Part shown: piece after piece, positions 1 to 64,000 of the stretch | Layout: the number at the start of each line of letters is the position of its first letter | Position numbering within the stretch: position 1 is the first letter of the stretch | Assembly (NCBI RefSeq): GCF_030814815.1 | Contig: NZ_JAUSVR010000001.1 | Span: 186,001 to 250,000, forward strand | DNA: 64,000 bases | From: Ancylobacter amanitiformis | Lineage (GTDB): Bacteria > Pseudomonadota > Alphaproteobacteria > Rhizobiales > Xanthobacteraceae | Reading direction: 5' to 3' | Program-made: the position numbers and the translations under genes | The notes under the pieces: model-generated | Databases searched by the model: none | Told to the model about the DNA's origin: nothing | Seen by the model: only the letters and a program-made list of their open reading frames with translations

Positions 1-478
1 AGTGAAGGAAAAGAAGGACCGCGTCGACGACGCGCTGCACGCGACCCGCGCGGCGGTGGAAGAAGGCGTGCTGCCGGGCGGCGGCGTTGCGTTCCTGCGC
101 TCGATCAAGGCGCTCGAAGGCGTGAAGACCGCCAATCCCGACCAGAAGACCGGCGTCGAGATCGTCCGCCGGGCGATCCAGACCCCGGCCCGCCAGATCG
201 CCTCGAACGCGGGCGAAGACGGCTCGCTGATCGTCGGCCGCATCCTGGAGAAGGACAGCTACTCCTTCGGCTTCAACGCCCAGACCGGCGAATATGTCGA
301 CATGTACAAGGCGGGCGTCATCGACCCGGCCAAGGTGCTGCGCTCGGCGATCCAGAACGCGGCTTCCGTGGCCTCGCTGCTGATCACCACCGAGGCCATG
401 ATCGCCGACATCCCGAAGAAGGGCGGCGCCGCCTCCCCGGCCATGCCGGGCGGCGGCATGGGCGGCATGGACTTCTGA
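1..478 (+). CDS. groL: GroEL chaperonin, C-terminal part (5' end outside window)
   Basis: Cytosolic 60-kDa chaperonin that encapsulates unfolded proteins with GroES. Only about the last 158 residues are present; the reading frame is open to the window edge, so this is a truncation by the window and not a broken gene. The visible part covers the intermediate and equatorial C-terminal regions, including the segment [19 protein letters not shown] typical of all GroELs, and it ends in the Gly/Met-rich tail GGGMGGMDF that lines the cavity floor. A strong intrinsic terminator follows 34 bases after the stop. Family identification is certain; which of several possible paralogues this is cannot be told. 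Confidence 0.97.
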
Positions 479-511
479 GCGAAGTCCATTCGGCTGGTTC
501 TACCTGCAGAA

Positions 512-538
512 GGGCGCGGCATAGGCCGCGCCCTTTTT
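512..538 (+). terminator. Rho-independent terminator after groEL
   Basis: A perfect 9-bp stem (gggcgcggc / gccgcgccc) closes a 4-base loop and is followed at once by five T residues. Confidence 0.9.
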
Positions 539-540
539 GT

Positions 541-944
541 TGAACGAACGGGCCGTTTCACTCTCGAATTCGCGATATCGTTAGTGACGGGCGGCGATCG
601 GAAACCCGGGACGCCTTCGTCTTCAGGTCACGCAGGGCGCAAGCCTATGGCTACCCTCACAGGGAGGGATTCGTAATTCCGCAGGACGCCACTGCGATGC
701 GCGTCAGCGAGCCAACGACCGAACGCGATCGTCCGTTACGCGATTTTCTCGTCGCCAGCCGCATCCTGGCTCCGGACTGCGCCCCGACCTGTACCGATCC
801 ACGTCGCACCATTTGTTCGGTCGCCCGAGTGCGGCAGCTGGAGTTGTGAAAGACGGCAATTGCAGCGGTCCGGCAAACGGGCAGCAGGCCGGTTCACCGC
901 AAGGTGCGTGTCGAGGATGCGGGGCTCATTGGCGAATAGCCACG
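541..944. other. Gene-free stretch between groEL and the SnoaL-like gene
   Basis: About 400 bases with no convincing reading frame on either strand. Short open frames here have no ribosome binding site and no recognisable product. It leads directly into a copy of the dispersed 107-bp repeat. I see no promoter, RNA gene or mobile-element remnant that I can defend. Confidence 0.5.
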
Positions 945-1051
945 CTAGAGCTTTTCCGGTGAATTCCGGTTCACCGAAAAAGCTCCAGGTTATTGTTCTG
1001 CCGTATTTTCTTCACGCGAACCGGAATCCACTTCGCTCAAAAATGCTCTAG
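945..1051. repeat. Dispersed 107-bp repeat, copy A
   Basis: This element runs from ctagag to ctctag and is exactly as long as copy B at 30162-30268, to which it is clearly alignable along its whole length. Its left half is a hairpin: 16-base arms at 948-963 and 970-985 with one mismatch and a 6-base loop. Its right half is AT-richer. It overlaps the stop codon of the minus-strand gene at 1048 and could end transcription from it. A third, more diverged copy lies at 9416-9522. Confidence 0.75.
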
Positions 1052-1455
1052 GCGGCTATCTGCTGCATCAGACCGAACGCATCCATCAGTATGCGCGTAT
1101 CCTTGATGCGGCCATTCTCCACCAGGTCGATCACCATCCCCCATACGGTAACCTTGCGACCGGTAGCCGGGGCGCCGAAAAACATGCCTTCATGTGTTCC
1201 AGTCCACGTAAAGCGCGTGAGCACCTTGCCGGACTCGCCTATCTGCTCGTCGATGGTCCAATGCATGTCCGGGAAAGCCGCGAACAGTCCGCGCAATACG
1301 TCCTTTAATCCGTCAATGCCCGGACCTTGCCCGGGGAACGGCACCAGTTCGACCATATCCACGGCCACATAGTCCCCCGCCGCGTCAAGATTCCGGTTGT
1401 TGATTACGTCCTCCACGAAACTGCGAACCAGAAGCTTGCATTCCTCGACGTCCAT
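1048..1455 (-). CDS. SnoaL-like/ester-cyclase-type small protein
   Basis: A 135-residue protein of the SnoaL-like polyketide cyclase/NTF2-fold family. The visible pattern is an N-terminal helix ending in NNRNLDAAGDY, then PGIDGLKDVLRGLFAAFPDMHWTIDEQI, a strand with the motif TWTGTHEGMFFG, and a C-terminal strand pair ending in ILMDAFGLMQQ. Members of this fold are usually single-domain cone-shaped dimers with very diverse substrates, so no reaction is assigned. A longer frame is open upstream, but the start at 1455 is chosen because GAGGGGG sits just before its ATG. No neighbour suggests a role. The stop codon lies in repeat copy A. Confidence 0.75.
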   Translation of the reverse strand: MDVEECKLLVRSFVEDVINNRNLDAAGDYVAVDMVELVPFPGQGPGIDGLKDVLRGLFAAFPDMHWTIDEQIGESGKVLTRFTWTGTHEGMFFGAPATGRKVTVWGMVIDLVENGRIKDTRILMDAFGLMQQIAA

Positions 1456-1495
1456 TGATGCCCCCTCAAAAACACCGATCGCGATATTCCCTGGA

Positions 1496-1759
1496 TCATA
1501 GCCACCCGGAGACGCGCTTGTCCCCCTCGCGTCCACGCATTGGCTTGACAGGACCAGAGGCGTGCAGCCGCTCGCGCAAGAACTTCGCGGACCCGAGCCT
1601 AGCCGCCGCCTCGGTCGAATTCACGCAGCTTTCAGCTTCGATGTAGGTTTCGATGTAGGTGTTGAAGAAGGCCACCTCAGGGGCGGCACCGCGAGGACGC
1701 GTCTTTGAAGGCCCCCTGAAATTGCTCGAATGGACCTTCTTGCCCCCGCCGCCAAACAT
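1496..1759 (-). CDS. Doubtful small hypothetical protein at the end of the efflux operon
   Basis: An 87-residue frame whose ATG lies 9 bases after the ABC-2 permease stop, with GGGAGG overlapping that stop. The spacing is operon-like, but the product matches nothing I know and has an odd composition: a glycine-rich start, a duplicated TYIE segment caused by a 12-bp tandem duplication near 1631-1655, and a basic tail. Codon third positions are less GC-rich than in neighbours. It may be a remnant or non-coding. If it is not a gene, 1456-1768 is an empty stretch of about 310 bases. Confidence 0.25.
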   Translation of the reverse strand: MFGGGGKKVHSSNFRGPSKTRPRGAAPEVAFFNTYIETYIEAESCVNSTEAAARLGSAKFLRERLHASGPVKPMRGREGDKRVSGWL

Positions 1760-1768
1760 CCGCCTCCC

Positions 1769-2914
1769 TCAATCCAGCGTCTGGCGGAAGCGTTTCACGG
1801 CGATCACCATCGCCACCAGCATGATGGCGGAGAGCGCGAGAATGTCCTGCGAGAGATCGGCCACATTCGCCCCCTTCAGCAGAATGCCGCGCACCATGCG
1901 CAGGTAATGGGTCAGCGGCAGCGTCTCGGAAATCCAGCGCGCCCAGCGCGGCATGCCGTCGAACGGGAACATGAAGCCGGAGAGCAGGATGTTCGGCAGG
2001 AAATACATGAAGGTCATCTGCACCGCCTGCAGCTGGTTCTGCGCCAGTGTCGAGAAGGTGTAGCCGATCGACAGGTTGGTCACGATGAACAGCGCGGTGA
2101 GCGCGGTGAGCAGCGCCATCGAGCCGACCACCGGCACCTTGAACAGGAAGATGCCGGCCACCACGATCATCGTCGCCTGCACCGCGCCCACCATCACATA
2201 GGGCGCGATCTTGCCCAGCATCACCTCCACCGGACGGATCGGCATGGCGAGCAGCGTCTCCATGGTGCCGCGCTCGATTTCCCGCGTCACCGAAAGCGCG
2301 GTGAAGATCAGCATGGTCATGGTGAGGATGGTGCCGAGCAGGCCCGGCACGATGTTGAGCTGCGTCACCGCCGCCGGATTATAGCGGGCATGGGTGATGA
2401 TCTCGAAGGGCGGCGGCGCCTCCTCCAGCCCCGAGCCCTGCGGCCCCTTCTCCCTAGCGAAACGCTCGCGGCGCACCGAGGTGTCGATGATGTTGCGCAG
2501 CGCGGCGATGGCGCTGCCGGAGGCGACGGGGTCTGTCGCGTCCGCCGCCACCAGCATGGCCGGGTTTTCCCCGCGCACCACCGCCCGCTCGAAGCCGGCG
2601 GGGATTTCGACCACGAACAGCACGTCCCCCGCCCGCATCAGGTGCTCGGCCTCGGCCGCGCTGGTCGGGTGATGGGTGACGGCGAAATATTTGGTGTTCT
2701 CGATCGCCGCGAGAATGGAGCGGGTGAGCGGCGTGTTCTCATAGGCCAGCACCGCGGTCGGCAGGTGGCGCGGCGTGGTGTTGATGGCATAGCCGAACAG
2801 CACCAGCTGCAGTAGCGGGATCATGATCATGGTCGCGAAGGACACGCGGTCGCGCAGGAGCTGGAGGAATTCCTTGCGCACCATCGCGCCGACCCGGCGC
2901 AGAAACCCGCTCAT
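1769..2914 (-). CDS. ABC-2 type permease of an efflux system
   Basis: A 381-residue inner-membrane permease of the YbhS/YbhR (ABC-2, DrrB-like) family. One membrane segment near the N-terminus follows VRKEFLQLLRDRVSF; then comes a large periplasmic domain of about 150 residues and five or so C-terminal membrane segments. The ABC-2 signature TREIERGTMETLLAMPIRP is clear, as is the later NILLSGFMFPFDGMP. The start at 2914 overlaps the ATPase stop (ATGA), showing translational coupling. The usual ybhFSR-type arrangement has two permeases; only one is present, so a homodimer is likely. The substrate is unknown, probably a drug or other amphipathic compound. Confidence 0.92.
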   Translation of the reverse strand: MSGFLRRVGAMVRKEFLQLLRDRVSFATMIMIPLLQLVLFGYAINTTPRHLPTAVLAYENTPLTRSILAAIENTKYFAVTHHPTSAAEAEHLMRAGDVLFVVEIPAGFERAVVRGENPAMLVAADATDPVASGSAIAALRNIIDTSVRRERFAREKGPQGSGLEEAPPPFEIITHARYNPAAVTQLNIVPGLLGTILTMTMLIFTALSVTREIERGTMETLLAMPIRPVEVMLGKIAPYVMVGAVQATMIVVAGIFLFKVPVVGSMALLTALTALFIVTNLSIGYTFSTLAQNQLQAVQMTFMYFLPNILLSGFMFPFDGMPRWARWISETLPLTHYLRMVRGILLKGANVADLSQDILALSAIMLVAMVIAVKRFRQTLD

Positions 2915-3876
2915 CGGAAATTGTCCTTCGAGCGGCTCATCAGGTCGATGAATACGTCCTCCAGCGTCGGCGCATCCTGACGCCACACCAGTTCCGGCCG
3001 GGCGCGGAAGGGCTCGATCGCGCGGGCCAGCGCCGCGTCGTCATGGCCGCCGACATGCACGCTGGTGCCGAAGGGCGCTACCATCTCCACGCCCGGCCGG
3101 CCGGCCAGCTCGCGCGCCAGCGCCGCGGGATCCCCGCCGGTGACGCTCCAGGTAGTGAGGCCGGAATGGGCGACGACCTGCTCCACCGTGCCCTGTGCCA
3201 ACAGGTCGCCATAGGCGATATACGCGATCTCGTGGCAGCGCTCGGCCTCGTCCATGTAGTGGGTCGAGACCAGCACGGTGAGCCCCTCGGCGGCCAGTTC
3301 GTGAATCTGCATCCAGAACTCGCGGCGGGCCTTGGGGTCGACGCCGGCAGTCGGCTCGTCGAGCAGGAGAAGCTGCGGCGAGGGCAGGATGCAGGCGCCG
3401 AGCGCGAGGCGCTGCTTCCAGCCGCCCGAGAGCGAGCCGGCCAGCTGCCGCTCGCGCCCCGCCAACCCGAGCCGCTCCACCGCCTCCCGCGCCGCCCGCA
3501 CCGGATCGGGCACGCCATAGATGCGGGCGACGAATTCGAGGTTCTCGCGCACCGACAGGTCGGCATAGAGGCTGAAGCGCTGCGTCATGTAGCCGACATG
3601 GCGGCGGATGGCGCGCGACTGGGTGAGGATGTCGTAGCCAAGACAGGTGCCGTGCCCGGAATCCGGGGTCAGCAAGCCGCACAGCATGCGGATCGTCGTA
3701 GTCTTGCCCGAGCCGTTGGGCCCGAGAAAGCCGTAGATCTGCCCCCGGCGCACGCGCATGGAGAGATCGCGCACCACCACCCGGTCGCCGAACGACTTAC
3801 TCAGCCCCGCGACCTCGATGACGTAGTCCGCCGCGTCCTTGCCGGGCGCGGTCGGGCCCGCCGCGCTCCCCGTCAC
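2911..3876 (-). CDS. ABC transporter ATP-binding protein, efflux type
   Basis: A 321-residue ATPase that powers the adjacent ABC-2 permease. Walker A is GPNGSGKTTT, the signature is LSGGWKQRLALG, Walker B is LLLLDEPTAGVDP and the switch histidine is in VSTHYMDEAERC. It carries one nucleotide-binding domain, unlike E. coli YbhF, which has two, plus a C-terminal extension of about 80 residues ending in PTLEDVFIDLMSR, common in ABC-2 exporters. It starts with GTG, overlapping the upstream adaptor stop (GTGA), and ends in a 4-base overlap with the permease. The three genes must be translated together. Confidence 0.95.
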   Translation of the reverse strand: MTGSAAGPTAPGKDAADYVIEVAGLSKSFGDRVVVRDLSMRVRRGQIYGFLGPNGSGKTTTIRMLCGLLTPDSGHGTCLGYDILTQSRAIRRHVGYMTQRFSLYADLSVRENLEFVARIYGVPDPVRAAREAVERLGLAGRERQLAGSLSGGWKQRLALGACILPSPQLLLLDEPTAGVDPKARREFWMQIHELAAEGLTVLVSTHYMDEAERCHEIAYIAYGDLLAQGTVEQVVAHSGLTTWSVTGGDPAALARELAGRPGVEMVAPFGTSVHVGGHDDAALARAIEPFRARPELVWRQDAPTLEDVFIDLMSRSKDNFR

Positions 3877-4844
3877 GGCGCGACCTCGACGGTGATCGGC
3901 TGGCCGGGCCGGAGCGCGCCGGGCGTTTCAGCCTTCGCCTCCAGCATGAAGACCAGCTTGGAGCGCTCGTCGAGGCTGTAGATGACCGGGGGCGTATATT
4001 CCGCGCTGGAGGCGATGTAGCTCACGCGGGCCGGCGTGGGCGCGCAGCCGTCGCAACTCACCATGACGCGGGTGCCGAGCTTGAAGCGCGCCAGATCGGG
4101 CTCCGGCACGAAGAAGCGCAGCTTGATGAGGTCCGGCGGCAGGATCGAGACGACCGGCCGGCCCGCCGGCACCAGCTCGCCCGGCCGGAAATATACCGTC
4201 TCGACGGAGCCGGCGATGCTGGCGGCAACGTTGCGCCGCTCCAGCCGGATACGCGCCGAGGCGAGGCTCGCCTGCGCGGCATCGACCTGCCGCTCGGCCG
4301 CATCGATCTGCCGGTCGCGGGAAGCCATGCCGGCGACCTTGATCTGCTGGGTGATCTCGTCCAGCGCGGCCTGGTTCTGATCATAGGTATGCTGGGCGGT
4401 ATCGAGCGCGGCTTTGGAGCCGACCGCCTTGGCATAGAGCTCCTTCTGCCGGTCGAGTTCGATGCGCGAGAGGTCGAGCGCGGCGGTGGCGCGGCGACGG
4501 GTCGCCTCCAGCACCGCAATCTCCTCGGGCCGCTGGCTGCTCGCCTGCAGGTCGGCCAACTGGGCGCGCGCCTGTTCGAGGCTGGCACTGGCCGCATCCA
4601 CCTCCGCCTGTTGCAGCACGGGGTCGATCTCGAACAGTTTCATGCCGGGCGTCACCGCCGCGCCCTCGTCGACATCGAGGCTCGCCACGCGGCCGGCCTC
4701 GTCCGGGCCGACGAAGATGAGTTCGCCCTCGGCATAGCCCTGATAGCGCGGTGGCCCCGCCTCGGAACAGGCCGCGAGCGCGAGGGCAAGCGCGCCCGCC
4801 ACCATCGCGCCGACAAAATCGCCGATCTTCAAGGCTCTCTCCAT
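3873..4844 (-). CDS. HlyD-family periplasmic adaptor lipoprotein
   Basis: A 323-residue membrane-fusion protein that should link the ABC permease to an outer-membrane channel. It starts with a lipoprotein signal: a hydrophobic stretch ending LALAAC, with the lipidated cysteine at residue 26. A biotinyl-lipoyl-like half motif follows (VASLDVDEGAAVTPGMKLFE), then a long coiled-coil hairpin rich in Ala, Gln and Glu (about residues 75-200), the second half motif and a beta-barrel. The architecture resembles YbhG. Its start overlaps the tetR stop by 16 bases. No TolC-like outer-membrane factor is in the window, so it probably uses one encoded elsewhere. Confidence 0.92.
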   Translation of the reverse strand: MERALKIGDFVGAMVAGALALALAACSEAGPPRYQGYAEGELIFVGPDEAGRVASLDVDEGAAVTPGMKLFEIDPVLQQAEVDAASASLEQARAQLADLQASSQRPEEIAVLEATRRRATAALDLSRIELDRQKELYAKAVGSKAALDTAQHTYDQNQAALDEITQQIKVAGMASRDRQIDAAERQVDAAQASLASARIRLERRNVAASIAGSVETVYFRPGELVPAGRPVVSILPPDLIKLRFFVPEPDLARFKLGTRVMVSCDGCAPTPARVSYIASSAEYTPPVIYSLDERSKLVFMLEAKAETPGALRPGQPITVEVAP

Positions 4845-5590
4845 CCCAGGCCGCGCAGCACCACTTCCGCATGGGCGTCCAGCATGGCGCTGACATCAAG
4901 CGGATCGGTTCGCTGGAAAAGGCCTTCCCATACCGCAGCCACCAGCAACGGGGCGACAAGCAATTGCGGAAAGCGCAGACCGGCGTCGGACATGATCTCG
5001 CCCCGTTGCAGCGCGCGCGCATTGATGGCGCGCAACAGATCGAGCCCGCGCGCCACCACCTCGCGATAATAGAAATCGGCCAGCGCGGGAAAGCGCTCGC
5101 CCTCGCCCAGCATCAGCCGGATGATGTGGCGGCGCGGCGAATGCACCGCCTCCTGCGCCAGATGGCGGAACAGCAGGGTGAGGAAATCGCGCGTGCTGCC
5201 GGGATAGGCGGCGAGTTCGCGCTCCATCGTGCCCAGCACCGGATCCACCGCATCGCGCACCAGCCCCTCGAACAGCGCGGCCTTGTCCTCGAAATAGAGA
5301 TAGAGCGTGCCCTTGGCGATACCCGCGCGGGCCGCCACGTCCTGCATGCGGGCGGCCGCGAAGCCGGATTCGGCGAAGACCGCCAGCGCGGCATCGAGAA
5401 TGACGCGCCGACGCTGCGCCGGTTCCAGCCTCTCGGCCCGGCGCCGCGCGCCGACCGGCGCGACATCGCGGGCGTCGGCCTTGCCGAAGTCGACCTTGCC
5501 GGAGTTGGCCTCGCCTGAGTTGGCCTCGCCGGAGTCGACCTCCCGGGGCGAGACAGGCGACCGGTTCGGTGGAATGTCGCGAATGGGCAC
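4829..5590 (-). CDS. TetR-family repressor of the efflux operon
   Basis: A 253-residue regulator, first gene of the operon. The helix-turn-helix is at about residues 60-105, with FAAARMQDVAARAGIAKGTL followed by YLYFEDKAALFEGLV, and the rest is a ligand-binding helical domain. The N-terminal 50 residues are unusual: a low-complexity stretch built from five 15-bp tandem copies encoding units like NSGEA, absent from typical TetR proteins. GTG at 5590 is the likely start, preceded by GAGGA. A nearly perfect palindromic operator lies 13 bases upstream, so it should repress itself and the three transporter genes; a substrate of the pump would be the natural inducer. Confidence 0.93.
   Translation of the reverse strand: MPIRDIPPNRSPVSPREVDSGEANSGEANSGKVDFGKADARDVAPVGARRRAERLEPAQRRRVILDAALAVFAESGFAAARMQDVAARAGIAKGTLYLYFEDKAALFEGLVRDAVDPVLGTMERELAAYPGSTRDFLTLLFRHLAQEAVHSPRRHIIRLMLGEGERFPALADFYYREVVARGLDLLRAINARALQRGEIMSDAGLRFPQLLVAPLLVAAVWEGLFQRTDPLDVSAMLDAHAEVVLRGLGWREP
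5468..5542. repeat. Five 15-bp tandem repeats inside tetR
   Basis: Imperfect 15-bp units of the type gccggagttggcctc begin at 5468, 5483, 5498, 5513 and 5528. They keep the reading frame and encode a five-residue repeat in the N-terminal tail of the repressor. Unit number changes would lengthen or shorten the tail without a frameshift. Confidence 0.85.
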
Positions 5591-5603
5591 CGCATCCTCA
5601 TTG

Positions 5604-5621
5604 TGACTGACTGGTCAGTCA
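5604..5621. promoter_or_regulatory. TetR operator
   Basis: TGACTGACTGGTCAGTCA is a perfect inverted repeat with 8-bp arms and a 2-bp centre. The TGACTGAC half-site is typical for TetR efflux regulators. It lies 13 bases before the tetR start and should overlap its promoter. Confidence 0.85.
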
Positions 5622-5656
5622 TAACAGCAGGGCATTTTCCTCGCGACCCCGTAAAC

Positions 5657-5686
5657 GCAAAACGGGCGCCCCGCCGGAGCGCCCGT
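5657..5686 (-). terminator. Terminator of the phytase-like gene
   Basis: An 8-bp perfect stem (acgggcgc / gcgcccgt) with a 9-base loop at 5662-5686. Read on the minus strand it is followed by TTTTGCG. It separates the phytase-like gene from the downstream tetR operon on the same strand. Confidence 0.7.
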
Positions 5687-5739
5687 CGCCTTGTTCGATG
5701 AGGACCGCCCGATCCAGGATCGAGCGCCGGCACAGCCCG

Positions 5740-7968
5740 TCAGTTCGCCAGCTTGCCGATCGCGAGGAACTGCGTCTCGCCGGAGGAATCCTTCACGCCG
5801 TCATTGTCGGTGACGATGAAGGCGTTGCCGTCGGCGTCGATGGCGAAGCTCTCCACCTTGTCCAGCACATAGCCATGCGGCGCGGCGAGCAGCGGCAGCA
5901 GGTCCTTGACCTCGGTCTTGGTCAGCGTGGGCGCAGCCGCCTCGCTGCCGAGCGCCGCCGGGGCAACGCCCTTGAGCGAAACGAAGTTCAGCTTCTTCAG
6001 CTTCGCGGTCGGCCCCACCTGGTTGTCGCGCTCGATGACGATCAGGCCGTCCTTGTAGGCGGTGATTTCCGAAAGCCCCACCCAGCCCTTGGCGGCCGTG
6101 TCGAGCGGATAGCGCACATAGGACCAGCTCTTGGCCGCCGGCTTGTAGGCGAGCAGCTTGACGAAGCCCTTGGGATCGTCCTTCCACTCGCGCTGCACGG
6201 CGATCCACACCGTCTCGTCCGCCCCGGTGCCGGTGACGGTGACGCCCTCGAAACCGTAGCGGGTGGCCTGCGCCGCCGCCGCTTCCGGCAGGGCGATCTC
6301 TTCAGCGATGGCGCCATCCGCGCCCACCCGCAGCAGGAGGTTCTGCGTCGGGTTCTCCTTCTTCTCGGGATTGCCTTCCGAAGCCAGCCAGAAGCCGCCC
6401 TCGGGACGCACGGCGATGCCTTCGAGGTCGATGCCCTTGGCCGGCTTGCCGTCACGCGTCACAACCGTGGCGGCGGTGATCTTGGCCGGCAGCGAGGTGG
6501 CATCGATGGTCAGGATGCGCGCCTGCGCATAGGCGCTGTCGGTCACCGCGTAGAGCTTGCCCGGCTGCGTGGCATCGGCCGCGAAGCCCGAGAGAGCGCC
6601 CCACCAGATCGGCAGCCCGTCCGGGCCGTTCTGCGCCTGGATGGTGGGATAGGCCGGCTTGGCGCCCGGCTGGCGCTCATACACCGTCACGACGGAGCCA
6701 ATGCCGCCATCTTCCCGCAGGTCGGTCTCGCTGGCCGTGACGAACAGGTTGCGCGCGGGGATGGCGATCAGCCCTTCCGGCCCGACGCCGCCCGGCAGCA
6801 CCTGCAGGAATTCCGGAGCCTGCGCGCCGCCCTTGTCGCGATAGACGAAGATGAGCGAGCCGCGCTCGGAACCGAGGAACAGCAGGCGATCGTCGCCGAA
6901 GGTCGCGACCTCGGCGCCCTCCATCTCGATGCCCTTCTTGTTGCGGGCTTCGGGATAATGGCCGAGGCCAATGGCCATGTGCTCCGGCGCCGCGCCGGAT
7001 TCGAACAGCAGCGCGCCTTTCTTGTCGAAGATGCTGAAGCCGCGCGATCCGCCCTTCCAGTCGCCCTCATTGGCGATCACGAAGCGCTCGTCGTCGATCC
7101 ACTGCACGGTGTCCGGCTCGCGGGCCACGCCCTTGGCCGAACCGGAAAGGTCGATCACGCCATCCTTCTTGGTGTCGATATGGTCGAGATCGACCGTGCC
7201 GGCGGAGAAATGGCTGGTCACCTTGCCCGAAGCGAGGTCGACAATGACGATATGGTTGTTTTCCTGCAGCGTGACGACGACTTCGTTGCGCGTGTTGATG
7301 TCGAGATATTCCGGCTCCGGATCTTCCGGCGCGACCGCGGCGAGACCGGTGAAATCGACGACCTTCTTCGAGGCGGCATCGACCACGCCGTTCTTCACCT
7401 GGAAATAGGTGAGGTTGCCGGCGGGCATCTGCGGGATGGCCCCGTCATTGACCTCCTCGTCGCGCTCATTCTCGATCGCGATGGCGAGGTAGGTGCCATC
7501 CGGGCTCTTGGTGATCGAATCCGGCTGCCCGCCCAGGTCATGCCTGGCCTCGACCTTGCGGCTGGCAATGTCGACCACCGCGAGATGGCCGGACGGGTTC
7601 GACTTCGATTCCGAGGTGTTGACGCCGACATAGACCTTGTCGCCGATCACCACGCTGGTGGTGGGCTCGCCGTCCAGCGCCACCACGCCGGCGGGCCGGG
7701 GCGCCTTGGGATCGGTGATGTCGATGAAGCCGATGCGCTTGCCCGGGCTGTCGCTGTAGATCAGCGTCTTGCCATCGCCGGTGAAGGTGATGATCTCGGC
7801 CGAGGTCGCCTTGGCCGCGTCGGCACCTGCCGGCAGGTTGTCGATCACGTTGAACGTGGCGATGCGGTTGAACGGCGCGGGCGCCGGGGCGGCTGTCTGG
7901 GCCAGCGCGGCCGAGGCGGCGAGGCCGAACACCAGCGCCGAGACGCCGGCGAGAAGATACGAGCGCAT
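5740..7968 (-). CDS. Exported esterase-like phytase-family protein with choice-of-anchor I domain
   Basis: A 742-residue secreted protein. A Sec signal peptide ends at about residue 23 (AALA-QT). The first half (about 30-400) is a beta-propeller-like choice-of-anchor I region with repeats such as DGKTLIYSDSPGKRIGFIDI and MAIGLGHYPEARNKKGIE; the second half (about 430-740) matches the esterase-like activity of phytase domain, with KGIDLEGIAVRPEGGFWLASEG and a closing VESFAIDADGNAFIVTDNDG. Proteins of this kind are periplasmic or released and are thought to act on phosphoesters, but biochemistry is thin. It is monocistronic. A candidate Pho box lies 79-96 bases upstream of the start, which would fit phosphate-starvation control. 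Confidence 0.85.
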   Translation of the reverse strand: MRSYLLAGVSALVFGLAASAALAQTAAPAPAPFNRIATFNVIDNLPAGADAAKATSAEIITFTGDGKTLIYSDSPGKRIGFIDITDPKAPRPAGVVALDGEPTTSVVIGDKVYVGVNTSESKSNPSGHLAVVDIASRKVEARHDLGGQPDSITKSPDGTYLAIAIENERDEEVNDGAIPQMPAGNLTYFQVKNGVVDAASKKVVDFTGLAAVAPEDPEPEYLDINTRNEVVVTLQENNHIVIVDLASGKVTSHFSAGTVDLDHIDTKKDGVIDLSGSAKGVAREPDTVQWIDDERFVIANEGDWKGGSRGFSIFDKKGALLFESGAAPEHMAIGLGHYPEARNKKGIEMEGAEVATFGDDRLLFLGSERGSLIFVYRDKGGAQAPEFLQVLPGGVGPEGLIAIPARNLFVTASETDLREDGGIGSVVTVYERQPGAKPAYPTIQAQNGPDGLPIWWGALSGFAADATQPGKLYAVTDSAYAQARILTIDATSLPAKITAATVVTRDGKPAKGIDLEGIAVRPEGGFWLASEGNPEKKENPTQNLLLRVGADGAIAEEIALPEAAAAQATRYGFEGVTVTGTGADETVWIAVQREWKDDPKGFVKLLAYKPAAKSWSYVRYPLDTAAKGWVGLSEITAYKDGLIVIERDNQVGPTAKLKKLNFVSLKGVAPAALGSEAAAPTLTKTEVKDLLPLLAAPHGYVLDKVESFAIDADGNAFIVTDNDGVKDSSGETQFLAIGKLAN

Positions 7969-8046
7969 GGAAGATTCCCCGTCCTGATGCGGGCCGGCGC
8001 CACGGCGCAGCGCGTCCCGCTGATAGCGCCTTTCAACGGGTCGCGA

Positions 8047-8064
8047 ATGACAGAGGGATGACGA
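8047..8064 (-). promoter_or_regulatory. Candidate Pho box (PhoB site)
   Basis: Read on the minus strand the sequence is TCGTCATCCCTCTGTCAT: two 7-base half-sites separated by four bases. The second is a perfect CTGTCAT and the first matches at five of seven positions. The spacing equals the 11-bp Pho-box period. It faces the phytase-like gene and is shared with the divergent dctP upstream region. Confidence 0.45.
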
Positions 8065-8251
8065 TCCAACTGCAAAACCGTTGGGAACGTGACCAGCATT
8101 CGACTTTCGTACGGTCTTGTTGACCTAGCGGAGGCGAATTAGCGCTTGCACTTGCCTCTTCGTCATCGTCTCCTTGGTTCATCGGGACAAGGTGCTCAAG
8201 CGCCGCCCGGCGGGCACGACCCGCGAGGAAACGCCACAGGAGGAACCGCCC

Positions 8252-9391
8252 ATGACCGACATGTCGGGCAGGAACGCTGACGTGCGCCCGGACGCACGCA
8301 CCAGTCGTCGCCGCTTCATCGCCACCGCCGCCGCCGCGGCCGGTGCCACCGCTCTCGCCGCTCCGGCTGTGCACGCACAGGCGCCGATCCGGCTGAAATT
8401 CCAGTCGACCTGGCCCAACAAGGACATTTTCCACGAATTCGCCGGCGACTATGTGAAGCGCGTCAACGCCATGACCGGCGGGCGCGTCGAACTGGAACTG
8501 CTGCCGGCGGGCTCCGTCGTGCCGGCCTTCCAGATGCTCGACGCGGTATCCTCCGGCATTCTCGATGGCGGCCATGGTGTCGCCGCCTATTGGTACGGCA
8601 AGAACAAGGCGTTCTCTCTGTTCGGCACGGCGCCCGCCTTCGGCTGGGATGCCGACGAACTTCTGGGCTGGGTCCGCTATGGCGGCGGGCAGGCGCTGTA
8701 TGACGACCTCGTGCAGAACACGCTCAAGCTGAACGTCGTCGGCATGCTGTCGGGCCCGATGCCGAGCCAGCCGCTGGGCTGGTTCAAGAAGGAAATCACC
8801 AGCGCCGCCGACATGAAGGGCATGAAATACCGCACCGTCGGCCTCGGCGCCGACCTGTTCAAGGAATTCGGCGCGGCGGTGACGATCGTTCCCGGCGGCG
8901 AAATCGTGCCGGCCATCGATCGCGGCCTGCTGGACGGGGCGGAGTTCAACAACCCCTCCTCCGACCTCGTGCTGGGCTTCCCGGACGTGGCCAAGGTCTA
9001 CATGCTCGGCAGCTATCATCAGGCGCTCGAATGTTTCGAGATCCTGTTCAACAAGACCAAGTTCGAGAGCCTGCCCAAGGACGTGCAGGAAATCCTGCGC
9101 GGCGCCTCCGATGCGACCTCCGCCACCATGATGTGGAAGGCGCAGGACCGCTATTCCAAGGACCTGGAAGCCATCAAGGCGCGCGGCGTGAAGGTGCTGC
9201 CGACGCCCAAGCCGGTCCTGGAGGCGCAGCTGAAGGCCTGGGACGTGGTGATCGCCAATCTCTCGGCCGATCCGGTGTTCAAGAAGGTGGTCGACAGCCA
9301 GAAGGAATGGGCCAAGCGGATCGTCGGCTTCCGGCTGGAATATGAGCCGGATTCCAAGTTCGCCTATGACCACTTCTTCAAGACGGCCTGA
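8252..9391 (+). CDS. dctP: TRAP transporter solute-binding protein DctP
   Basis: A 379-residue periplasmic binding protein of the TRAP DctP family. A Tat signal is visible at residues 18-42 (SRRRF, then an Ala-rich stretch, cut near VHA-QA), so it is exported folded. The body has the family elements LKFQSTWPNKDIFHEF, the region around GMKYRTVGLGADLFKEFGA containing the usual ligand-binding arginine, and DGAEFNNPSSD, which resembles monocarboxylate/keto-acid binders of the TakP type. The ligand cannot be named. The start at 8252 has AGGAGG in front; a longer frame begins at 8174. The permeases follow after an unusual 421-base gap. Confidence 0.92.
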   Translation: MTDMSGRNADVRPDARTSRRRFIATAAAAAGATALAAPAVHAQAPIRLKFQSTWPNKDIFHEFAGDYVKRVNAMTGGRVELELLPAGSVVPAFQMLDAVSSGILDGGHGVAAYWYGKNKAFSLFGTAPAFGWDADELLGWVRYGGGQALYDDLVQNTLKLNVVGMLSGPMPSQPLGWFKKEITSAADMKGMKYRTVGLGADLFKEFGAAVTIVPGGEIVPAIDRGLLDGAEFNNPSSDLVLGFPDVAKVYMLGSYHQALECFEILFNKTKFESLPKDVQEILRGASDATSATMMWKAQDRYSKDLEAIKARGVKVLPTPKPVLEAQLKAWDVVIANLSADPVFKKVVDSQKEWAKRIVGFRLEYEPDSKFAYDHFFKTA

Positions 9392-9812
9392 GGTGGAAGC
9401 GGCGGGTGCGCCGGGCTGGGAGCCTTTCCGAGAACTGCCATTCTCCGGAAAGGCTCCAGCGAACTGTCTCGACGCGTTTTCGGCCCGCGGACCCATATCC
9501 GCGTCGACGGAGAACGCGCCGGTGCACCCGCCCCGCCGCTCGCATCGCGCCTGACAGGCGGGTCATCGCCTGCCGCACCCGCGGCCGGAATGGCCATGCG
9601 CGGGAGGTCGTCCCTCTGCCGGCCCTCCCGTGCCGCCCCCGGTCATCGGCCCTTCGGCCGGTTTGCGCTTGCGGGCCATGCCTACACATCCGCCCGGCGG
9701 GCCTGGAAGGCCGATCCGCCACGCCCACGCGGCGCCGCGCGGCACGATCGGCGTTCCGATGGCCTGATCCGCGACCACCCCTGCAAAACCGCCCTCCCCC
9801 CGAGGCCCTGCC
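9392..9812. other. Long gap between dctP and dctQ
   Basis: No gene is supported on either strand. The main content is the third copy of the dispersed repeat at 9416-9522, whose hairpin begins 28 bases after the dctP stop. The rest is GC-rich filler up to the ribosome binding site of dctQ (GAGG, 7 bases before the ATG). Confidence 0.6.
9416..9522. repeat. Dispersed 107-bp repeat, copy C (diverged)
   Basis: It can be aligned with copies A and B at the same length. The left half is a strong hairpin at 9419-9457 (ggagcctttccg...cggaaaggctcc with a one-base bulge), followed by a section with a central gacgcgttttc and a degenerate right end. The hairpin could lower transcription into dctQM. Confidence 0.6.
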
Positions 9813-10451
9813 ATGCAATCCATCCTCCTCGGCGTCGACCGGCTGAACGCCTTCATCGGCAAGCTCTTCGCCTGGTGCATCGTCATCCTGATGCTGGCGA
9901 TCTGCTATGAGGTGTTCCGCCGCTACGTGCTGCGCGATCCCACGACCTGGGCCTATGACGTCAGCCTGATGCTCTACGGCACGCTGTTCATGATGGCGGG
10001 CGCCTACACGCTCTCGCGCAACGGCCATGTGCGCGGCGATTTCCTCTACCGAAAATGGCGGCCGACGACGCAGGCCCGCACCGATCTGGTGCTCTATTTC
10101 CTGTTCTACTTCCCCGGCATCCTGGCGCTGATCTATGCCGGCTGGGGCTATTTCCAGCTGTCCTACATGCTCAACGAGCATTCCTCCTTCAGCCCGGACG
10201 GGCCGGTGATCTGGCCATTCAAGGCCATCATCCCGTTTGTCGGGGTGATGATGCTGCTGCAGGGTGTGGTGGAGGTGGTGCGCTGCCTCATCTGCATCCG
10301 CGATGGCGACTGGCCCCAGCGGCTGCACGATGTGGAGGAGATGGAGAAAATCATCCTCGACGAGGCCGCCGCCAAGGCCGAGCAGCAGTCCCGGCAGGAG
10401 GCAACCCTCACCGCCATCGAGCGGGATGCCACCACAAGGGGGTCGCTGTGA
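9813..10451 (+). CDS. dctQ: TRAP transporter small permease DctQ
   Basis: A 212-residue four-helix inner-membrane subunit. The membrane segments are visible at about residues 20-40, 60-80, 95-120 and 130-155, with conserved DPTTWAYDVSLMLYGTLFM after the first. The C-terminal 40 residues are charged and cytoplasmic. Together with DctM it couples uptake of the DctP ligand to sodium flow. It is longer than usual (about 160-180), because of the tail. Its stop overlaps the dctM start by one base (TGATG). Confidence 0.9.
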   Translation: MQSILLGVDRLNAFIGKLFAWCIVILMLAICYEVFRRYVLRDPTTWAYDVSLMLYGTLFMMAGAYTLSRNGHVRGDFLYRKWRPTTQARTDLVLYFLFYFPGILALIYAGWGYFQLSYMLNEHSSFSPDGPVIWPFKAIIPFVGVMMLLQGVVEVVRCLICIRDGDWPQRLHDVEEMEKIILDEAAAKAEQQSRQEATLTAIERDATTRGSL

Positions 10452-11779
10452 TGTTCATCTCCGATCCCGCCCTCGGCATCGTGATGCTGGTGCTGTTCCT
10501 CATCTTCCTGATGCTCGGCTTCCCCATCGCCTTCACGCTCATGGCGCTGGGCGTCGGCTTTGGCTATTTCACGCAAGGCGACAGCATCTTCAACCTGTTC
10601 GTCCAGCGCACCTATTCGGTGATGGCGAATGACGTGCTGATCTCGATCCCGCTCTTCCTGTTCATGGGCTACGTGATCGAGCGCGCCAATATTCTCGACC
10701 GGCTGTTCCGCGCCATCCAGCTCGCCGCCGGCTGGATCCCCGGCTCGCTCGCGGTGGCGACGCTGATCACCTGCGCGCTGTTCGCCACCGCCACCGGCAT
10801 TGTCGGCGCCGTGGTGACGCTGATGGGGCTGCTCGCCTTCCCCGCCATGCTGCGCGCCGGCTACGACACCAAGATCGCCTCGGGCGTGGTCTGCGCCGGC
10901 GGCTGCCTCGGCATCCTCATCCCCCCGAGCGTGATGCTCATCCTCTACGGCGCCACGGCGGGCGTCTCGGTGGTGAAACTCTATGCCGCCGCCTTCATTC
11001 CCGGCATCACGCTGGCGGCCATGTACATGGCCTACGTCGTCATCCGCGTGATCATCAATCCGGCGCTGGCACCCAAGCTCCCGGCGGAGGAGCGCAACGT
11101 GCCGGCCGGCGAGATCGCGCTGGCGCTGCTCACCTCATTCCTGCCGCTGGTGGCGCTCATCGTCTCGGTGCTGGGCTGCATCATCTTCGGCCTCGCCACG
11201 CCCTCGGAAGCGGCCGCCATCGGCGCGATGGGCGCCATTCTGCTGGCGCTCGCCTACCGCACCTTCAGCGTCGAGAAGCTGAAGGATTCCGTGTTCCTCA
11301 CCGCCCGCGCCTCGGCCATGGTGTGCTGGCTGTTCGTCGGTTCGGCGGTGTTTTCCGCCGTGTTCGCCCTGCTCGGCGGCCAGCGCGTGGTGGAAGAGTT
11401 CATCATGTCGCTGGATCTCGGGCCGGTCGGCTTCCTGATCCTCACGCAGATCATCATCTTCGTGCTCGGCTGGCCGCTGGAATGGACGGAAATCATCGTC
11501 ATCTTCCTGCCGATCTTCCTGCCGCTGCTCGACCATTTCGGCATCGACCCGATCTTCTTCGGCGTTCTCGTGGCGCTGAACCTGCAGACCTCGTTCCTCT
11601 CGCCGCCCGTCGCCATGGCGCCGTTCTACCTCAAAGGCGTGGCGCCCAAGCATGTCTCGATCGACGAGATCTTCTCCGGCGTCATGCCCTTCATCTTCAT
11701 CGTCGTCTTCGCGATGGCGCTGCTCTACATCTTCCCCGGCTTTGCGCTGTGGCTGCCGAACTACCTCTATGGCGGCTGA
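10451..11779 (+). CDS. dctM: TRAP transporter large permease DctM
   Basis: A 442-residue polytopic transporter subunit, with a dozen or so hydrophobic segments. Family marks are FPIAFTLMALGVGFGYF at the N-terminus, IPLFLFMGYVIERANI, ATATGIVGAVVTLMGLLAFPAML and the late segment LNLQTSFLSPPVAMAPFYL. It forms the ion-driven translocation path with DctQ. ATG at 10451 is adopted; a GTG one codon earlier would also work. An intrinsic terminator follows at 11807. Confidence 0.94.
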   Translation: MFISDPALGIVMLVLFLIFLMLGFPIAFTLMALGVGFGYFTQGDSIFNLFVQRTYSVMANDVLISIPLFLFMGYVIERANILDRLFRAIQLAAGWIPGSLAVATLITCALFATATGIVGAVVTLMGLLAFPAMLRAGYDTKIASGVVCAGGCLGILIPPSVMLILYGATAGVSVVKLYAAAFIPGITLAAMYMAYVVIRVIINPALAPKLPAEERNVPAGEIALALLTSFLPLVALIVSVLGCIIFGLATPSEAAAIGAMGAILLALAYRTFSVEKLKDSVFLTARASAMVCWLFVGSAVFSAVFALLGGQRVVEEFIMSLDLGPVGFLILTQIIIFVLGWPLEWTEIIVIFLPIFLPLLDHFGIDPIFFGVLVALNLQTSFLSPPVAMAPFYLKGVAPKHVSIDEIFSGVMPFIFIVVFAMALLYIFPGFALWLPNYLYGG

Positions 11780-11806
11780 GGCGGGCCGGCTCATGGCTTG
11801 CATGAC

Positions 11807-11832
11807 GAAACGGGTCCTTGCGGACCCGTTTC
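11807..11832. terminator. Terminator after the TRAP operon
   Basis: A perfect 11-bp stem (gaaacgggtcc / ggacccgtttc) with the loop ttgc. It lies between two convergent genes and is better placed for the plus strand. Confidence 0.75.
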
Positions 11833-11861
11833 AGTTTGCCGACTCTTGATCACAGGTCGCC

Positions 11862-13343
11862 TCACGCCGAGGCGGGCAGGCCCTTGGGGTCGCCGGGGGC
11901 GGTCTTCCAGCCGAGCGTGGGGAAGCGCACGACGCGGCGGCCGCGAAAATCGGCCTCGCACACCAGATGGCCGCGCTCCTCCATGTAGGTCAGCAGCCAG
12001 CGCCCGCGCGAGGGCGAGCGGCTGCCATAGGCGCGCGCCAGCGCCTCGTCGGCCGGCGAGGGCGCGCCTTCCATGCCCGCGCGCGCCAGCAGCAGGAAAA
12101 CGCCCTGCATCTCCTCGGGCAGGCCGGCCGCCTGCGCCACCGCGCGCTGCCAGTCCTCATCCCCCACCCGCGCATCCAGCCCGGCACGGGCGATGGCCAG
12201 CCGGCGGGTGAACTCGGCAAGGTCCGGCACGCGCGAGCCGACCCGCCGCACGCGGCAATGCACGAGGAAATCGGGGTACAGCGCCGCCGCCGAACGGAAC
12301 GGCGCCTCCGGATCGGCCACGAACTGGCGCACGATCTCGGCGACCAGCGCCTCGCGCTCGGCGTCGAACGCGGCCGCCACGGCAGGATCCACCGGCGCAG
12401 GCACGGGCGCGGGCGCCACTTCCAGCGTCTCCAGAATCTCCTCGGTGGCGCGCCGCTCCACCGGGCGCGCCGGTTGGGGCGGTGGCTCGGTGGCGAGATC
12501 GTCGAAGATCAGGTCCTGGATCTGCGCCGTGCCCAGTTCCGGCGGCGGCATCAGCTCGGGCCGGCCATTGCGGCTGGCGGTCTCCACATGGCCGATCTTC
12601 ACCGGCAGCGGGCGACGCGACAAAGCCGGACCCAGCGCCACGAAGGACCCGGTATTGAGATCGCGGAAGCTCTCCGCCTGCCGCTTGTCCATGCCGAGCA
12701 GATCGGCGGCGCGCGCCATGTCGATATCGAGGAAGGTGCGGCCCATCAGGAAGTTGGACGCTTCCGCCGCCACGTTCTTGGCCAGCTTGGCGAGGCGCTG
12801 CGTGGCGATGACGCCGGCCAGCCCGCGCTTGCGGCCGCGGCACATGAGGTTGGTCATGGCCGAAAGCGAGACGCGGCGCGCCTCGTCGGAAATCTCGCTG
12901 GCGCCGGACGGCGCGAAGAGCTGCGCCTCGTCGACAATCACCAGCATGGGAAACCAGTGCTCGCGGTCGGCATCGAACAGGCCGCTCAGGAATGCCGCCG
13001 CCGAGCGCATCTGCGCATCGGCATCGAGGCCTTCGAGATTGAACACCACGGAGGCGCGATGGCGGCGGATGCGCGCGGCGATGCGCTGGATCTCGCCGAC
13101 CGTGCGCTCGGCGTCGATCACCACATGGCCGAAGCGCTCGCCGAAGCCGACAAAGTCGCCTTCCGGGTCGATGATCGCCTGCTGCACATGGCCGGCGCTC
13201 TGTTCCAGCAGCCGCCGCAGCAGATGCGACTTTCCGGAGCCGGAATTGCCCTGCACGAGGAGGCGCGTGGAAAGAAGCTCCTCCAGATCGAGCCGCACCG
13301 GCTGGCCGGCCGTGCTGGTCCCGAGCTCGATACCGATCTTCAT
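11862..13343 (-). CDS. HerA/DUF87-type ATPase
   Basis: A 493-residue cytosolic P-loop ATPase of the HerA/VirD4-like superfamily. Walker A is GNSGSGKSH, Walker B is LVIVDEAQ, and FNLEGLDADAQMRSAAAFLSGLF and GVIATQRLAKLAKNVAAEA match the sensor region that discriminates HerA helicases. The C-terminal 180 residues hold a proline-rich linker and a helical domain ending in a winged-helix-like segment (LLTYMEERGHLV). Homologues are usually called ATP-binding protein with no known role; HerA proteins act in DNA end processing or phage defence, but no nuclease partner (NurA, SIR2, DUF4297) is nearby. The start at 13343 has GGAAG before it. Confidence 0.8.
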   Translation of the reverse strand: MKIGIELGTSTAGQPVRLDLEELLSTRLLVQGNSGSGKSHLLRRLLEQSAGHVQQAIIDPEGDFVGFGERFGHVVIDAERTVGEIQRIAARIRRHRASVVFNLEGLDADAQMRSAAAFLSGLFDADREHWFPMLVIVDEAQLFAPSGASEISDEARRVSLSAMTNLMCRGRKRGLAGVIATQRLAKLAKNVAAEASNFLMGRTFLDIDMARAADLLGMDKRQAESFRDLNTGSFVALGPALSRRPLPVKIGHVETASRNGRPELMPPPELGTAQIQDLIFDDLATEPPPQPARPVERRATEEILETLEVAPAPVPAPVDPAVAAAFDAEREALVAEIVRQFVADPEAPFRSAAALYPDFLVHCRVRRVGSRVPDLAEFTRRLAIARAGLDARVGDEDWQRAVAQAAGLPEEMQGVFLLLARAGMEGAPSPADEALARAYGSRSPSRGRWLLTYMEERGHLVCEADFRGRRVVRFPTLGWKTAPGDPKGLPASA

Positions 13344-13602
13344 TCCGCTTCCGCGATCCTTCATTCGTGCCGCACGCGCCGCCGGCCGCGCCTGCCTATC
13401 ATGTCCGCCCCGGTGGGCGCGCGGGGCCAAGGACACAACTCCACAGATTCGGCGGCCTGCGACAAGGCCCGCGCCTGGATCGCGGCGAAGGCAAGGCGGA
13501 GCGCGCGGCGTCTGCCCGCGCCGACCGGGCTGTCACGGCGTGGCGGACGGCGCGTGACAGCCAGGGCTCGACGCTGCCGCCGCGCTGTGCGAGAGGAAAT
13601 GC

Positions 13603-14058
13603 ATGTCCGCGCCCCTCTTCACCATCGGCTATGAACAGGTCGCCTCCGCCGCCGTGCTCGACACGCTGCGCACGGCCGGCGTCGAATTGCTGGTGGATGT
13701 GCGCGCGGTCGCCGCCTCGCGTCGCGCGGGTTTCTCCAAGAGCCAGCTGGCCGCCGGCGTCGCGGGGCTCGATATCGGCTACCTGCATCTGCGTGGGCTC
13801 GGCACGCCGGCGGAGGGGCGCCAGGCCGCCCGCACCGGCCATTATGGCGAGCTGCGCCGCATCTACGACGCCCACCTCGCCACGCCGACCGCACGGGAGC
13901 AGCTGGACGAACTCACCGCCCTGGTGAAGGCCGGCCGGCGGGTATGCCTCCTGTGCTATGAGCGCCACCCCGAGCATTGCCACCGCCAGATGATCGCCGA
14001 TCTCGTGTGCGAGCGCGTGGGCATGCCGGTCGAGCACCTGTTCGCACCGCCGGCCTGA
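13603..14058 (+). CDS. DUF488 family protein
   Basis: A 151-residue cytosolic protein of DUF488. Typical elements are the N-terminal FTIGYE, LLVDVRAVAASRRAGFSKSQ in the middle, and the C-terminal LLCYERHPEHCHRQMIADLV, which contains the conserved Cys/Glu/His set. The function of the family is not known; a nucleic-acid or modified-base role has been guessed from context elsewhere. It is divergent from the HerA-like ATPase with 260 bases between starts, and stands alone on its strand. Confidence 0.85.
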   Translation: MSAPLFTIGYEQVASAAVLDTLRTAGVELLVDVRAVAASRRAGFSKSQLAAGVAGLDIGYLHLRGLGTPAEGRQAARTGHYGELRRIYDAHLATPTAREQLDELTALVKAGRRVCLLCYERHPEHCHRQMIADLVCERVGMPVEHLFAPPA

Positions 14059-14213
14059 TCCCGCGCCAACGACACCTGCGACAATTCGCCCCAGATCGAC
14101 GCCTCTCTCAAGGGCAGGCCTCAATCCTTGGTTGATTGAGCACAACCGCCGTCAAATGCTCGGATCGGTTGCACGCGGATACCTTTCCACCTGTCAGATT
14201 GCTGAGCGCGCCG

Positions 14214-15074
14214 ATGCCCGGTTGGCCGACGCCGTGCCGTGCGTGCCCCTTTGCGCGCGCCCTCGGGCGGCGCTCCTGCACGCCTCATCCGCTACCCCGG
14301 CCACGGGTCCTTCGGCGCGCCCGTATTGTCGCGAGCGGGTGGCCGACCCGCCTGCTGGCCGCCCTGCTTGCCGCCGGCCTCGGGATTCCCGCCGCGGCGC
14401 AGGAGGGGGATGCGGAGACGGCGCCATTCTCGCTACGCAACCGGCTGTATTTCTTCACGGGCGTCGATATCGCCCGCGACAATGCCTATGGCTGGGGCGG
14501 CGCGGCATGGGCGCCGTTTGCCGCCATGGATCAGGAGGGGCTGCGCCTGCGCGGGCAGATCGGCGGCGGGCACTATAGCTACCGCACCGATGCGGTGCCC
14601 GGCGGCTGGAACGGTGTGAACAAGCAGGAGGGTGAGGTGCTGGCCGGCTGGCAGTGGCTGCGCGGCCCGCATGCGCTCGCCCTCTATGTCGGTGCCAACG
14701 TCATCGACAACCAGCTCGATCAGCCCGACCCGAGCAATCCCGACCAGGGCGTGGCGGTGGGGGCCAAGTTCACCGCCGAATGGTTCTATCGCCACGATGA
14801 GAACTGGACCTTCACCGCGGCGCTGTCCGGCTCCACCGCCGACGACACCGGCCATGCCCGCGCCACCGCCGCGCGCCGTGTGAACGAATGGTACGAACTG
14901 GGCGTGGAGGCCGGCGCCTCCACCGATTGGCTGTCGCAGGACGCGCGCGGCGGCCTGTTCATCACCACCACCTCCCTGCCCGGCTGGCAGGTGCGCGCAG
15001 CCGGCGGCTGGCGCTGGAGCAGCGACAGCGATGACAGTCCCTACGCCACGATGTCGCTCTTCCTGCCCTATTGA
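14214..15074 (+). CDS. BcsS-like cellulose biosynthesis outer-membrane protein
   Basis: A protein of up to 286 residues. After a hydrophobic segment ending AAGLGIPAAAQ there is a beta-rich region beginning FFTGVDIARDNAYGWGGAAWAPF and continuing GLRLRGQIGGGHYSYRTD, then alternating strands ending in MSLFLPY with an aromatic C-terminus. This matches the CBP_BcsS family, an outer-membrane beta-barrel-like protein of alphaproteobacterial cellulose clusters. No bcsA, B or C gene is in the window, so the role is only by family. The start is uncertain: 14214 is the first in-frame ATG, but it lacks a clear ribosome site and gives an unusually long N-terminal arm. Confidence 0.65.
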   Translation: MPGWPTPCRACPFARALGRRSCTPHPLPRPRVLRRARIVASGWPTRLLAALLAAGLGIPAAAQEGDAETAPFSLRNRLYFFTGVDIARDNAYGWGGAAWAPFAAMDQEGLRLRGQIGGGHYSYRTDAVPGGWNGVNKQEGEVLAGWQWLRGPHALALYVGANVIDNQLDQPDPSNPDQGVAVGAKFTAEWFYRHDENWTFTAALSGSTADDTGHARATAARRVNEWYELGVEAGASTDWLSQDARGGLFITTTSLPGWQVRAAGGWRWSSDSDDSPYATMSLFLPY

Positions 15075-15086
15075 AGGCGCCGCGCG

Positions 15087-16766
15087 TCAGGCATCCTCGG
15101 CCTTCATCGCCTCCAGCGCGGCGGTGGCGTCCACATCCGCGCGGGCGGCGATCGCGTGGATCTCCAGCGCCTCCAGTTCCTCGCGCGTGTCGATGTCGAG
15201 AAAGGCGCCTTCCCCCTCCACCGGCAGTTCCACCACCGCATCGGCATGGGTGGCGATGAGATGGCGCGCGCCGACATCGCCGGTCAGCGCCATCAGCTCG
15301 CCAAACAGAGGACGGGCCCAGGCCACCGGGTTGCCCCGCCGCCCCGCCGCCACCGGCACGGCGATCAGCTGGCCGGCTGACGGATCGATGGCCCGGATGA
15401 GCGCGTCGACCAGCGCGGACCCGACGCTCGGCATGTCGCCGAGCATTACCACCGCCGCCTCGGTCTCCTCCGGCAGAGCGGCGAGGCCGATGCGCAGCGA
15501 GGTCGAGAGCCCGTCGGCGAAGTCGGGATTATGGGCGAAAACGACGTCCAGCCCCTCCAGCGCCGCGCGTACCTTCTCCGCCTCATGGCCGGTGACGACG
15601 ATCACCGGCCGCGCTGCCGAGCCGAGCGCCGCCTGCACCGCGCGGCGCACCAGCGGCTCGCCGTCGAGCGGGGCGGAAAGCTTGTGCGCATGCGGCATCC
15701 GCGTTCCGCGTCCCGCCGCCAGCACGATGGCCGCGCGCGGGCCGGGTGCGGCGGCCGGCGTCGGCGCCGGGGCGATCTCGCGCGGCTGCGGCCGTGTCGG
15801 AATTTCCATCAGCAACCCTCCTACCCCCATCGCGGTGATGTCCGCGCGCGAGACGGCAAGCCCCGCGAGCAGCCGGTGCAGCACCCAGTCGAAACCGTTC
15901 TCGCGCGGGCTGCGCGCGCAGCCGGGCGCGCCCAGCACCGGCACGCCACCAACGCGCCCGACCAGCAGAAGGTTGCCCGGATCCACCGGCATGCCCAGAT
16001 GCGCGATTACCCCGCCCGTCGCCTCGATCGCGGCAGGGATCACATCACGGCGATCGGCGATGGCCGAGGCGCCGAACACCAGCACAAGCTCGGCGCCCCC
16101 CGCCACCGCCGCATCGAGCGCCGCGGCGAGCGCGCCTTGCGCATGCGGCACTCGCCATTCGCCGGTGAGGGTCGCGCCGGTGGGCGCCAGCCGGGCCTCT
16201 GTCACGCGCAGCGTCTTGGCGATCACCTTCTCGGCCAGGCCCGGCAGCAGGGTGGAGATGACCGCGACCCGCCGCAGCCGATAGGGCGCCACCTCCACCA
16301 TCGGGCGGCAGAGCCGGCCAACGGCCGCCATCGCCTCCCCCGGCACGGCGAAGGGAATGATCTTCACCGTCGCGACCATTTCGCCCAAAGCCACCGGGCG
16401 GAAGGCCGGCAGCGTCGCCAGCGTCACGGCCTCGCTGATCTGGTTGAGCGCGTCGACGCCGGCGCGGTCGACCAGCAGCACGCCGGCGGCTTGCGCCCGC
16501 AGGTTGACCCGCCCGGTAAAGGGCGCATCCGCCCGCGCCAGCGGCCCGGCAATGGCCGCCGCGACGGCGGCCGCGGCCGCGTCCTCGCCCACATCCCCCG
16601 GCTCCAGCCGCGCCGCGACGATCTCGGTGACGCCCGCCTGCGCGAGCCGGGCGATCCGCGCCGCATCCAGCACCATGCCCTTGCGCAGGTCGACACCCGG
16701 CAGGCGCAGCGAATGCACCGCCACCGCGCCCTGCGCCTCAAGGAGCGGAATGGTGCCGAACTTCAC
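15087..16766 (-). CDS. Molybdopterin-binding domain fused to MobA/MocA-like nucleotidyltransferase
   Basis: A 559-residue two-domain enzyme for molybdenum cofactor maturation. Residues 1-340 form a MoeA/MogA-like molybdopterin-binding module (HSLRLPGVDLRKGMVLD; VLVFGASAIADRRDVIPAAI; APGCARSPRENGFDWVL). Residues 365-545 are an NTP transferase of the MocA type with the nucleotide motif AAGRGTRMPHAHK and VVMLGDMPSVG. It should attach CMP to the cofactor or handle it for xanthine/CO dehydrogenase-type enzymes. GTG start overlapping the xdhC-like stop (GTGA). No molybdenum hydroxylase structural genes are nearby. Confidence 0.88.
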   Translation of the reverse strand: MKFGTIPLLEAQGAVAVHSLRLPGVDLRKGMVLDAARIARLAQAGVTEIVAARLEPGDVGEDAAAAAVAAAIAGPLARADAPFTGRVNLRAQAAGVLLVDRAGVDALNQISEAVTLATLPAFRPVALGEMVATVKIIPFAVPGEAMAAVGRLCRPMVEVAPYRLRRVAVISTLLPGLAEKVIAKTLRVTEARLAPTGATLTGEWRVPHAQGALAAALDAAVAGGAELVLVFGASAIADRRDVIPAAIEATGGVIAHLGMPVDPGNLLLVGRVGGVPVLGAPGCARSPRENGFDWVLHRLLAGLAVSRADITAMGVGGLLMEIPTRPQPREIAPAPTPAAAPGPRAAIVLAAGRGTRMPHAHKLSAPLDGEPLVRRAVQAALGSAARPVIVVTGHEAEKVRAALEGLDVVFAHNPDFADGLSTSLRIGLAALPEETEAAVVMLGDMPSVGSALVDALIRAIDPSAGQLIAVPVAAGRRGNPVAWARPLFGELMALTGDVGARHLIATHADAVVELPVEGEGAFLDIDTREELEALEIHAIAARADVDATAALEAMKAEDA

Positions 16767-17464
16767 GCCGCGCGCTCCCGGGCCGGTGCGCGACGCCGCA
16801 GGTCCGCGATCACCTCGCCCAGAATGGCAACGGCGATCTCCGCCGGGCTGACCGCGCCGATATCGAGCCCGATCGGCGCGTGGATGCGGGCCAGCGCCTC
16901 ACGCGGAATGCCGGTCGCGGCGAGGCGTTCCAGCCGGGCGGCATGGGTCTTCCGCGAGCCCAGCGCGCCGATATAGAAGCACTCGCGCGCCAGCGCCTCG
17001 ACCAGCGCCGGATCGTCGATCTTCGGGTCATGGGTCAGCGCGGCGAAGGCGGTGAAGCCATCGAGCCGCAGTTCCGGCAGCACCCTATCGGGCCACGCGG
17101 CGCGCAGGTCGATCGCGGGGAAGCGCTCGGGCGTCGCGAAGGCGGTGCGCGGATCGATGATGATCACGTCGAAGCCGGCGCTCGCCGCCATCGGTGCCAA
17201 TGCCTGCGAGATATGCACCGCGCCGGTGATGACCAGCCGGGGCGAGGGCACCTGCACGGTGAGGAAGACGCGCGCGTCGCCGTGCTCCACAAGCCGGCTG
17301 CGGCCGGTGCGCAGCGCTTCCGTGAGCTGTTCGGCCAAGGGATCGCCGGCGATCGCGTCCGGGCGGACGACGCGCTGGCGGCCGCTGCCAAGCTCGGTGA
17401 CGAGAAGCGTGGCGCGGCGGGCGGCGCGCTCGGCGTTGAGCGCTTCAAGAACCGCGAGTTCCAT
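16763..17464 (-). CDS. XdhC-like protein, Rossmann domain part
   Basis: A 233-residue protein carrying the XdhC C-terminal NAD-like binding domain. A short N-terminal CoxI-like leader is followed by LVITGAVHISQALAPMAASAG, FDVIIIDPRTAFATPERFP, FAALTHDPKIDDPAL and YIGALGSRKTHAARLERL, which are diagnostic. XdhC binds and sulfurates the molybdenum cofactor before insertion into xanthine dehydrogenase-type enzymes. The start ATG overlaps the upstream stop by one base. The usual XdhC is one polypeptide; here the N-terminal domain is a separate gene. Confidence 0.88.
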   Translation of the reverse strand: MELAVLEALNAERAARRATLLVTELGSGRQRVVRPDAIAGDPLAEQLTEALRTGRSRLVEHGDARVFLTVQVPSPRLVITGAVHISQALAPMAASAGFDVIIIDPRTAFATPERFPAIDLRAAWPDRVLPELRLDGFTAFAALTHDPKIDDPALVEALARECFYIGALGSRKTHAARLERLAATGIPREALARIHAPIGLDIGAVSPAEIAVAILGEVIADLRRRAPARERAA

Positions 17465-17787
17465 CAGGCCACCTTCTCGACATAGACCGCGATGCGCCCG
17501 CCGCAGGACAGGCCAACCTGCCAGGCGGTGGCGTCGGCAACGCCGAATTCGAGCAGGCGCGGCGTGCCCTGCGCGATCACCTCGGCGGCCTCCGCCACGA
17601 CCGCGCCCTCCACGCAGCCCCCCGATACCGAGCCGAGGAAATTGCCCTCCCCGTCAATGGCCAGATGGCTGCCGACCGGGCGCGGCGCCGAACCCCATGT
17701 CTCGATAACGGTGGCGAGCGCCACGCCGCGCCCCTCGCGCCGCCAGCGGGCGGCGGCTTCCAGAACGTCTTCCTCGCGCGCGTACAT
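17464..17787 (-). CDS. XdhC/CoxI N-terminal-domain protein
   Basis: A 107-residue single-domain XdhC/CoxI protein. Visible motifs are ALATVIETWGSAPRPVGSHL and GSVSGGCVEGAVV, with the conserved cysteine of the family, and VGLSCGGRIAVYVEKV at the end with a second cysteine. It is the first gene of the three-gene maturation operon. The start at 17787 is preferred over 17814 because GGGAGA precedes it. It is thought to work with the downstream Rossmann-domain protein in cofactor sulfuration. Confidence 0.87.
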   Translation of the reverse strand: MYAREEDVLEAAARWRREGRGVALATVIETWGSAPRPVGSHLAIDGEGNFLGSVSGGCVEGAVVAEAAEVIAQGTPRLLEFGVADATAWQVGLSCGGRIAVYVEKVA

Positions 17788-17877
17788 GCCGTCTCTCCCG
17801 ATCGGTCTCGTCATCTTTATCGCAGAGCATCACGCCCGCGCTTGCCGATAAAGCACGAAGCGATCAAAAAGCCGCGC

Positions 17878-18996
17878 ATGACCTTGCCCGCAACCGCGCC
17901 CGCCCCCTCTCCGCCCGTCGCCTCCATGCCGCGCACGCTGCGCCGTCTCGACGAACTGAGCGAGGCCGGCCTTCTGCCCGCGCCCGCCGATCGCCCGGAT
18001 GCTCTCGACGCCGTCGCCGCGCGCTATGCGGTGGCGGTGACGCCGGTTCTCGCCGCCCTCGTCGACCGCAGCGACCCGGCCGATCCCATCGCCCGCCAGT
18101 TCGTGCCCGATACGCGCGAGCTGGACACCGGCCCTGAGGAGCTTGCCGATCCGATCGGCGACGGCGCGCACAGCCCGGTGCCGGGCATCGTGCACCGCTA
18201 TCCCGACCGGGTGCTGCTCAAGCTGGTCGGCGTCTGCGCCATCTATTGCCGCTTCTGCTTCCGCCGCGAAATGGTCGGCCCCGGCGCCGAGAGCAGCCTC
18301 TCGGACGCGGCGCTGGACGGCGCGCTGGCTTATGTCGCGGGCCATCCCGAGATATGGGAGGTGGTCGTCACCGGCGGCGACCCGCTGGTCGCTGCGCCGC
18401 GTCGGCTCGCTGACCTGATGGCACGGCTCGCCGCGATCGGGCATGTGAGGATCGTGCGCTTCCACACCCGCGTGCCGATCGCCGCGCCCGAGCGCATCAC
18501 CCCCGCGCTGGTGGCGGCGCTGCGCAGGCCTGATCTCACCACCTATGTCGCGGTGCATGCGAACCATGCGCGCGAACTGGGGCCGGAAGCGCGCGCCGCG
18601 CTGGGCCGGCTGGCCGATGCGGGGATCGCCCTTGTCGGGCAGAGCGTGCTTCTGGCCGGCGTCAACGATGCGGCGGACACGCTCGCCGCCCTGTTCCGCG
18701 CGCTGGTCGAGTGCCGGGTGAAGCCCTATTACCTGCACCATCCCGACCTGGCCCCCGGCACCGCCCATTTCCGCCTGCCGTTGGCACGCGGGCAGGAGCT
18801 GATGCAGGCGCTGCGCGGGCGTGTCTCCGGCCTCGCCCTGCCAACCTATGTGCTCGATATCCCCGGCGGCCACGGCAAGGTGCCGGTGGGACCGGGCTAT
18901 CTCGAACCCACGCCCGAGGGCTGGCACGTCACCGATTATTGCGGCGGCGTGCATGCCTATGCCGAGGGCGTGGACGCCTCGGATGGCGGCACGTGA
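17878..18996 (+). CDS. Lysine 2,3-aminomutase-like radical SAM enzyme
   Basis: A 372-residue radical SAM/PLP enzyme of the KamA/EpmB family. The iron-sulfur motif is CAIYCRFC (CxxxCxxC), followed by FRREMVGP, the SAM-binding VVTGGDPL, a strand with VRFHTRVPI, and near the C-terminus DIPGGHGKVPV, whose lysine should hold PLP. It is intermediate in length between EpmB (about 340) and clostridial KamA (about 416). It may beta-lysylate EF-P (with EpmA) or act on free lysine; neither epmA nor efp is in the window. Its stop overlaps the next gene (GTGA). Confidence 0.9.
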   Translation: MTLPATAPAPSPPVASMPRTLRRLDELSEAGLLPAPADRPDALDAVAARYAVAVTPVLAALVDRSDPADPIARQFVPDTRELDTGPEELADPIGDGAHSPVPGIVHRYPDRVLLKLVGVCAIYCRFCFRREMVGPGAESSLSDAALDGALAYVAGHPEIWEVVVTGGDPLVAAPRRLADLMARLAAIGHVRIVRFHTRVPIAAPERITPALVAALRRPDLTTYVAVHANHARELGPEARAALGRLADAGIALVGQSVLLAGVNDAADTLAALFRALVECRVKPYYLHHPDLAPGTAHFRLPLARGQELMQALRGRVSGLALPTYVLDIPGGHGKVPVGPGYLEPTPEGWHVTDYCGGVHAYAEGVDASDGGT

Positions 18997-20180
18997 GGCC
19001 GTCCGCGCGCGTGGACGTGGTCGTGCTCGGCGCCGGCGCGGCGGGCATGATGTGCGCCTGGGAGGCCGGCAAGCGCGGGCGCAGCGTCGTCGTCATCGAT
19101 CATGCCCGCGCGCCGGGCGAGAAGATCCGCATTTCCGGCGGCGGACGCTGCAATTTCACCCATCTCGACGCCACGCCGCGCACCTATCTCTCCGCCAATC
19201 CCGGTTTCGCCATCTCGGCGCTGAAGCGCTACACGCCGCAGGATTTCGTCCGTCTGGTCGACCAGCACGGCATCGCCTGGCACGAGAAGGCGCGCGGTCA
19301 ATTGTTCTGCGACGGCTCGGCGCGGCAGATCGTCGACATGCTGACACGCGGCCTCGCCGATGTCGGCGCCGAGCTGCGTCTGGCCACCACGGTCACCGAC
19401 ATCGAGCGCAGCGCGGACGGCTTCATGCTGGCCACCTCGACGGGCGCCCTCGCCTGCCGCGCGCTGGTCGTGGCGACGGGGGGCAAGTCCATCCCCAAGA
19501 TGGGCGCCACCGGCTTCGGCTACGATCTGGCCGAGCGCTTCGGGCTCCCCGTGCTGCCGACCCGGCCGGGACTGGTGCCGCTGACGCTCGATCCGGCGTT
19601 GCTGGAGCGGCTCGCCCCGCTCGCCGGCGTGGCGGTGGAGGCGCGCGTGCGCCACGGCAAGACGCGCTTCGAGGATGGGCTGCTCTTCACCCATCGCGGC
19701 CTGAGCGGGCCGGCCATCCTGCAGATATCCTCGTACTGGCGCGAGGGCGAGGAAATCGAGATCGCGCTGGCGCCGGCCACCGACGTCTTCACCCGGCTGC
19801 GCGAGGCGCGCGCCCACCAGGGACGGCAGGCGCCGGCCAGCGTGCTCGCCGGGTTCCTGCCCAAGCGGCTGGCGCAGCGAATCGGCGAACAGGAGGCCGG
19901 GGCGAAGAACCTCGCCGACCTCCCGGACACGCGGCTGCGCCGCATCGAGGCGGCGGTGAACGGCTGGCGCCTGAAGCCCACGGCCTCCGAGGGCTACCGC
20001 ACCGCCGAGGTCACGCTGGGCGGCGTCGACACGGCGGGGCTCGATTCGCGCAGCATGCAGGCGCGCCACGTGCCGAACCTGTATTTCATCGGCGAGGTGG
20101 TGGACGTCACCGGCTGGCTCGGCGGCTATAATTTCCAGTGGGCCTGGTCCTCCGGCTGGGTGGCCGGACAGAGCGTCTAG
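18993..20180 (+). CDS. BaiN/RdsA-type FAD-dependent oxidoreductase
   Basis: A 395-residue flavoprotein of the HI0933/BaiN (YhiN) family. It has the FAD dinucleotide motif GAGAAG near the N-terminus, the family block RISGGGRCNFTHLD, LFCDGSARQIVDML in the middle, and the C-terminal FAD site YFIGEVVDVTGWLGGYNFQW. The reaction is unclear: homologues reduce quinones or bile acids, and some have links to RNA. The GTG start lies within the upstream aminomutase stop (GTGA), implying translational coupling, although no functional tie is known. Confidence 0.9.
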   Translation: MRPSARVDVVVLGAGAAGMMCAWEAGKRGRSVVVIDHARAPGEKIRISGGGRCNFTHLDATPRTYLSANPGFAISALKRYTPQDFVRLVDQHGIAWHEKARGQLFCDGSARQIVDMLTRGLADVGAELRLATTVTDIERSADGFMLATSTGALACRALVVATGGKSIPKMGATGFGYDLAERFGLPVLPTRPGLVPLTLDPALLERLAPLAGVAVEARVRHGKTRFEDGLLFTHRGLSGPAILQISSYWREGEEIEIALAPATDVFTRLREARAHQGRQAPASVLAGFLPKRLAQRIGEQEAGAKNLADLPDTRLRRIEAAVNGWRLKPTASEGYRTAEVTLGGVDTAGLDSRSMQARHVPNLYFIGEVVDVTGWLGGYNFQWAWSSGWVAGQSV

Positions 20181-20228
20181 CGCGGCTTCGGGCGACGAAC
20201 CCGCCGGGTGCCGCCGGGTGCCGCAGGA

Positions 20229-20789
20229 CTAGACGGTCAGGAAGCCTCGGCCGAGATAGGCCAGCTTGGTGCGGTCCGCGCCCAGCGTGATCGCCTCCAC
20301 CCGCCCCACCAGCACGTCATGCGTGGCGATGGTGCGCACCTCGACCAGCCGGCACTCGAACGCGGCGATGGCATCGCGCAGGCACGGAATGCCGAGCCGG
20401 CCCTCATGCCAGGTGCCCGTCGCGAACCGCTCCTCGCCCGACATCCCGCCCGCCCCGCCCCCCTTGCCGCCGAAAACCTGCGCCACGGCCTGCTGCTCGC
20501 CGGCGAGCATGTTGACGGCGAAGACGCCCGCCTGCCGGAAGGCCGGGGCGGAATGGATACGCCGGTTGAGACAGACCAGCAGGGTCGGCGGGCTGTCCGA
20601 GACCGAGGCAACCGCCGTGGCGGTGAAGCCGACGCGCCCGGCCGCGCCGCGCGTGGTGACAACATGGACGGCCGCCACCAGCCGGCTCATCGCCTCGCGA
20701 TAGAGCCCCGCCTCGACCGCCCCGCCAGCACTGTGCGCCGCCGCATGCCCGGCGTCCTGCCGCGTCGTCTCGTCCACCTCTGCCTCCAT
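20229..20789 (-). CDS. Flavin reductase-like FMN-binding protein
   Basis: A 186-residue cytosolic protein of the HpaC/flavin-reductase domain family. Motifs are VAAVHVVTTRGAAGRVGFTA, ASVSDSPPTLLVCLN, FAVNMLAGEQQAVA, the C-terminal HDVLVGRVEAI and the final YLGRGFLTV. It would supply reduced FMN/FAD to a monooxygenase; none is adjacent. The frame is open far upstream to 21011, but the start at 20789 fits the family length. It is convergent with the BaiN-like gene and divergent from livH. Confidence 0.87.
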   Translation of the reverse strand: MEAEVDETTRQDAGHAAAHSAGGAVEAGLYREAMSRLVAAVHVVTTRGAAGRVGFTATAVASVSDSPPTLLVCLNRRIHSAPAFRQAGVFAVNMLAGEQQAVAQVFGGKGGGAGGMSGEERFATGTWHEGRLGIPCLRDAIAAFECRLVEVRTIATHDVLVGRVEAITLGADRTKLAYLGRGFLTV

Positions 20790-20960
20790 TTGCCGGCCCG
20801 CTCCCCGGGGTTGGTTGGCGGCTTCCTGTGCATAACTCCCCGGCGGCGACTTGGGAAACCGGCGACTTCGGAAACCACACACCCGCGCCTGCAGCGACCC
20901 GGACAATGCGTCAAAAAAGTGAAGGTGGGATGCAGATTCGGTGACGCGGCAGTCATCCAG

Positions 20961-20988
20961 CAAAATATTGAAGAACAAGGATATTTTG
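20961..20988. promoter_or_regulatory. Inverted repeat upstream of livH
   Basis: CAAAATAT and ATATTTTG are perfect 8-bp inverted arms separated by 12 bases. The region is AT-rich and lies in the divergent spacer, so it could be a regulator site for either gene. Confidence 0.4.
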
Positions 20989-21021
20989 TGTTTTAGTATT
21001 ATGATACCCATACATCAGCCG

Positions 21022-21060
21022 TTTCGATCGATTGCATTTCGTCTTTCGATCGAATTGTAT
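21022..21060 (+). promoter_or_regulatory. Putative liv promoter with paired operator
   Basis: TTGCAT (21032-21037) and TTGTAT (21055-21060) are 17 bases apart, a sigma-70-like spacing. TTTCGATCGA occurs at 21022 and 21044, exactly 22 bases apart, with a palindromic TCGATCGA core; the second copy fills the promoter spacer. This looks like a site where a dimeric regulator could bind on one face of the helix. Confidence 0.45.
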
Positions 21061-21178
21061 CGGAGCGCGACGCGCGCTATGAGAGATGGGCGCCTACGTG
21101 ATGGGCACGGTCACAATATGTGCAATCCAGCCGCACGACGCGACTTCCAAGATCGGTTGAGGGGAACCGTAACCTAAA

Positions 21179-22096
21179 ATGGATGTATTCATTCAGCAGC
21201 TCATCAACGGGCTGACGCTCGGTTCGATCTATGGCTTGATCGCGATCGGCTACACCATGGTGTTCGGCATCATCGGCATGGTGAACTTCGCCCATGGCGA
21301 CGTGTTCATGGTGTCGAGCTTCATCGCGCTGATCTGCTTCCTGCTGGTCACGACGGTGCTGGGCATCACCTCGATCTTCCTTGCGCTGGCCATCGTGCTG
21401 GTGGTGGCGATGTTCTTCACCTCGCTCACCAACTGGGCCATCGAGCGGGTCGCCTATCGCCCGCTGCGCGGCTCGTTCCGCCTCGCGCCGATGATCTCGG
21501 CGATCGGCATGTCGATCTTCCTCGCCAATTTCGTCCAGGTCTCGCAGGGCCCGCGCAACAAGCCGGTGCCCCCGATGGTGACGGACGTGATCGTGCTGAT
21601 GGACAATAACGGCTATCAGGTCACGCTGGCCTGGAAGCAGGTCATCATCATGGTGGTCACGGCCGTGCTGCTGATGGGCTTCTGGTATCTGGTGCAGAAG
21701 ACCTCGCTCGGCCGCGCCCAGCGCGCCGTCGAACAGGACCGCAAGATGGCGGCGCTGCTCGGCATCAATGTCGACCACACCATCTCGCTTACCTTCGTCA
21801 TCGGCGCCGCGCTCGCCGCCGTCGCCGGCGTCATGTACCTGATGTATTATGGCGTGGCCCATTTCGCCGACGGTTTCGTGCCGGGCGTGAAGGCCTTCAC
21901 CGCGGCGGTTCTTGGCGGCATCGGCTCTCTGCCGGGCGCCGTGCTCGGCGGGCTGCTGATCGGCCTGATCGAGGTGTTCTGGTCGGCCTATTTCTCCATC
22001 GAGTACAAGGACGTCGCGGCCTTCTCGATCCTCGCCATCACCCTGATCTTCATGCCGCAGGGCCTGCTCGGCCGGCCGGAAGTCGAGAAGGTCTGA
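21179..22096 (+). CDS. livH: Branched-chain amino acid ABC permease LivH
   Basis: A 305-residue inner-membrane permease. The N-terminus QLINGLTLGSIYGLIAIGYT and the following MVNFAHGDVFM are the LivH hallmark. About eight membrane segments; the cytoplasmic EAA-like loop appears as SLGRAQRAVEQDRKMAALLGI and the terminal segment ends FMPQGLLGRPEVEKV. With LivM it forms the channel for leucine, isoleucine, valine and often other amides. First gene of a six-gene operon with 12 bases before livM. Confidence 0.96.
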   Translation: MDVFIQQLINGLTLGSIYGLIAIGYTMVFGIIGMVNFAHGDVFMVSSFIALICFLLVTTVLGITSIFLALAIVLVVAMFFTSLTNWAIERVAYRPLRGSFRLAPMISAIGMSIFLANFVQVSQGPRNKPVPPMVTDVIVLMDNNGYQVTLAWKQVIIMVVTAVLLMGFWYLVQKTSLGRAQRAVEQDRKMAALLGINVDHTISLTFVIGAALAAVAGVMYLMYYGVAHFADGFVPGVKAFTAAVLGGIGSLPGAVLGGLLIGLIEVFWSAYFSIEYKDVAAFSILAITLIFMPQGLLGRPEVEKV

Positions 22097-22108
22097 GGTC
22101 AAGTCACC

Positions 22109-23554
22109 ATGGCAGTTCAGCTTGCTGAAACCGCGCCGCCCCCGGCGAAGGCGTCCCCGTCCAGTTCGGTGATGGCCCACGCGTTCAAGGACGCGGTGAT
22201 CACCGGCCTCATCGCCCTCGGCCTGTTCACCCCGCTGATCGGATTCGAGACCGTCATCATCGATGGCGCGCTCGGGCTCGACTACCGTCCGGGGACGCTG
22301 GCGGTGATGGTCGGCATCATCTTCGTCGGCCGCCTCCTCCTCAACCTCACGGTGTGGTCGCCCAACCGCAAGCCGAGCGTGCGCAGCGGCCCCACCATCT
22401 TCGACCGTGCCGGGACCACGATCGGCCCGGCGGTGAAGCCGCTGCTGCTGGCCTTCGCGGTCGGCTTCCCGTTCATCGCCGCCTTTGCGATGGGCGGGAT
22501 GAACGAGAGCCGCTACCTCATCGACCTCGGGATCCTGATCCTCACCTATGTGATGCTGGGCTGGGGCCTCAACATCGTGGTGGGCCTCGCGGGCCTGCTC
22601 GACCTCGGCTATGTCGCCTTCTACGCGGTGGGCGCCTATACCTACGCGCTGCTCGCCACCTCGGCGCCGATCAACGACTTCTTCGCCGGCTTTCTGGGCG
22701 AAACCTTCTGGGCCAACTGGGCCTTCTGGATCTGCCTGCCCATGGCGGGCGTATTCGCGGGAATGTGGGGCATGATGCTCGGCTTCCCGGTGCTGCGCCT
22801 GCGTGGCGACTATCTCGCCATCGTGACGCTGGCCTTCGGCGAGATCATCCGCCTGGTGCTGATCAACTGGGTGGATTTCACCGGCGGCGGCGCGGGCATC
22901 GCCTCGATCCCGCGGGCGACTTTCTTCGGTGTGCCGTTCACCGCGGGGGAGAATGGATTCGCGGCGCTGTTCGGGCTTCAATTCAACCCGATGCACCGCA
23001 TCATCTTCCTCTATTTCGTGATCCTGGCGCTGGCCCTGATCACCGCCTTCGCCACCGTCCGGTTGCGCCGCCTGCCGGTCGGGCGGGCCTGGGAAGCGCT
23101 GCGCGAGGACGAGATCGCCTGCCGCTCGCTCGGCATCAACACCACCAACGTGAAGCTGTCGGCCTTCGCCACCGGCGCCATGTTCGGCGGATTCGCCGGC
23201 TGTTTCTTCGCGGTGCGCGCCGGCTTCGTCAGCCCGGAGAGCTTCACCTTCGACATCTCGGCGATGATTCTCGCCATCGTCGTGCTGGGTGGCATGGGCT
23301 CGCAGATCGGTGTCGCGGTGGCGGCGGCGGTGATGATCGGCGGCATGGAAATGCTGCGCAATCTCGGTTTCCTCAACCAGATCTTCGGCGGCGATTTCGA
23401 CCCGAGCCTGTACCGCATGCTGATCTTCGGCTTTGCCATGGTCGCCATCATGGTCTGGAAGCCGCGCGGGCTGGTCTCCACCCGTGCCCCCACCATCTTC
23501 CTGAAGGAGCGAAAGGCCGTGTCGGGCGACCACGTCAAGGAGGGGCACGGCTGA
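22109..23554 (+). CDS. livM: Branched-chain amino acid ABC permease LivM
   Basis: A 481-residue permease, partner of LivH. The conserved core begins at about residue 135 with [20 protein letters not shown] and [20 protein letters not shown]; the EAA-like loop [20 protein letters not shown] is at about residues 320-340. About 130 residues before the core contain three extra hydrophobic segments, an extension common in rhizobial LivM. The stop overlaps the livG start (TGATG). Confidence 0.95.
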
Positions 23555-24527
23555 TGGCCCCCTCTCCCTCCCCCGCTGCCGCCGGCCTTCCCAATTGGGA
23601 GGCCGACCCGATCCTCGCCGTCGAACACCTGTTCATGCGCTTCGGCGGCCTGATCGCGGTGAACGACCTGTCCTTCAAGGTCGGGCGCGGCGACATCACC
23701 GCGCTCATCGGGCCCAACGGGGCCGGCAAGACCACGGTGTTCAACTGCATCACCGGCTTCTACAAGCCGAGCGAGGGCCGCCTCGTGCTGGCGCATGGAC
23801 ACGCGCCCACGGCCGAGGAACTCGCCCGCGTCACGCTCATCGGCGAGCGCGCGCTGGTCGGGCGCAAGTCGAGCGTCTACCTGCTCGAACGCATGCCGGA
23901 CTATCGCGTCTCCGGTGAGGCGAAGGTGGCCCGCACCTTCCAGAACATCCGCCTGTTCACCGGCATGACCGTGCTGGAGAATCTCATGGTGGCGCAGCAC
24001 AACACGCTGATGGTGGCCTCCGGCTTCTCGCTCAAGGGCCTGTTCGGCCTGCCGGGCTGGAACGCGGCCCAGCGCGCCGCCACCGAGAAGGCCAAGTACT
24101 GGATGGAGAAGGTCGGTCTCACCGACCGCGCCGACGACCCGGCCGGCGACCTGCCCTATGGCGCCCAGCGCCGTCTGGAGATCGCCCGCGCCATGTGCTC
24201 GGACCCGATCCTGCTGTGTCTCGACGAGCCCGCCGCCGGCCTCAACCCGCGCGAGAGCCTGGAGCTGAACAACCTGCTGCGTTCGGTCCGTGCCGAGCAC
24301 GGCACCTCGATCCTGCTGATCGAGCATGACATGAGCGTGGTGATGGAGATTTCCGACCATGTCGTCGTGCTCGATTACGGCACCAAGATTTCCGACGGCA
24401 CGCCCGAGGCGGTGAAGAACGACCCGCGCGTGATCGCCGCCTATCTCGGGGTCGACGAGGACGCGGTCGAGGAGGTCGAGGCCGAGATCGACGCGGAGAT
24501 CGCGGCCCATTCGACGGGAGCGCATTC

Positions 24528-24531
<4 letters not shown>
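23554..24531 (+). CDS. livG: Branched-chain amino acid ABC ATPase LivG (long form)
   Basis: A 325-residue ATPase. Walker A GPNGAGKTT, the signature variant YGAQRRLEIARA, Walker B LLCLDEPAAGLNP and switch LIEHDMS are intact. It is about 70 residues longer than E. coli LivG: an insert of about 40 residues (LVLAHGHAPTAEELARVTLI through the VYLLERMPDYRVSGE region) separates Walker A from the Q-loop, and the C-terminus carries an acidic tail. Translationally coupled on both sides. Confidence 0.95.
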
Positions 24532-25298
<767 letters not shown>

Positions 25299-25299
25299 C

Positions 25300-25776
25300 A
25301 TGGCTCATTCCAGCGGATCCCTCATCTCCCAGGGCGCACCGAGCAGTCTCGCCGTCGTGGTGCCGGCCCTGGTCATCGTCGCCGTCATCGCCAGCGCGGT
25401 GGTTGCCCCCTGGTTTGTGGTCGAGGTCTCGCGCGGCGACTTTACCCTCGTCACCCTGTTCCTGGGCGGCGGCGCGGCGTGGCTGACCGGCCGCTCCGTG
25501 GCCGGCACCTGGCGCAGTTACCGGCAGGCGCTCATCTACGCTCTGCTGCTCGGCTGCGTGGTGCGCTTCTTCCACTTCGCGCTGTTCCTCGGCACGCTGC
25601 TGTCGTGGCACTATTTCCTGACCGACACGGCCTTCCTCATCGCGGTCGCCACGCTCGGCTTCCGTTCGGAACGTGCGCGCCAGATGGCGACACGCTATGG
25701 TTGGATCTACCGTCAGTCGGGACCGTTCGGCTGGGTCGAGGGTGGCCCTGCCGAATCACCCGGGACGCGCGCGTGA
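25300..25776 (+). CDS. DUF6867 family membrane protein
   Basis: A 158-residue inner-membrane protein with four hydrophobic segments (about residues 17-42, 45-65, 80-105 and 107-120) and a cytoplasmic tail. It resembles the DUF6867 proteins found between livF and livK in Hyphomicrobiales; the motif TGRSVAGTWRSYRQALIYAL is characteristic. Its start is one base after the livF stop. A role as a transporter accessory is inferred from context only. Confidence 0.8.
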   Translation: MAHSSGSLISQGAPSSLAVVVPALVIVAVIASAVVAPWFVVEVSRGDFTLVTLFLGGGAAWLTGRSVAGTWRSYRQALIYALLLGCVVRFFHFALFLGTLLSWHYFLTDTAFLIAVATLGFRSERARQMATRYGWIYRQSGPFGWVEGGPAESPGTRA

Positions 25777-25906
25777 GCGTCCTCACCATCGGTTTCGCTT
25801 GCTCGTCGACAAGAGCACGAAAAAGGGCATGATAACGGCCGGAGCAATTGCTGCCGCGCCGCTCAGGCTGCGAAAAATCAAACTTCCAGGACTAGGAGAG
25901 AAGTTC

Positions 25907-27007
25907 ATGAAGAAGCTTCTGTTGGCCGGCCTCGCGCTCGGCGCCATGGCGGCCCTGGCCGTTCCGGCCTCGGCGCAGGTGAAAGTCGGCGTTGGCGGCC
26001 CGATCACCGGCGCGAACGCGACCTTCGGCGCGCAGCTGAAGAACGGTGCCGAGCAGTGGGCCACCGATGTGAACGCGGCCGGCGGCCTGCTCGGCCAGAA
26101 GGTCGAGATCGTCGTCGGTGACGACGCCTCCAAGCCCGAGCAGGGCGTCTCGGTGGCGAACAAGTTCATCGCCGACGGCGTGAAGTTCGTGATCGGTCAC
26201 TTCAACTCTGGCGTGTCGATCCCGGCTTCCGAGCAGTATGCCGAAGCCGGCGTTCTGGCCATCTCCCCGGCTTCGACCAACCCGAAGCTGACCGAGCGCG
26301 GCCTCGCCAACGTGTTCCGCACCTGCGGCCGTGACGACCAGCAGGGCCTGGTGGCGGCCGAGTACATCGAGAAGAACCTGAAGGGCAAGAAGATTGCCAT
26401 CGTCCACGACAAGACCCCCTACGGCAAGGGTCTGGCGGACGAGACCCAGAAGTCGATGAACAAGGCGGGCATCAAGGAAGTCATCTACGAGGGTATCAAC
26501 CCCGGCGAGAAGGACTATTCGGCTCTCGTCTCCAAGCTCAAGGGCGCGAATGTCGACGTGCTCTATTATGGCGGCCTGCACACCGAAGCCGGCCTGCTCG
26601 TGCGCCAGATGCGCGATCAGGGCCTGAAGACGGTCCTTTTCTCGGGTGACGGCATCACCGACAAGGAATTCTGGACCATCGCCGGCCCCGGCGCGGAAGG
26701 CACTCTGATGACCTTCGGCCCGGATCCGCGCAAGAACCCCGCCGCGACCAAGGTCGTCGACGAGTTCAAGAAGAAGAACATCGATCCGGAAGGCTACGTT
26801 CTCTATTCCTACGCGGCCGGCCAGGTGATCCAGCAGGCTGTCGAGGCTACCAAGTCGCTCGATACCGCCAAGGTCGCCGAGTACATCCACTCCGGCAAGG
26901 CGTTCGACACCGTTCTCGGCAAGCTGACCTTCGACAAGAAGGGTGACCGCACCAACCTCGACTACGTCGTCTACGTCTGGAAGGACGGCGGCTATACCGA
27001 GCTGTGA
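25907..27007 (+). CDS. livK: Branched-chain amino acid ABC solute-binding protein LivK
   Basis: A 366-residue periplasmic binding protein of the type I (Leu/Ile/Val) fold. The Sec signal ends after residue 23 (ASA-QV). Core motifs are GVGGPITGANATFGAQLKNG, VIGHFNSGVSIPASEQYAEA and AISPASTNP for the ligand backbone, and VLYSYAAGQVIQQAVEATKS near the C-terminus. Start 25907 is preceded by GGAGAG. It follows the DUF6867 gene by 130 bases and ends in a strong terminator. Codon use is the least GC-biased in the operon, as expected for a highly expressed gene. Confidence 0.96.
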   Translation: MKKLLLAGLALGAMAALAVPASAQVKVGVGGPITGANATFGAQLKNGAEQWATDVNAAGGLLGQKVEIVVGDDASKPEQGVSVANKFIADGVKFVIGHFNSGVSIPASEQYAEAGVLAISPASTNPKLTERGLANVFRTCGRDDQQGLVAAEYIEKNLKGKKIAIVHDKTPYGKGLADETQKSMNKAGIKEVIYEGINPGEKDYSALVSKLKGANVDVLYYGGLHTEAGLLVRQMRDQGLKTVLFSGDGITDKEFWTIAGPGAEGTLMTFGPDPRKNPAATKVVDEFKKKNIDPEGYVLYSYAAGQVIQQAVEATKSLDTAKVAEYIHSGKAFDTVLGKLTFDKKGDRTNLDYVVYVWKDGGYTEL

Positions 27008-27050
27008 GGCCACGCGTCCTCGCGACGCATCGCAACAGGCCAGAATACGA

Positions 27051-27083
27051 AACCCGCCGGAGCGATCCGGCGGGTTTTATTTT
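27051..27083 (+). terminator. Terminator of the liv operon
   Basis: A perfect 10-bp stem (aacccgccgg / ccggcgggtt) around the loop agcgat, with a T-rich tail. Confidence 0.92.
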
Positions 27084-27103
27084 GGGAATATGATGCCCTC
27101 TGT

Positions 27104-27148
27104 CAGGTCGAAGTGCTGCAGGTCGAGGTGCTGCGGGTCGAAGTGCTG
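27104..27148. repeat. Three 15-bp tandem repeats before the GNAT gene
   Basis: Units caggtcgaagtgctg, caggtcgaggtgctg and cgggtcgaagtgctg follow each other without spacers, ending 11 bases before the acetyltransferase start codon and touching its ribosome site. Confidence 0.85.
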
Positions 27149-27159
27149 ACGGAGACGAC

Positions 27160-27684
27160 ATGCGGATCGAGGAGGCGCGCCCGGCGGATGCGGAAGCGAT
27201 GCTGATGGCGCATCGCGCGGCCGTTCGCGGCACGGCGGCCGCGTTCTATGACGTCGAAATCATCAATACCTGGGCGCCCCTGCCGCTGCGGGCCGAGACC
27301 ATCGAGTTGCTCGCCCGGCGTATCGAGCGCGGCGTGGAAGAGGCGGTTGTGGCGCGTGACCGAAGCGGCGCCATCATCGGTTTCGGCTCGATCGTGCCCA
27401 ATGTCCACGAGCTGCGAGCCGTTTATGTCTCGCCCGCTCACGGCCGCTCCGGCATCGGCGGCTCCATCCTGCGGGAACTGGAAGCCCGTGCGCGAAGGCG
27501 CGGCCTTGCCGAACTGACCATGAACGCCTCGATCAACGCCGAGGCGTTCTACCGGCGTCACGGCTTCACGTCGGAAGGTTACGGCGAGCACAGGTTGGAC
27601 GGCGGCTACCGGATGGCCCGCGTCCGCATGCGCCTCGCTCAGCCGAAACTTCCCAACGCCGGGAAGGTCTCCAGCATCCAGTAG
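27160..27684 (+). CDS. GNAT-family acetyltransferase
   Basis: A 174-residue cytosolic N-acetyltransferase. The acetyl-CoA site is LRAVYVSPAHGRSGIGGSIL with the R/Q-x-x-G-x-G/A pattern as RSGIGG, then LTMNASINAEAFYRRHGF typical of YafP/small-molecule GNATs. The substrate is unknown. GGAG lies 7 bases before the ATG. Its 3' end overlaps the 3' end of ccdA by 46 bases on the opposite strand. Confidence 0.88.
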   Translation: MRIEEARPADAEAMLMAHRAAVRGTAAAFYDVEIINTWAPLPLRAETIELLARRIERGVEEAVVARDRSGAIIGFGSIVPNVHELRAVYVSPAHGRSGIGGSILRELEARARRRGLAELTMNASINAEAFYRRHGFTSEGYGEHRLDGGYRMARVRMRLAQPKLPNAGKVSSIQ

Positions 27685-28370
27685 CTGAACGTCGCCATCC
27701 AGCCGGAGAGAAAGCCGATGCCGGTGAGCACCAAAAGCGCGCCCATGGCTTTCTCCACCACCGGGAGATAGCGCCGCGCATGCACCAGCAGGCCCAGCGC
27801 GGGGCGGGCCATAGCCGCCACCAGCATGAAGGGCACGCCGAGCCCGGCCGAATAGACCGCCAGCAGCCCCGCCCCGCGCGTCAGCGTCTGTTCGCTCGCG
27901 GCGACCGCGAGAATGGCGGCGAGCACCGGCCCGATGCACGGCGTCCAGCCAAAGGCGAAGGCAAGGCCCATCACATAGGCGCCCGCCAGCGTGGACGGCG
28001 CATCCACATGCACGCGCCGGGTCCGGGTCATCCAGCTGAACTTGAGAATGCCGAGGAAGTGCAGCCCCATCAGCAGGATGGCGACGCCCGCGACGATCGA
28101 CAGTTCCTGCGAGTAAAGCCTGAGATAGCCGCCGACCACCGAGGCGCCCGCGCCCAGCGCGACAAAGACCGTGGAAAATCCCGCGACGAACAGCACCGCC
28201 GCCCCCAGCGTGCGCCGGGCCGCGGCGTCGGTCGGCGCCTTGTGCGTGATCTGGTCGAGGCTGGTCCCGGCGAGGTAGCACAGATAGGGCGGCACCAGCG
28301 GCAGCACGCAGGGCGAGGCAAAGCTGGCAATGCCGGCGACAAAAGCGGCCGGGAGGGTGACGTCGGCCAT
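27639..28370 (-). CDS. ccdA: Cytochrome c biogenesis protein CcdA
   Basis: A 243-residue six-helix inner-membrane protein that carries reducing power from thioredoxin to the periplasm for cytochrome c maturation. The two redox cysteines are in FASPCVLPLVPPYL and FGWTPCIGPVLAAIL, in helices 1 and 4. The start MADV at 28370 is preferred to longer frames because the family begins just here. It has no linked thioredoxin-like gene. It is convergent and overlapping with the GNAT gene; its start is about 120 bases from the divergent P1 peptidase. Confidence 0.93.
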   Translation of the reverse strand: MADVTLPAAFVAGIASFASPCVLPLVPPYLCYLAGTSLDQITHKAPTDAAARRTLGAAVLFVAGFSTVFVALGAGASVVGGYLRLYSQELSIVAGVAILLMGLHFLGILKFSWMTRTRRVHVDAPSTLAGAYVMGLAFAFGWTPCIGPVLAAILAVAASEQTLTRGAGLLAVYSAGLGVPFMLVAAMARPALGLLVHARRYLPVVEKAMGALLVLTGIGFLSGWMATFSYWMLETFPALGSFG

Positions 28371-28491
28371 GAAATGGGCAACCTTGGTGGGTGCGGGGAT
28401 GATCCCAATGCACGGCCGGCGGCGCTTAGGCAATGCGGCCGGTTGGTGTCTCCCCGTGATGTGAAGCCGCCCGACGAGGTTCCCCTGTCCG

Positions 28492-29496
28492 ATGCGAAAC
28501 CTGATCACCGATGTTGCCGGCCTGAAGGTGGGCCATGCCACCGACCTCGCCCTCGCCTCCGGAGTCACCGCCATCCTGTTCGACGCCCCGGCCGTCGCCT
28601 CGGTCGATGTGCGCGGCGGCGGGCCCGGCACCCGCGAGACCGACCTGCTCGCCCCCGACGAGACGGTCGGCGCCATCCATGCCATCACCCTGTCCGGCGG
28701 CTCCGCCTTCGGCCTCGACGCGGCGGGCGGCGTGATGGCCGCGCTGGCCGAGCGCGGCATCGGCTATCCCGTCGGCGCGGCGATCGTGCCGATCGTGCCG
28801 GGCGCGGTGCTGTTCGACCTGATCAATGGCGGCGACAAGAACTGGGGACGCTTCTCTCCCTATCGCGATCTCGGTTATGCGGCGGCGATGGCGGCCGGGC
28901 TGGATGTGCCGCTCGGCACCGTCGGCGCCGGCACCGGGGCAACGACGGTAAACCTGAAAGGCGGGCTCGGCTCGGCGTCCATGGTCGCCGCGTCCGGCCA
29001 CACGGTCGGCGCCATCGTTGCGGTCAATGCCTGCGGCGCCACCAATCTCGGCGAGGAGGGGCATTTCTGGGCAGCGCCGTTCGAGAAGGGCGGCGAATTC
29101 GGTGGCCTCGGCCTACCCTCGCCGCTGCCGCCGCTGCCCGAGCGGCCGGCGCTCAAGGGCCTGCCGCCCGGCGCCAACACCACCATCGCGCTGGTCGCCA
29201 CCGATGCGGTGCTGACCAAGGCGCAGTGCAAGCGCCTCGCGGTGATGGCCCATGACGGCTACGCGCACGCCATCTGGCCCGTGCATACCCCGCTGGACGG
29301 CGACACCATCTTCGCCGCCGCCACGGGGCTGCGTCCGCTGGCCGACCCCATTTTCGACCTTGCCCTGATCGGCGATGCCATCGTGCGCACGCTGGCACGC
29401 GCCTGCGCCCGCGCGGTCTATGAGGCGACCGCGCTTCCGCAGTCGGGCACGCTGCCGGCGTGGCGCGACCAGTGGCCCGGCCATTGGCAAGCCTGA
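28492..29496 (+). CDS. P1 family (DmpA/NylC-like) N-terminal nucleophile hydrolase
   Basis: A 334-residue self-processing hydrolase of the DmpA/peptidase S58 fold. Family motifs: ITDVAGLKVGHATD at the N-terminus, VDVRGGGPGTRETDLL, TLSGGSAFGLDAAGGVM and NGGDKNWG. The expected autocleavage site is PGANTTIALVATDA: cleavage between Asn229 and Thr230 would expose Thr230 as nucleophile, as in nylon hydrolase NylC; DmpA itself uses serine. It may act on D- or beta-amino peptides or amides. Cytoplasmic, no signal peptide. Single-gene unit. Confidence 0.9.
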   Translation: MRNLITDVAGLKVGHATDLALASGVTAILFDAPAVASVDVRGGGPGTRETDLLAPDETVGAIHAITLSGGSAFGLDAAGGVMAALAERGIGYPVGAAIVPIVPGAVLFDLINGGDKNWGRFSPYRDLGYAAAMAAGLDVPLGTVGAGTGATTVNLKGGLGSASMVAASGHTVGAIVAVNACGATNLGEEGHFWAAPFEKGGEFGGLGLPSPLPPLPERPALKGLPPGANTTIALVATDAVLTKAQCKRLAVMAHDGYAHAIWPVHTPLDGDTIFAAATGLRPLADPIFDLALIGDAIVRTLARACARAVYEATALPQSGTLPAWRDQWPGHWQA

Positions 29497-29618
29497 CGGA
29501 TGCCATGGACGGCCGGAACCACGTCCGGTCGTCCATTGTCCTGCGCCCTCAGATCACGACCCGGGCAGCGCGCCTTTGAGAAGCGTCCGCCGAGAAGTGC
29601 CCCCTGAGGCGTGCAGGC

Positions 29619-30017
29619 TCACGGGCACGCTTCCCAGAAACCCGTGGTCCGCTGCGGATTGGTGTAGAACCAGCAATAGTTCGGCTGCGGCGGCGGACCG
29701 GCCAGAGTGACCGCCGCGGCTCCGGCGAGGAAGCCGACAGCCGCACCCGCCGCCACGGCACCGCCGGGAGGCCAGTAGCGGTAGGGATTGGTAACGACCA
29801 CCGCCCCGCGCGGACCGTAATAGGCGCCATGCGGCACCGCATAACCGCGGTTCGGGTAGAACCCCGGGCCCCGGGGATAATAGCCCGGACCGCCGGCTGC
29901 GGCACAGCCGCGCGGGCCACAGGCCGCCGCGCGCCACGCGCTCGCTTCCGGGACGGCCATGAACAGACCACCCGCCGCGACGGCAGCCAGCACCACCAGA
30001 TGTCGCAACTTGCTCAT
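29619..30017 (-). CDS. Small secreted Gly/Pro/Tyr-rich protein
   Basis: A 132-residue hypothetical protein. A signal peptide spans residues 1-27 (hydrophobic core LVVLAAVAAGGLFMAV, cut after EASA). The mature part is rich in Gly, Pro, Tyr and Arg (YYPRGPGFYPNRGYAVPHGA), then has a hydrophobic Ala/Gly stretch (AVAAGAAVGFLAGAAAVTLA) and a Cys-containing end (NYCWFYTNPQ, WEACP). Similar small proteins are common in Hyphomicrobiales and have no known function. GGGGGAC lies upstream of the ATG. Confidence 0.7.
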   Translation of the reverse strand: MSKLRHLVVLAAVAAGGLFMAVPEASAWRAAACGPRGCAAAGGPGYYPRGPGFYPNRGYAVPHGAYYGPRGAVVVTNPYRYWPPGGAVAAGAAVGFLAGAAAVTLAGPPPQPNYCWFYTNPQRTTGFWEACP

Positions 30018-30161
30018 TGTAAAACGTCCCCCTCAAACCGTGCCGGGCGGCGCGCCAATACGCGCCGACGCACCGCGACTCGCGAGATTAATGCATGGCG
30101 GTTCCATCCGCATCTACCGCTACGCAAGCGCGCCGTTAATTGCCGCTCCGTGATCACCATG

Positions 30162-30268
30162 CTAGAGGATTTCCGATGAGTTCCGGTTCGTTCAGAAAGC
30201 TCTAGGTCTTTGTTTCTCCGCGTTTTCTTTACGTGATCCGAAACCCGCCTCACTCCAAGATGCCTCAG
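30162..30268. repeat. Dispersed 107-bp repeat, copy B
   Basis: Same length and layout as copy A: ctagag at the left, ttccggttc in the loop, aaagctctaggt, a central gcgttttctttacg and a degenerate right end tgcctcag. It ends 25 bases before the rpe start codon, so it forms most of the rpe leader. Confidence 0.75.
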
Positions 30269-30293
30269 GGCCGGCCCTGCCGGAGACGCCATC

Positions 30294-30980
30294 ATGACCC
30301 ACCGCCCCCTCATCATCGCCCCTTCCATCCTCGCCAGCGACTTCGCCCGCTTCGGCGAGGAAGTGCAGGCCGTCGACGCGGCGGGCGCGGACTGGATCCA
30401 CATCGACGTGATGGACGGGCACTTCGTGCCCAACATCTCCTTCGGCCCGGATGTGGTGAAGGCCATCCGTCCGCTCTCCGCCAAGCCGTTCGACGTGCAC
30501 CTGATGATCGCGCCGGTCGATCCCTATCTCGAAGCCTTCGCCAAGGCGGGAGCCGATCACATCAGCGTCCACACGGAAGCCGGCCCGCATCTGCATCGTT
30601 CGCTGCAGGCCATCCGCGCGCTTGGCAAGAAGGCGGGCGTCGCGCTCAATCCGGCCACCCCGGCCAGCGCCATCGAGCATGTGCTTGACGTCATCGACAT
30701 CGTCATCGTGATGACGGTGAATCCCGGCTTCGGTGGCCAGGCCTTCATCGCGCCGGTCATGGACAAGGTGCGGCAGATTTCCGCGATGATCGGCGCGCGG
30801 CCGATCGACATCGAGATCGACGGCGGCGTGACGAAGGACACCGCGGCCGCCTGCATCGCGGCCGGCGCCAACGCGCTGGTGGCGGGTTCGGCGGTGTTCA
30901 AGGGCGGCGCCGAAGCCTATGCCGGCAACATTGCCGCCATCCGCACGGCGGCGGCGCGCACGCGCGGCGAGCTGGTCTAG
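30294..30980 (+). CDS. rpe: Ribulose-phosphate 3-epimerase
   Basis: A 228-residue TIM-barrel enzyme interconverting ribulose 5-phosphate and xylulose 5-phosphate in the pentose phosphate and Calvin cycles. The family signature [31 protein letters not shown] and [11 protein letters not shown] (metal and phosphate sites) are intact; length is normal. It stands just after repeat copy B and is followed by a small hypothetical gene and purB. Confidence 0.96.
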
Positions 30981-31024
30981 CCGTCGGCATCGTCGATCAT
31001 GCAGATGTCCGGGAGCAGGAATCC

Positions 31025-31249
31025 GTGAACACGAACCCGAATGGCGACGAACTCAGGAAAATCCTGTGCCGCCTCGAAATGGGCATGGTGCTCACCGTGC
31101 CGGACCGATGGCTCGAACGAAACATCACCGGCACCCGCGTGAGCCGCGCCCTGCTGGTGGAGGAGATCGCGCACCAGTTTCATTGCATCTGCCACCTGGA
31201 AATCGACGGCATCCGGTTCGAGCGGCAAGGCTTCCCGTTCACCGGCTGA
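31025..31249 (+). CDS. Small hypothetical protein between rpe and purB
   Basis: A 74-residue protein with a GTG start preceded by a GGAGCAGGA ribosome site. Soluble, no signal. Visible features: a helical N-terminus, the segment VTVPDRWLERNITG-like in the middle, and two cysteines in FHCICHLEI. I do not recognise the family. It is probably real because of its position, ribosome site and codon use. Confidence 0.55.
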   Translation: MNTNPNGDELRKILCRLEMGMVLTVPDRWLERNITGTRVSRALLVEEIAHQFHCICHLEIDGIRFERQGFPFTG

Positions 31250-31324
31250 GCGGGCCCCGCATTTGTCCCGCCCCGTGGGATCTGCTAATGCGCGACGGTC
31301 CATCGTCAGCCGAAAGAGCCGCCC

Positions 31325-32632
31325 GTGATCCCGCGCTATACCCGCCCCGAGATGGCCGCCATCTGGGAGCCGCAGACCCGCTTCCGCATCTGGTTCGAGA
31401 TCGAGGCGCACGCCACCGACGCGCTGGCCGAGATCGGCGTGGTGCCGAAGGAGGCCGCGGCGAAGATCTGGGAAATGGCGAAGGACGCCACGTTCGACGT
31501 CGAGCGCATCGACGAGATCGAGGCGGTCACCAAGCATGACGTCATCGCCTTCCTCACCCATCTCTCCGAGATCGTCGGGCCGGAGGCGCGTTTCGTCCAC
31601 CAGGGCATGACCTCGTCGGACGTGCTCGACACCTGCCTCAACGTGCAGCTGGTGCGCGCCGCCGATATCCTGATCAAGGATGTCGACCGCCTGCTCGCCG
31701 CGCTGGAGACCCGCGCCTTCGAGCACAAGCTCACCCCGACCATCGGCCGCTCGCATGGCATTCATGCCGAGCCGACCACGTTCGGCCTCAAGCTGGCGCA
31801 GGCCTATGCCGAGTTCACCCGCAACCGGGCCCGGCTGGTCGCGGCGCGCGAGGAAGTGGCCACCTGTGCCATTTCCGGCGCGGTCGGCACCTTCGCGCAG
31901 ATCGACCCGCGGGTTGAGGAATATGTGGCGGAGAAGATGGGTCTGAAGGTCGAGCCGGTCTCGACCCAGGTCATCCCGCGCGACCGCCACGCCGCCTATT
32001 TCGCCGCGCTCGGCGTGGTCGCCTCCTCGATGGAGCGCGTCGCCATCGAGATTCGCCATTTGCAGCGCACCGAGGTGCTGGAGGCCGAGGAATTCTTCTC
32101 CGCCGGCCAGAAGGGCTCCTCGGCCATGCCGCACAAGCGCAACCCGGTGCTGACCGAGAACATTACCGGCCTCGCCCGCCTCGTGCGCGGCATGGTCACG
32201 CCGGCGCTGGAGAATGTGGCGCTGTGGCACGAGCGGGATATCTCGCACTCCTCGGTGGAGCGCATGATCGGCCCCGACGCCACGGTGACGCTCGATTTCG
32301 CGCTGAACCGCCTTGCCGGCGTGGTGGAAAAGCTGCTGGTCTATCCCGAGACCATGCAGCGGAATCTCGATCGTCTCGGCGGGCTGGTGCACTCCCAGCG
32401 AGTGCTGCTGGCGCTCACCCAGAAGGGGGCGAGCCGCGAGGACGCCTATCGGCTGGTGCAGCGCAACGCCATGCCGGTCTGGCGCGGCGAGGGCGATTTC
32501 CAGACGCTGCTGACCCATGACGCGGATGTGCGCCACTATCTGTCGGCCGAGGAAATCGCTGAGAAATTCGATCTCGGCTACCACCTCAAGCATGTCGACA
32601 CGATCTTCCGCCGCGTGTTCGGGCGGGTCTGA
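31325..32632 (+). CDS. purB: Adenylosuccinate lyase
   Basis: A 435-residue homotetrameric enzyme that releases fumarate from SAICAR and from adenylosuccinate in purine synthesis. The fumarase-superfamily signature is GSSAMPHKRNPV; the catalytic histidine region is TIGRSHGIHAEPTTFG and TSSDVLDTCLNVQL is also present. GTG start. It is on the same strand as the purC to grx genes further on, but separated from them by about 4.6 kb with two SH3 genes on the other strand. Confidence 0.97.
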   Translation: MIPRYTRPEMAAIWEPQTRFRIWFEIEAHATDALAEIGVVPKEAAAKIWEMAKDATFDVERIDEIEAVTKHDVIAFLTHLSEIVGPEARFVHQGMTSSDVLDTCLNVQLVRAADILIKDVDRLLAALETRAFEHKLTPTIGRSHGIHAEPTTFGLKLAQAYAEFTRNRARLVAAREEVATCAISGAVGTFAQIDPRVEEYVAEKMGLKVEPVSTQVIPRDRHAAYFAALGVVASSMERVAIEIRHLQRTEVLEAEEFFSAGQKGSSAMPHKRNPVLTENITGLARLVRGMVTPALENVALWHERDISHSSVERMIGPDATVTLDFALNRLAGVVEKLLVYPETMQRNLDRLGGLVHSQRVLLALTQKGASREDAYRLVQRNAMPVWRGEGDFQTLLTHDADVRHYLSAEEIAEKFDLGYHLKHVDTIFRRVFGRV

Positions 32633-32655
32633 TAAAAACACGATGCCTGACGAAA

Positions 32656-32680
32656 AAAGGGCGGCACCGAGCCGCCCTTT
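32656..32680. terminator. Bidirectional terminator between purB and the SH3 protein gene
   Basis: A 10-bp stem (aaagggcggc / gccgcccttt) with a 5-base loop, flanked by an A-run on the left. It can serve purB and, through TTTTTTCG on the other strand, the convergent SH3 gene. Confidence 0.88.
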
Positions 32681-32703
32681 CCAAGCATGGCCCTGAACCG
32701 GGA

Positions 32704-33504
32704 TCACCGACCGGGGAAGCCGCCTCCGCCAAGGCCGCGTCCACCAATGCCGCCGCCGCGATAGCCGCCGCCCATCGGACGGTACATCACCGGGCGCGGA
32801 CCGGCGAACCCGCCGCGATAGCCGGGGGCGCCCCGATACATCGCGCCGCCACGGTAGCCTGGCCCGCCGCGATAGACAGGTCCGCCGCGATAGCCGGGGC
32901 CTGCCCAGGCGCCCCAGTTGGGCGGACGCGGACCCGCACCGGCCCAACCCGGCGCGCCGCCGCGCCAGCCCGGCGTGCGCCAATTCGCCGGCACGCCGCC
33001 GCCGCGACCATAGACCGGGCCACCGCGCCAGTTGCCGGGAGGCGGCCCGCCGCGCCAGTTGCCAGGAGGCGGGGCCCAGTAATTGCCACGCCCACCCCAA
33101 TAGCCGCGCCCACCCCAGTAACCGGGACCGCCCCAGTAGCCGGGGCCACCCCAGCCCCAGCCGGAACCCGCGACGGCGCCCAGAGCGAACGCGCCGACGC
33201 CAAGGCCGATATTGCTGTCATAACCGTCATAGTAATAGTCGGGCTGGACCACGACATTGGTGCCGGCGCGGAAGGACAAATAGTTCGCATTCACATAGCC
33301 ACCGGCCGCGCGGCACCAGTTGGACGTGCAGTTGCCGGCATCGACCCGCGTGCCCGCCCGCAACGCACCGATGACGGCGTAGCGTGTGCCGGGCCCGCTG
33401 CGCACGTTCAGATCGGTGGTGACGACGGCAGGGCGGGCGATGGCCGCTGCGCTGCCGGCGATCAGCAGACCCACCGCGAGCATCAGGCTCTTGGGCAAAC
33501 GCAT
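32704..33504 (-). CDS. Secreted SH3-domain protein with Gly/Tyr/Trp-rich tail
   Basis: A 266-residue exported protein. Signal peptide at about 1-24 (GLLIAGSAAAIA), then one bacterial SH3 domain at about 27-80 (TTDLNVRSGPGTRYAVIGAL, with the CTSNWCRAAGGYVNANYL end). The remaining 170 residues are low-complexity repeats such as GPGYWGGPGYWGGRGYW and RGGPGYRGGAMYRGAPGYRG. SH3b domains bind cell-wall peptides; the tail may interact with the envelope. Start 33504 follows GGGAGAAG. It is the downstream neighbour of the larger six-domain homologue. Confidence 0.85.
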   Translation of the reverse strand: MRLPKSLMLAVGLLIAGSAAAIARPAVVTTDLNVRSGPGTRYAVIGALRAGTRVDAGNCTSNWCRAAGGYVNANYLSFRAGTNVVVQPDYYYDGYDSNIGLGVGAFALGAVAGSGWGWGGPGYWGGPGYWGGRGYWGGRGNYWAPPPGNWRGGPPPGNWRGGPVYGRGGGVPANWRTPGWRGGAPGWAGAGPRPPNWGAWAGPGYRGGPVYRGGPGYRGGAMYRGAPGYRGGFAGPRPVMYRPMGGGYRGGGIGGRGLGGGGFPGR

Positions 33505-33677
33505 GGCACTTCTCCCTCGAACTTTATCGGCGGGCGCGCGCGAGAAGATTCCCGGGCCTTCGCCCTCGCCGGCCCTCGCAGGCCGACACCTCAATGTGGA
33601 GTAGCAACCGTTTTCAGCGGAATTGGTTGCAATACCTACCCCGCCCGCGCCATCACGGCCGCGTCATCGAGACGCCC

Positions 33678-36293
33678 CTAGGGACGCCAGACCACCGGGC
33701 GCCCGTCATACCACGGGCCGGCGGCATAGGGCCCCTGCCCGCGCGGGCCGAGGCCGGAAGTGAAGCTCGCCCGCTGCGGCAGCGCGCCCTCCCCGCCACG
33801 CGACCAGTAGCTATTGCCGGCGCGGTCGCCGAAGCGGGGGGTGTCGCCATAGCCGGGATGCATGTTCCAGTAGGACGGCCGTCCGCCCCAGTAGCTCGGG
33901 CGCGTACCCCAGTAGGACGGGCGGTTGGCGCCATGGAGGCCCGGCCCCCAATAGCCCGGCCCCCAGCTTGCCCGCCAGATCGAGTCCCAGCCATAGCCGT
34001 AGCGTGGCGCGGGGGTGTCATAGCCACCGCTCACATGGAGCGCCGGGCGCGTGGCGGGGCTATCCCATCCGCCCGTCCAGCCATCCACGACCGTGGCCAC
34101 CGCCGCCGCTACGCCGACCACCGGCGCCGCCAGCGTGGCCAGCACCGCGCCACCCAGCGTCGGTGCGCCGGCAGCGGAATAGATGGGATAGGTGCCGCCC
34201 GGAACGGTCTCGTCGGGATAGCCGACATAATAGGCAGGCGTCTGCGTGGCCGCGGGATAGGGTGTCGAGGGATCGACATAGGACGCGTCGGCATAGCCAG
34301 CCGGGGCGAGGCTCGCGGGACGCACCACGACGCGCGTGGTGCCCGCTGGCGCGCCCGCCGAGCCCGCCGCCGGCCCGGCCGCCAGCAGGCGCGCGTTCAC
34401 ATAGCCATAGGGCGTTTCGCACCACGCGCCCTCGCAGCCCACCAGGTCGACCGTCGTGCCCGCCGCCAGCGTGCCGATAACGGCATAGCCGGTGCCAGGG
34501 CCGCTGCGGATATTCGCCGCCGTGGTGGTGACGGACGAAGTGCCCGCCTCGATCGCCGAATTCACGGGCATCGATCCGGGGGTAGACCGCGAGACCGGCG
34601 CCCGCGAGAGCGACACGCGGCTGGCCGGCAGCGCGGAAGCCGTGCCGATTCCCGGCGCATAGGCGCGGCCAGCCGGCGCGGCGGCCGTGGCCTGCGCCAT
34701 GGGCGCTGTACCGATTGCCGGCGCCGGCGGGTCGCGCGTCGCGGACGCGGCGACATGGCGGACGCTGACATAGCCATATTGCGTCCGGCACCATGCGCCG
34801 GCGCAGGATTCGATGTTCACCGGCAGGCCGGCCGGAAGCGTACCCAGCACGCCGAAGCGCACGCCCGGCCCGGAGCGCGCCTTGACGCTGGCCGTCGTCG
34901 CCGCGCTGGCGGCGGCTGGGCCCGGAGCGACACCGGGCGACATATTCGGCAGGGATTGAGGCGCGAGCGCTTGAGGCGACAAGGTTTGCGGCGACAAGGT
35001 TTGCGGCGACACGGTTTGCGGCGACACGGTTTGCGGCGGCTGGGCTTGCAGCGACAAGGCTTGCGGCGGCAGCACCTGCGCCACCGCGCCACGCGACAGC
35101 ACATAGAGGCTGATATAGCCCTCGCTTGTGTGGCACCAGCCATTGGCGCAGCCCGTCACCTCCACCTTCGTGGCGTCCGGCAGCGTCCTGGTGATGTCGT
35201 AGTCGGTGCCCGGTCCGGAGCGCACATTGGCGGTGCCGATGGTGGTGCGCGGGCCGGCCATCGCGGCGTTGTCGACAGCATCGCCCGCTCCCGCCGTCAC
35301 GGCCGCACCCGCTGCCACGCCGGGGGCATAGCCGAGTGCCGCCGCCCCGCTAGCCGCCGGCACCGCCGAAGCCGGGACGAGCGCGGTGCTCGGAAGAGCC
35401 GTGATCGCGCGGGCGGGCGAGGCGGCAGCGGTCGCGGGCGCGCCGAGGCCGGGAGCACCCTGTGCGATCTGGCGAGCGCTGACATAGCCGTATTGTGTCT
35501 GGCACCAGCTACCCGCACAGGAGACCACGCTCACCGGGAAGCCCTCTGGCAGCGTGCCGAGCACGCCATAGCGCCCGCCCGGTCCGGAACGCACTGTCGC
35601 TCTCCGGGTCACGGTCGCGTTGGCGGGTATCGCCGGAGCGCCATAGGCGGAAGTTGGCGGCTGGGTCTGAGGCGACAAGGCCTGCGGCGGTTGGGCCTGC
35701 GGCGGCAGCACCTGCGCCACCGCGCCACGCGACAGCACATAGAGGCTGATATAGCCCTCGCTTGTCTGGCACCAGCCATTGGCGCAGCCCGTCACCTCCA
35801 CCTTCGTGGCGTCCGGCAGCGTCCTGGTGATGTCGTAGTCGGTGCCCGGTCCGGAGCGCACATTGGCGGTGCCGATAGTGGTGCGCGGGCCGGCCATCGC
35901 GGCGTTGTCGCTGGCGCCGCCGGCTCCGGCGGCAAGCACGGGCGCAGCGGCCGTCCCGGGCGCATAACCCAGCGTCGCGGCGCCGCTCACTCCCCGCACC
36001 GCCATGGATGGCGGCAGAGCCGGCGCGCCCTGCAGCACCGCGCCGGCGCTGACATAGCCATATTGCGTGCGGCACCAGGCGCCGGCGCAGGAAATCACGT
36101 CGATCGGCGTTCCCGCGGCCAGCGTGCCGAGCATCGCGTAATTCGCGCCCGGTCCGCCGCGCAGTTCCGCCGTGCGAGCCATCGTGGCGGGCGCGGCAAA
36201 AGCGGCCGGCGTTCCGACCGCGATCGTTCCCGCTGCCAGCGTCCCCGCGAGCGCGAAGCGGCTGACCCGCGCGAAGGATGTCGTGAACCGCAT
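33678..36293 (-). CDS. Large secreted protein with six SH3 domains
   Basis: An 871-residue exported protein. After a signal peptide (ending about residue 32, PAAFA-AP) come six bacterial SH3 domains at roughly 37-90, 136-190, 229-276, 348-402, 466-514 and 591-638, each with a GC-x-x-W-C or SC-x-x-x-WC pair in the middle and YGYVSA or EGYISLY at the end. Domains 2 and 4 are almost identical (VRSGPGTDYDITRTLPDATK). Linkers are Pro/Gln/Ala-rich, one being a run of SPQTL units. The C-terminal 230 residues are Gly/Tyr/Trp-rich. Likely a periplasmic or surface protein binding peptidoglycan; function unknown. Start 36293 follows GGGGAGG. Confidence 0.85.
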   Translation of the reverse strand: MRFTTSFARVSRFALAGTLAAGTIAVGTPAAFAAPATMARTAELRGGPGANYAMLGTLAAGTPIDVISCAGAWCRTQYGYVSAGAVLQGAPALPPSMAVRGVSGAATLGYAPGTAAAPVLAAGAGGASDNAAMAGPRTTIGTANVRSGPGTDYDITRTLPDATKVEVTGCANGWCQTSEGYISLYVLSRGAVAQVLPPQAQPPQALSPQTQPPTSAYGAPAIPANATVTRRATVRSGPGGRYGVLGTLPEGFPVSVVSCAGSWCQTQYGYVSARQIAQGAPGLGAPATAAASPARAITALPSTALVPASAVPAASGAAALGYAPGVAAGAAVTAGAGDAVDNAAMAGPRTTIGTANVRSGPGTDYDITRTLPDATKVEVTGCANGWCHTSEGYISLYVLSRGAVAQVLPPQALSLQAQPPQTVSPQTVSPQTLSPQTLSPQALAPQSLPNMSPGVAPGPAAASAATTASVKARSGPGVRFGVLGTLPAGLPVNIESCAGAWCRTQYGYVSVRHVAASATRDPPAPAIGTAPMAQATAAAPAGRAYAPGIGTASALPASRVSLSRAPVSRSTPGSMPVNSAIEAGTSSVTTTAANIRSGPGTGYAVIGTLAAGTTVDLVGCEGAWCETPYGYVNARLLAAGPAAGSAGAPAGTTRVVVRPASLAPAGYADASYVDPSTPYPAATQTPAYYVGYPDETVPGGTYPIYSAAGAPTLGGAVLATLAAPVVGVAAAVATVVDGWTGGWDSPATRPALHVSGGYDTPAPRYGYGWDSIWRASWGPGYWGPGLHGANRPSYWGTRPSYWGGRPSYWNMHPGYGDTPRFGDRAGNSYWSRGGEGALPQRASFTSGLGPRGQGPYAAGPWYDGRPVVWRP
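34975..35064. repeat. 15-bp tandem repeats coding for the SPQTL linker
   Basis: Six units of the type gcgacaaggtttgcg (two of them with acggt) follow each other within the SH3 gene. They encode the five-residue motif SPQTL/SPQTV, a flexible linker between SH3 domains 4 and 5. Confidence 0.85.
35062..35274. repeat. 213-bp direct repeat, first copy (SH3 domain 4)
   Basis: Matches 35698-35910 with only two mismatches that I can find. The offset of 636 bases equals 212 codons, so the repeat preserves frame. It codes for an entire SH3 domain plus flanking linker. Confidence 0.9.
35698..35910. repeat. 213-bp direct repeat, second copy (SH3 domain 2)
   Basis: Partner of the copy at 35062-35274. 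Near identity at synonymous sites points to recent duplication or ongoing gene conversion within the gene. Confidence 0.9.
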
Positions 36294-36551
36294 CGGCGCC
36301 TCCCCAACCGCCGCCCGCCCGCGTGGGCAGCGACGGCCATCGTCACGCTTGACCGGAATCCGGCGGGGGCGCAACGAAATGGGGAAAAGATGGTTGCCAA
36401 CATGCAACCCGCGTGCTGACCGCACGACGATTCGCCGGTGGGCAGCGGCTCACACCAAAGCATCTCCCCGGCATGACCCGGGCGGGATGATCCGGCCCGC
36501 TCATGCGCAGGCCGGCCCAAGGCGGAGGCCGGCCTCGCGCGGAGACGCTCC

Positions 36552-36875
36552 TCAGGTGCCGGACTTCAGCTGCGCCATGGCCTGCTCAAGCAGTTCGTCC
36601 ATGGTGCGGCGGATGCGGTGCTCCGAGACGTCGAGGCTCTTGGCCTCGAAATCGGCCTTCAGCTTGCGGAAGACGTCGTCATCGCCGGCTTCCTCGAGGT
36701 CGGCCTCGATGAGCGTGCGGGCATAGGCATCGGCTTCCTCGCCCGTCAGACCCAGCTTGCCGGCGGCCCACAGGCCAAGCGCGCGGTTGCGGCGCGCATG
36801 AGCCTTGAACTTCAAGGTCTCGTCATGGGCGTATTTGGCTTCGAACCCATCTTGGCGCTTATCGAATGTGCTCAT
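36552..36875 (-). CDS. F1-ATPase inhibitor zeta subunit (DUF1476)
   Basis: A 107-residue four-helix protein that inhibits ATP hydrolysis by the alphaproteobacterial F1Fo-ATP synthase. The N-terminal inhibitory region STFDKRQDGFEAKYAHDETL is highly conserved, followed by KFKAHARRNRALGLWAAGKL and the acidic EADLEEAGDDDVFRKL. It is divergent from purC with a 391-base spacer, as is typical of this order. Only alphaproteobacteria have it, which supports the taxonomic call. Confidence 0.92.
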   Translation of the reverse strand: MSTFDKRQDGFEAKYAHDETLKFKAHARRNRALGLWAAGKLGLTGEEADAYARTLIEADLEEAGDDDVFRKLKADFEAKSLDVSEHRIRRTMDELLEQAMAQLKSGT

Positions 36876-37266
36876 GGCTTCGCCCTGTCTCTAGGTCAGT
36901 TACGGGCTTGATTATCGCGCCCGCCCCCCCAAATCAACGCCATCGACGCCCTCATGCGGTGATGTAGGTCAATGTGACGCTTGGCCCAGGGGGTATCGGC
37001 GGCGTATGCGGGAGAGATCGCGCATTTGAAACCAACCATGCGAAACCTACCATGTGAAACCAACAGGGCACGTGCACGAAACTTGCACGCTGTCATGTTT
37101 GTATCCGCTCACCCGATCGGCTAGTGTCCGCCGGTGGGCGCTACCTACCGGCGATACGAATCGTCACGGCGCTCCATACCGCAGAAAATGCTCGGCGCCC
37201 CAGCCGCTAACTCGGAACCGGAGCCCCGGCACCCTAATGGACTTCCTCAACCGACGGTACCCACCC
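36876..37266 (+). other. Divergent spacer and purC leader
   Basis: No gene. A run of seven C residues precedes a short AT-rich patch near 36926-36940. A 14-bp sequence of the type gaaaccaaccatgc occurs three times in tandem at 37028-37068, the last incomplete. An ATG at 37237 (10 codons upstream of the chosen purC start) is in frame and could lengthen PurC. Confidence 0.55.
37028..37068. repeat. Three 14-bp tandem repeats in the purC leader
   Basis: gaaaccaaccatgc at 37028, gaaacctaccatgt at 37042 and gaaaccaacaggg at 37056. The spacing is not a multiple of the helical turn; it could be a slippage product or an operator array. Confidence 0.7.
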
Positions 37267-38046
37267 ATGAGCCGCCGCCGCCGCATTTATGAAGGTAAGG
37301 CGAAAGTCCTCTATGAGGGCCCTGAGCCTGGCACGCTGATCCAGCACTTCAAGGATGACGCCACTGCCTTCAACAACAAGAAGCACGACGTCATCGACGG
37401 CAAAGGCGTGCTGAACAACCGAATCTCGGAATATGTCTTCCTGAAGCTGAACGAGATCGGCGTTCCCACGCATTTCATCAAGCGGCTGAACATGCGCGAG
37501 CAGCTCATCCGCGAGGTCGAGATCATCCCGCTCGAAGTGGTCGTGCGCAACGTCGCCGCCGGCTCGCTGTCGACGCGGCTCGGAATCGAGGAAGGCACGC
37601 AGCTGCCCCGCTCGATCATCGAGTTCTATTACAAGAACGACGAGCTCAACGACCCGATGGTGTCGGAAGAGCACATCACGGCGTTCGGCTGGGCCACCAC
37701 CCAGGAAATCGACGACATCATCGCTCTCGCCATCCGCGTGAACGATTTCCTTTCCGGCCTGTTCCTCGGCGTCGGCATTCGCCTCGTCGATTTCAAGATG
37801 GAATGCGGCCGGCTGTGGGAAAACGATCTCATGCGCATCGTCGTGGCTGATGAGATCAGCCCCGATTCCTGCCGGCTGTGGGACATCAAGTCGAACGACA
37901 AGCTCGACAAGGACCGCTTCCGCCGCGACATGGGCGGCCTCGTCGAGGCCTATTCCGAAGTCGCGCGCCGTCTCGGCATCATTTCCGAGAACGAGCGGCT
38001 GCAGGGCGGCCCCGTGCTGGTGAAGTCCGAACAGCCCGAAAAGTGA
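37267..38046 (+). CDS. purC: SAICAR synthetase
   Basis: A 259-residue enzyme forming SAICAR from CAIR and aspartate with ATP (purine step 7 or 8). [20 protein letters not shown] at the N-terminus, [33 protein letters not shown] and [15 protein letters not shown] (catalytic Asp region) all match. The start at 37267 gives the family length; it has a weak ribosome site. Followed by an intrinsic hairpin before purS. Confidence 0.96.
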
Positions 38047-38127
38047 GATGAACGCCCCCGGCCTCGCCATATTCGTGGGGCAGCCATCCACAATCGACCG
38101 TTGAGCCGTTCGCGGCCAAGTGATAGG

Positions 38128-38155
38128 CGGGGGCCCGCAAAGCCCCCGTTTCTGT
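38128..38155 (+). terminator. Terminator-like hairpin between purC and purS
   Basis: Stem cgggggc / gcccccg with a 7-base loop followed by tttctgtttt. It could separate purC from purSQL or act as an attenuator. Confidence 0.7.
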
Positions 38156-38198
38156 TTTCTCCCGTTCTATTTTCAAGAACGTCCTCGAGAGTGATCCC

Positions 38199-38441
38199 AT
38201 GAAGGCGCGCGTTCTCGTCACCCTGAAATCCGCCGTGCTCGACCCGCAGGGCAAGGCCATCGAGGGCGCCCTGCGCTCGCTGGGCGTGCCCGGCATTTCC
38301 AGCGTCCGCCAGGGCAAGGTGTTCGACGTCGAATTCGACGGTTCCGACCCGGCCAAGGCCGAGGCGACGCTGAAGGACGCCTGCGAGAAGCTTCTCGCCA
38401 ATACGGTGATCGAAACCTACCGCATCGAGTTCGTGGGCTGA
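38199..38441 (+). CDS. purS: FGAM synthase subunit PurS
   Basis: An 80-residue small subunit of the three-part FGAM synthase. [20 protein letters not shown] begins the ferredoxin-like fold; [14 protein letters not shown] and a final [11 protein letters not shown] complete it. It docks PurQ to PurL. Five bases before purQ. Confidence 0.95.
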
Positions 38442-38446
38442 GCACG

Positions 38447-39145
38447 ATGAAAGCGGCCGTCATCCTCTTTCCCGGCTCGAACCGCGAGGGCGATGTCGCC
38501 AGCGCGCTCAAGCATGTCACCGGTGTCACGCCCAGCATTGTCTGGCACGCCGACACCGATCTGCCCGCCGGCACCGATCTCGTCGTGCTGCCCGGCGGCT
38601 TCTCCTATGGCGATTACCTGCGCTGCGGCGCCATCGCGGCGCGCGCCGCCATCATGGATGCCGTGCGCGCCCACGCGGCGCGCGGCGGGCTGGTGCTCGG
38701 CATCTGCAACGGCTTCCAGATCCTGTGCGAGAGCGGGCTGCTGCCCGGCGTGCTGGTGCGCAATGCGCGCCTGCGCTTCGTCTGCCGCGAGGCGCTGCTG
38801 AAGGTCGAGCGCACCGACACGCCCTTCACCCGCCGCTACGCCAAGGGCGCCATCGTGCGCTATCCCGTGGCCCATGGCGAAGGCAACTACACCGCCGATA
38901 CCGAGACGCTGAAGCGGCTTGAGGGCGAGGGCCGCGTGGCTTTCCGCTATGTCATGGCCGACGGCAAGCGGGACGATACCCAGGTGCTCAACGGCGCCGC
39001 CAATTCCATTGCCGGCATCGTCTCCGAGAAGCTCAACGTGCTCGGGCTGATGCCGCACCCCGAGAACCATGTCGACCCGCTGCTCGGGCCGACCGATGGA
39101 CGCGCCTTGTTCGAAAGCATAGCGGGCGTGCTGGAGCGGGCCTGA
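38447..39145 (+). CDS. purQ: FGAM synthase glutaminase subunit PurQ
   Basis: A 232-residue class I glutamine amidotransferase that supplies ammonia to Pur[15 protein letters not shown] at the N-terminus; the nucleophile cysteine is in [21 protein letters not shown] and [14 protein letters not shown] provide the His/Glu part of the triad. Normal length. Confidence 0.96.
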
Positions 39146-39193
39146 GCCTCGCGCTCGCCCCTCCCCGCCGCGCAACGGAATGACGGCCCTCGC

Positions 39194-41407
<2,214 letters not shown>

Positions 41408-41420
41408 GGGAGCACCCGCG

Positions 41421-41654
41421 ATGGCCATGGAAGCCACCGAAATCGAACGGCTGATCCGGGAGGGCCTGCCGGATGCGGCGGTCGAGATCCGCGACCTCGC
41501 CGGCGACGGCAATCATTATGCGGCAACCGTCGTGTCCGCGAGCTTTCGCGGCAAGAGCCGCGTGCAGCAGCACCAGATGGTCTATGCCACGCTGAAGGGC
41601 CAGATGGGCGGCATATTGCACGCGCTGGCGCTTCAGACCAATGTACCGGACTGA
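41421..41654 (+). CDS. bolA: BolA-family protein
   Basis: A 77-residue protein with the class II KH-like BolA fold. The segment GDGNHYAATVVSASFRGKSR and the invariant histidine in VQQHQMVYATL are visible. BolA proteins pair with CGFS glutaredoxins to bind [2Fe-2S] clusters and influence iron regulation; the adjacent gene encodes such a glutaredoxin. The sequence is closer to the IbaG/YrbA than to the E. coli BolA group. Confidence 0.93.
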   Translation: MAMEATEIERLIREGLPDAAVEIRDLAGDGNHYAATVVSASFRGKSRVQQHQMVYATLKGQMGGILHALALQTNVPD

Positions 41655-41738
41655 AGCCGGCGGCCGAGACTGCCACGCCTCCCGAAAGGGAGGTCGCCAC
41701 CCCCACTCGCGACGCCCGCACGGGCAGAGGGCAATGCC

Positions 41739-42077
41739 ATGAGCATTCACGATTTCATCGATAGCCAGGTGAAGAGCAACGACGTCGTCGTCTTCATGAA
41801 GGGCACGCCGCAATTCCCGATGTGCGGTTTCTCCGGCCAGGTCGCGCAGATCTTCACGCTGCTCGGCGTGGACTACAAGGGCGTCAACGTTCTGGATTCC
41901 GACGAGATGCGTCAGGGCATCAAGGAATTCACCAACTGGCCGACCATTCCGCAGATCTTCGTCAAGGGCGAGTTCATCGGCGGCTGCGACATCGTCCGCG
42001 AAATGTACCAGTCCGGCGAGTTGCAGGGCCTGCTGGAAGAGAAGGGCGTCGTGGTCGCCGGCCGCGCCACAGCGTGA
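41739..42077 (+). CDS. grxD: Monothiol glutaredoxin (Grx4/GrxD)
   Basis: A 112-residue CGFS-type glutaredoxin. The active site CGFS lies in FPMCGFSGQVAQIF, TIPQIFVKGEFIGGCDIV is the glutathione site, and KGTP is present. It carries [2Fe-2S] clusters with BolA. Last gene of the purine-linked run, closed by a terminator. Confidence 0.96.
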   Translation: MSIHDFIDSQVKSNDVVVFMKGTPQFPMCGFSGQVAQIFTLLGVDYKGVNVLDSDEMRQGIKEFTNWPTIPQIFVKGEFIGGCDIVREMYQSGELQGLLEEKGVVVAGRATA

Positions 42078-42097
42078 GGCTGTCCACCCGCTGAGCG

Positions 42098-42127
42098 AAA
42101 AGGCCGTCCTTCGGGGCGGCCTTTTTT
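42098..42127 (+). terminator. Terminator after grxD
   Basis: Stem aggccgtcc / gggcggcct with a tetraloop and a run of six T. Confidence 0.9.
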
Positions 42128-42188
42128 CATGCCGGGATGCCGCGCATGCCGGATTTGGGGATGGCGGCTGGGCCGGCTGCGCCAACAA

Positions 42189-42214
42189 AAAAGCCGCCCC
42201 GAAGGGCGGCTTTT
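42189..42214 (-). terminator. Terminator of rpsD
   Basis: A perfect 11-bp stem (aaaagccgccc / gggcggctttt) with loop cgaa. On the minus strand it is followed by six T. It stands back to back with the grxD terminator. Confidence 0.92.
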
Positions 42215-42245
42215 CCGTTGGTCGCGAACGGATCGCGGGATCCGA

Positions 42246-42863
42246 TCAGCGCGAGTAATACTCGACGACCAGATTGGGCTCCATCACGACCGGATAGGGC
42301 ACCTCGTTGAGCTCGGGCACGCGGACGAACTTGGCCGTCACCTTGTTGCCGTCGACTTCGAGATAATCCGGCACGTCACGCTCGCCCGAGGCAGCCGCTT
42401 CCATGACCAGCGCGAGCTGCTTGGAAGCTTCCTTCACCTCGATCACGTCGCCGACCTTCACCTGGTAGCTCGGCACGTTGACGCGGCGGCCGTTCACCTT
42501 GATGTGGCCGTGGCTCACGAACTGGCGGGCGGCGAACACGGTGGGAACGAACTTGGCGCGGTAGATCACGGCGTCGAGACGGCGCTCGAGGAGGCCGATC
42601 AGGTTGGCGCCGGTATCGCCCTTGAGGCGCGAGGCTTCGACATAGACGGCGTAGAACTGCTTCTCGCCGATCGAGCCGTAATAGCCCTTGAGCTTCTGCT
42701 TGGCGCGCAGCTGCACGCCGAAGTCGGAAACCTTGCCCTTGCGGCGCTGGCCGTGCTGGCCGGGGCCATATTCACGCTTGTTGATGGGGCTCTTCGGGCG
42801 GCCCCAGATGTTTTCGCCCATACGGCGGTCAAGCTTGTGCTTGGCTGCTACGCGCTTGCTCAT
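42246..42863 (-). CDS. rpsD: 30S ribosomal protein S4
   Basis: A 205-residue primary 16S rRNA-binding protein. [20 protein letters not shown] begins the chain; the S4 RNA-binding domain at about 95-155 has [20 protein letters not shown] and the loop [12 protein letters not shown]. The zinc-cysteine form is not used (no cysteines). Alone here rather than in a ribosomal operon, as usual in alphaproteobacteria. The frame is open far upstream but the family start is at 42863. Confidence 0.97.
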
Positions 42864-43080
42864 GCGCTGGTCCTCTCGCAAGTTGCGGGTTGGATCGCGC
42901 CCCCTCCTCTGCCCTCCTTTTTCGAGGGCCGACAGGTCATCTCCGAACGCGCCGGAGACATCCATGGGTGCGTGAAACGTAACACGGGGCCGTTGCCGAC
43001 CCCGTGCGTGGCTGGGTGCATAGGCGGGAAAGGCCGGAAGGTCAAGGGCTGCGGCGGCGGCCCCGCCTTCGCGCCCGCAA

Positions 43081-44352
43081 TCAGCGCCCCTTGCGCAGCG
43101 CCGCCAGCACGTCGAGCCCGGCATAGCCGTTCGGCTCAAGCCCGATCCTGCGCTGGAAATCGGCCACGGCCTTCATGGTCATGTTGCCGACCCGCCCGTC
43201 CGTGCCCCCGGTGTCGAATCCCGCGCGCGTCAGACGGCGCTGGATGTCCTGGATCTCCGCCAGCGTCAGCGCGCGCTCCCCACCGGGAAAGGGCGTGATG
43301 AAGGGTGCGCCGCCCAGCACGCGGTCGCCGAGATGGCAGACGGCCAGCGCGTAGTTCATGGAAGGGTTGTAGCTGCGCACCGCATAGAAGTTCTGCGTCA
43401 GCAGGAAACAGGGCCCCTCCGGCCCGACCGGCGCCCAGAGCCGTGCCCGCGCCTTGGGCAGCGCGAAACGCCCGCCGCCCGCCGGCTTCACGCCACGCCG
43501 GGCCCACTCCTCCACCGGGCGCCAGGTCTTGGCGTCGGCGGCCTGTTCGGGCACGCCATCCATGCGCACCTCGAAGCCCCAGGGCAGGCCGCGCTGGTAA
43601 TTGCCGCGCTTGAGGAGATAGCGCGAGGAGCCGGCCAGCGCATCGGCCACGGAATAGGGCGAGGGCGTGCCGTCGCCATCATAGTCGATGCCGAGATTGA
43701 GCCAGACTTCCGGCATCCACTGGGTATGGCCCATCGCCCCCGCCCAGGAGCCGCGCATCTCCTCCGGGCTCGCCCATCCACGCTGCACGACGGCCAGCGC
43801 GTTGATGAACTCGATCTCCCAATAGCTGCGCCGGCGCGGTTCGCCCCAGGCCAGCGCGCCGAGCGAGGGGAAAACCGGCTTCATGTGGTCCGGGTCATCG
43901 ACCAGTTCGCCGAAGGCGCTCTCCATGCCCCAGAGGCCGAGCAGCACATCCTGCTCGACGCCGAAATCGCCGTGCAGGCGCCGGAGCAGCGCGGCGTTCT
44001 CCTTCGCCGCCGCCCGCCCGGTCATCAGCCGCCATTCGGAAATGCGGCGGTTGAGATATTGCCAGATCTCCTCGCGAAACTCGGGCTGGGCGCTGTCCTT
44101 GGCATAGACTGAGAGGTCAGGCTCCAGCCCCCGCGTCACCCGGTCATAGACGGCATCGGAAATGCCCTTGGCACGCGCGCGGGCGCGAAAATTCACCACC
44201 CAGGCACTGAAGGGCTGCGCCGCCGTCTGCGCGCGCGCCGTGCCGCCGGCAAAGGCCAGCGCCCCGGCGCCCGCTCCCACAAGGAAGGCGCGGCGTGTCG
44301 GCGCGAGTATCGACGTCTGGCCGGCGGGGCGTGCGAAGGCGTCAAGCGTCAC
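43081..44352 (-). CDS. Lytic murein transglycosylase with peptidoglycan-binding domain
   Basis: A 423-residue exported enzyme that cleaves glycan strands forming 1,6-anhydro ends. The signal-like N-terminus includes [19 protein letters not shown] (twin-arginine-like, TRRAF) ending ARAQ. The MltB-type catalytic domain follows with [20 protein letters not shown] (catalytic Glu), [17 protein letters not shown] and the late [17 protein letters not shown]. The C-terminal PG_binding_1 module is at about 365-420 ([18 protein letters not shown]). GTG at 44352 with GGGAGA is preferred; the frame is open upstream. Next to murI on the same strand. Confidence 0.9.
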
Positions 44353-44500
44353 GGACGAATCTCCCGCGGCGCGCAATGCCGCAGCGGCATGGTGGGTTGG
44401 GATGATGTCGTCTGCAAGGCGCGGAGATGAGGGCAGACATGTTGCCGGCCACGGCTCCCGGTCGCCCGCCACCACGGCCTCGCCCGTCGCTTGCCGGAGA

Positions 44501-45463
44501 TCAGATGGCCGGCAACGCCATCGGCACAAGTTCACCGGGCCGGCTGCTGCGCCCGACGATGCGCTCCACCAGCTTCGCATCGAGCGGATGGCCGGTGGAG
44601 AACAGGCGCAGCGGCGCCGGGTTCGCCGCGAAGGCGACCGGACCGATCAGCGAACTCAACCGGCGGGCGATGGCGGGGGCCGGGTCGATCCAGCGCACCG
44701 ACCAGGGCGCCACCGCGCGCAGCCGCTCCAGCACCAGCGGATAATGCGTGCAGGCCAGCACCACCGTGTCGGTGCGCCTGTCCGCCTCGCGCACGAAGGC
44801 CGGGGCGATCTCGGCGGCGAACGCCTCGTCCGGAACCGTCTCGCCCGCCATGACGGCCTCGGCGAGCGGCGCCAGCCGGGTCGAGCCGACCAGCGTGACA
44901 CGGCAATCACCCGAGAAATCGCGGATCAGCGCCTGCGTGTAGTCGCGCCTCACGGTGCCGGGCGTGGCGAGCACGCTGACCTGCTTGGTGAGCGAGCTTT
45001 CGCAGGCCGGCTTGATGGCCGGCACGGTGCCGACGAAGGGAATGGAATATTGCGCGCGCAGCGCCGGCAGAACCAGCGTCGAGGCGGTATTGCAGGCGAT
45101 GACGACCGCATCCGGCGCCAGGCGGGCGATCAGCGCATCCATCACCGCCGTTACCCGGCCGATCAGGTCCGGCTCGCTGCGGGGGCCATAGGGAAAGCCG
45201 GCATCGTCCGCCGCGTAGACGAAGCGCGCATCGGGCCGGGCACGCGCCAGTTCGCGGAACACCGACAGCCCGCCCAGCCCCGAATCGAACACCAGGATCG
45301 TGGGCGCGCGCAGCGTGGGAGCGATAGCGGATAGCGGCACGGCGGATGGCCCCGTTGAACGAGGGTGCGGGACGCCGTGAACGCTGCCAGGAACGTGGCC
45401 CTCGGCGCCCTGAAGGAGCGCCGGAGAACCAGAAGCAGAAACGGGCGAAGCCTCGATACGCAT
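44501..45463 (-). CDS. murI: Glutamate racemase
   Basis: A 320-residue cofactor-independent racemase producing D-glutamate for peptidoglycan. FDSGLGGLSVFREL carries the first motif; the two catalytic cysteines lie in VIACNTASTLVL and VVLACTHYPLV. ATG at 45463 follows GGAGG by 7 bases. About 40 residues before the family core are extra. It sits between trmJ and the lytic transglycosylase. Confidence 0.94.
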   Translation of the reverse strand: MRIEASPVSASGSPALLQGAEGHVPGSVHGVPHPRSTGPSAVPLSAIAPTLRAPTILVFDSGLGGLSVFRELARARPDARFVYAADDAGFPYGPRSEPDLIGRVTAVMDALIARLAPDAVVIACNTASTLVLPALRAQYSIPFVGTVPAIKPACESSLTKQVSVLATPGTVRRDYTQALIRDFSGDCRVTLVGSTRLAPLAEAVMAGETVPDEAFAAEIAPAFVREADRRTDTVVLACTHYPLVLERLRAVAPWSVRWIDPAPAIARRLSSLIGPVAFAANPAPLRLFSTGHPLDAKLVERIVGRSSRPGELVPMALPAI

Positions 45464-45540
45464 CTGATGTCCTCCATCCCGGGCAGCATTGTGGCGCATC
45501 AAGGTGAACGGATCGTTGCCGTCGTCAGCCATCGGTCGCA

Positions 45541-45582
45541 AGCCGTCGGCCGAAAGCCGTCAGCCGAAAGCCGTCGGTCGGG
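45541..45582. repeat. Three 14-bp tandem repeats between murI and trmJ
   Basis: agccgtcggccgaa, agccgtcagccgaa and agccgtcggtcggg follow one another in the 124-bp spacer between the trmJ stop and the murI start. Confidence 0.75.
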
Positions 45583-45587
45583 CGCCA

Positions 45588-46457
45588 TCAGCCCTCGGCG
45601 TCGCCCTCCCCGTCCCCGGCCGGCTCGGCGGGTTGGCTGGTCGCCTTCCTGGCGGGCTTCATGCCCAGCCGGGCCGCGGTGCGCGCCTCGCGCGTCTGCC
45701 GCCCCTCCACCAGCGCGGTGATGATCCCATGCAGCGTGGCGACATCCTGCCGGGTCAGCCCGACCCGGTGGAAGATGTTGCGGATGTTGCGGATGGTGAC
45801 CGGCTTCTTCTGTTCGGACCGGAAGAACAGCGCCGTGTCGAGCTCGTGCTCCAGATGGTCGAAAAACGCCAGCAGGTCCTGCTTGTCGGCGAGCGGGTAG
45901 CGATCCGGCTGCTGGAAGGGCAGCGCCCCGCCAGAGGTGAGCTTGAACCACTCATAGCCGACCACCGCCACCGCCATGCCCAGGTTGAGCGAGGCAAAGG
46001 CCGGGTTTACCGGCAAGGTGAGGATCACGTCGGCGAGCGAAACCTCCTCGGTATAGAGGCCGGTGCGCTCGCGCCCGAACAGCAGCCCCACGGTCTCGCC
46101 GGCGGCGGTGCGCGCGACCGCCTCGACCGCCACCGCATCCGCCCCCAGCACCGATTTCTGCATGCCGCGCTCGCGCGCCGTCGCGGCGACGATGAAGTTG
46201 AGGTCCGCCACCGCCGAGCGCAGATCCGGGAACACCTGCGCGCCCTCCAGAATGCGATCGGCACCGGAGGCGAAGGTCACGGCCTTCGGGTTCGGCCAGC
46301 CCTCGCGCGGATTGACGAGGCGCAGCCGCGACAGGCCGAAATTGCCCATGGCGCGCACCGCCGAGCCGATATTCTCGCCAAGCTGCGGCTCAACGAGAAT
46401 GACGACGGGTCCGCCTTCCGGCCACGGCCGGGTCGAATCGGTGCCGGCACCGGACAT
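45588..46457 (-). CDS. trmJ: TrmJ-type tRNA/rRNA 2'-O-methyltransferase
   Basis: A 289-residue SPOUT-class SAM-dependent methyltransferase; TrmJ modifies residue 32 of tRNA. VVILVEPQLGENIGSAVRAM with motif 1 (NIGSAVRAMGNFG), LLFGRERTGL and LPVNPAFASLNLGMAVAV form the knot with the SAM site. A C-terminal helical extension and a charged tail follow, as in TrmJ. Start at 46457; longer frame open to 46532. Confidence 0.9.
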   Translation of the reverse strand: MSGAGTDSTRPWPEGGPVVILVEPQLGENIGSAVRAMGNFGLSRLRLVNPREGWPNPKAVTFASGADRILEGAQVFPDLRSAVADLNFIVAATARERGMQKSVLGADAVAVEAVARTAAGETVGLLFGRERTGLYTEEVSLADVILTLPVNPAFASLNLGMAVAVVGYEWFKLTSGGALPFQQPDRYPLADKQDLLAFFDHLEHELDTALFFRSEQKKPVTIRNIRNIFHRVGLTRQDVATLHGIITALVEGRQTREARTAARLGMKPARKATSQPAEPAGDGEGDAEG

Positions 46458-46869
46458 CAGGTCCAGCTCCGGCGCATGGGGACGAGAGGGATAAGCGCGC
46501 ACATGCAGCCGTCCTAAACGAAGTCCCGGCAAAACTGAACGGGCTTCGCGCAGGAACGCCGCGTCGCCGCGACGAATGGCTCACCCGTCGCCGCGCGCCC
46601 TTTCCGGCGGCGCGCCCCGCGCCGGTCCTCGCGGCACCATGCGCGGAACATTCCATCCGCCGTCCACCACCCGCCGCGCCCCTTCAATCGCGCCGTTTCC
46701 GCGCCGTTTCCGCGCCCTTCCCGCCCCGTTTGCGACAATCGAGCAAAAGTCGACGCGGGAACGGCTTTCGCTTGCCGTTGCGGCGCGGTATCACGCCTTT
46801 ACCGGCGCCCGCCGCGCGGACGGACGTCGAGGCCCCATTACGATCTGCATCCGCGCGAGGTGGAACCCC

Positions 46870-48081
46870 ATGGCGAAAATCAAGGTCGCGAATCCCGTCG
46901 TCGAACTCGACGGCGACGAGATGACGCGCATCATCTGGCAGTACATCAAGGACAAGCTGATCCATCCCTATCTTGATGTGGATCTCGAATATTACGATCT
47001 CAGCATCGAGAACCGCGACGCGACCGACGACCAGGTCACGATCGACGCCGCCGAAGCGATCAAGCGGGTCGGCGTCGGCGTGAAATGCGCCACCATCACG
47101 GCCGACGAAGGGCGCGTGAAGGAGTTCGGCCTCAAGAAGATGTGGCGCTCGCCCAATGGCACGATCCGCAACATCCTCGGCGGCGTGATCTTCCGCGAGC
47201 CGATCATCGCCAAGAACGTGCCGCGCCTCGTGCCCGGCTGGACGCAGCCCATCATCGTCGGCCGCCATGCCTTCGGCGACCAGTACCGCGCCACCGACTT
47301 CAAGGTGCCCGGCAAGGGCAAGCTGACCATCAAGTTCGTCGGCGAGGACGGCACCACGATCGAGCACGATGTCTACGACTTCCCGGGTTCGGGTGTCGCC
47401 ATGGCGATGTACAATATCGATGAATCCATCATCGAATTCGCCCGCGCCTCGCTCAACTATGGCCTGATGCGGAACTACCCGGTCTATCTCTCCACCAAGA
47501 ACACGATCCTCAAGCAGTATGATGGCCGGTTCAAGGAGATATTCCAGAACATCTACGAGACCGAATTCAAGGCCGAATTCGAGAAGCGGAAGATCTGGTA
47601 CGAGCACCGCCTGATCGACGACATGGTCGCTTCCGCGCTGAAATGGTCCGGCGGCTATGTCTGGGCCTGCAAGAACTATGACGGCGACGTGCAGTCCGAC
47701 ATCGTGGCGCAGGGCTTCGGCTCGCTGGGCCTCATGACCTCCGTGCTGATGACGCCGGACGGCAAGACCGTCGAAGCCGAAGCGGCGCATGGCACCGTCA
47801 CCCGCCACTACCGCGAGCACCAGAAGGGCAAGGAGACCTCGACCAACTCCATCGCCTCGATCTTTGCCTGGACCCGCGGTCTCGCCCATCGCGCCAAGCT
47901 CGACGACAATGCCGCCCTCGCCAATTTCGCGCTCACGCTGGAGAAGGTGTGCGTGGACACGGTCGAGAGCGGCTATATGACCAAGGATCTCGCGCTGCTG
48001 GTCGGCGCCGACCAGAAGTGGCTGTCCACCACCGGGTTCCTCGACAAGATCTCCGAGAACCTGCAGAAGGCGCTGGCCTGA
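46870..48081 (+). CDS. icd: NADP-dependent isocitrate dehydrogenase
   Basis: A 403-residue homodimeric enzyme of the TCA cycle, of the eukaryote-like type II class. [20 protein letters not shown] binds substrate; [20 protein letters not shown] contains metal-site residues; [14 protein letters not shown] and [16 protein letters not shown] hold NADP. GAGGTGG precedes the ATG. Ended by a terminator at 48093. Confidence 0.97.
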
Positions 48082-48092
48082 GGGCCGGCAGG

Positions 48093-48125
48093 ACCGGGGC
48101 GCGGCGCACCCGCGCTCCGGTTTTA
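48093..48125 (+). terminator. Terminator after icd
   Basis: A 12-bp stem with one G:T pair (accggggcgcgg / ccgcgctccggt) and a short loop, followed by four T and then A. Confidence 0.8.
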
Positions 48126-48195
48126 GCTCGGGTTCGCGGCGTGGTTCGCCGATGCTCGCGCTGTTGTCCCATTCCCTGCGCGGCACACCTGCGCG

Positions 48196-48225
48196 CCGGG
48201 ATTATCCGCGCCGGGATTATCCGCG
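48196..48225. repeat. Two perfect 15-bp tandem repeats
   Basis: ccgggattatccgcg occurs twice without a spacer. Same unit length as other tandem repeats in this window. Confidence 0.85.
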
Positions 48226-48453
48226 CGGTGCGGGCGCGCCGGCAGGCGCCCGGTTCCCCGCTCCCTGCGCGCATTCGCGCGCATCAGCCTCAGGGCATCG
48301 CGGGCCGTTCTCGGGCATCGGCGTCTCCGGAGAGCAACGCCTCACGGGCTTTCGCCGCCTGCGCCCGGCCCGGCCGGAGATACCCGACAGCCTTCGATGC
48401 CTGCGCCATCGCCGATCCAACCGAAAGCGCGCGCCCATACGGCGCGCGCCCGC

Positions 48454-49701
48454 TCAACTGTCCTGATCGTCCCTGGGCAGCATTTCCTCGGCAACGATAT
48501 CGGACCGGCGGCGGATCGGCTGTGCCGTTTCGGCATCCCGGGCCATGGCGAGAATGCGCTCGCCCACTTCCGGATGACGGCGGATCACGTCGGCAACGTC
48601 ATCGGCATCCAGCATGAGCAGCATGGAGCGGCTGCGCGCCCGCGCCGTGGCCGCCCGTCGCGCCGTATGAAGCAGCGCCCGCTCGCCGAAGAACTGCCCT
48701 TCCGTCAACACGACGGTACTGTCGGGAAATTCCAGCGCCACCTCGCCCGAGGCGATGAAATACATCGAGCGCGCCTCCTCGCCGCGCCGCACGATGATCT
48801 CGCCAGGCTGGGCCGTATGGGCCGACAGGATCTTGTGAATCTCCCCGATGCCCTTGGCGTCGAGGTCCGCGAACAGCGGCACGCGCGCCACCATGCCCCA
48901 GGTGATGATGAAGTCGCGACGCTTGATCACATCCGCGAAAGCCGTGGCGATGATGCCGACTGGCAGCGCGATCATGATGATGCCGGTGATCATGGTCAGC
49001 CCCGCGATCATCCTTCCCGCCACCGTCTTCGGGAAGACATCTCCATAGCCGACCGTCGTCACCGTCGTCATCGCCCACCACATGGCGGCGGGAATCGACC
49101 CCAGGCTGTCGGGCTGAACCTGACCTTCCACCAGATACATGGCGGTCGCCGAAATCAGCACCGCCGCCGACAGAAGCCAGAAACAGGCCAGCAGCGACTG
49201 CCGCTCGCCGTGCAGCACCTCCAGCAGCGACTGCATGCCCGGCGAGTAGCGCGCCAGCTTCACGAAACGCAGCAGGCGCAGCACGGCCAGCGTGCGCAGG
49301 TTGAGGCCCAGCGAGGCCGACAGCAGGAAGGGCAGCCACGCCACCAGATCGACCAATGCGGCCGGCGTCCGAATGTGGCGCAGCCGCGCGCCTGTCGCCG
49401 ACATGCCGCGATAGCGCGGATCCTCGGGAGCCACCCACACCCGCAGCCCGTATTCGAGCGCGAAGATGGCAAGCGAAAAGATCTCGAAAGCCCGAAACAG
49501 CACCTGATCGCGCAAGGACAGGCTCGGCACCGTCTCCAGCACGGCGGCAACCACGTTCACGACAATGAGCACGATCAGCGCCCGATTGACCCGCTCCGCG
49601 AGCCTGTCGTGAAGCGAATCGCGCTCGAGTACCTCATAGCAGCGTCGACGCTGCGCCCGCCGCCAGGACACCGACAGCCAGCCTTCGTTTTTCGCCGCCA
49701 T
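48454..49701 (-). CDS. Cyclic nucleotide-gated potassium channel, MloK1-like
   Basis: A 415-residue inner-membrane channel. Six membrane segments are visible in about residues 40-275; segment S4 has TLAVLRLLRFVKLARY with positive charges, and the pore helix ends in the selectivity filter TTVGYGD. A cyclic nucleotide-binding domain occupies about 290-390, with PGEIIVRRGEEARSMYFIAS and the phosphate-binding cassette FFGERALLHTARRAATARAR (Glu and Arg for cAMP present). No C-linker, as in MloK1 of Mesorhizobium. Start 49701 follows GGGAGAGACC. It may connect cAMP levels to K+ flux or turgor. Confidence 0.92.
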   Translation of the reverse strand: MAAKNEGWLSVSWRRAQRRRCYEVLERDSLHDRLAERVNRALIVLIVVNVVAAVLETVPSLSLRDQVLFRAFEIFSLAIFALEYGLRVWVAPEDPRYRGMSATGARLRHIRTPAALVDLVAWLPFLLSASLGLNLRTLAVLRLLRFVKLARYSPGMQSLLEVLHGERQSLLACFWLLSAAVLISATAMYLVEGQVQPDSLGSIPAAMWWAMTTVTTVGYGDVFPKTVAGRMIAGLTMITGIIMIALPVGIIATAFADVIKRRDFIITWGMVARVPLFADLDAKGIGEIHKILSAHTAQPGEIIVRRGEEARSMYFIASGEVALEFPDSTVVLTEGQFFGERALLHTARRAATARARSRSMLLMLDADDVADVIRRHPEVGERILAMARDAETAQPIRRRSDIVAEEMLPRDDQDS

Positions 49702-49738
49702 GCCGGTCTCTCCCGCCGCCGGCATTCCGCCGGCACGC

Positions 49739-52390
<2,652 letters not shown>

Positions 52391-52560
52391 CGAAACAGGT
52401 CCGTCGAATTCACCAGGTAACCGGCGCGGTGCAGCCGCCGGCCCACGCCTCGCGGCGCGCGAGCACGGTTCTAACGACGCTCCAAGGGCTTGTCCAGAAA
52501 CGCACGGGCCACCCGAGGCGACCTGTCGAAAACAGGGCCGGCGCCCTTCGGCCGCGTCCC

Positions 52561-52581
52561 GGGCGGGCAGATCGCCCGCCC
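52561..52581. terminator. Hairpin between recA and alaS
   Basis: Perfect 8-bp stem (gggcgggc / gcccgccc) with a 5-base loop and no T-run. It may slow or stop recA transcription but is a weak candidate. Confidence 0.4.
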
Positions 52582-52642
52582 CCGTCACCTAAACGGGCCG
52601 CACCGCCGCACCCGGCCATGGCCGGTCGCGCAAAGGTTCGTC

Positions 52643-53725
52643 TCAGCCTTCGGCCTCGCCGCCACCATCTTCATCGGTAGGACCGGCAAGGATCTGTTCC
52701 GCGATGAGGCCGGCATTCTGGCGGATCGCCGATTCGATGCGCGCCGCGAGATCCGGATTCTGACGGAGGAAGGCCTTGGCGTTCTCGCGACCCTGGCCAA
52801 GCCGCTGACTGTCATGGGAGAACCACGCACCCGACTTGTCCACCACCCCGGCCTTGACGCCGAGATCGAGCAATTCGCCCATCTTCGACACGCCCTCGCC
52901 ATACATGATGTCGAACTCGACCTGCTTGAAGGGCGGCGCCAGCTTGTTCTTGACCACCTTCACGCGGGTCTGGTTGCCCACCACTTCCTCGCGCTCCTTG
53001 ATCGAGCCGATGCGGCGGATGTCGAGGCGGACCGAGGCGTAGAATTTCAGCGCGTTGCCGCCCGTGGTAGTCTCCGGGCTGCCATACATCACTCCGATCT
53101 TCATGCGGATCTGGTTGATGAAGATGACCATGGTGTGCGAGCGATTGATGGAGGCCGTCAGCTTGCGCAGAGCCTGGCTCATCAGCCGCGCCTGCATGCC
53201 GGGCTGGTTGTCGCCCATCTCGCCGTCGAGTTCGGCACGCGGGGTCAGCGCCGCAACCGAATCGACCACCAGTACATCCACCGCGCCCGAGCGCACCAGC
53301 GTGTCGGCAATCTCCAGCGCCTGCTCGCCGGCATCCGGCTGGGAGATCAGCAGATTGTCGAGGTCGACGCCCAGCTTGCGGGCATAGATCGGGTCGAGCG
53401 CATGCTCGGCGTCGATGAAGGCGCAGACGCCGCCCTTTTTCTGGGCTTCCGCGATCGTATGCAGCGCCAGCGTGGTCTTGCCCGACGATTCCGGACCAAA
53501 AATTTCGACGACGCGGCCGCGCGGCAGGCCGCCAATGCCGAGCGCGATGTCAAGACCGAGCGATCCGGTGGAGACCGTCTCGATCTCCATGATCTTGTCG
53601 TTCTTGCCAAGGCGCATGATCGAGCCCTTGCCAAAATGGCGCTCGATCTGGGTGAGAGCGGCGTCCAGCGCCTTGGTCTTGTCCATGGAAGATCCTTCGA
53701 CGAGTCGCAACGTCGCCTGAGTCAT
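52643..53725 (-). CDS. recA: Recombinase RecA
   Basis: A 360-residue ATPase for homologous recombination and SOS induction. Walker [10 protein letters not shown], Walker [12 protein letters not shown]1 and L2 regions with [19 protein letters not shown] and [20 protein letters not shown] are intact; the C-terminus is acidic ([11 protein letters not shown]). Start [20 protein letters not shown] is the alphaproteobacterial form with GGGAGC upstream. A LexA box lies about 80 bases upstream of the start codon. Confidence 0.98.
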
Positions 53726-54101
53726 TGCCGCGCTCCCGGTTGCATGCAAGTGGTTAATGAATCTTCGCCTGATCCTGCCCGCAACGTACTCGTTTTGTTC
53801 GACGTTCGCAATATGTTCTTCCGGTTCTTACGATACGTCAGAGCCGATTATGACGCCGACATCGCTTTTTTCGTGCCCGCGGCTGGCGCCGGCTCACGGC
53901 ACGCGGCGCAGACTCGGCAAGCGGACAGGAACGGCCCCGCCGCGCCCGGTCGACAGGAACCGCCGTCCAAGCCCGCTCCGACATGAGAGGCCGGCGATTG
54001 TATCGTCTCACCGGTTCCTGCTATGTTTCGCGCCGGTCGGTCGAGACAATTCGTATCGCCGAGCTTGCCCCGCGGGGAAGGTGACGTACCCCCGGCCGCC
54101 A
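53726..54101 (-). other. recA upstream region
   Basis: 376 bases without a gene between recA and a small hypothetical gene on the same strand. It contains the SOS box and an AT-richer section near 53790-53850, where the recA promoter should lie. No other structure is evident. Confidence 0.6.
53804..53818 (-). promoter_or_regulatory. LexA (SOS) box of recA
   Basis: GTTCGCAATATGTTC fits the alphaproteobacterial consensus GTTC-N7-GTTC exactly. It lies 79 bases before the recA start codon. Two further GTTC tetramers flank it (53797 and 53824), but with other spacings. Confidence 0.88.
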
Positions 54102-54317
54102 TTATTTCCTTTTGATCAGCAACGCGTTGTCTTGCCGCCATATATCGGCGAGGCGGCCGCCCGGCCCGCGAACCGCCGCCGTGGCCCGCTCCATCTCGGC
54201 GACGAGCGCGAGCAGCGACTCGCCATCCGCCATCCCACAGAGATCCGCGAGATATCGGTCACCCCGGTTCAGCTCGGTGATCCGATCCAGTAGCGCGCGG
54301 CGTTCGTCGTCGGTCAT
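54102..54317 (-). CDS. Small hypothetical protein
   Basis: A 71-residue soluble protein, likely two helices: DDERRALLDRITELNRGDRY then GESLLALVAEMERATAAV, with a basic end LLIKRK. AGGAG is well placed before the ATG. I do not recognise the family. It lies in the 5' region of recA on the same strand and need not be related. Confidence 0.55.
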   Translation of the reverse strand: MTDDERRALLDRITELNRGDRYLADLCGMADGESLLALVAEMERATAAVRGPGGRLADIWRQDNALLIKRK

Positions 54318-54415
54318 GGCTGGCTCCTTTTCGCGACACTATCACAAGCCTCCGACATCAAACGCCGGCGTCCGGGCGACGTCACGTTCGCGCCCGGGCC
54401 CCTGCCCGCCCGGCC

Positions 54416-55183
54416 TCACGCCAGCATGCGAATGCCGCCGCAGACCGATAGCGACTGGCCGGAAATGAGCCGGCCATGCTCGGAGGCGAGGAACAGGATC
54501 TGGTCGGAAATGGCCTCCGGCGGCACGTATTCCTTGATCGAGGTGTACTGGAAGGCCTGGGCCTCGACCTCGCCGAAGGACAGGCCCTTCTGCTGCGCCT
54601 TGGCCTCCAGCACGCGCCGCTGCCGGTCGCCGGCCACCAGCCCCGGCATGATCGTGTTGACGCGGATGCCGTAATCGCCGAGTTCGATGGCCAGCGATTG
54701 GGTCAGTCCCACCACACCCCATTTGGCGGCGGCATAGGGCGTGCGCATGCCGAAGCCGAGGCGGCCGGCCACCGAGGACAGGTTGGCGATCGAGGGATTG
54801 GCGCTTGCGCGCAGCGCCGCGACCGAGCGGGAAACCGCCAGGAACTGGCTGGTGAGCACGATGTCGATGGTGCGGCGCCAGTCGGCGGGGTGAATATCCT
54901 CCACCCGCCCGGTCGGCCCGGCAATGCCGGCATTGTTGACGAGGCAGTCCAGCCCGCCGAGCGCCTCGATGGCCCGGTCGATGAAGGCGGTGAAGTTCGT
55001 CTCGTCGGCAACATCCACCGTCTCGGCGTGCACGCCGGGGGGAAGAGTGGCCAGCGCCGTCTCGTCGATGTCGCAGGTCGCGACACGGGCCCCCTCCTTC
55101 AGAAACCCCTCAATGATGGCCCGTCCGATGCCGGCCGCGCCCGCCGTCACGATGACCTTGGCGCCCGTCAGTCCTAGATCCAT
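54416..55183 (-). CDS. Short-chain dehydrogenase/reductase
   Basis: A 255-residue NAD(P)-dependent oxidoreductase. The cofactor loop is TAGAAGIGRA (TGxxxGxG variant); NNAG is present as LVNNAGIAG, the catalytic serine is in IANLSSVAG and the Tyr/Lys pair in YAAAKWG. Asp in TCDIDET after strand 2 favours NAD over NADP. The C-terminal IRVNTIMPGLVAGDRQRR is typical. Substrate unknown; the neighbourhood (lactonase, sugar transporter) suggests a sugar dehydrogenase giving a lactone, but other alcohol substrates are possible. Last gene of a probable three-gene operon. Confidence 0.88.
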   Translation of the reverse strand: MDLGLTGAKVIVTAGAAGIGRAIIEGFLKEGARVATCDIDETALATLPPGVHAETVDVADETNFTAFIDRAIEALGGLDCLVNNAGIAGPTGRVEDIHPADWRRTIDIVLTSQFLAVSRSVAALRASANPSIANLSSVAGRLGFGMRTPYAAAKWGVVGLTQSLAIELGDYGIRVNTIMPGLVAGDRQRRVLEAKAQQKGLSFGEVEAQAFQYTSIKEYVPPEAISDQILFLASEHGRLISGQSLSVCGGIRMLA

Positions 55184-55248
55184 GTCGCCCACTCCCTGAG
55201 TTCTTCCGCCGGCGCGCCGGGAATCCCCGGCGGCCGACACGTGTTCGT

Positions 55249-56286
55249 TCACAGCAGAAGTTCGTCGTGGCCGAGGCTGGCGATCAGCGCCGCGACCTCG
55301 ATGGCGGGAACGTCGGCCGGCGTGGCATGGCGCCATTTCGGCTGGCGGTCCTTGTCGATGATCTGGGCGCGAACGCCCTCCATGAAGTCGGTGAGGCCCG
55401 GCAGCACCGATCGCCAGGTGACGCGGAACTCCCGCGTCAGCGCGCTGCGCAGGTCCGCCATGGCCGGCAGGCTGCGCAGCAGCACCAGCGTGCAGGCCAT
55501 GGCCAGCGGCGAGTTGCGACCCATCGCCTCCGCGCCTTCGCGCGCCCAGCGCGCGTCGCTCGCCTGCTGGGCGGCCAGGATCGCGGGAACGTCCGGGCCG
55601 GCAAACGCCTGCTCGATCTCAGCCCCCGCCGCATGGAGCGGGCTGTCGGGAGCCGGCACGGCGGCGGCGGCGATCAGCCCGGCATCGCCGGTGGCCGCCA
55701 GAACGGCGGCGAGCGCCTCCCATGCCCGCTCAGGCACGAGACAATCGGCGAAGCCGGTGCGGATGGCATCGCCCGGCCCCATCCGCAGGCCGGTGAGCCC
55801 GAGATATTCGCCCAGCCGATGCGGCGCCCGAGACAGCAGCCGCGTGCCGCCGACATCGGGAATGAGGCCGATGCCCACTTCCGGCATCGCCAGCCGCGTC
55901 GTCTCGCCGACGATGCGATGGGAGACGTGGCAGCCGAGGCCGACCCCGCCGCCCAGCACGATGCCCTGCAGGAAGGCGACGACCGGCTTGGGATATTCCG
56001 CCAGCGCGACATTCATCCGGTATTCGTCGCGCCAGAAGGCGTGGCCCACACTCGCATCGCCCGCCGCGGCGGCCCGGCAGATGCGCGCCACGTCGCCGCC
56101 GGCGCAGAAGGCCCGCTCGCCCTGCCCGTCGATGATCACAAGGCGAACGGCGTCATCCGCGCGCCACGCCTCCAGCGCCGCGGCGATCGTCCGGCACATG
56201 TCGTGGGTCAGCGCGTTCAGGGCCTCCGGCCGCGCCAGCGTGATACGCCCGGCCTTCCCGTCCGTGCGGATCAGCACATGCGACAT
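55249..56286 (-). CDS. Enoyl-CoA hydratase/3-hydroxyisobutyryl-CoA hydrolase-like protein
   Basis: A 345-residue crotonase-fold enzyme of the HIBCH type. ERAFCAGGDVARI builds the CoA oxyanion hole, GIVLGGGVGLGCHVSHRIVG the second, and MPEVGIGLIPDVGGTRLLSR carries the catalytic Glu/Asp. The extended C-terminal helical part and its length fit HIBCH (hydrolysis of 3-hydroxyacyl-CoAs) rather than simple hydratases. Valine degradation is the usual role, but no other valine gene is here; it could hydrolyse another short hydroxyacyl-CoA. GAGG precedes the ATG; 65 bases to the SDR. Confidence 0.88.
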   Translation of the reverse strand: MSHVLIRTDGKAGRITLARPEALNALTHDMCRTIAAALEAWRADDAVRLVIIDGQGERAFCAGGDVARICRAAAAGDASVGHAFWRDEYRMNVALAEYPKPVVAFLQGIVLGGGVGLGCHVSHRIVGETTRLAMPEVGIGLIPDVGGTRLLSRAPHRLGEYLGLTGLRMGPGDAIRTGFADCLVPERAWEALAAVLAATGDAGLIAAAAVPAPDSPLHAAGAEIEQAFAGPDVPAILAAQQASDARWAREGAEAMGRNSPLAMACTLVLLRSLPAMADLRSALTREFRVTWRSVLPGLTDFMEGVRAQIIDKDRQPKWRHATPADVPAIEVAALIASLGHDELLL

Positions 56287-56419
56287 GTTTTCCTCAGGAC
56301 CGGATGGGTCCGCCGGCGGACGGAGGATGGCGACGACGAGGGGGCGGCGGCTTGAAAGTGATGACCCGCCGTGAACGACGGGCGGGCGCCGCGCGACACG
56401 TGGCGGCGCCGCGCCGGGA

Positions 56420-57325
56420 TCAGCCGCCGAAGCGCGGCTCGGGCAGGCCCTTCACGCCGAGGCCATGCACCGCGAACACCCCGCCGGCATGCGCCTCGCG
56501 CTGCGGCACGCCCTTGATCGGACGCCCCATCGAGGTCACGTAGAGGATGTCGAGATCCTTGCCGCCGAACATCACCGAGGTGAGGTTGCGCACCGGAAAC
56601 TCGATTTCCCGGTCGATGCTGCCATCCGGCGCGTAGCGGATGATGCGCCCGCCGAAGACATGGGCGTTCCAGATGTAGCCTTCCGCGTCGACCGTGGAAC
56701 CGTCGAACGTGCCGGGATACTGCCGGTTCGAGGCGAAGTCGCGCCGGTTGGAGAGGCTGCCCGTCTCGATGTCGTAGTCATAGGCATACATGATGTCGTC
56801 GTAGGAATCGCAGAAGTAGAAGGTGCGGTCGTCCGGGCTCCAGCACGGCCCGTTCGAGCATTTGATGCCGCTTTCCAGCCGGGTGATCGACAGGTCCGGG
56901 TCGAGCCGGTAGAGCGCGGAATTGCGCACCGGGCGCTGGCCGCGACCGGCATCGAGGCGGTCGTGGTCGTAAGACATGTAGCCGGCAATGAAACGACCGC
57001 GGCGATCCACCTTGCCGTCATTCAGGCGGTTTTCCGGCTCGTCCGCTTCCGGGTCGCCGATATGGGTCAGGCGCTGGCTGCGGAAATCATACAGGCTGAA
57101 GCCATTGGCCAGCGCCAGAACCGCGCCGCCCGTCTCGCGCAGCGCCATGGAGCCGATATGGGTCGGCACGTAGTAGAGCTTCACGTCGGAGCCATCCTCG
57201 CGGGCACTCCAGATCTCGGACGCGGAACTGTCGATCCAGTAGAGGCGCTGCTCCTCGACATCCCAAAGCGGGCCTTCGCCCAGGTGGTTCTTGGAATCCA
57301 CCAGAAGCCGGATATCCACCATCAT
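56420..57325 (-). CDS. SMP-30/gluconolactonase-family lactonase
   Basis: A 301-residue six-bladed beta-propeller hydrolase. LGEGPLWDVEEQRLYWID starts with the metal-binding Glu, SNGPCWSPDDRTFYFCDS gives the Asn/Asp metal ligands, and FDGSTVDAEGYIWNAHVFGG the next. Members open sugar lactones such as glucono- or ribonolactone. GGGAGG lies before two consecutive ATG codons at 57325 and 57322. Divergent from the cyclase gene across a 207-base spacer that contains two palindromes. The first gene of a likely operon with the HIBCH-like and SDR genes. Confidence 0.9.
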   Translation of the reverse strand: MMVDIRLLVDSKNHLGEGPLWDVEEQRLYWIDSSASEIWSAREDGSDVKLYYVPTHIGSMALRETGGAVLALANGFSLYDFRSQRLTHIGDPEADEPENRLNDGKVDRRGRFIAGYMSYDHDRLDAGRGQRPVRNSALYRLDPDLSITRLESGIKCSNGPCWSPDDRTFYFCDSYDDIMYAYDYDIETGSLSNRRDFASNRQYPGTFDGSTVDAEGYIWNAHVFGGRIIRYAPDGSIDREIEFPVRNLTSVMFGGKDLDILYVTSMGRPIKGVPQREAHAGGVFAVHGLGVKGLPEPRFGG

Positions 57326-57404
57326 CGTTCCTCCCAGAACGTCACTGCACGGGTTTTCCCGCGTTGCCACCACCTTCGGCAAAAGCCCGGAGGCTGTCAA
57401 GATA

Positions 57405-57429
57405 TGTGATCACAGATCAATAATTGATC
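57405..57429. promoter_or_regulatory. Twin palindromic operator between SMP-30 and cyclase genes
   Basis: TGTGATCACA (57405-57414, perfect palindrome) is followed at once by GATCAATAATTGATC (57415-57429, perfect 6-bp arms). It lies in the only AT-rich part of the spacer and would suit a regulator controlling both directions, for example GntR-type. No regulator gene is in this part of the window. Confidence 0.6.
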
Positions 57430-57532
57430 GTTGACGCTCGCGCGGAGGCCATGCTTCTCTCGCGCTGCGGCTCCAAAGAGCCGCCGGAGCGGCCCGCCAA
57501 AAGGGCACGCCACAAACATCTGGGAGGAAGAT

Positions 57533-58282
57533 TTGAACGCGGTAGATAAGCCGACTATCGACCAGCTGCTGTCGGCACTGAAGGGCATGCGGGTGGTCGA
57601 TCTGGCCCCCCTTCTCGAACGCGGCATTCCGCGCTGGCCCACCCATCCGCACCTGACGATCGACAAGGCCGTCACCCACGAGCATGATGGCTATTATTGC
57701 CAGGCGATCATGATGGCCGAGCATACCGGCGCGCATGTCGACGCGCCCGCCCACATGCTGCCCGATCGCATGGACCGCACCATCGACACCTTCTCGCCCG
57801 ATCACCTCATCGCCACCGCGGTGCTCTATGATTTCGGCGACCAGGACCTCAAGCCGGGCCAGCTCATCACCGCGGATGACCTGCGCCGGGTCGAGCAGCG
57901 CACCGGCATGGCCGTCGGCGAGGGCGAGATCGCCGTCGTCAATTATGGCTGGATGCAGCGCTACTGGCGCACGGATTCGCGCGCGCAATGGTACGTGCTC
58001 AACGCGCCCGGCATGTCGGAAGATGCCTGCGAGTTCTTTCGCGAGCGCAAGGTGAAGGCGGTCGCGACCGATACCGTCGCCGCCGAGACGGCGATCATCG
58101 ACGGCGTGCCGCAGAACAATCCCGGCCATATGAAGAGCTGGCTGCCGCATGACATCCTGATCATCGAAATGCTGCGCAACCTCGAACAGGTGTCGCCCCG
58201 CTTCCTGTTCGTCGCCGCGCCGCTCAATATCTTTGAGGGTTCCGGCTCGCCGATCCGCCCCTTCGCCTATTGCCCGGCCTGA
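57533..58282 (+). CDS. Cyclase-family (kynurenine formamidase-like) hydrolase
   Basis: A 249-residue metal-dependent hydrolase of the cyclase superfamily. The metal-binding motif HTGAHVDAPAHM (HxGTHxDxPxH variant) is clear; the N-terminal VVDLAPLLERGIPRWPTHPH and the DTVAAETA and SWLPHDILIIEML sections follow. Members hydrolyse amides, lactones or isatin. The start is TTG at 57533, chosen because GGGAGGA sits just before it and no ATG in frame is as well placed. Divergent from the lactonase and under the same operator. Confidence 0.85.
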   Translation: MNAVDKPTIDQLLSALKGMRVVDLAPLLERGIPRWPTHPHLTIDKAVTHEHDGYYCQAIMMAEHTGAHVDAPAHMLPDRMDRTIDTFSPDHLIATAVLYDFGDQDLKPGQLITADDLRRVEQRTGMAVGEGEIAVVNYGWMQRYWRTDSRAQWYVLNAPGMSEDACEFFRERKVKAVATDTVAAETAIIDGVPQNNPGHMKSWLPHDILIIEMLRNLEQVSPRFLFVAAPLNIFEGSGSPIRPFAYCPA

Positions 58283-58311
58283 CCGGCCAGGCGACGACGA
58301 AACGATCCGGG

Positions 58312-58343
58312 GCAGGCACGGCCCCATGACGGGCCGTGCCTGC
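58312..58343. terminator. Strong hairpin after the cyclase gene
   Basis: A perfect 13-bp stem (gcaggcacggccc / gggccgtgcctgc) with a 6-base loop, 30 bases after the cyclase stop. No T-run follows, so its efficiency is unclear. Confidence 0.55.
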
Positions 58344-58351
58344 GCCCGACT

Positions 58352-58389
58352 CGAAAGAGTTTTCGCTGCCCGAAAGAGTTTTCGCTGGA
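58352..58389. repeat. Two 19-bp tandem repeats
   Basis: cgaaagagttttcgctgcc is followed immediately by cgaaagagttttcgctgga. Each unit is itself a small hairpin (cgaaa-gagt-tttcg). It lies between the cyclase and GFA genes. Confidence 0.8.
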
Positions 58390-58456
58390 AGACTCTGGCC
58401 AGCGGCACATGGCGCGTCGAAGATGACGCCTTGGGACGTGGCGGGAGGTATGCGGC

Positions 58457-58849
58457 ATGGAGCGTTTCACGGGCGGCTGCCGGTGCGGCACGGTTCGGAT
58501 CGTGGCGTCCGGCCAGCCCTATCGGGTGGGCCTCTGCCATTGCCTCGACTGCCGCAAGCATCACGGCGCGCTTTTTCACGCCTCCGCCATTTTCCCGCAG
58601 CAGGCGGTGACGATCGAGGGCGAGATCCGCGACTATGCCGGGCGGTTCTTCTGCCCCACCTGCGGCTCGCCCGTCTTCGCCCGCTCGGGCGACGAGATCG
58701 AGGTGAATCTCGGCTCGCTCGATGCCCCCGACCAGTTGCGGCCGAGCTATGAGATCTGGACCATAAGGCGCGAATCCTGGCTGCCGCCCTTTCCCCTCGC
58801 ACGACACTATGAACGCGATCGCGACCCCACGAGCCGCGTCGAGGAATGA
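58457..58849 (+). CDS. GFA-family (Mss4-like fold) zinc-binding protein
   Basis: A 130-residue protein of the GFA family. Zinc-cysteine clusters: C8 and C10 (GGCRCGTV), C27, C29 and C32 (CHCLDC), C66 and C69 (CPTC). The family was named for glutathione-dependent formaldehyde activation, but most members have unknown function, and the name should not be taken as a reaction. GGGAGG precedes the ATG by a few bases. Convergent with the BKACE gene. Confidence 0.9.
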   Translation: MERFTGGCRCGTVRIVASGQPYRVGLCHCLDCRKHHGALFHASAIFPQQAVTIEGEIRDYAGRFFCPTCGSPVFARSGDEIEVNLGSLDAPDQLRPSYEIWTIRRESWLPPFPLARHYERDRDPTSRVEE

Positions 58850-58961
58850 GCCGCCTCAAAGAGGAGCGGCGTACTCGCCACGGCCAGACAAGGCCCGCCG
58901 GGATTGGCGCCCGGCGGGCTTTCTGGTCCGGAAGCAAGGCCGCATCCGGTGAAAGGGGCGA

Positions 58962-59900
58962 TCAGAAATTGACCGAACCCGGGCCCTTCAGCTGGAGAAT
59001 CTGCCGCGCCTCGTCCGGCGTCGCGATTTCCAGCCCGAGGCCCTCGATCATCTGGCGCACCAGCCGCACCTGGTCGGCGCTGGAGGTCGCCAGCTTGCCC
59101 CGACCCGCCCACAGCGAATCCTCAAGCCCCACGCGCACATTGCCGCCCAGTGCCGCCGCCTGCGCCGCGATGCGCAGCTGGCTCGCGCCGGCGCCGAGCA
59201 CCGACCAGCGATAGTCATCGCCGAACAGCCGGTCCGCCGTGCGCTTCATGTGCTGCACGTCCTCGGGATGCGTGCCGATGCCGCCGAGAATGCCGAATAC
59301 CGACTGCACGAAGAAGGGCGGCTTGACGAGGCCACGCTCGGCGAAATGCGCGAGATTGTAGAGATGGGCGATATCGTAGCATTCAAACTCGAAGCGCGTG
59401 CCGTTCTCGTAGCAGGTGCGCAGGATGAACTCGATGTCCTTGAACGAGTTGCGGAAAACGAGATCCCGCGTCGCTTCCAGATGCTCACGTTCCCACTCGA
59501 ACTTGAACTCGTGATACTTGTCCAACAGATGGAACAGGCCGAAATTGATCGACCCCATGTTCAGCGAGGCGACTTCCGGCTTCAGCATCTGCGCCGGCAG
59601 CACGCGCTCTTCCACCCGCATATAGGGGCTGCCGCCGCTGGTCAGGTTCAGCGCGGCGTTGGTTGCCTGCTTGATCTGCGGCAGGAAGCGCATGAAGCCC
59701 TCGACCGTCTGGTCGGGCTTGCCGGTCTCCGGGTTGCGCGCGTGCAGGTGGAGAATGGCGGCCCCGGCCTCGGCGGCGCCGAGCGCGTCGTCGATGATCT
59801 GCTGCGGCGTGATCGGCAGGTAGGGCGACATGGAGGGCGTGTGGATCGCGCCCGTCACGGCGCAGGTGATGATGACCTTGCGCGGTCCCGGCTTGCTCAT
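58962..59900 (-). CDS. BKACE-family beta-keto acid cleavage enzyme (DUF849)
   Basis: A 312-residue zinc enzyme that exchanges an acyl group between a beta-keto acid and acetyl-CoA, giving acetoacetate and a new acyl-CoA. Metal ligands HxH are in ILHLHARNPETGKP; the Arg/Glu/Asp set is in NVRVGLEDSLW, as in the founding 3-keto-5-aminohexanoate cleavage enzyme. SGGSPYMRVEERV is the CoA/substrate loop. The substrate is set by the pocket and cannot be read by eye. Start at 59900 follows AGGA. Just downstream of the 3-dehydrogenase, which would make its keto substrate. Confidence 0.92.
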   Translation of the reverse strand: MSKPGPRKVIITCAVTGAIHTPSMSPYLPITPQQIIDDALGAAEAGAAILHLHARNPETGKPDQTVEGFMRFLPQIKQATNAALNLTSGGSPYMRVEERVLPAQMLKPEVASLNMGSINFGLFHLLDKYHEFKFEWEREHLEATRDLVFRNSFKDIEFILRTCYENGTRFEFECYDIAHLYNLAHFAERGLVKPPFFVQSVFGILGGIGTHPEDVQHMKRTADRLFGDDYRWSVLGAGASQLRIAAQAAALGGNVRVGLEDSLWAGRGKLATSSADQVRLVRQMIEGLGLEIATPDEARQILQLKGPGSVNF

Positions 59901-59929
59901 GGCATCTGTCCTTGTGCTGGGTACTGGTC

Positions 59930-60877
59930 TCAGGCGCCGATATCGCGGTCGGCGCGGTTCTTGTGGGCGATCAGCGCCATGAGGCGGCGGTCGCGCCATT
60001 CCTGTCGCGGCTGCAACTGGTCGGCCGGCAGCGCCGCGCGGCGATCGCGCGCGATCTCCTCGATGACCGGGCCGTCCCATTCCACGCGGCGCATCATGCT
60101 GGCGAAGAGGCCGCGATACAGGCCCTGATAGCGCTCGACATAGTCGCGCACCCCGCCGGGCGCGTTCAGGTCGATGGTCTCGAACGGACCCATGAACGAC
60201 CAGCGCAGCGCCAGTCCGTCGCGTATGCCGATATCGACATCCTCCACCGAGGCGTAGCCATCGGCGACCAGCCGGAACGCCTCCTCCAGAATGGCGCCCT
60301 GCAGCCGGTTCATGACGAAGCCGTCGATCTCGCGCTTCATCACGATCGGCTTCTGCCCGATCGCCGTGAGGATGCGCGCCGCCCGCTCCACCGTCGCGGG
60401 CGAGGTCCAGGGCGCCGGCACCACCTCGGCTGCGGGGATGACGTAAGGCGGGTTGATCGGGTGGGCGACCAGACAGCGGGCGCGCCCGGCCAGCCCCTCG
60501 GTGAAGGCCGAGGGCAGCAGCGCCGAGGTCGAGGAGGCGATCACCGCATCCGCCGGCGTCGCGCTGTCGAGCCGCTGGAAAATGGCGATCTTCACGTCGA
60601 GCCGCTCGAAGGTGTTTTCCTGCACGTAGCCGACGCCGGCCACCGCCGCCTCCAGGCTCTCCACCGGCTGGATGCGGGTCAGCACCTCCTCGGGTGCCTG
60701 GCCGTTCAGCAAATCATGAGCGAGGAGATCGGGCAGCAGGCCGGCAATATAGTCCTTGGCGCGCCCGGTGGCGTCCGCATCCTGGTCCCACAGCCGCACC
60801 GAATTGCCCGCACGCGCGTGGCTGATGGCCCAGGCCCGGCCGATGAACCCGGTGCCGATAATGGCAACGTCTTCCAT
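59930..60877 (-). CDS. 3-hydroxyacyl-CoA-dehydrogenase-family enzyme, lambda-crystallin/L-gulonate 3-dehydrogenase-like
   Basis: A 315-residue NAD-dependent dehydrogenase. The Rossmann motif is IIGTGFIGRAWA. The active-site part AHPINPPYVIPAAEVVPAP and later VMNRLQGAILEEAFRLVADG, GPFETIDLNAPGG resemble CRYL1 (L-gulonate 3-dehydrogenase) and L-carnitine dehydrogenase. It should oxidise the C3 hydroxyl of a 3-hydroxy acid, giving the beta-keto acid expected by the adjacent BKACE. The stop is 29 bases before the BKACE start. GGGAGA precedes the ATG. Carnitine as substrate remains possible but fits the sugar transporter less well. Confidence 0.88.
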   Translation of the reverse strand: MEDVAIIGTGFIGRAWAISHARAGNSVRLWDQDADATGRAKDYIAGLLPDLLAHDLLNGQAPEEVLTRIQPVESLEAAVAGVGYVQENTFERLDVKIAIFQRLDSATPADAVIASSTSALLPSAFTEGLAGRARCLVAHPINPPYVIPAAEVVPAPWTSPATVERAARILTAIGQKPIVMKREIDGFVMNRLQGAILEEAFRLVADGYASVEDVDIGIRDGLALRWSFMGPFETIDLNAPGGVRDYVERYQGLYRGLFASMMRRVEWDGPVIEEIARDRRAALPADQLQPRQEWRDRRLMALIAHKNRADRDIGA

Positions 60878-60945
60878 GTGTTGTCTCCCTTGGCGCAGGC
60901 GCTGCATCGGCGCGGGCGCGTGTCTGGCCTTGCGGATGGGTGGGG

Positions 60946-63054
60946 TCAGCGGCGCTCGCGCAGCGCGATCACGGCGGTGAGAATGACGACGCCGTAGACG
61001 ATGGAGCGCACCGATGTCGGGAAGGTCGTGCCCGCCAGCAGGGTCTGCAGCGCCGTGAGCAGCAGGACGCCGCCCAGCATGCCGGCATAATTGCCGCGCC
61101 CGCCGGTGATCAGCGTTCCGCCCACCACGACGGCGGCGATCGAGGGCAGCAGATATTCGTCGCCCATGCCCAGGCTCGCCTGCCCCGACAGCCCGCTCAG
61201 CAGGATGCCGACCAGCGCGGCGCACAGGCCCGACAGCATGTAGACCATGACCACCGTGCGCTTGACCGGCACGCCGGAAAGCGCGGCGGCGCGCGCGCTG
61301 TTGCCGATGGCATAGACCCGCCGGCCGAACGCGGTGCGCCCCAGCAGCACGACGGCGGCAAGCACGAACAGCCCGAGGAAGATCACCACCGGGGTCACGC
61401 CGAACACGCGCTGCGTCATGAAGGACCGCAGCAGCGGCGCGGCGAAGCCGTCCGGCGTGCCGCCGGAATAGATCAGCGCGGTGCCCTGCAGGAACCCGTT
61501 GGTCGCCAGCGTCATGACGATGGGCGAGAGCCCGAGCAGGACGATGCCGGTGCCGTTGATCAGGCCGATCAGCGCCCCCACCAGCAGCACGAAGGGCACG
61601 GCATAGATGAGTTCGACATTCGACCCCGCCGCCATGCCGCTGACCAGGATGCCGGCCAGCGCAATGGTCCAGGGCAGCGAGAGGTCCAGCCCGCCGGTGA
61701 GGATCACGGCCCCCTGCCCCAGCGCCAGAATGGCCAGGAAGCAGGAGAGCACGAGCAGCGTGTTGTAGTAGTTGCCGTTCAACAGCGTGTTGCCGAGCAT
61801 GAACTCGGTCGCCAGCAGCACCACGGCGAAGCTGATGAAGGCGGGCAGCGCCAGCAGGATGGCCGGCCGGCTACGACCGAGCCGCTGAATGAGGCTCGCG
61901 CCCTGCCCCTCGCCGAAGACCCGCACGCCATCCGCCGGCACGCCATCCGCCCGGCGGGGAAGCGCGAGGCGCTTCACATCCGTGGTTCGCTGGCGCGCCA
62001 GCACGCCCTCGCGCCAGGCCGAGAAGCGCGTACCGGCGCGGCGCAGGTTCTCCGCGAGTTCGGAACGGCGATGCAGCGCGCCCATCAGCACGGCGAGCAG
62101 CAGGATCGTGCTTTCCGCGATGGTCGAGTAATAGGCCGAGACGTTGAGGATCAAGAGGATATTGACCATCAGCACCAGCACGAAGGCGCCGATCACCGTG
62201 CCGGTCAGCCCGCCGCGCCCGCCGCCGAGCAATGTGCCCCCGACCACCACCGCCGCGAACATCTGCAGCAGCATGGGGTTGCCGACCAGCGGATCGCCCG
62301 CCCCGGTCTGGCCGGAAACGCACACCCCCGCCAGGCCATAGAAACCTCCGGCCAGCACATAGGTGAGGAAGCGCGCGCGGCGCGTGGCGATGCCCGCCGA
62401 GCGCGCGCTGTCGGCATCGCCGCCCACGGCATAGAGCGCGATGCCGAACGGCGTCGCCTTCAGCCAGTACCAGAGGGCAAGGCACGCCAGGATGAGCGCG
62501 CCGGTCATCGGCAGGAAGCCCGGGATGACCTCGGACCCCATGAATTCCCCGAGCGAGGCGTCGATCACGCCGCCGGGCTTGTCCATCACCAGCAGGGTGG
62601 CGCCCTGCAGGATGAACATGGTCGCCAGCGTCACCACGATCGGCTGCAGGCGGAGAAACGCGATGAGCGCGCCATTGACCATGCCCACCAGCGCGCCGAT
62701 GCCGATGCCGATCAGCAACAGCAGCACCGGCGAGGTCACGGCATCCGGCGGCAGCGCGGCGAGGCTCACATTGACCAGCGAGATCACCGCCGCGGCGGAG
62801 AGGTCGAAGCCCCCGCTCAGGATGACGAGGGTCTGGCCCATGCCGGCGATCGCCAGCGGCGTGCCGCTCGAGACGATCTGCGAGATATCGTAATAGCTCA
62901 GCGGGGTGGCGCTGACGGAAAGGATGATGCTGGCCAGCACCACCAGCACGCCGGCGGCGGTCAGCAGGCCGCGATCGCGGCCGAGGCGCCATTTGCGGCC
63001 GGCCGTGCCGTCCCGCAGGGCGGGTTCAAGTCGCTCTGTCATCTGCATGGCCAT
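60946..63054 (-). CDS. Fused tandem ribose-type ABC permease (two RbsC domains)
   Basis: A 702-residue inner-membrane protein with two complete RbsC/BPD_transp_2 domains in tandem: about residues 25-330 and 400-702, joined by a charged linker of about 65 residues (HRRSELAENLRRAGTRFSAW and after). Each has the sugar-permease motif: AVVVGGTLLGGGRGGLTGT in the first half and AVVVGGTLITGGRGNYAG in the second. Normal transporters use two separate copies; here the dimer is covalent and could be asymmetric. The start at 63054 is one base after the ATPase stop. Two later ATG codons (63048 and 63042) are alternatives. Confidence 0.92.
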   Translation of the reverse strand: MAMQMTERLEPALRDGTAGRKWRLGRDRGLLTAAGVLVVLASIILSVSATPLSYYDISQIVSSGTPLAIAGMGQTLVILSGGFDLSAAAVISLVNVSLAALPPDAVTSPVLLLLIGIGIGALVGMVNGALIAFLRLQPIVVTLATMFILQGATLLVMDKPGGVIDASLGEFMGSEVIPGFLPMTGALILACLALWYWLKATPFGIALYAVGGDADSARSAGIATRRARFLTYVLAGGFYGLAGVCVSGQTGAGDPLVGNPMLLQMFAAVVVGGTLLGGGRGGLTGTVIGAFVLVLMVNILLILNVSAYYSTIAESTILLLAVLMGALHRRSELAENLRRAGTRFSAWREGVLARQRTTDVKRLALPRRADGVPADGVRVFGEGQGASLIQRLGRSRPAILLALPAFISFAVVLLATEFMLGNTLLNGNYYNTLLVLSCFLAILALGQGAVILTGGLDLSLPWTIALAGILVSGMAAGSNVELIYAVPFVLLVGALIGLINGTGIVLLGLSPIVMTLATNGFLQGTALIYSGGTPDGFAAPLLRSFMTQRVFGVTPVVIFLGLFVLAAVVLLGRTAFGRRVYAIGNSARAAALSGVPVKRTVVMVYMLSGLCAALVGILLSGLSGQASLGMGDEYLLPSIAAVVVGGTLITGGRGNYAGMLGGVLLLTALQTLLAGTTFPTSVRSIVYGVVILTAVIALRERR

Positions 63055-63055
63055 C

Positions 63056-64000
63056 TCACACCGCCAGTTTTTCGCGGGAGCTATCGGGCGCCGAACCAAG
63101 CGCGGCGGCCAGAATGTGTTCCTCGGTCAGCTGGTCGCCGGCCAGTTCGGCGGCGATGCGCCCGGCATAGAACACCAGTGTCCGGTCGGTGAGATGGACG
63201 AGTTCGGGGATCTCGGTGGAGTAGAAGATCACCGCCCCGCCCGCCTCGGCATAGGCGCGCAGCAACTGGTAGATCTCGTTCTTGGTGCCGACATCGATGC
63301 CGCGCGTCGGGTCGTAGACCAGCAGCACCCGCGCCTCGCTCAACAGCCATTTGGCGATGGCGATCTTCTGCTGGTTGCCGCCCGAGAAGGATTCCGCCGG
63401 CATCCATTCCGCGCGTTCGGCGACGTTCACCTGGCCGAACACCGCGCGCACGGCGGCCGCCTCCTTCGCCCGGTCGATGATGCCGAAGCGCGTGAAGCGC
63501 TCGATCACCGGGATCGTGGCGTTCTGCGTGCCGGTGAGCTTGAGGAACAGGCCCTCGGTCTTGCGCTCCTCCGGCACCAGGCTGATGCCGATGCGCGCGG
63601 AAATCGCATCGCCGGGCGAGGTGAACACCACCTTGCGCCCATCGACGGCGAGATGCCCGCGGCTGACCGGCCTCTCGCCGAACAGGGCGAGAAACAGATC
63701 CAGTTGGCCCATGCCCTGGAGGCCGGCAATGCCGAGGATCTCGCCCTCGCGCAGGCGGAAGCTGGCCTCGCGCAGCTTGCCCGCCGTCCCCATGCCATGG
63801 GCCGCGAGAACCTCGGTGCCGAGCCTGTGGCGGGTCTGGCCGCGTGGGGGAAAGGAGTGGATCAGCGAGCGGCCGGCAATCATGCGCACCACGTCCTCAT
63901 CCGCGAAGTCGCGGACATGGCCGGAGGCGATGTGCCTGCCGCTGCGCAGGATGGTGAGGTCGTCGCAGAAATCGCGCACCTCCCGCAGCCGGTGCGAAAT
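63056..64000 (-). CDS. Sugar ABC transporter ATP-binding protein, C-terminal part (5' end outside window)
   Basis: The last 314 residues of a RbsA/MglA-like ATPase. The frame is open to the edge and starts with ISHRLREV, the end of the first nucleotide-binding domain. The second domain has the signature FSGGNQQKIAIAKWL, but its Walker B is LLVYDPTRGIDVG: the usual Asp-Glu before Pro-Thr is Tyr-Asp. The switch region reads YSTEIPEL with no histidine, as is common in second domains of this family. ATP hydrolysis is therefore likely at one site only. It couples to the fused permease directly downstream; the binding protein is not in the window. Confidence 0.92.
   Translation of the reverse strand: MSHRLREVRDFCDDLTILRSGRHIASGHVRDFADEDVVRMIAGRSLIHSFPPRGQTRHRLGTEVLAAHGMGTAGKLREASFRLREGEILGIAGLQGMGQLDLFLALFGERPVSRGHLAVDGRKVVFTSPGDAISARIGISLVPEERKTEGLFLKLTGTQNATIPVIERFTRFGIIDRAKEAAAVRAVFGQVNVAERAEWMPAESFSGGNQQKIAIAKWLLSEARVLLVYDPTRGIDVGTKNEIYQLLRAYAEAGGAVIFYSTEIPELVHLTDRTLVFYAGRIAAELAGDQLTEEHILAAALGSAPDSSREKLAV

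Follow-up and report, generated by a model that had tools for sequence, protein, structure and literature searches.

Gene content of the locus

The window, i.e. the whole stretch of 64,000 nt that was analysed, originates from Ancylobacter amanitiformis (GCF_030814815.1, NZ_JAUSVR010000001.1, positions 186,001-250,000, plus strand). Seven genes named in a sequence-only reading of this DNA were all found to be open reading frames at the coordinates listed below, and profile searches returned the domains assigned to them. That gene list had overlooked a cyclase-family ORF under an operator, a regulator together with its published motif, and the glycerate kinase and CoA-transferase genes that adjoin related operons. 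The features are as follows.

63056..64000, minus strand: ABC importer of the CUT2/ribose type, C-terminal part of its ATP-binding protein; homologues 54-70% identical at full ABC loci
60946..63054, minus strand: double permease of the importer, fused from two RbsC-type halves; PF02653/BPD_transp_2 in two stretches, same long form in relatives
59930..60877, minus strand: CRYL1/lambda-crystallin-like NAD-dependent 3-hydroxyacid dehydrogenase; NF004783 479 bits, cut-off 347; best PDB match 3ado
58962..59900, minus strand: BKACE, proposed 2-deoxy-3-keto-pentonate:acetyl-CoA cleavage enzyme; PF05853 350 bits; NF053538 534.8 bits, cut-off 430
58457-58849: GFA-family ORF, absent from the sequence-only reading
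57431..58282, plus strand: PF04199 cyclase-family metal-hydrolase ORF, proposed extra lactonase-type hydrolase; PF04199 106.9 bits, HTGAHVDAPAH segment
57406..57417, plus strand: operator GTGATCACAGAT in the divergent cyclase/SMP-30 promoter; exact-sequence match
56420..57325, minus strand: SMP-30/regucalcin-type lactonase; PF08450 (SGL) 272.9 bits; best PDB match regucalcin
55249..56286, minus strand: HIBCH-type acyl-CoA hydrolase, candidate glyceryl-CoA hydrolase; NF004127 374.4 bits, cut-off 274
54416..55183, minus strand: SDR of a BKACE-linked clade, proposed NAD-dependent 2-deoxyaldonate 3-dehydrogenase; adh_short_C2 160 bits; best PDB match 5unl
L003:1677-2804, outside the window: sugar-type binding protein, the gene after the ATP-binding gene
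L003:3170-3961, outside the window, divergent: GntR/FCD regulator

The CRYL1-like dehydrogenase is referred to as HAD, the window genome as G000, and the sister genome, which carries locus L124, as G005. The ATP-binding gene is truncated by the window end; the complete gene (L003:57-1601) encodes 514 aa. For the cyclase ORF, which is divergent from the SMP-30 gene, the longest version starts with TTG at 57431, and a later start, e.g. GTG near 57542, is possible. A promoter and terminator scan yielded one promoter-like site (1.3 expected) and six terminator-like sites (3.6 expected), nothing of which was usable.

Common operator and conservation of the operon

The 8-mer GTGATCAC, an operator published for deoxyribonate clusters (PMC6365646), occurs at 66 sites in the whole genome (4,839,674 bases), and both divergent promoters contain one of them. 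The longer version of this operator, GTGATCACAGAT, is present in exactly two copies in the 4.84-Mb genome, again one per divergent promoter; the second exact copy lies at L003:3058, between the regulator and the binding-protein gene. The same pair of operator sites was found in L124 and L004.

Related loci comprised the 80 best of at least 572, plus 27 regions from further genomes and 17 plasmid loci, the latter two sets being hand-picked and not random. These 124 loci represent 122 distinct ones (L130 equals L041, L131 equals L076), and loci truncated at contig ends entered the counts without adjustment. Matches in tblastn were dropped when coverage was below 60% or when identity fell below the family cut-off (38% for SDR, 44% for HAD, 40% for SMP-30, cyclase and glycerate kinase, 36% for HIBCH and 45% for ABC parts). 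Within the 124 loci, TGTGATCACA occurred 18 times, as compared with 0-8 times for 29 composition-matched palindromes, and 16 of the 18 copies were located no more than 170 bp from a regulator, SDR, HAD or SMP-30 match. The exact 8-mer GTGATCAC was absent from 41 of the 45 distinct regulator/binding-protein promoters (46 were listed, L131 repeating L076), all Mesorhizobium promoters among them. Its presence in just four rules out the published motif as a mark of the whole family, so that the link to the published regulator holds for only some family members.

The sister locus L124 retains all parts at 82-98% identity, and the co-directional order SBP, ATP, permease, SDR, HAD, BKACE, SMP-30 was kept in 34 of the 80 relatives (the best 80 of at least 572 loci); these two findings argue for gene linkage beyond chance. 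Left and right gene groups, which are separate operons in the window, occur as one operon in relatives, a co-occurrence whose absence would have spoken against the sequence-only reading. Since they also have the operator in common, they appear to belong together as one regulon, in line with the single pathway to which the sequence-only reading had assigned them. The GntR/FCD regulator is predicted to act at GTGATCACAGAT and to control both operons.

Other transporters were seen at some related SDR/BKACE loci, namely MFS, branched-chain-type ABC or divergent TRAP transporters. In L085 (R. ruizarguesonis), CoA-transferase A/B genes are located downstream and genes for acetoacetate decarboxylase and 3-hydroxybutyrate dehydrogenase upstream, and a LarA-type racemase gene lies near that for glycerate kinase.

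Dehydrogenases, BKACE and alternative readings

An SDR gene was found at 52 of the 80 BKACE loci (best 80 of at least 572). The window SDR forms one clade of 38 rows with the SDR of L135, to which it is just 45% identical, and with 5unl (SH-aLRT 97; quick tree of the 66 rows left after thinning at 80% identity from 112, namely 5unl and 111 collected sequences). 5unl and the L088 SDR show 100% identity over 255 aa. Both L135 and L088 serve, by gene set and motif, as stand-ins for the characterised Pseudomonas/Paraburkholderia enzymes. The L135 cluster consists of an FCD/GntR regulator, SDR, BKACE, SMP-30, two MFS transporters and the operator motif, and matches the published deoxyribonate gene set of P. 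simiae (GntR, SDR, BKACE, lactonase, two MFS), whose SDR oxidised deoxyribonate in vitro (PMC6365646).

In the sequence-only reading, a free 2-deoxy sugar is first oxidised at C1 by the SDR, the resulting lactone is opened by SMP-30, and only the CRYL1-like enzyme forms the 3-keto acid for the BKACE. This order is compatible with the ribose-type importer and the lactonase, which would suit a free sugar, and with the known action of the CRYL1-like family on the 3-hydroxyl group of acids; moreover, 46 of the 48 distinct ABC loci encode both dehydrogenases. The SDR, however, is present at all 48, and in the DNA examined L052 and L071 lack a CRYL1-like gene although importer, SDR, BKACE and SMP-30 are all encoded there (for L071, little downstream sequence was covered). 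The combination of SDR and BKACE without a CRYL1-like gene is also seen in L135 and L088, and MFS or branched-chain-type transporters replace the importer in some relatives. Given these counts and the clade shared with the L135 SDR, the window SDR more probably acts as a dehydrogenase at C3 than as an oxidase of sugars at C1, and the order of steps in the sequence-only reading is unlikely.

The occurrence of HAD at 46 of the 48 ABC loci makes it a regular part of the route, whatever its activity. Its nearest solved structures are lambda-crystallins (3ado, 230.6 bits), i.e. L-gulonate 3-dehydrogenase (CRYL1), in which the same segment replaces the CoA-binding region; the window HAD gene differs in being operon-linked to a BKACE. 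Following lambda-crystallin, HAD carries a Leu in place of the Lys of PaaH, a residue matched by our own assignment to the CoA-site Lys56 (PMC10470551). By its closeness to lambda-crystallin and its lack of the CoA-site Lys, HAD fits a CRYL1-type free-acid 3-dehydrogenase, which is consistent with the earlier suggestion that a 3-dehydrogenase supplies the BKACE. It is probably of opposite handedness to the SDR, but its role is the least certain of all in the window.

A HAD-family dehydrogenase acting together with a BKACE is also a feature of carnitine catabolism. A carnitine pair of this kind is encoded separately in the genome, on contig C13 (L170), and in both cases the HAD-family gene adjoins that of the BKACE, but the subfamilies differ: on NF005716 (cut-off 592) the L170 dehydrogenase scored 902.7 bits and the window HAD 194 bits, and the two BKACEs are only about 33% identical. 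The window enzymes do not group with the carnitine enzymes, a grouping that would have spoken against the sequence-only reading, and a function in carnitine degradation was rejected as highly improbable.

In Clostridium scatologenes, the phloroglucinol cluster PGR-DPGC-TfD-TAL (PMC10470551) consists of four protein families that all occur in the window. By this analogy the SDR would be a phloroglucinol reductase, the cyclase a dihydrophloroglucinol cyclohydrolase, HAD a triacetate-forming dehydrogenase and the BKACE a triacetate lyase. The position of the cyclase at the common operator agrees with this, and so does the passing of NF053538 ('3,5-dioxohexanoate') by the BKACE. That model is broad, however, as all six BKACEs examined from other gene contexts also exceeded its cut-off; caution is needed with the NCBIfam name '3,5-dioxohexanoate:acetyl-CoA acetone transferase', which is given to BKACEs with widely differing gene neighbourhoods. 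Where phloroglucinol reductase has the NADPH motif TR(S/N), the window SDR shows C-D-I-D with Asp ending beta-2, and Ile-His is found in the BKACE at the position, placed by motif and not by alignment with CsTAL, of pocket residue Trp16 of C. scatologenes TAL (PMC10470551). Both tests are weak because the phloroglucinol-like locus L137 also deviates from the published residues (T-A-R-N and Met-His, respectively). The cyclase, judged against L137, keeps Trp20 but has Thr for Tyr22 (WPT vs WPY), and HAD is far from the L137 enzyme in a tree of 38 of 74 rows thinned at 82%. In addition, apart from the window genome, only L124 and L004 combine the operon with a cyclase of at least 40% identity, and SMP-30, ABC importer and HIBCH are additions relative to the phloroglucinol cluster. 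SDR cofactor segment, BKACE pocket residue and HAD branch disfavour a phloroglucinol-type pathway, which we consider very unlikely.

Acyl-CoA hydrolase and proposed pathway

The glyceryl-CoA hydrolase of the deoxyribonate route was called unknown by the pathway authors in 2022 (PMC9007349), and no later identification was found in the open-access literature searched. The HIBCH-type enzyme is a candidate for this activity, in agreement with the acyl-CoA hydrolase step of the sequence-only reading. It could instead be a plain 3-hydroxyisobutyryl-CoA hydrolase merely located in the operon, with another enzyme handling glyceryl-CoA. Its nearest tree relative apart from that of G005 (49% identity) lies in a valine-type operon, between genes for an acyl-CoA dehydrogenase and a 3-hydroxyisobutyrate dehydrogenase; HIBCH-type genes are near only four of the 122 distinct loci examined, and operon-linked copies have just two weak diagnostic columns in common. 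On the other hand, the window gene is a second copy, which two of 30 genomes of the genus were seen to carry. These two, G000 and G005, have the window layout and keep a separate HIBCH gene elsewhere, whereas the usual operon is not accompanied by a second copy in G002, G009 and G016. Moreover, HIBCH-type genes of a different tree branch are found together with glycerate kinase genes downstream in the Rhizobium-group loci L058, L084 and L085. A plain HIBCH is the less favoured explanation, albeit one with an appreciable chance of being correct. A single clade of operon-linked HIBCH genes was not found in the tree; such genes have entered these operons at least twice.

We propose, with a probability of roughly 0.6, that the larger part of a regulon for the oxidative breakdown of 2-deoxypentonates is contained in the window, with 2-deoxyribonate or its lactone as the likeliest natural substrate. 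A 2-deoxy sugar acid had already been suggested as substrate class, and the present data favour it. The CUT2-type importer would bring in the acid or lactone; as a point against the proposal, a neutral sugar or lactone would be a more fitting ligand for such an importer than an acid. Lactones would be opened by SMP-30 and perhaps also by the cyclase-family hydrolase. The SDR would then oxidise the C3 hydroxyl to yield 2-deoxy-3-keto-pentonate, with the CRYL1-like enzyme catalysing the same oxidation for acids of the opposite (L) C3 configuration. Cleavage by the BKACE with acetyl-CoA is predicted to give acetoacetate and glyceryl-CoA, from which the HIBCH-type enzyme may release glycerate. A glycerate kinase encoded elsewhere in the genome (a 48% homologue at G000:C3:61905-63182, outside the cluster) would pass glycerate to glycolysis. 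A more far-reaching version, which is less likely than not, is a stereo-complete pathway in which SDR and CRYL1-like enzyme oxidise opposite C3 epimers to one 3-keto acid, the BKACE cleaves it, the HIBCH-type enzyme supplies the missing hydrolysis of glyceryl-CoA, and a LarA-type racemase turns L- to D-glycerate where C4 is L.

Growth on deoxyribonate by means of SDR, BKACE and glycerate kinase is known from other bacteria (PMC6365646). Price et al. (2019, PMC6365646) described an oxidative pathway for deoxyribose and deoxyribonate in Pseudomonas simiae and Paraburkholderia, with which the window has in common the GntR regulator, SDR, BKACE, operator GTGATCAC and the predicted products glyceryl-CoA and acetoacetate. 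A lactonase is likewise present in the P. simiae cluster and in the window, where it is of SMP-30 type. The window differs in that an ABC importer takes the place of MFS transporters, a CRYL1-like dehydrogenase is added, HIBCH-type hydrolase and cyclase are part of the regulon, and the cluster contains no molybdenum deoxyribose dehydrogenase. The gene set is not entirely new, as the bryophila cluster of Price et al. provides a precedent. The recently found route for deoxyribonate, an oxidised DNA sugar, would extend, in a form with ABC importer and second dehydrogenase, to many Alphaproteobacteria (above all rhizobia and their kin) and to some Beta- and Gammaproteobacteria, and a concrete gene family is proposed for the step listed as unknown in 2022 (PMC9007349).

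The window SMP-30, which has the operator upstream, is 54% identical to the SMP-30 of the L084 operon. Cyclase identity amounts to 96% in L124 and 79% in L004. Cyclases of lower identity (22-31%) were seen at L013, L031, L032, L061 and L063.

Gene layout, conservation and operator motif

The operon set of the window is a real, widely conserved pathway operon that would represent a new form of the oxidative deoxyribonate pathway, with putative substrate and activities. The available parts of the open-licence PMC literature contained no description of this form, which combines an ABC importer, a CRYL1-like NAD-dependent 3-hydroxyacid dehydrogenase (HAD) and a HIBCH-type hydrolase; the closest publications, as far as their accessible text goes, are two Price papers (PMC6365646, PMC9007349) and a phloroglucinol paper (PMC10470551).

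An ORF check and domain profiles confirmed position and family of every gene named in the sequence-only reading. The left operon comprises SMP-30, HIBCH-type and SDR genes. The right operon starts outside the window with the genes for binding protein (SBP) and ATP-binding protein, followed by fused permease, HAD and BKACE; a divergent GntR/FCD regulator gene lies upstream. Between both operons, the plus strand carries a cyclase (PF04199) ORF, divergent from the SMP-30 gene, and a GFA-family ORF. Features include (L003, region running past the window end):

L003:1677-2804, SBP of the ABC importer (right operon, outside the window)
L003:57-1601, ATP-binding protein (right operon, gene extends past the window end)
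Window 58457-58849, + strand, ORF of the GFA family (glutathione-dependent formaldehyde-activating type), flanked by BKACE and cyclase

The GFA-family ORF is 82% identical to its copy in the sister genome (L124); no match was detected in L004 (Metarhizobium album), and no connection to the pathway was apparent.

That both operons form one set was borne out by gene order in relatives and by a common operator motif, two lines of evidence that they belong together. Among the best 80 of at least 572 BKACE relatives, 34 loci had the co-directional order SBP, ATP-binding protein, permease, SDR, HAD, BKACE, SMP-30; SDR was present in 52, HAD in 50, both in 48 and neither in 26. In this sample the carriers belonged mainly to Mesorhizobium, Phyllobacterium, Aurantimonadaceae and further Alphaproteobacteria; Bordetella (L022, L039) and Vreelandella (L075) lie outside this class. 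RecA (PF00154) of the window's own genome shares 92-93% identity with Ancylobacter RecA and with that of two Xanthobacteraceae MAGs.

The palindrome GTGATCAC is found upstream of deoxyribonate clusters (Price et al., PMC6365646, accessible text). It occurs at 66 sites per 4.84 Mb in the whole genome, one of them in each divergent promoter (window 57406 and L003:3058). At this density the chance of a site in both promoters is of the order of 1 in 100,000 (stretches of 365 bp and about 141 bp, the latter depending on which cyclase start is taken). The longer form GTGATCACAGAT, derived from the two promoter sites themselves, has exactly two genome copies, both in these promoters. Both sites are also present in the sister genome and in M. 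album. TGTGATCACA occurred 18 times in the 124 fetched loci versus 0 to 8 times for each of 29 control palindromes. Sixteen of the 18 copies were located within 170 bp of a match to regulator, SDR, HAD or SMP-30, the exceptions being that in L137 and one of two in L148. Against this line of evidence, the exact 8-mer was found in just 4 of 45 distinct regulator/SBP promoters, so most Mesorhizobium-type operons must have other control.

Proposed roles of the two dehydrogenases

The sequence-only reading had taken the SDR for a C1 sugar oxidase and the HAD for the 3-dehydrogenase. All three ABC genes were present at 48 distinct loci (37 named, 4 on plasmids and 7 in further genomes); every one of these carried SDR, and 46 carried HAD. 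HAD was not found within the fetched DNA of L052 and L071, though ABC, SDR, BKACE and SMP-30 genes were present. Locus L135 has FCD/GntR, SDR, BKACE, SMP-30, two MFS genes and the motif without HAD, the same gene set as the P. simiae deoxyribonate cluster (gntR, SDR, BKACE, lactonase, two MFS; PMC6365646, accessible text) except that its regulator is divergent; L088 (FCD/GntR, SDR, BKACE, MFS, motif, no HAD) resembles that set. The P. simiae SDR converts deoxyribonate to ketodeoxyribonate in vitro (same source). One 38-row SDR clade (SH-aLRT 97, quick search) contains the SDRs of the window and L135 and PDB 5unl, which matches the L088 SDR at 100% identity across 255 aa. Because SDR is kept without HAD, in P. 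simiae-like gene sets and within a common clade, we assign C3 oxidation, instead of C1 oxidation, to the window SDR as its predicted step.

By sequence comparison, the window HAD is closest to lambda-crystallin, an L-gulonate 3-dehydrogenase. It has Leu where PaaH has Lys, a position that appears to match the CoA-site Lys56 in the available text of PMC10470551. Given this replacement, and because the stretch around the second CoA contact is that of lambda-crystallin, a free acid is the likely HAD substrate. The HAD-family enzymes for L-carnitine, L-gulonate and S-3-hydroxybutyrate act on L-type 3-hydroxyls, and deoxy-D-ribonate has a D-type 3-hydroxyl. The simplest reading is that HAD takes the opposite C3 epimer from SDR, a role we infer.

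A candidate for the missing hydrolase

In the proposed pathway BKACE would give acetoacetate and glyceryl-CoA, and glyceryl-CoA resembles the HIBCH substrate 3-hydroxypropionyl-CoA. The HIBCH-type enzyme is a testable candidate for the missing hydrolase of the deoxyribonate pathway, the glyceryl-CoA hydrolase that PMC9007349 lists as an unknown enzyme. Of 30 genomes of the genus searched with an E-value cut-off of 1e-50, only A. amanitiformis (G000) and its sister (G005), which share the window layout, had two copies, the window gene being the second one in G000; 27 genomes had one copy and G007 had none. As these two genomes are close kin, this counts as one event. Of the loci inspected in the genus, those of G002, G009 and G016 hold the usual operon, with a single HIBCH gene elsewhere in the genome. 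Three loci (L058, L084, L085) carry, downstream of the operon and beside glycerate kinase, a HIBCH-type gene with 38-41% identity to the window copy. In the tree these copies are on another branch than the window copy, so recruitment took place at least twice. Downstream of this gene pair in L085 are CoA-transferase subunit genes, whereas the opposite side of the operon has genes for acetoacetate decarboxylase and 3-hydroxybutyrate dehydrogenase (all names as annotated). Apart from G005, the nearest relative of the window copy is that of L150, between acyl-CoA dehydrogenase and 3-hydroxyisobutyrate dehydrogenase (TIGR01692, 367.5 bits, cut-off 291.6), in a valine-type operon; the window gene may instead encode a housekeeping enzyme.

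Cyclase, family label and further neighbours

Occurrence of the cyclase together with SDR, HAD and BKACE invites a phloroglucinol-type pathway for the window genes. L137 (G345; 8333-12348, minus strand) holds four genes, for SDR, BKACE, HAD and cyclase, in a cluster that resembles the published phloroglucinol cluster. Its cyclase, to which the window cyclase is 27% identical, contains a WPY segment. However, the window SDR has C-D-I-D at the NADPH motif position, the BKACE lacks the Trp described for the lyase of that pathway, the HAD is far from that of L137 in the tree, and the cyclase retains one of two marker residues. Under the deoxyribonate reading, the cyclase might, as a guess by analogy, be an extra lactone hydrolase. 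Such enzymes of varied fold are plausible in the pathway because a Caballeronia operon joins two lactonase folds, metallo-beta-lactamase-type and SMP-30: in L144 (Caballeronia sp. M1242 plasmid; 7366-17421, plus strand), GntR, SDR, BKACE, metallo-beta-lactamase-type "lactonase", ABC importer, HAD and SMP-30 genes are consecutive.

The NF053538 name, "3,5-dioxohexanoate:acetyl-CoA acetone transferase", looks too specific as a functional name. In 35 out of 61 related genomes a protein reaches the profile's cut-off, and the name does not settle the BKACE substrate because all six BKACEs tested from other contexts (L145, L146, L149, L181, L182, L183; beside acyl-CoA dehydrogenase, aminotransferase, xanthine-dehydrogenase-type and other genes) pass with 514-566 bits (cut-off 430). 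A separate carnitine-type pair lies elsewhere in the same genome (L170, G000:C13:86000-105900; 9564-11988, plus strand), a small BKACE adjoining a 504-aa carnitine 3-dehydrogenase (902.7 bits, cut-off 592).

In L085 (R. ruizarguesonis pRlX3), the stretch separating the chemotaxis receptor of the operon from glycerate kinase holds larA, larC, larB and a gene for an adenine nucleotide alpha hydrolase (16404-20441, plus strand). With 340 bits on NF033504, LarA stays below the cut-off of 460; its substrate is possibly glycerate.
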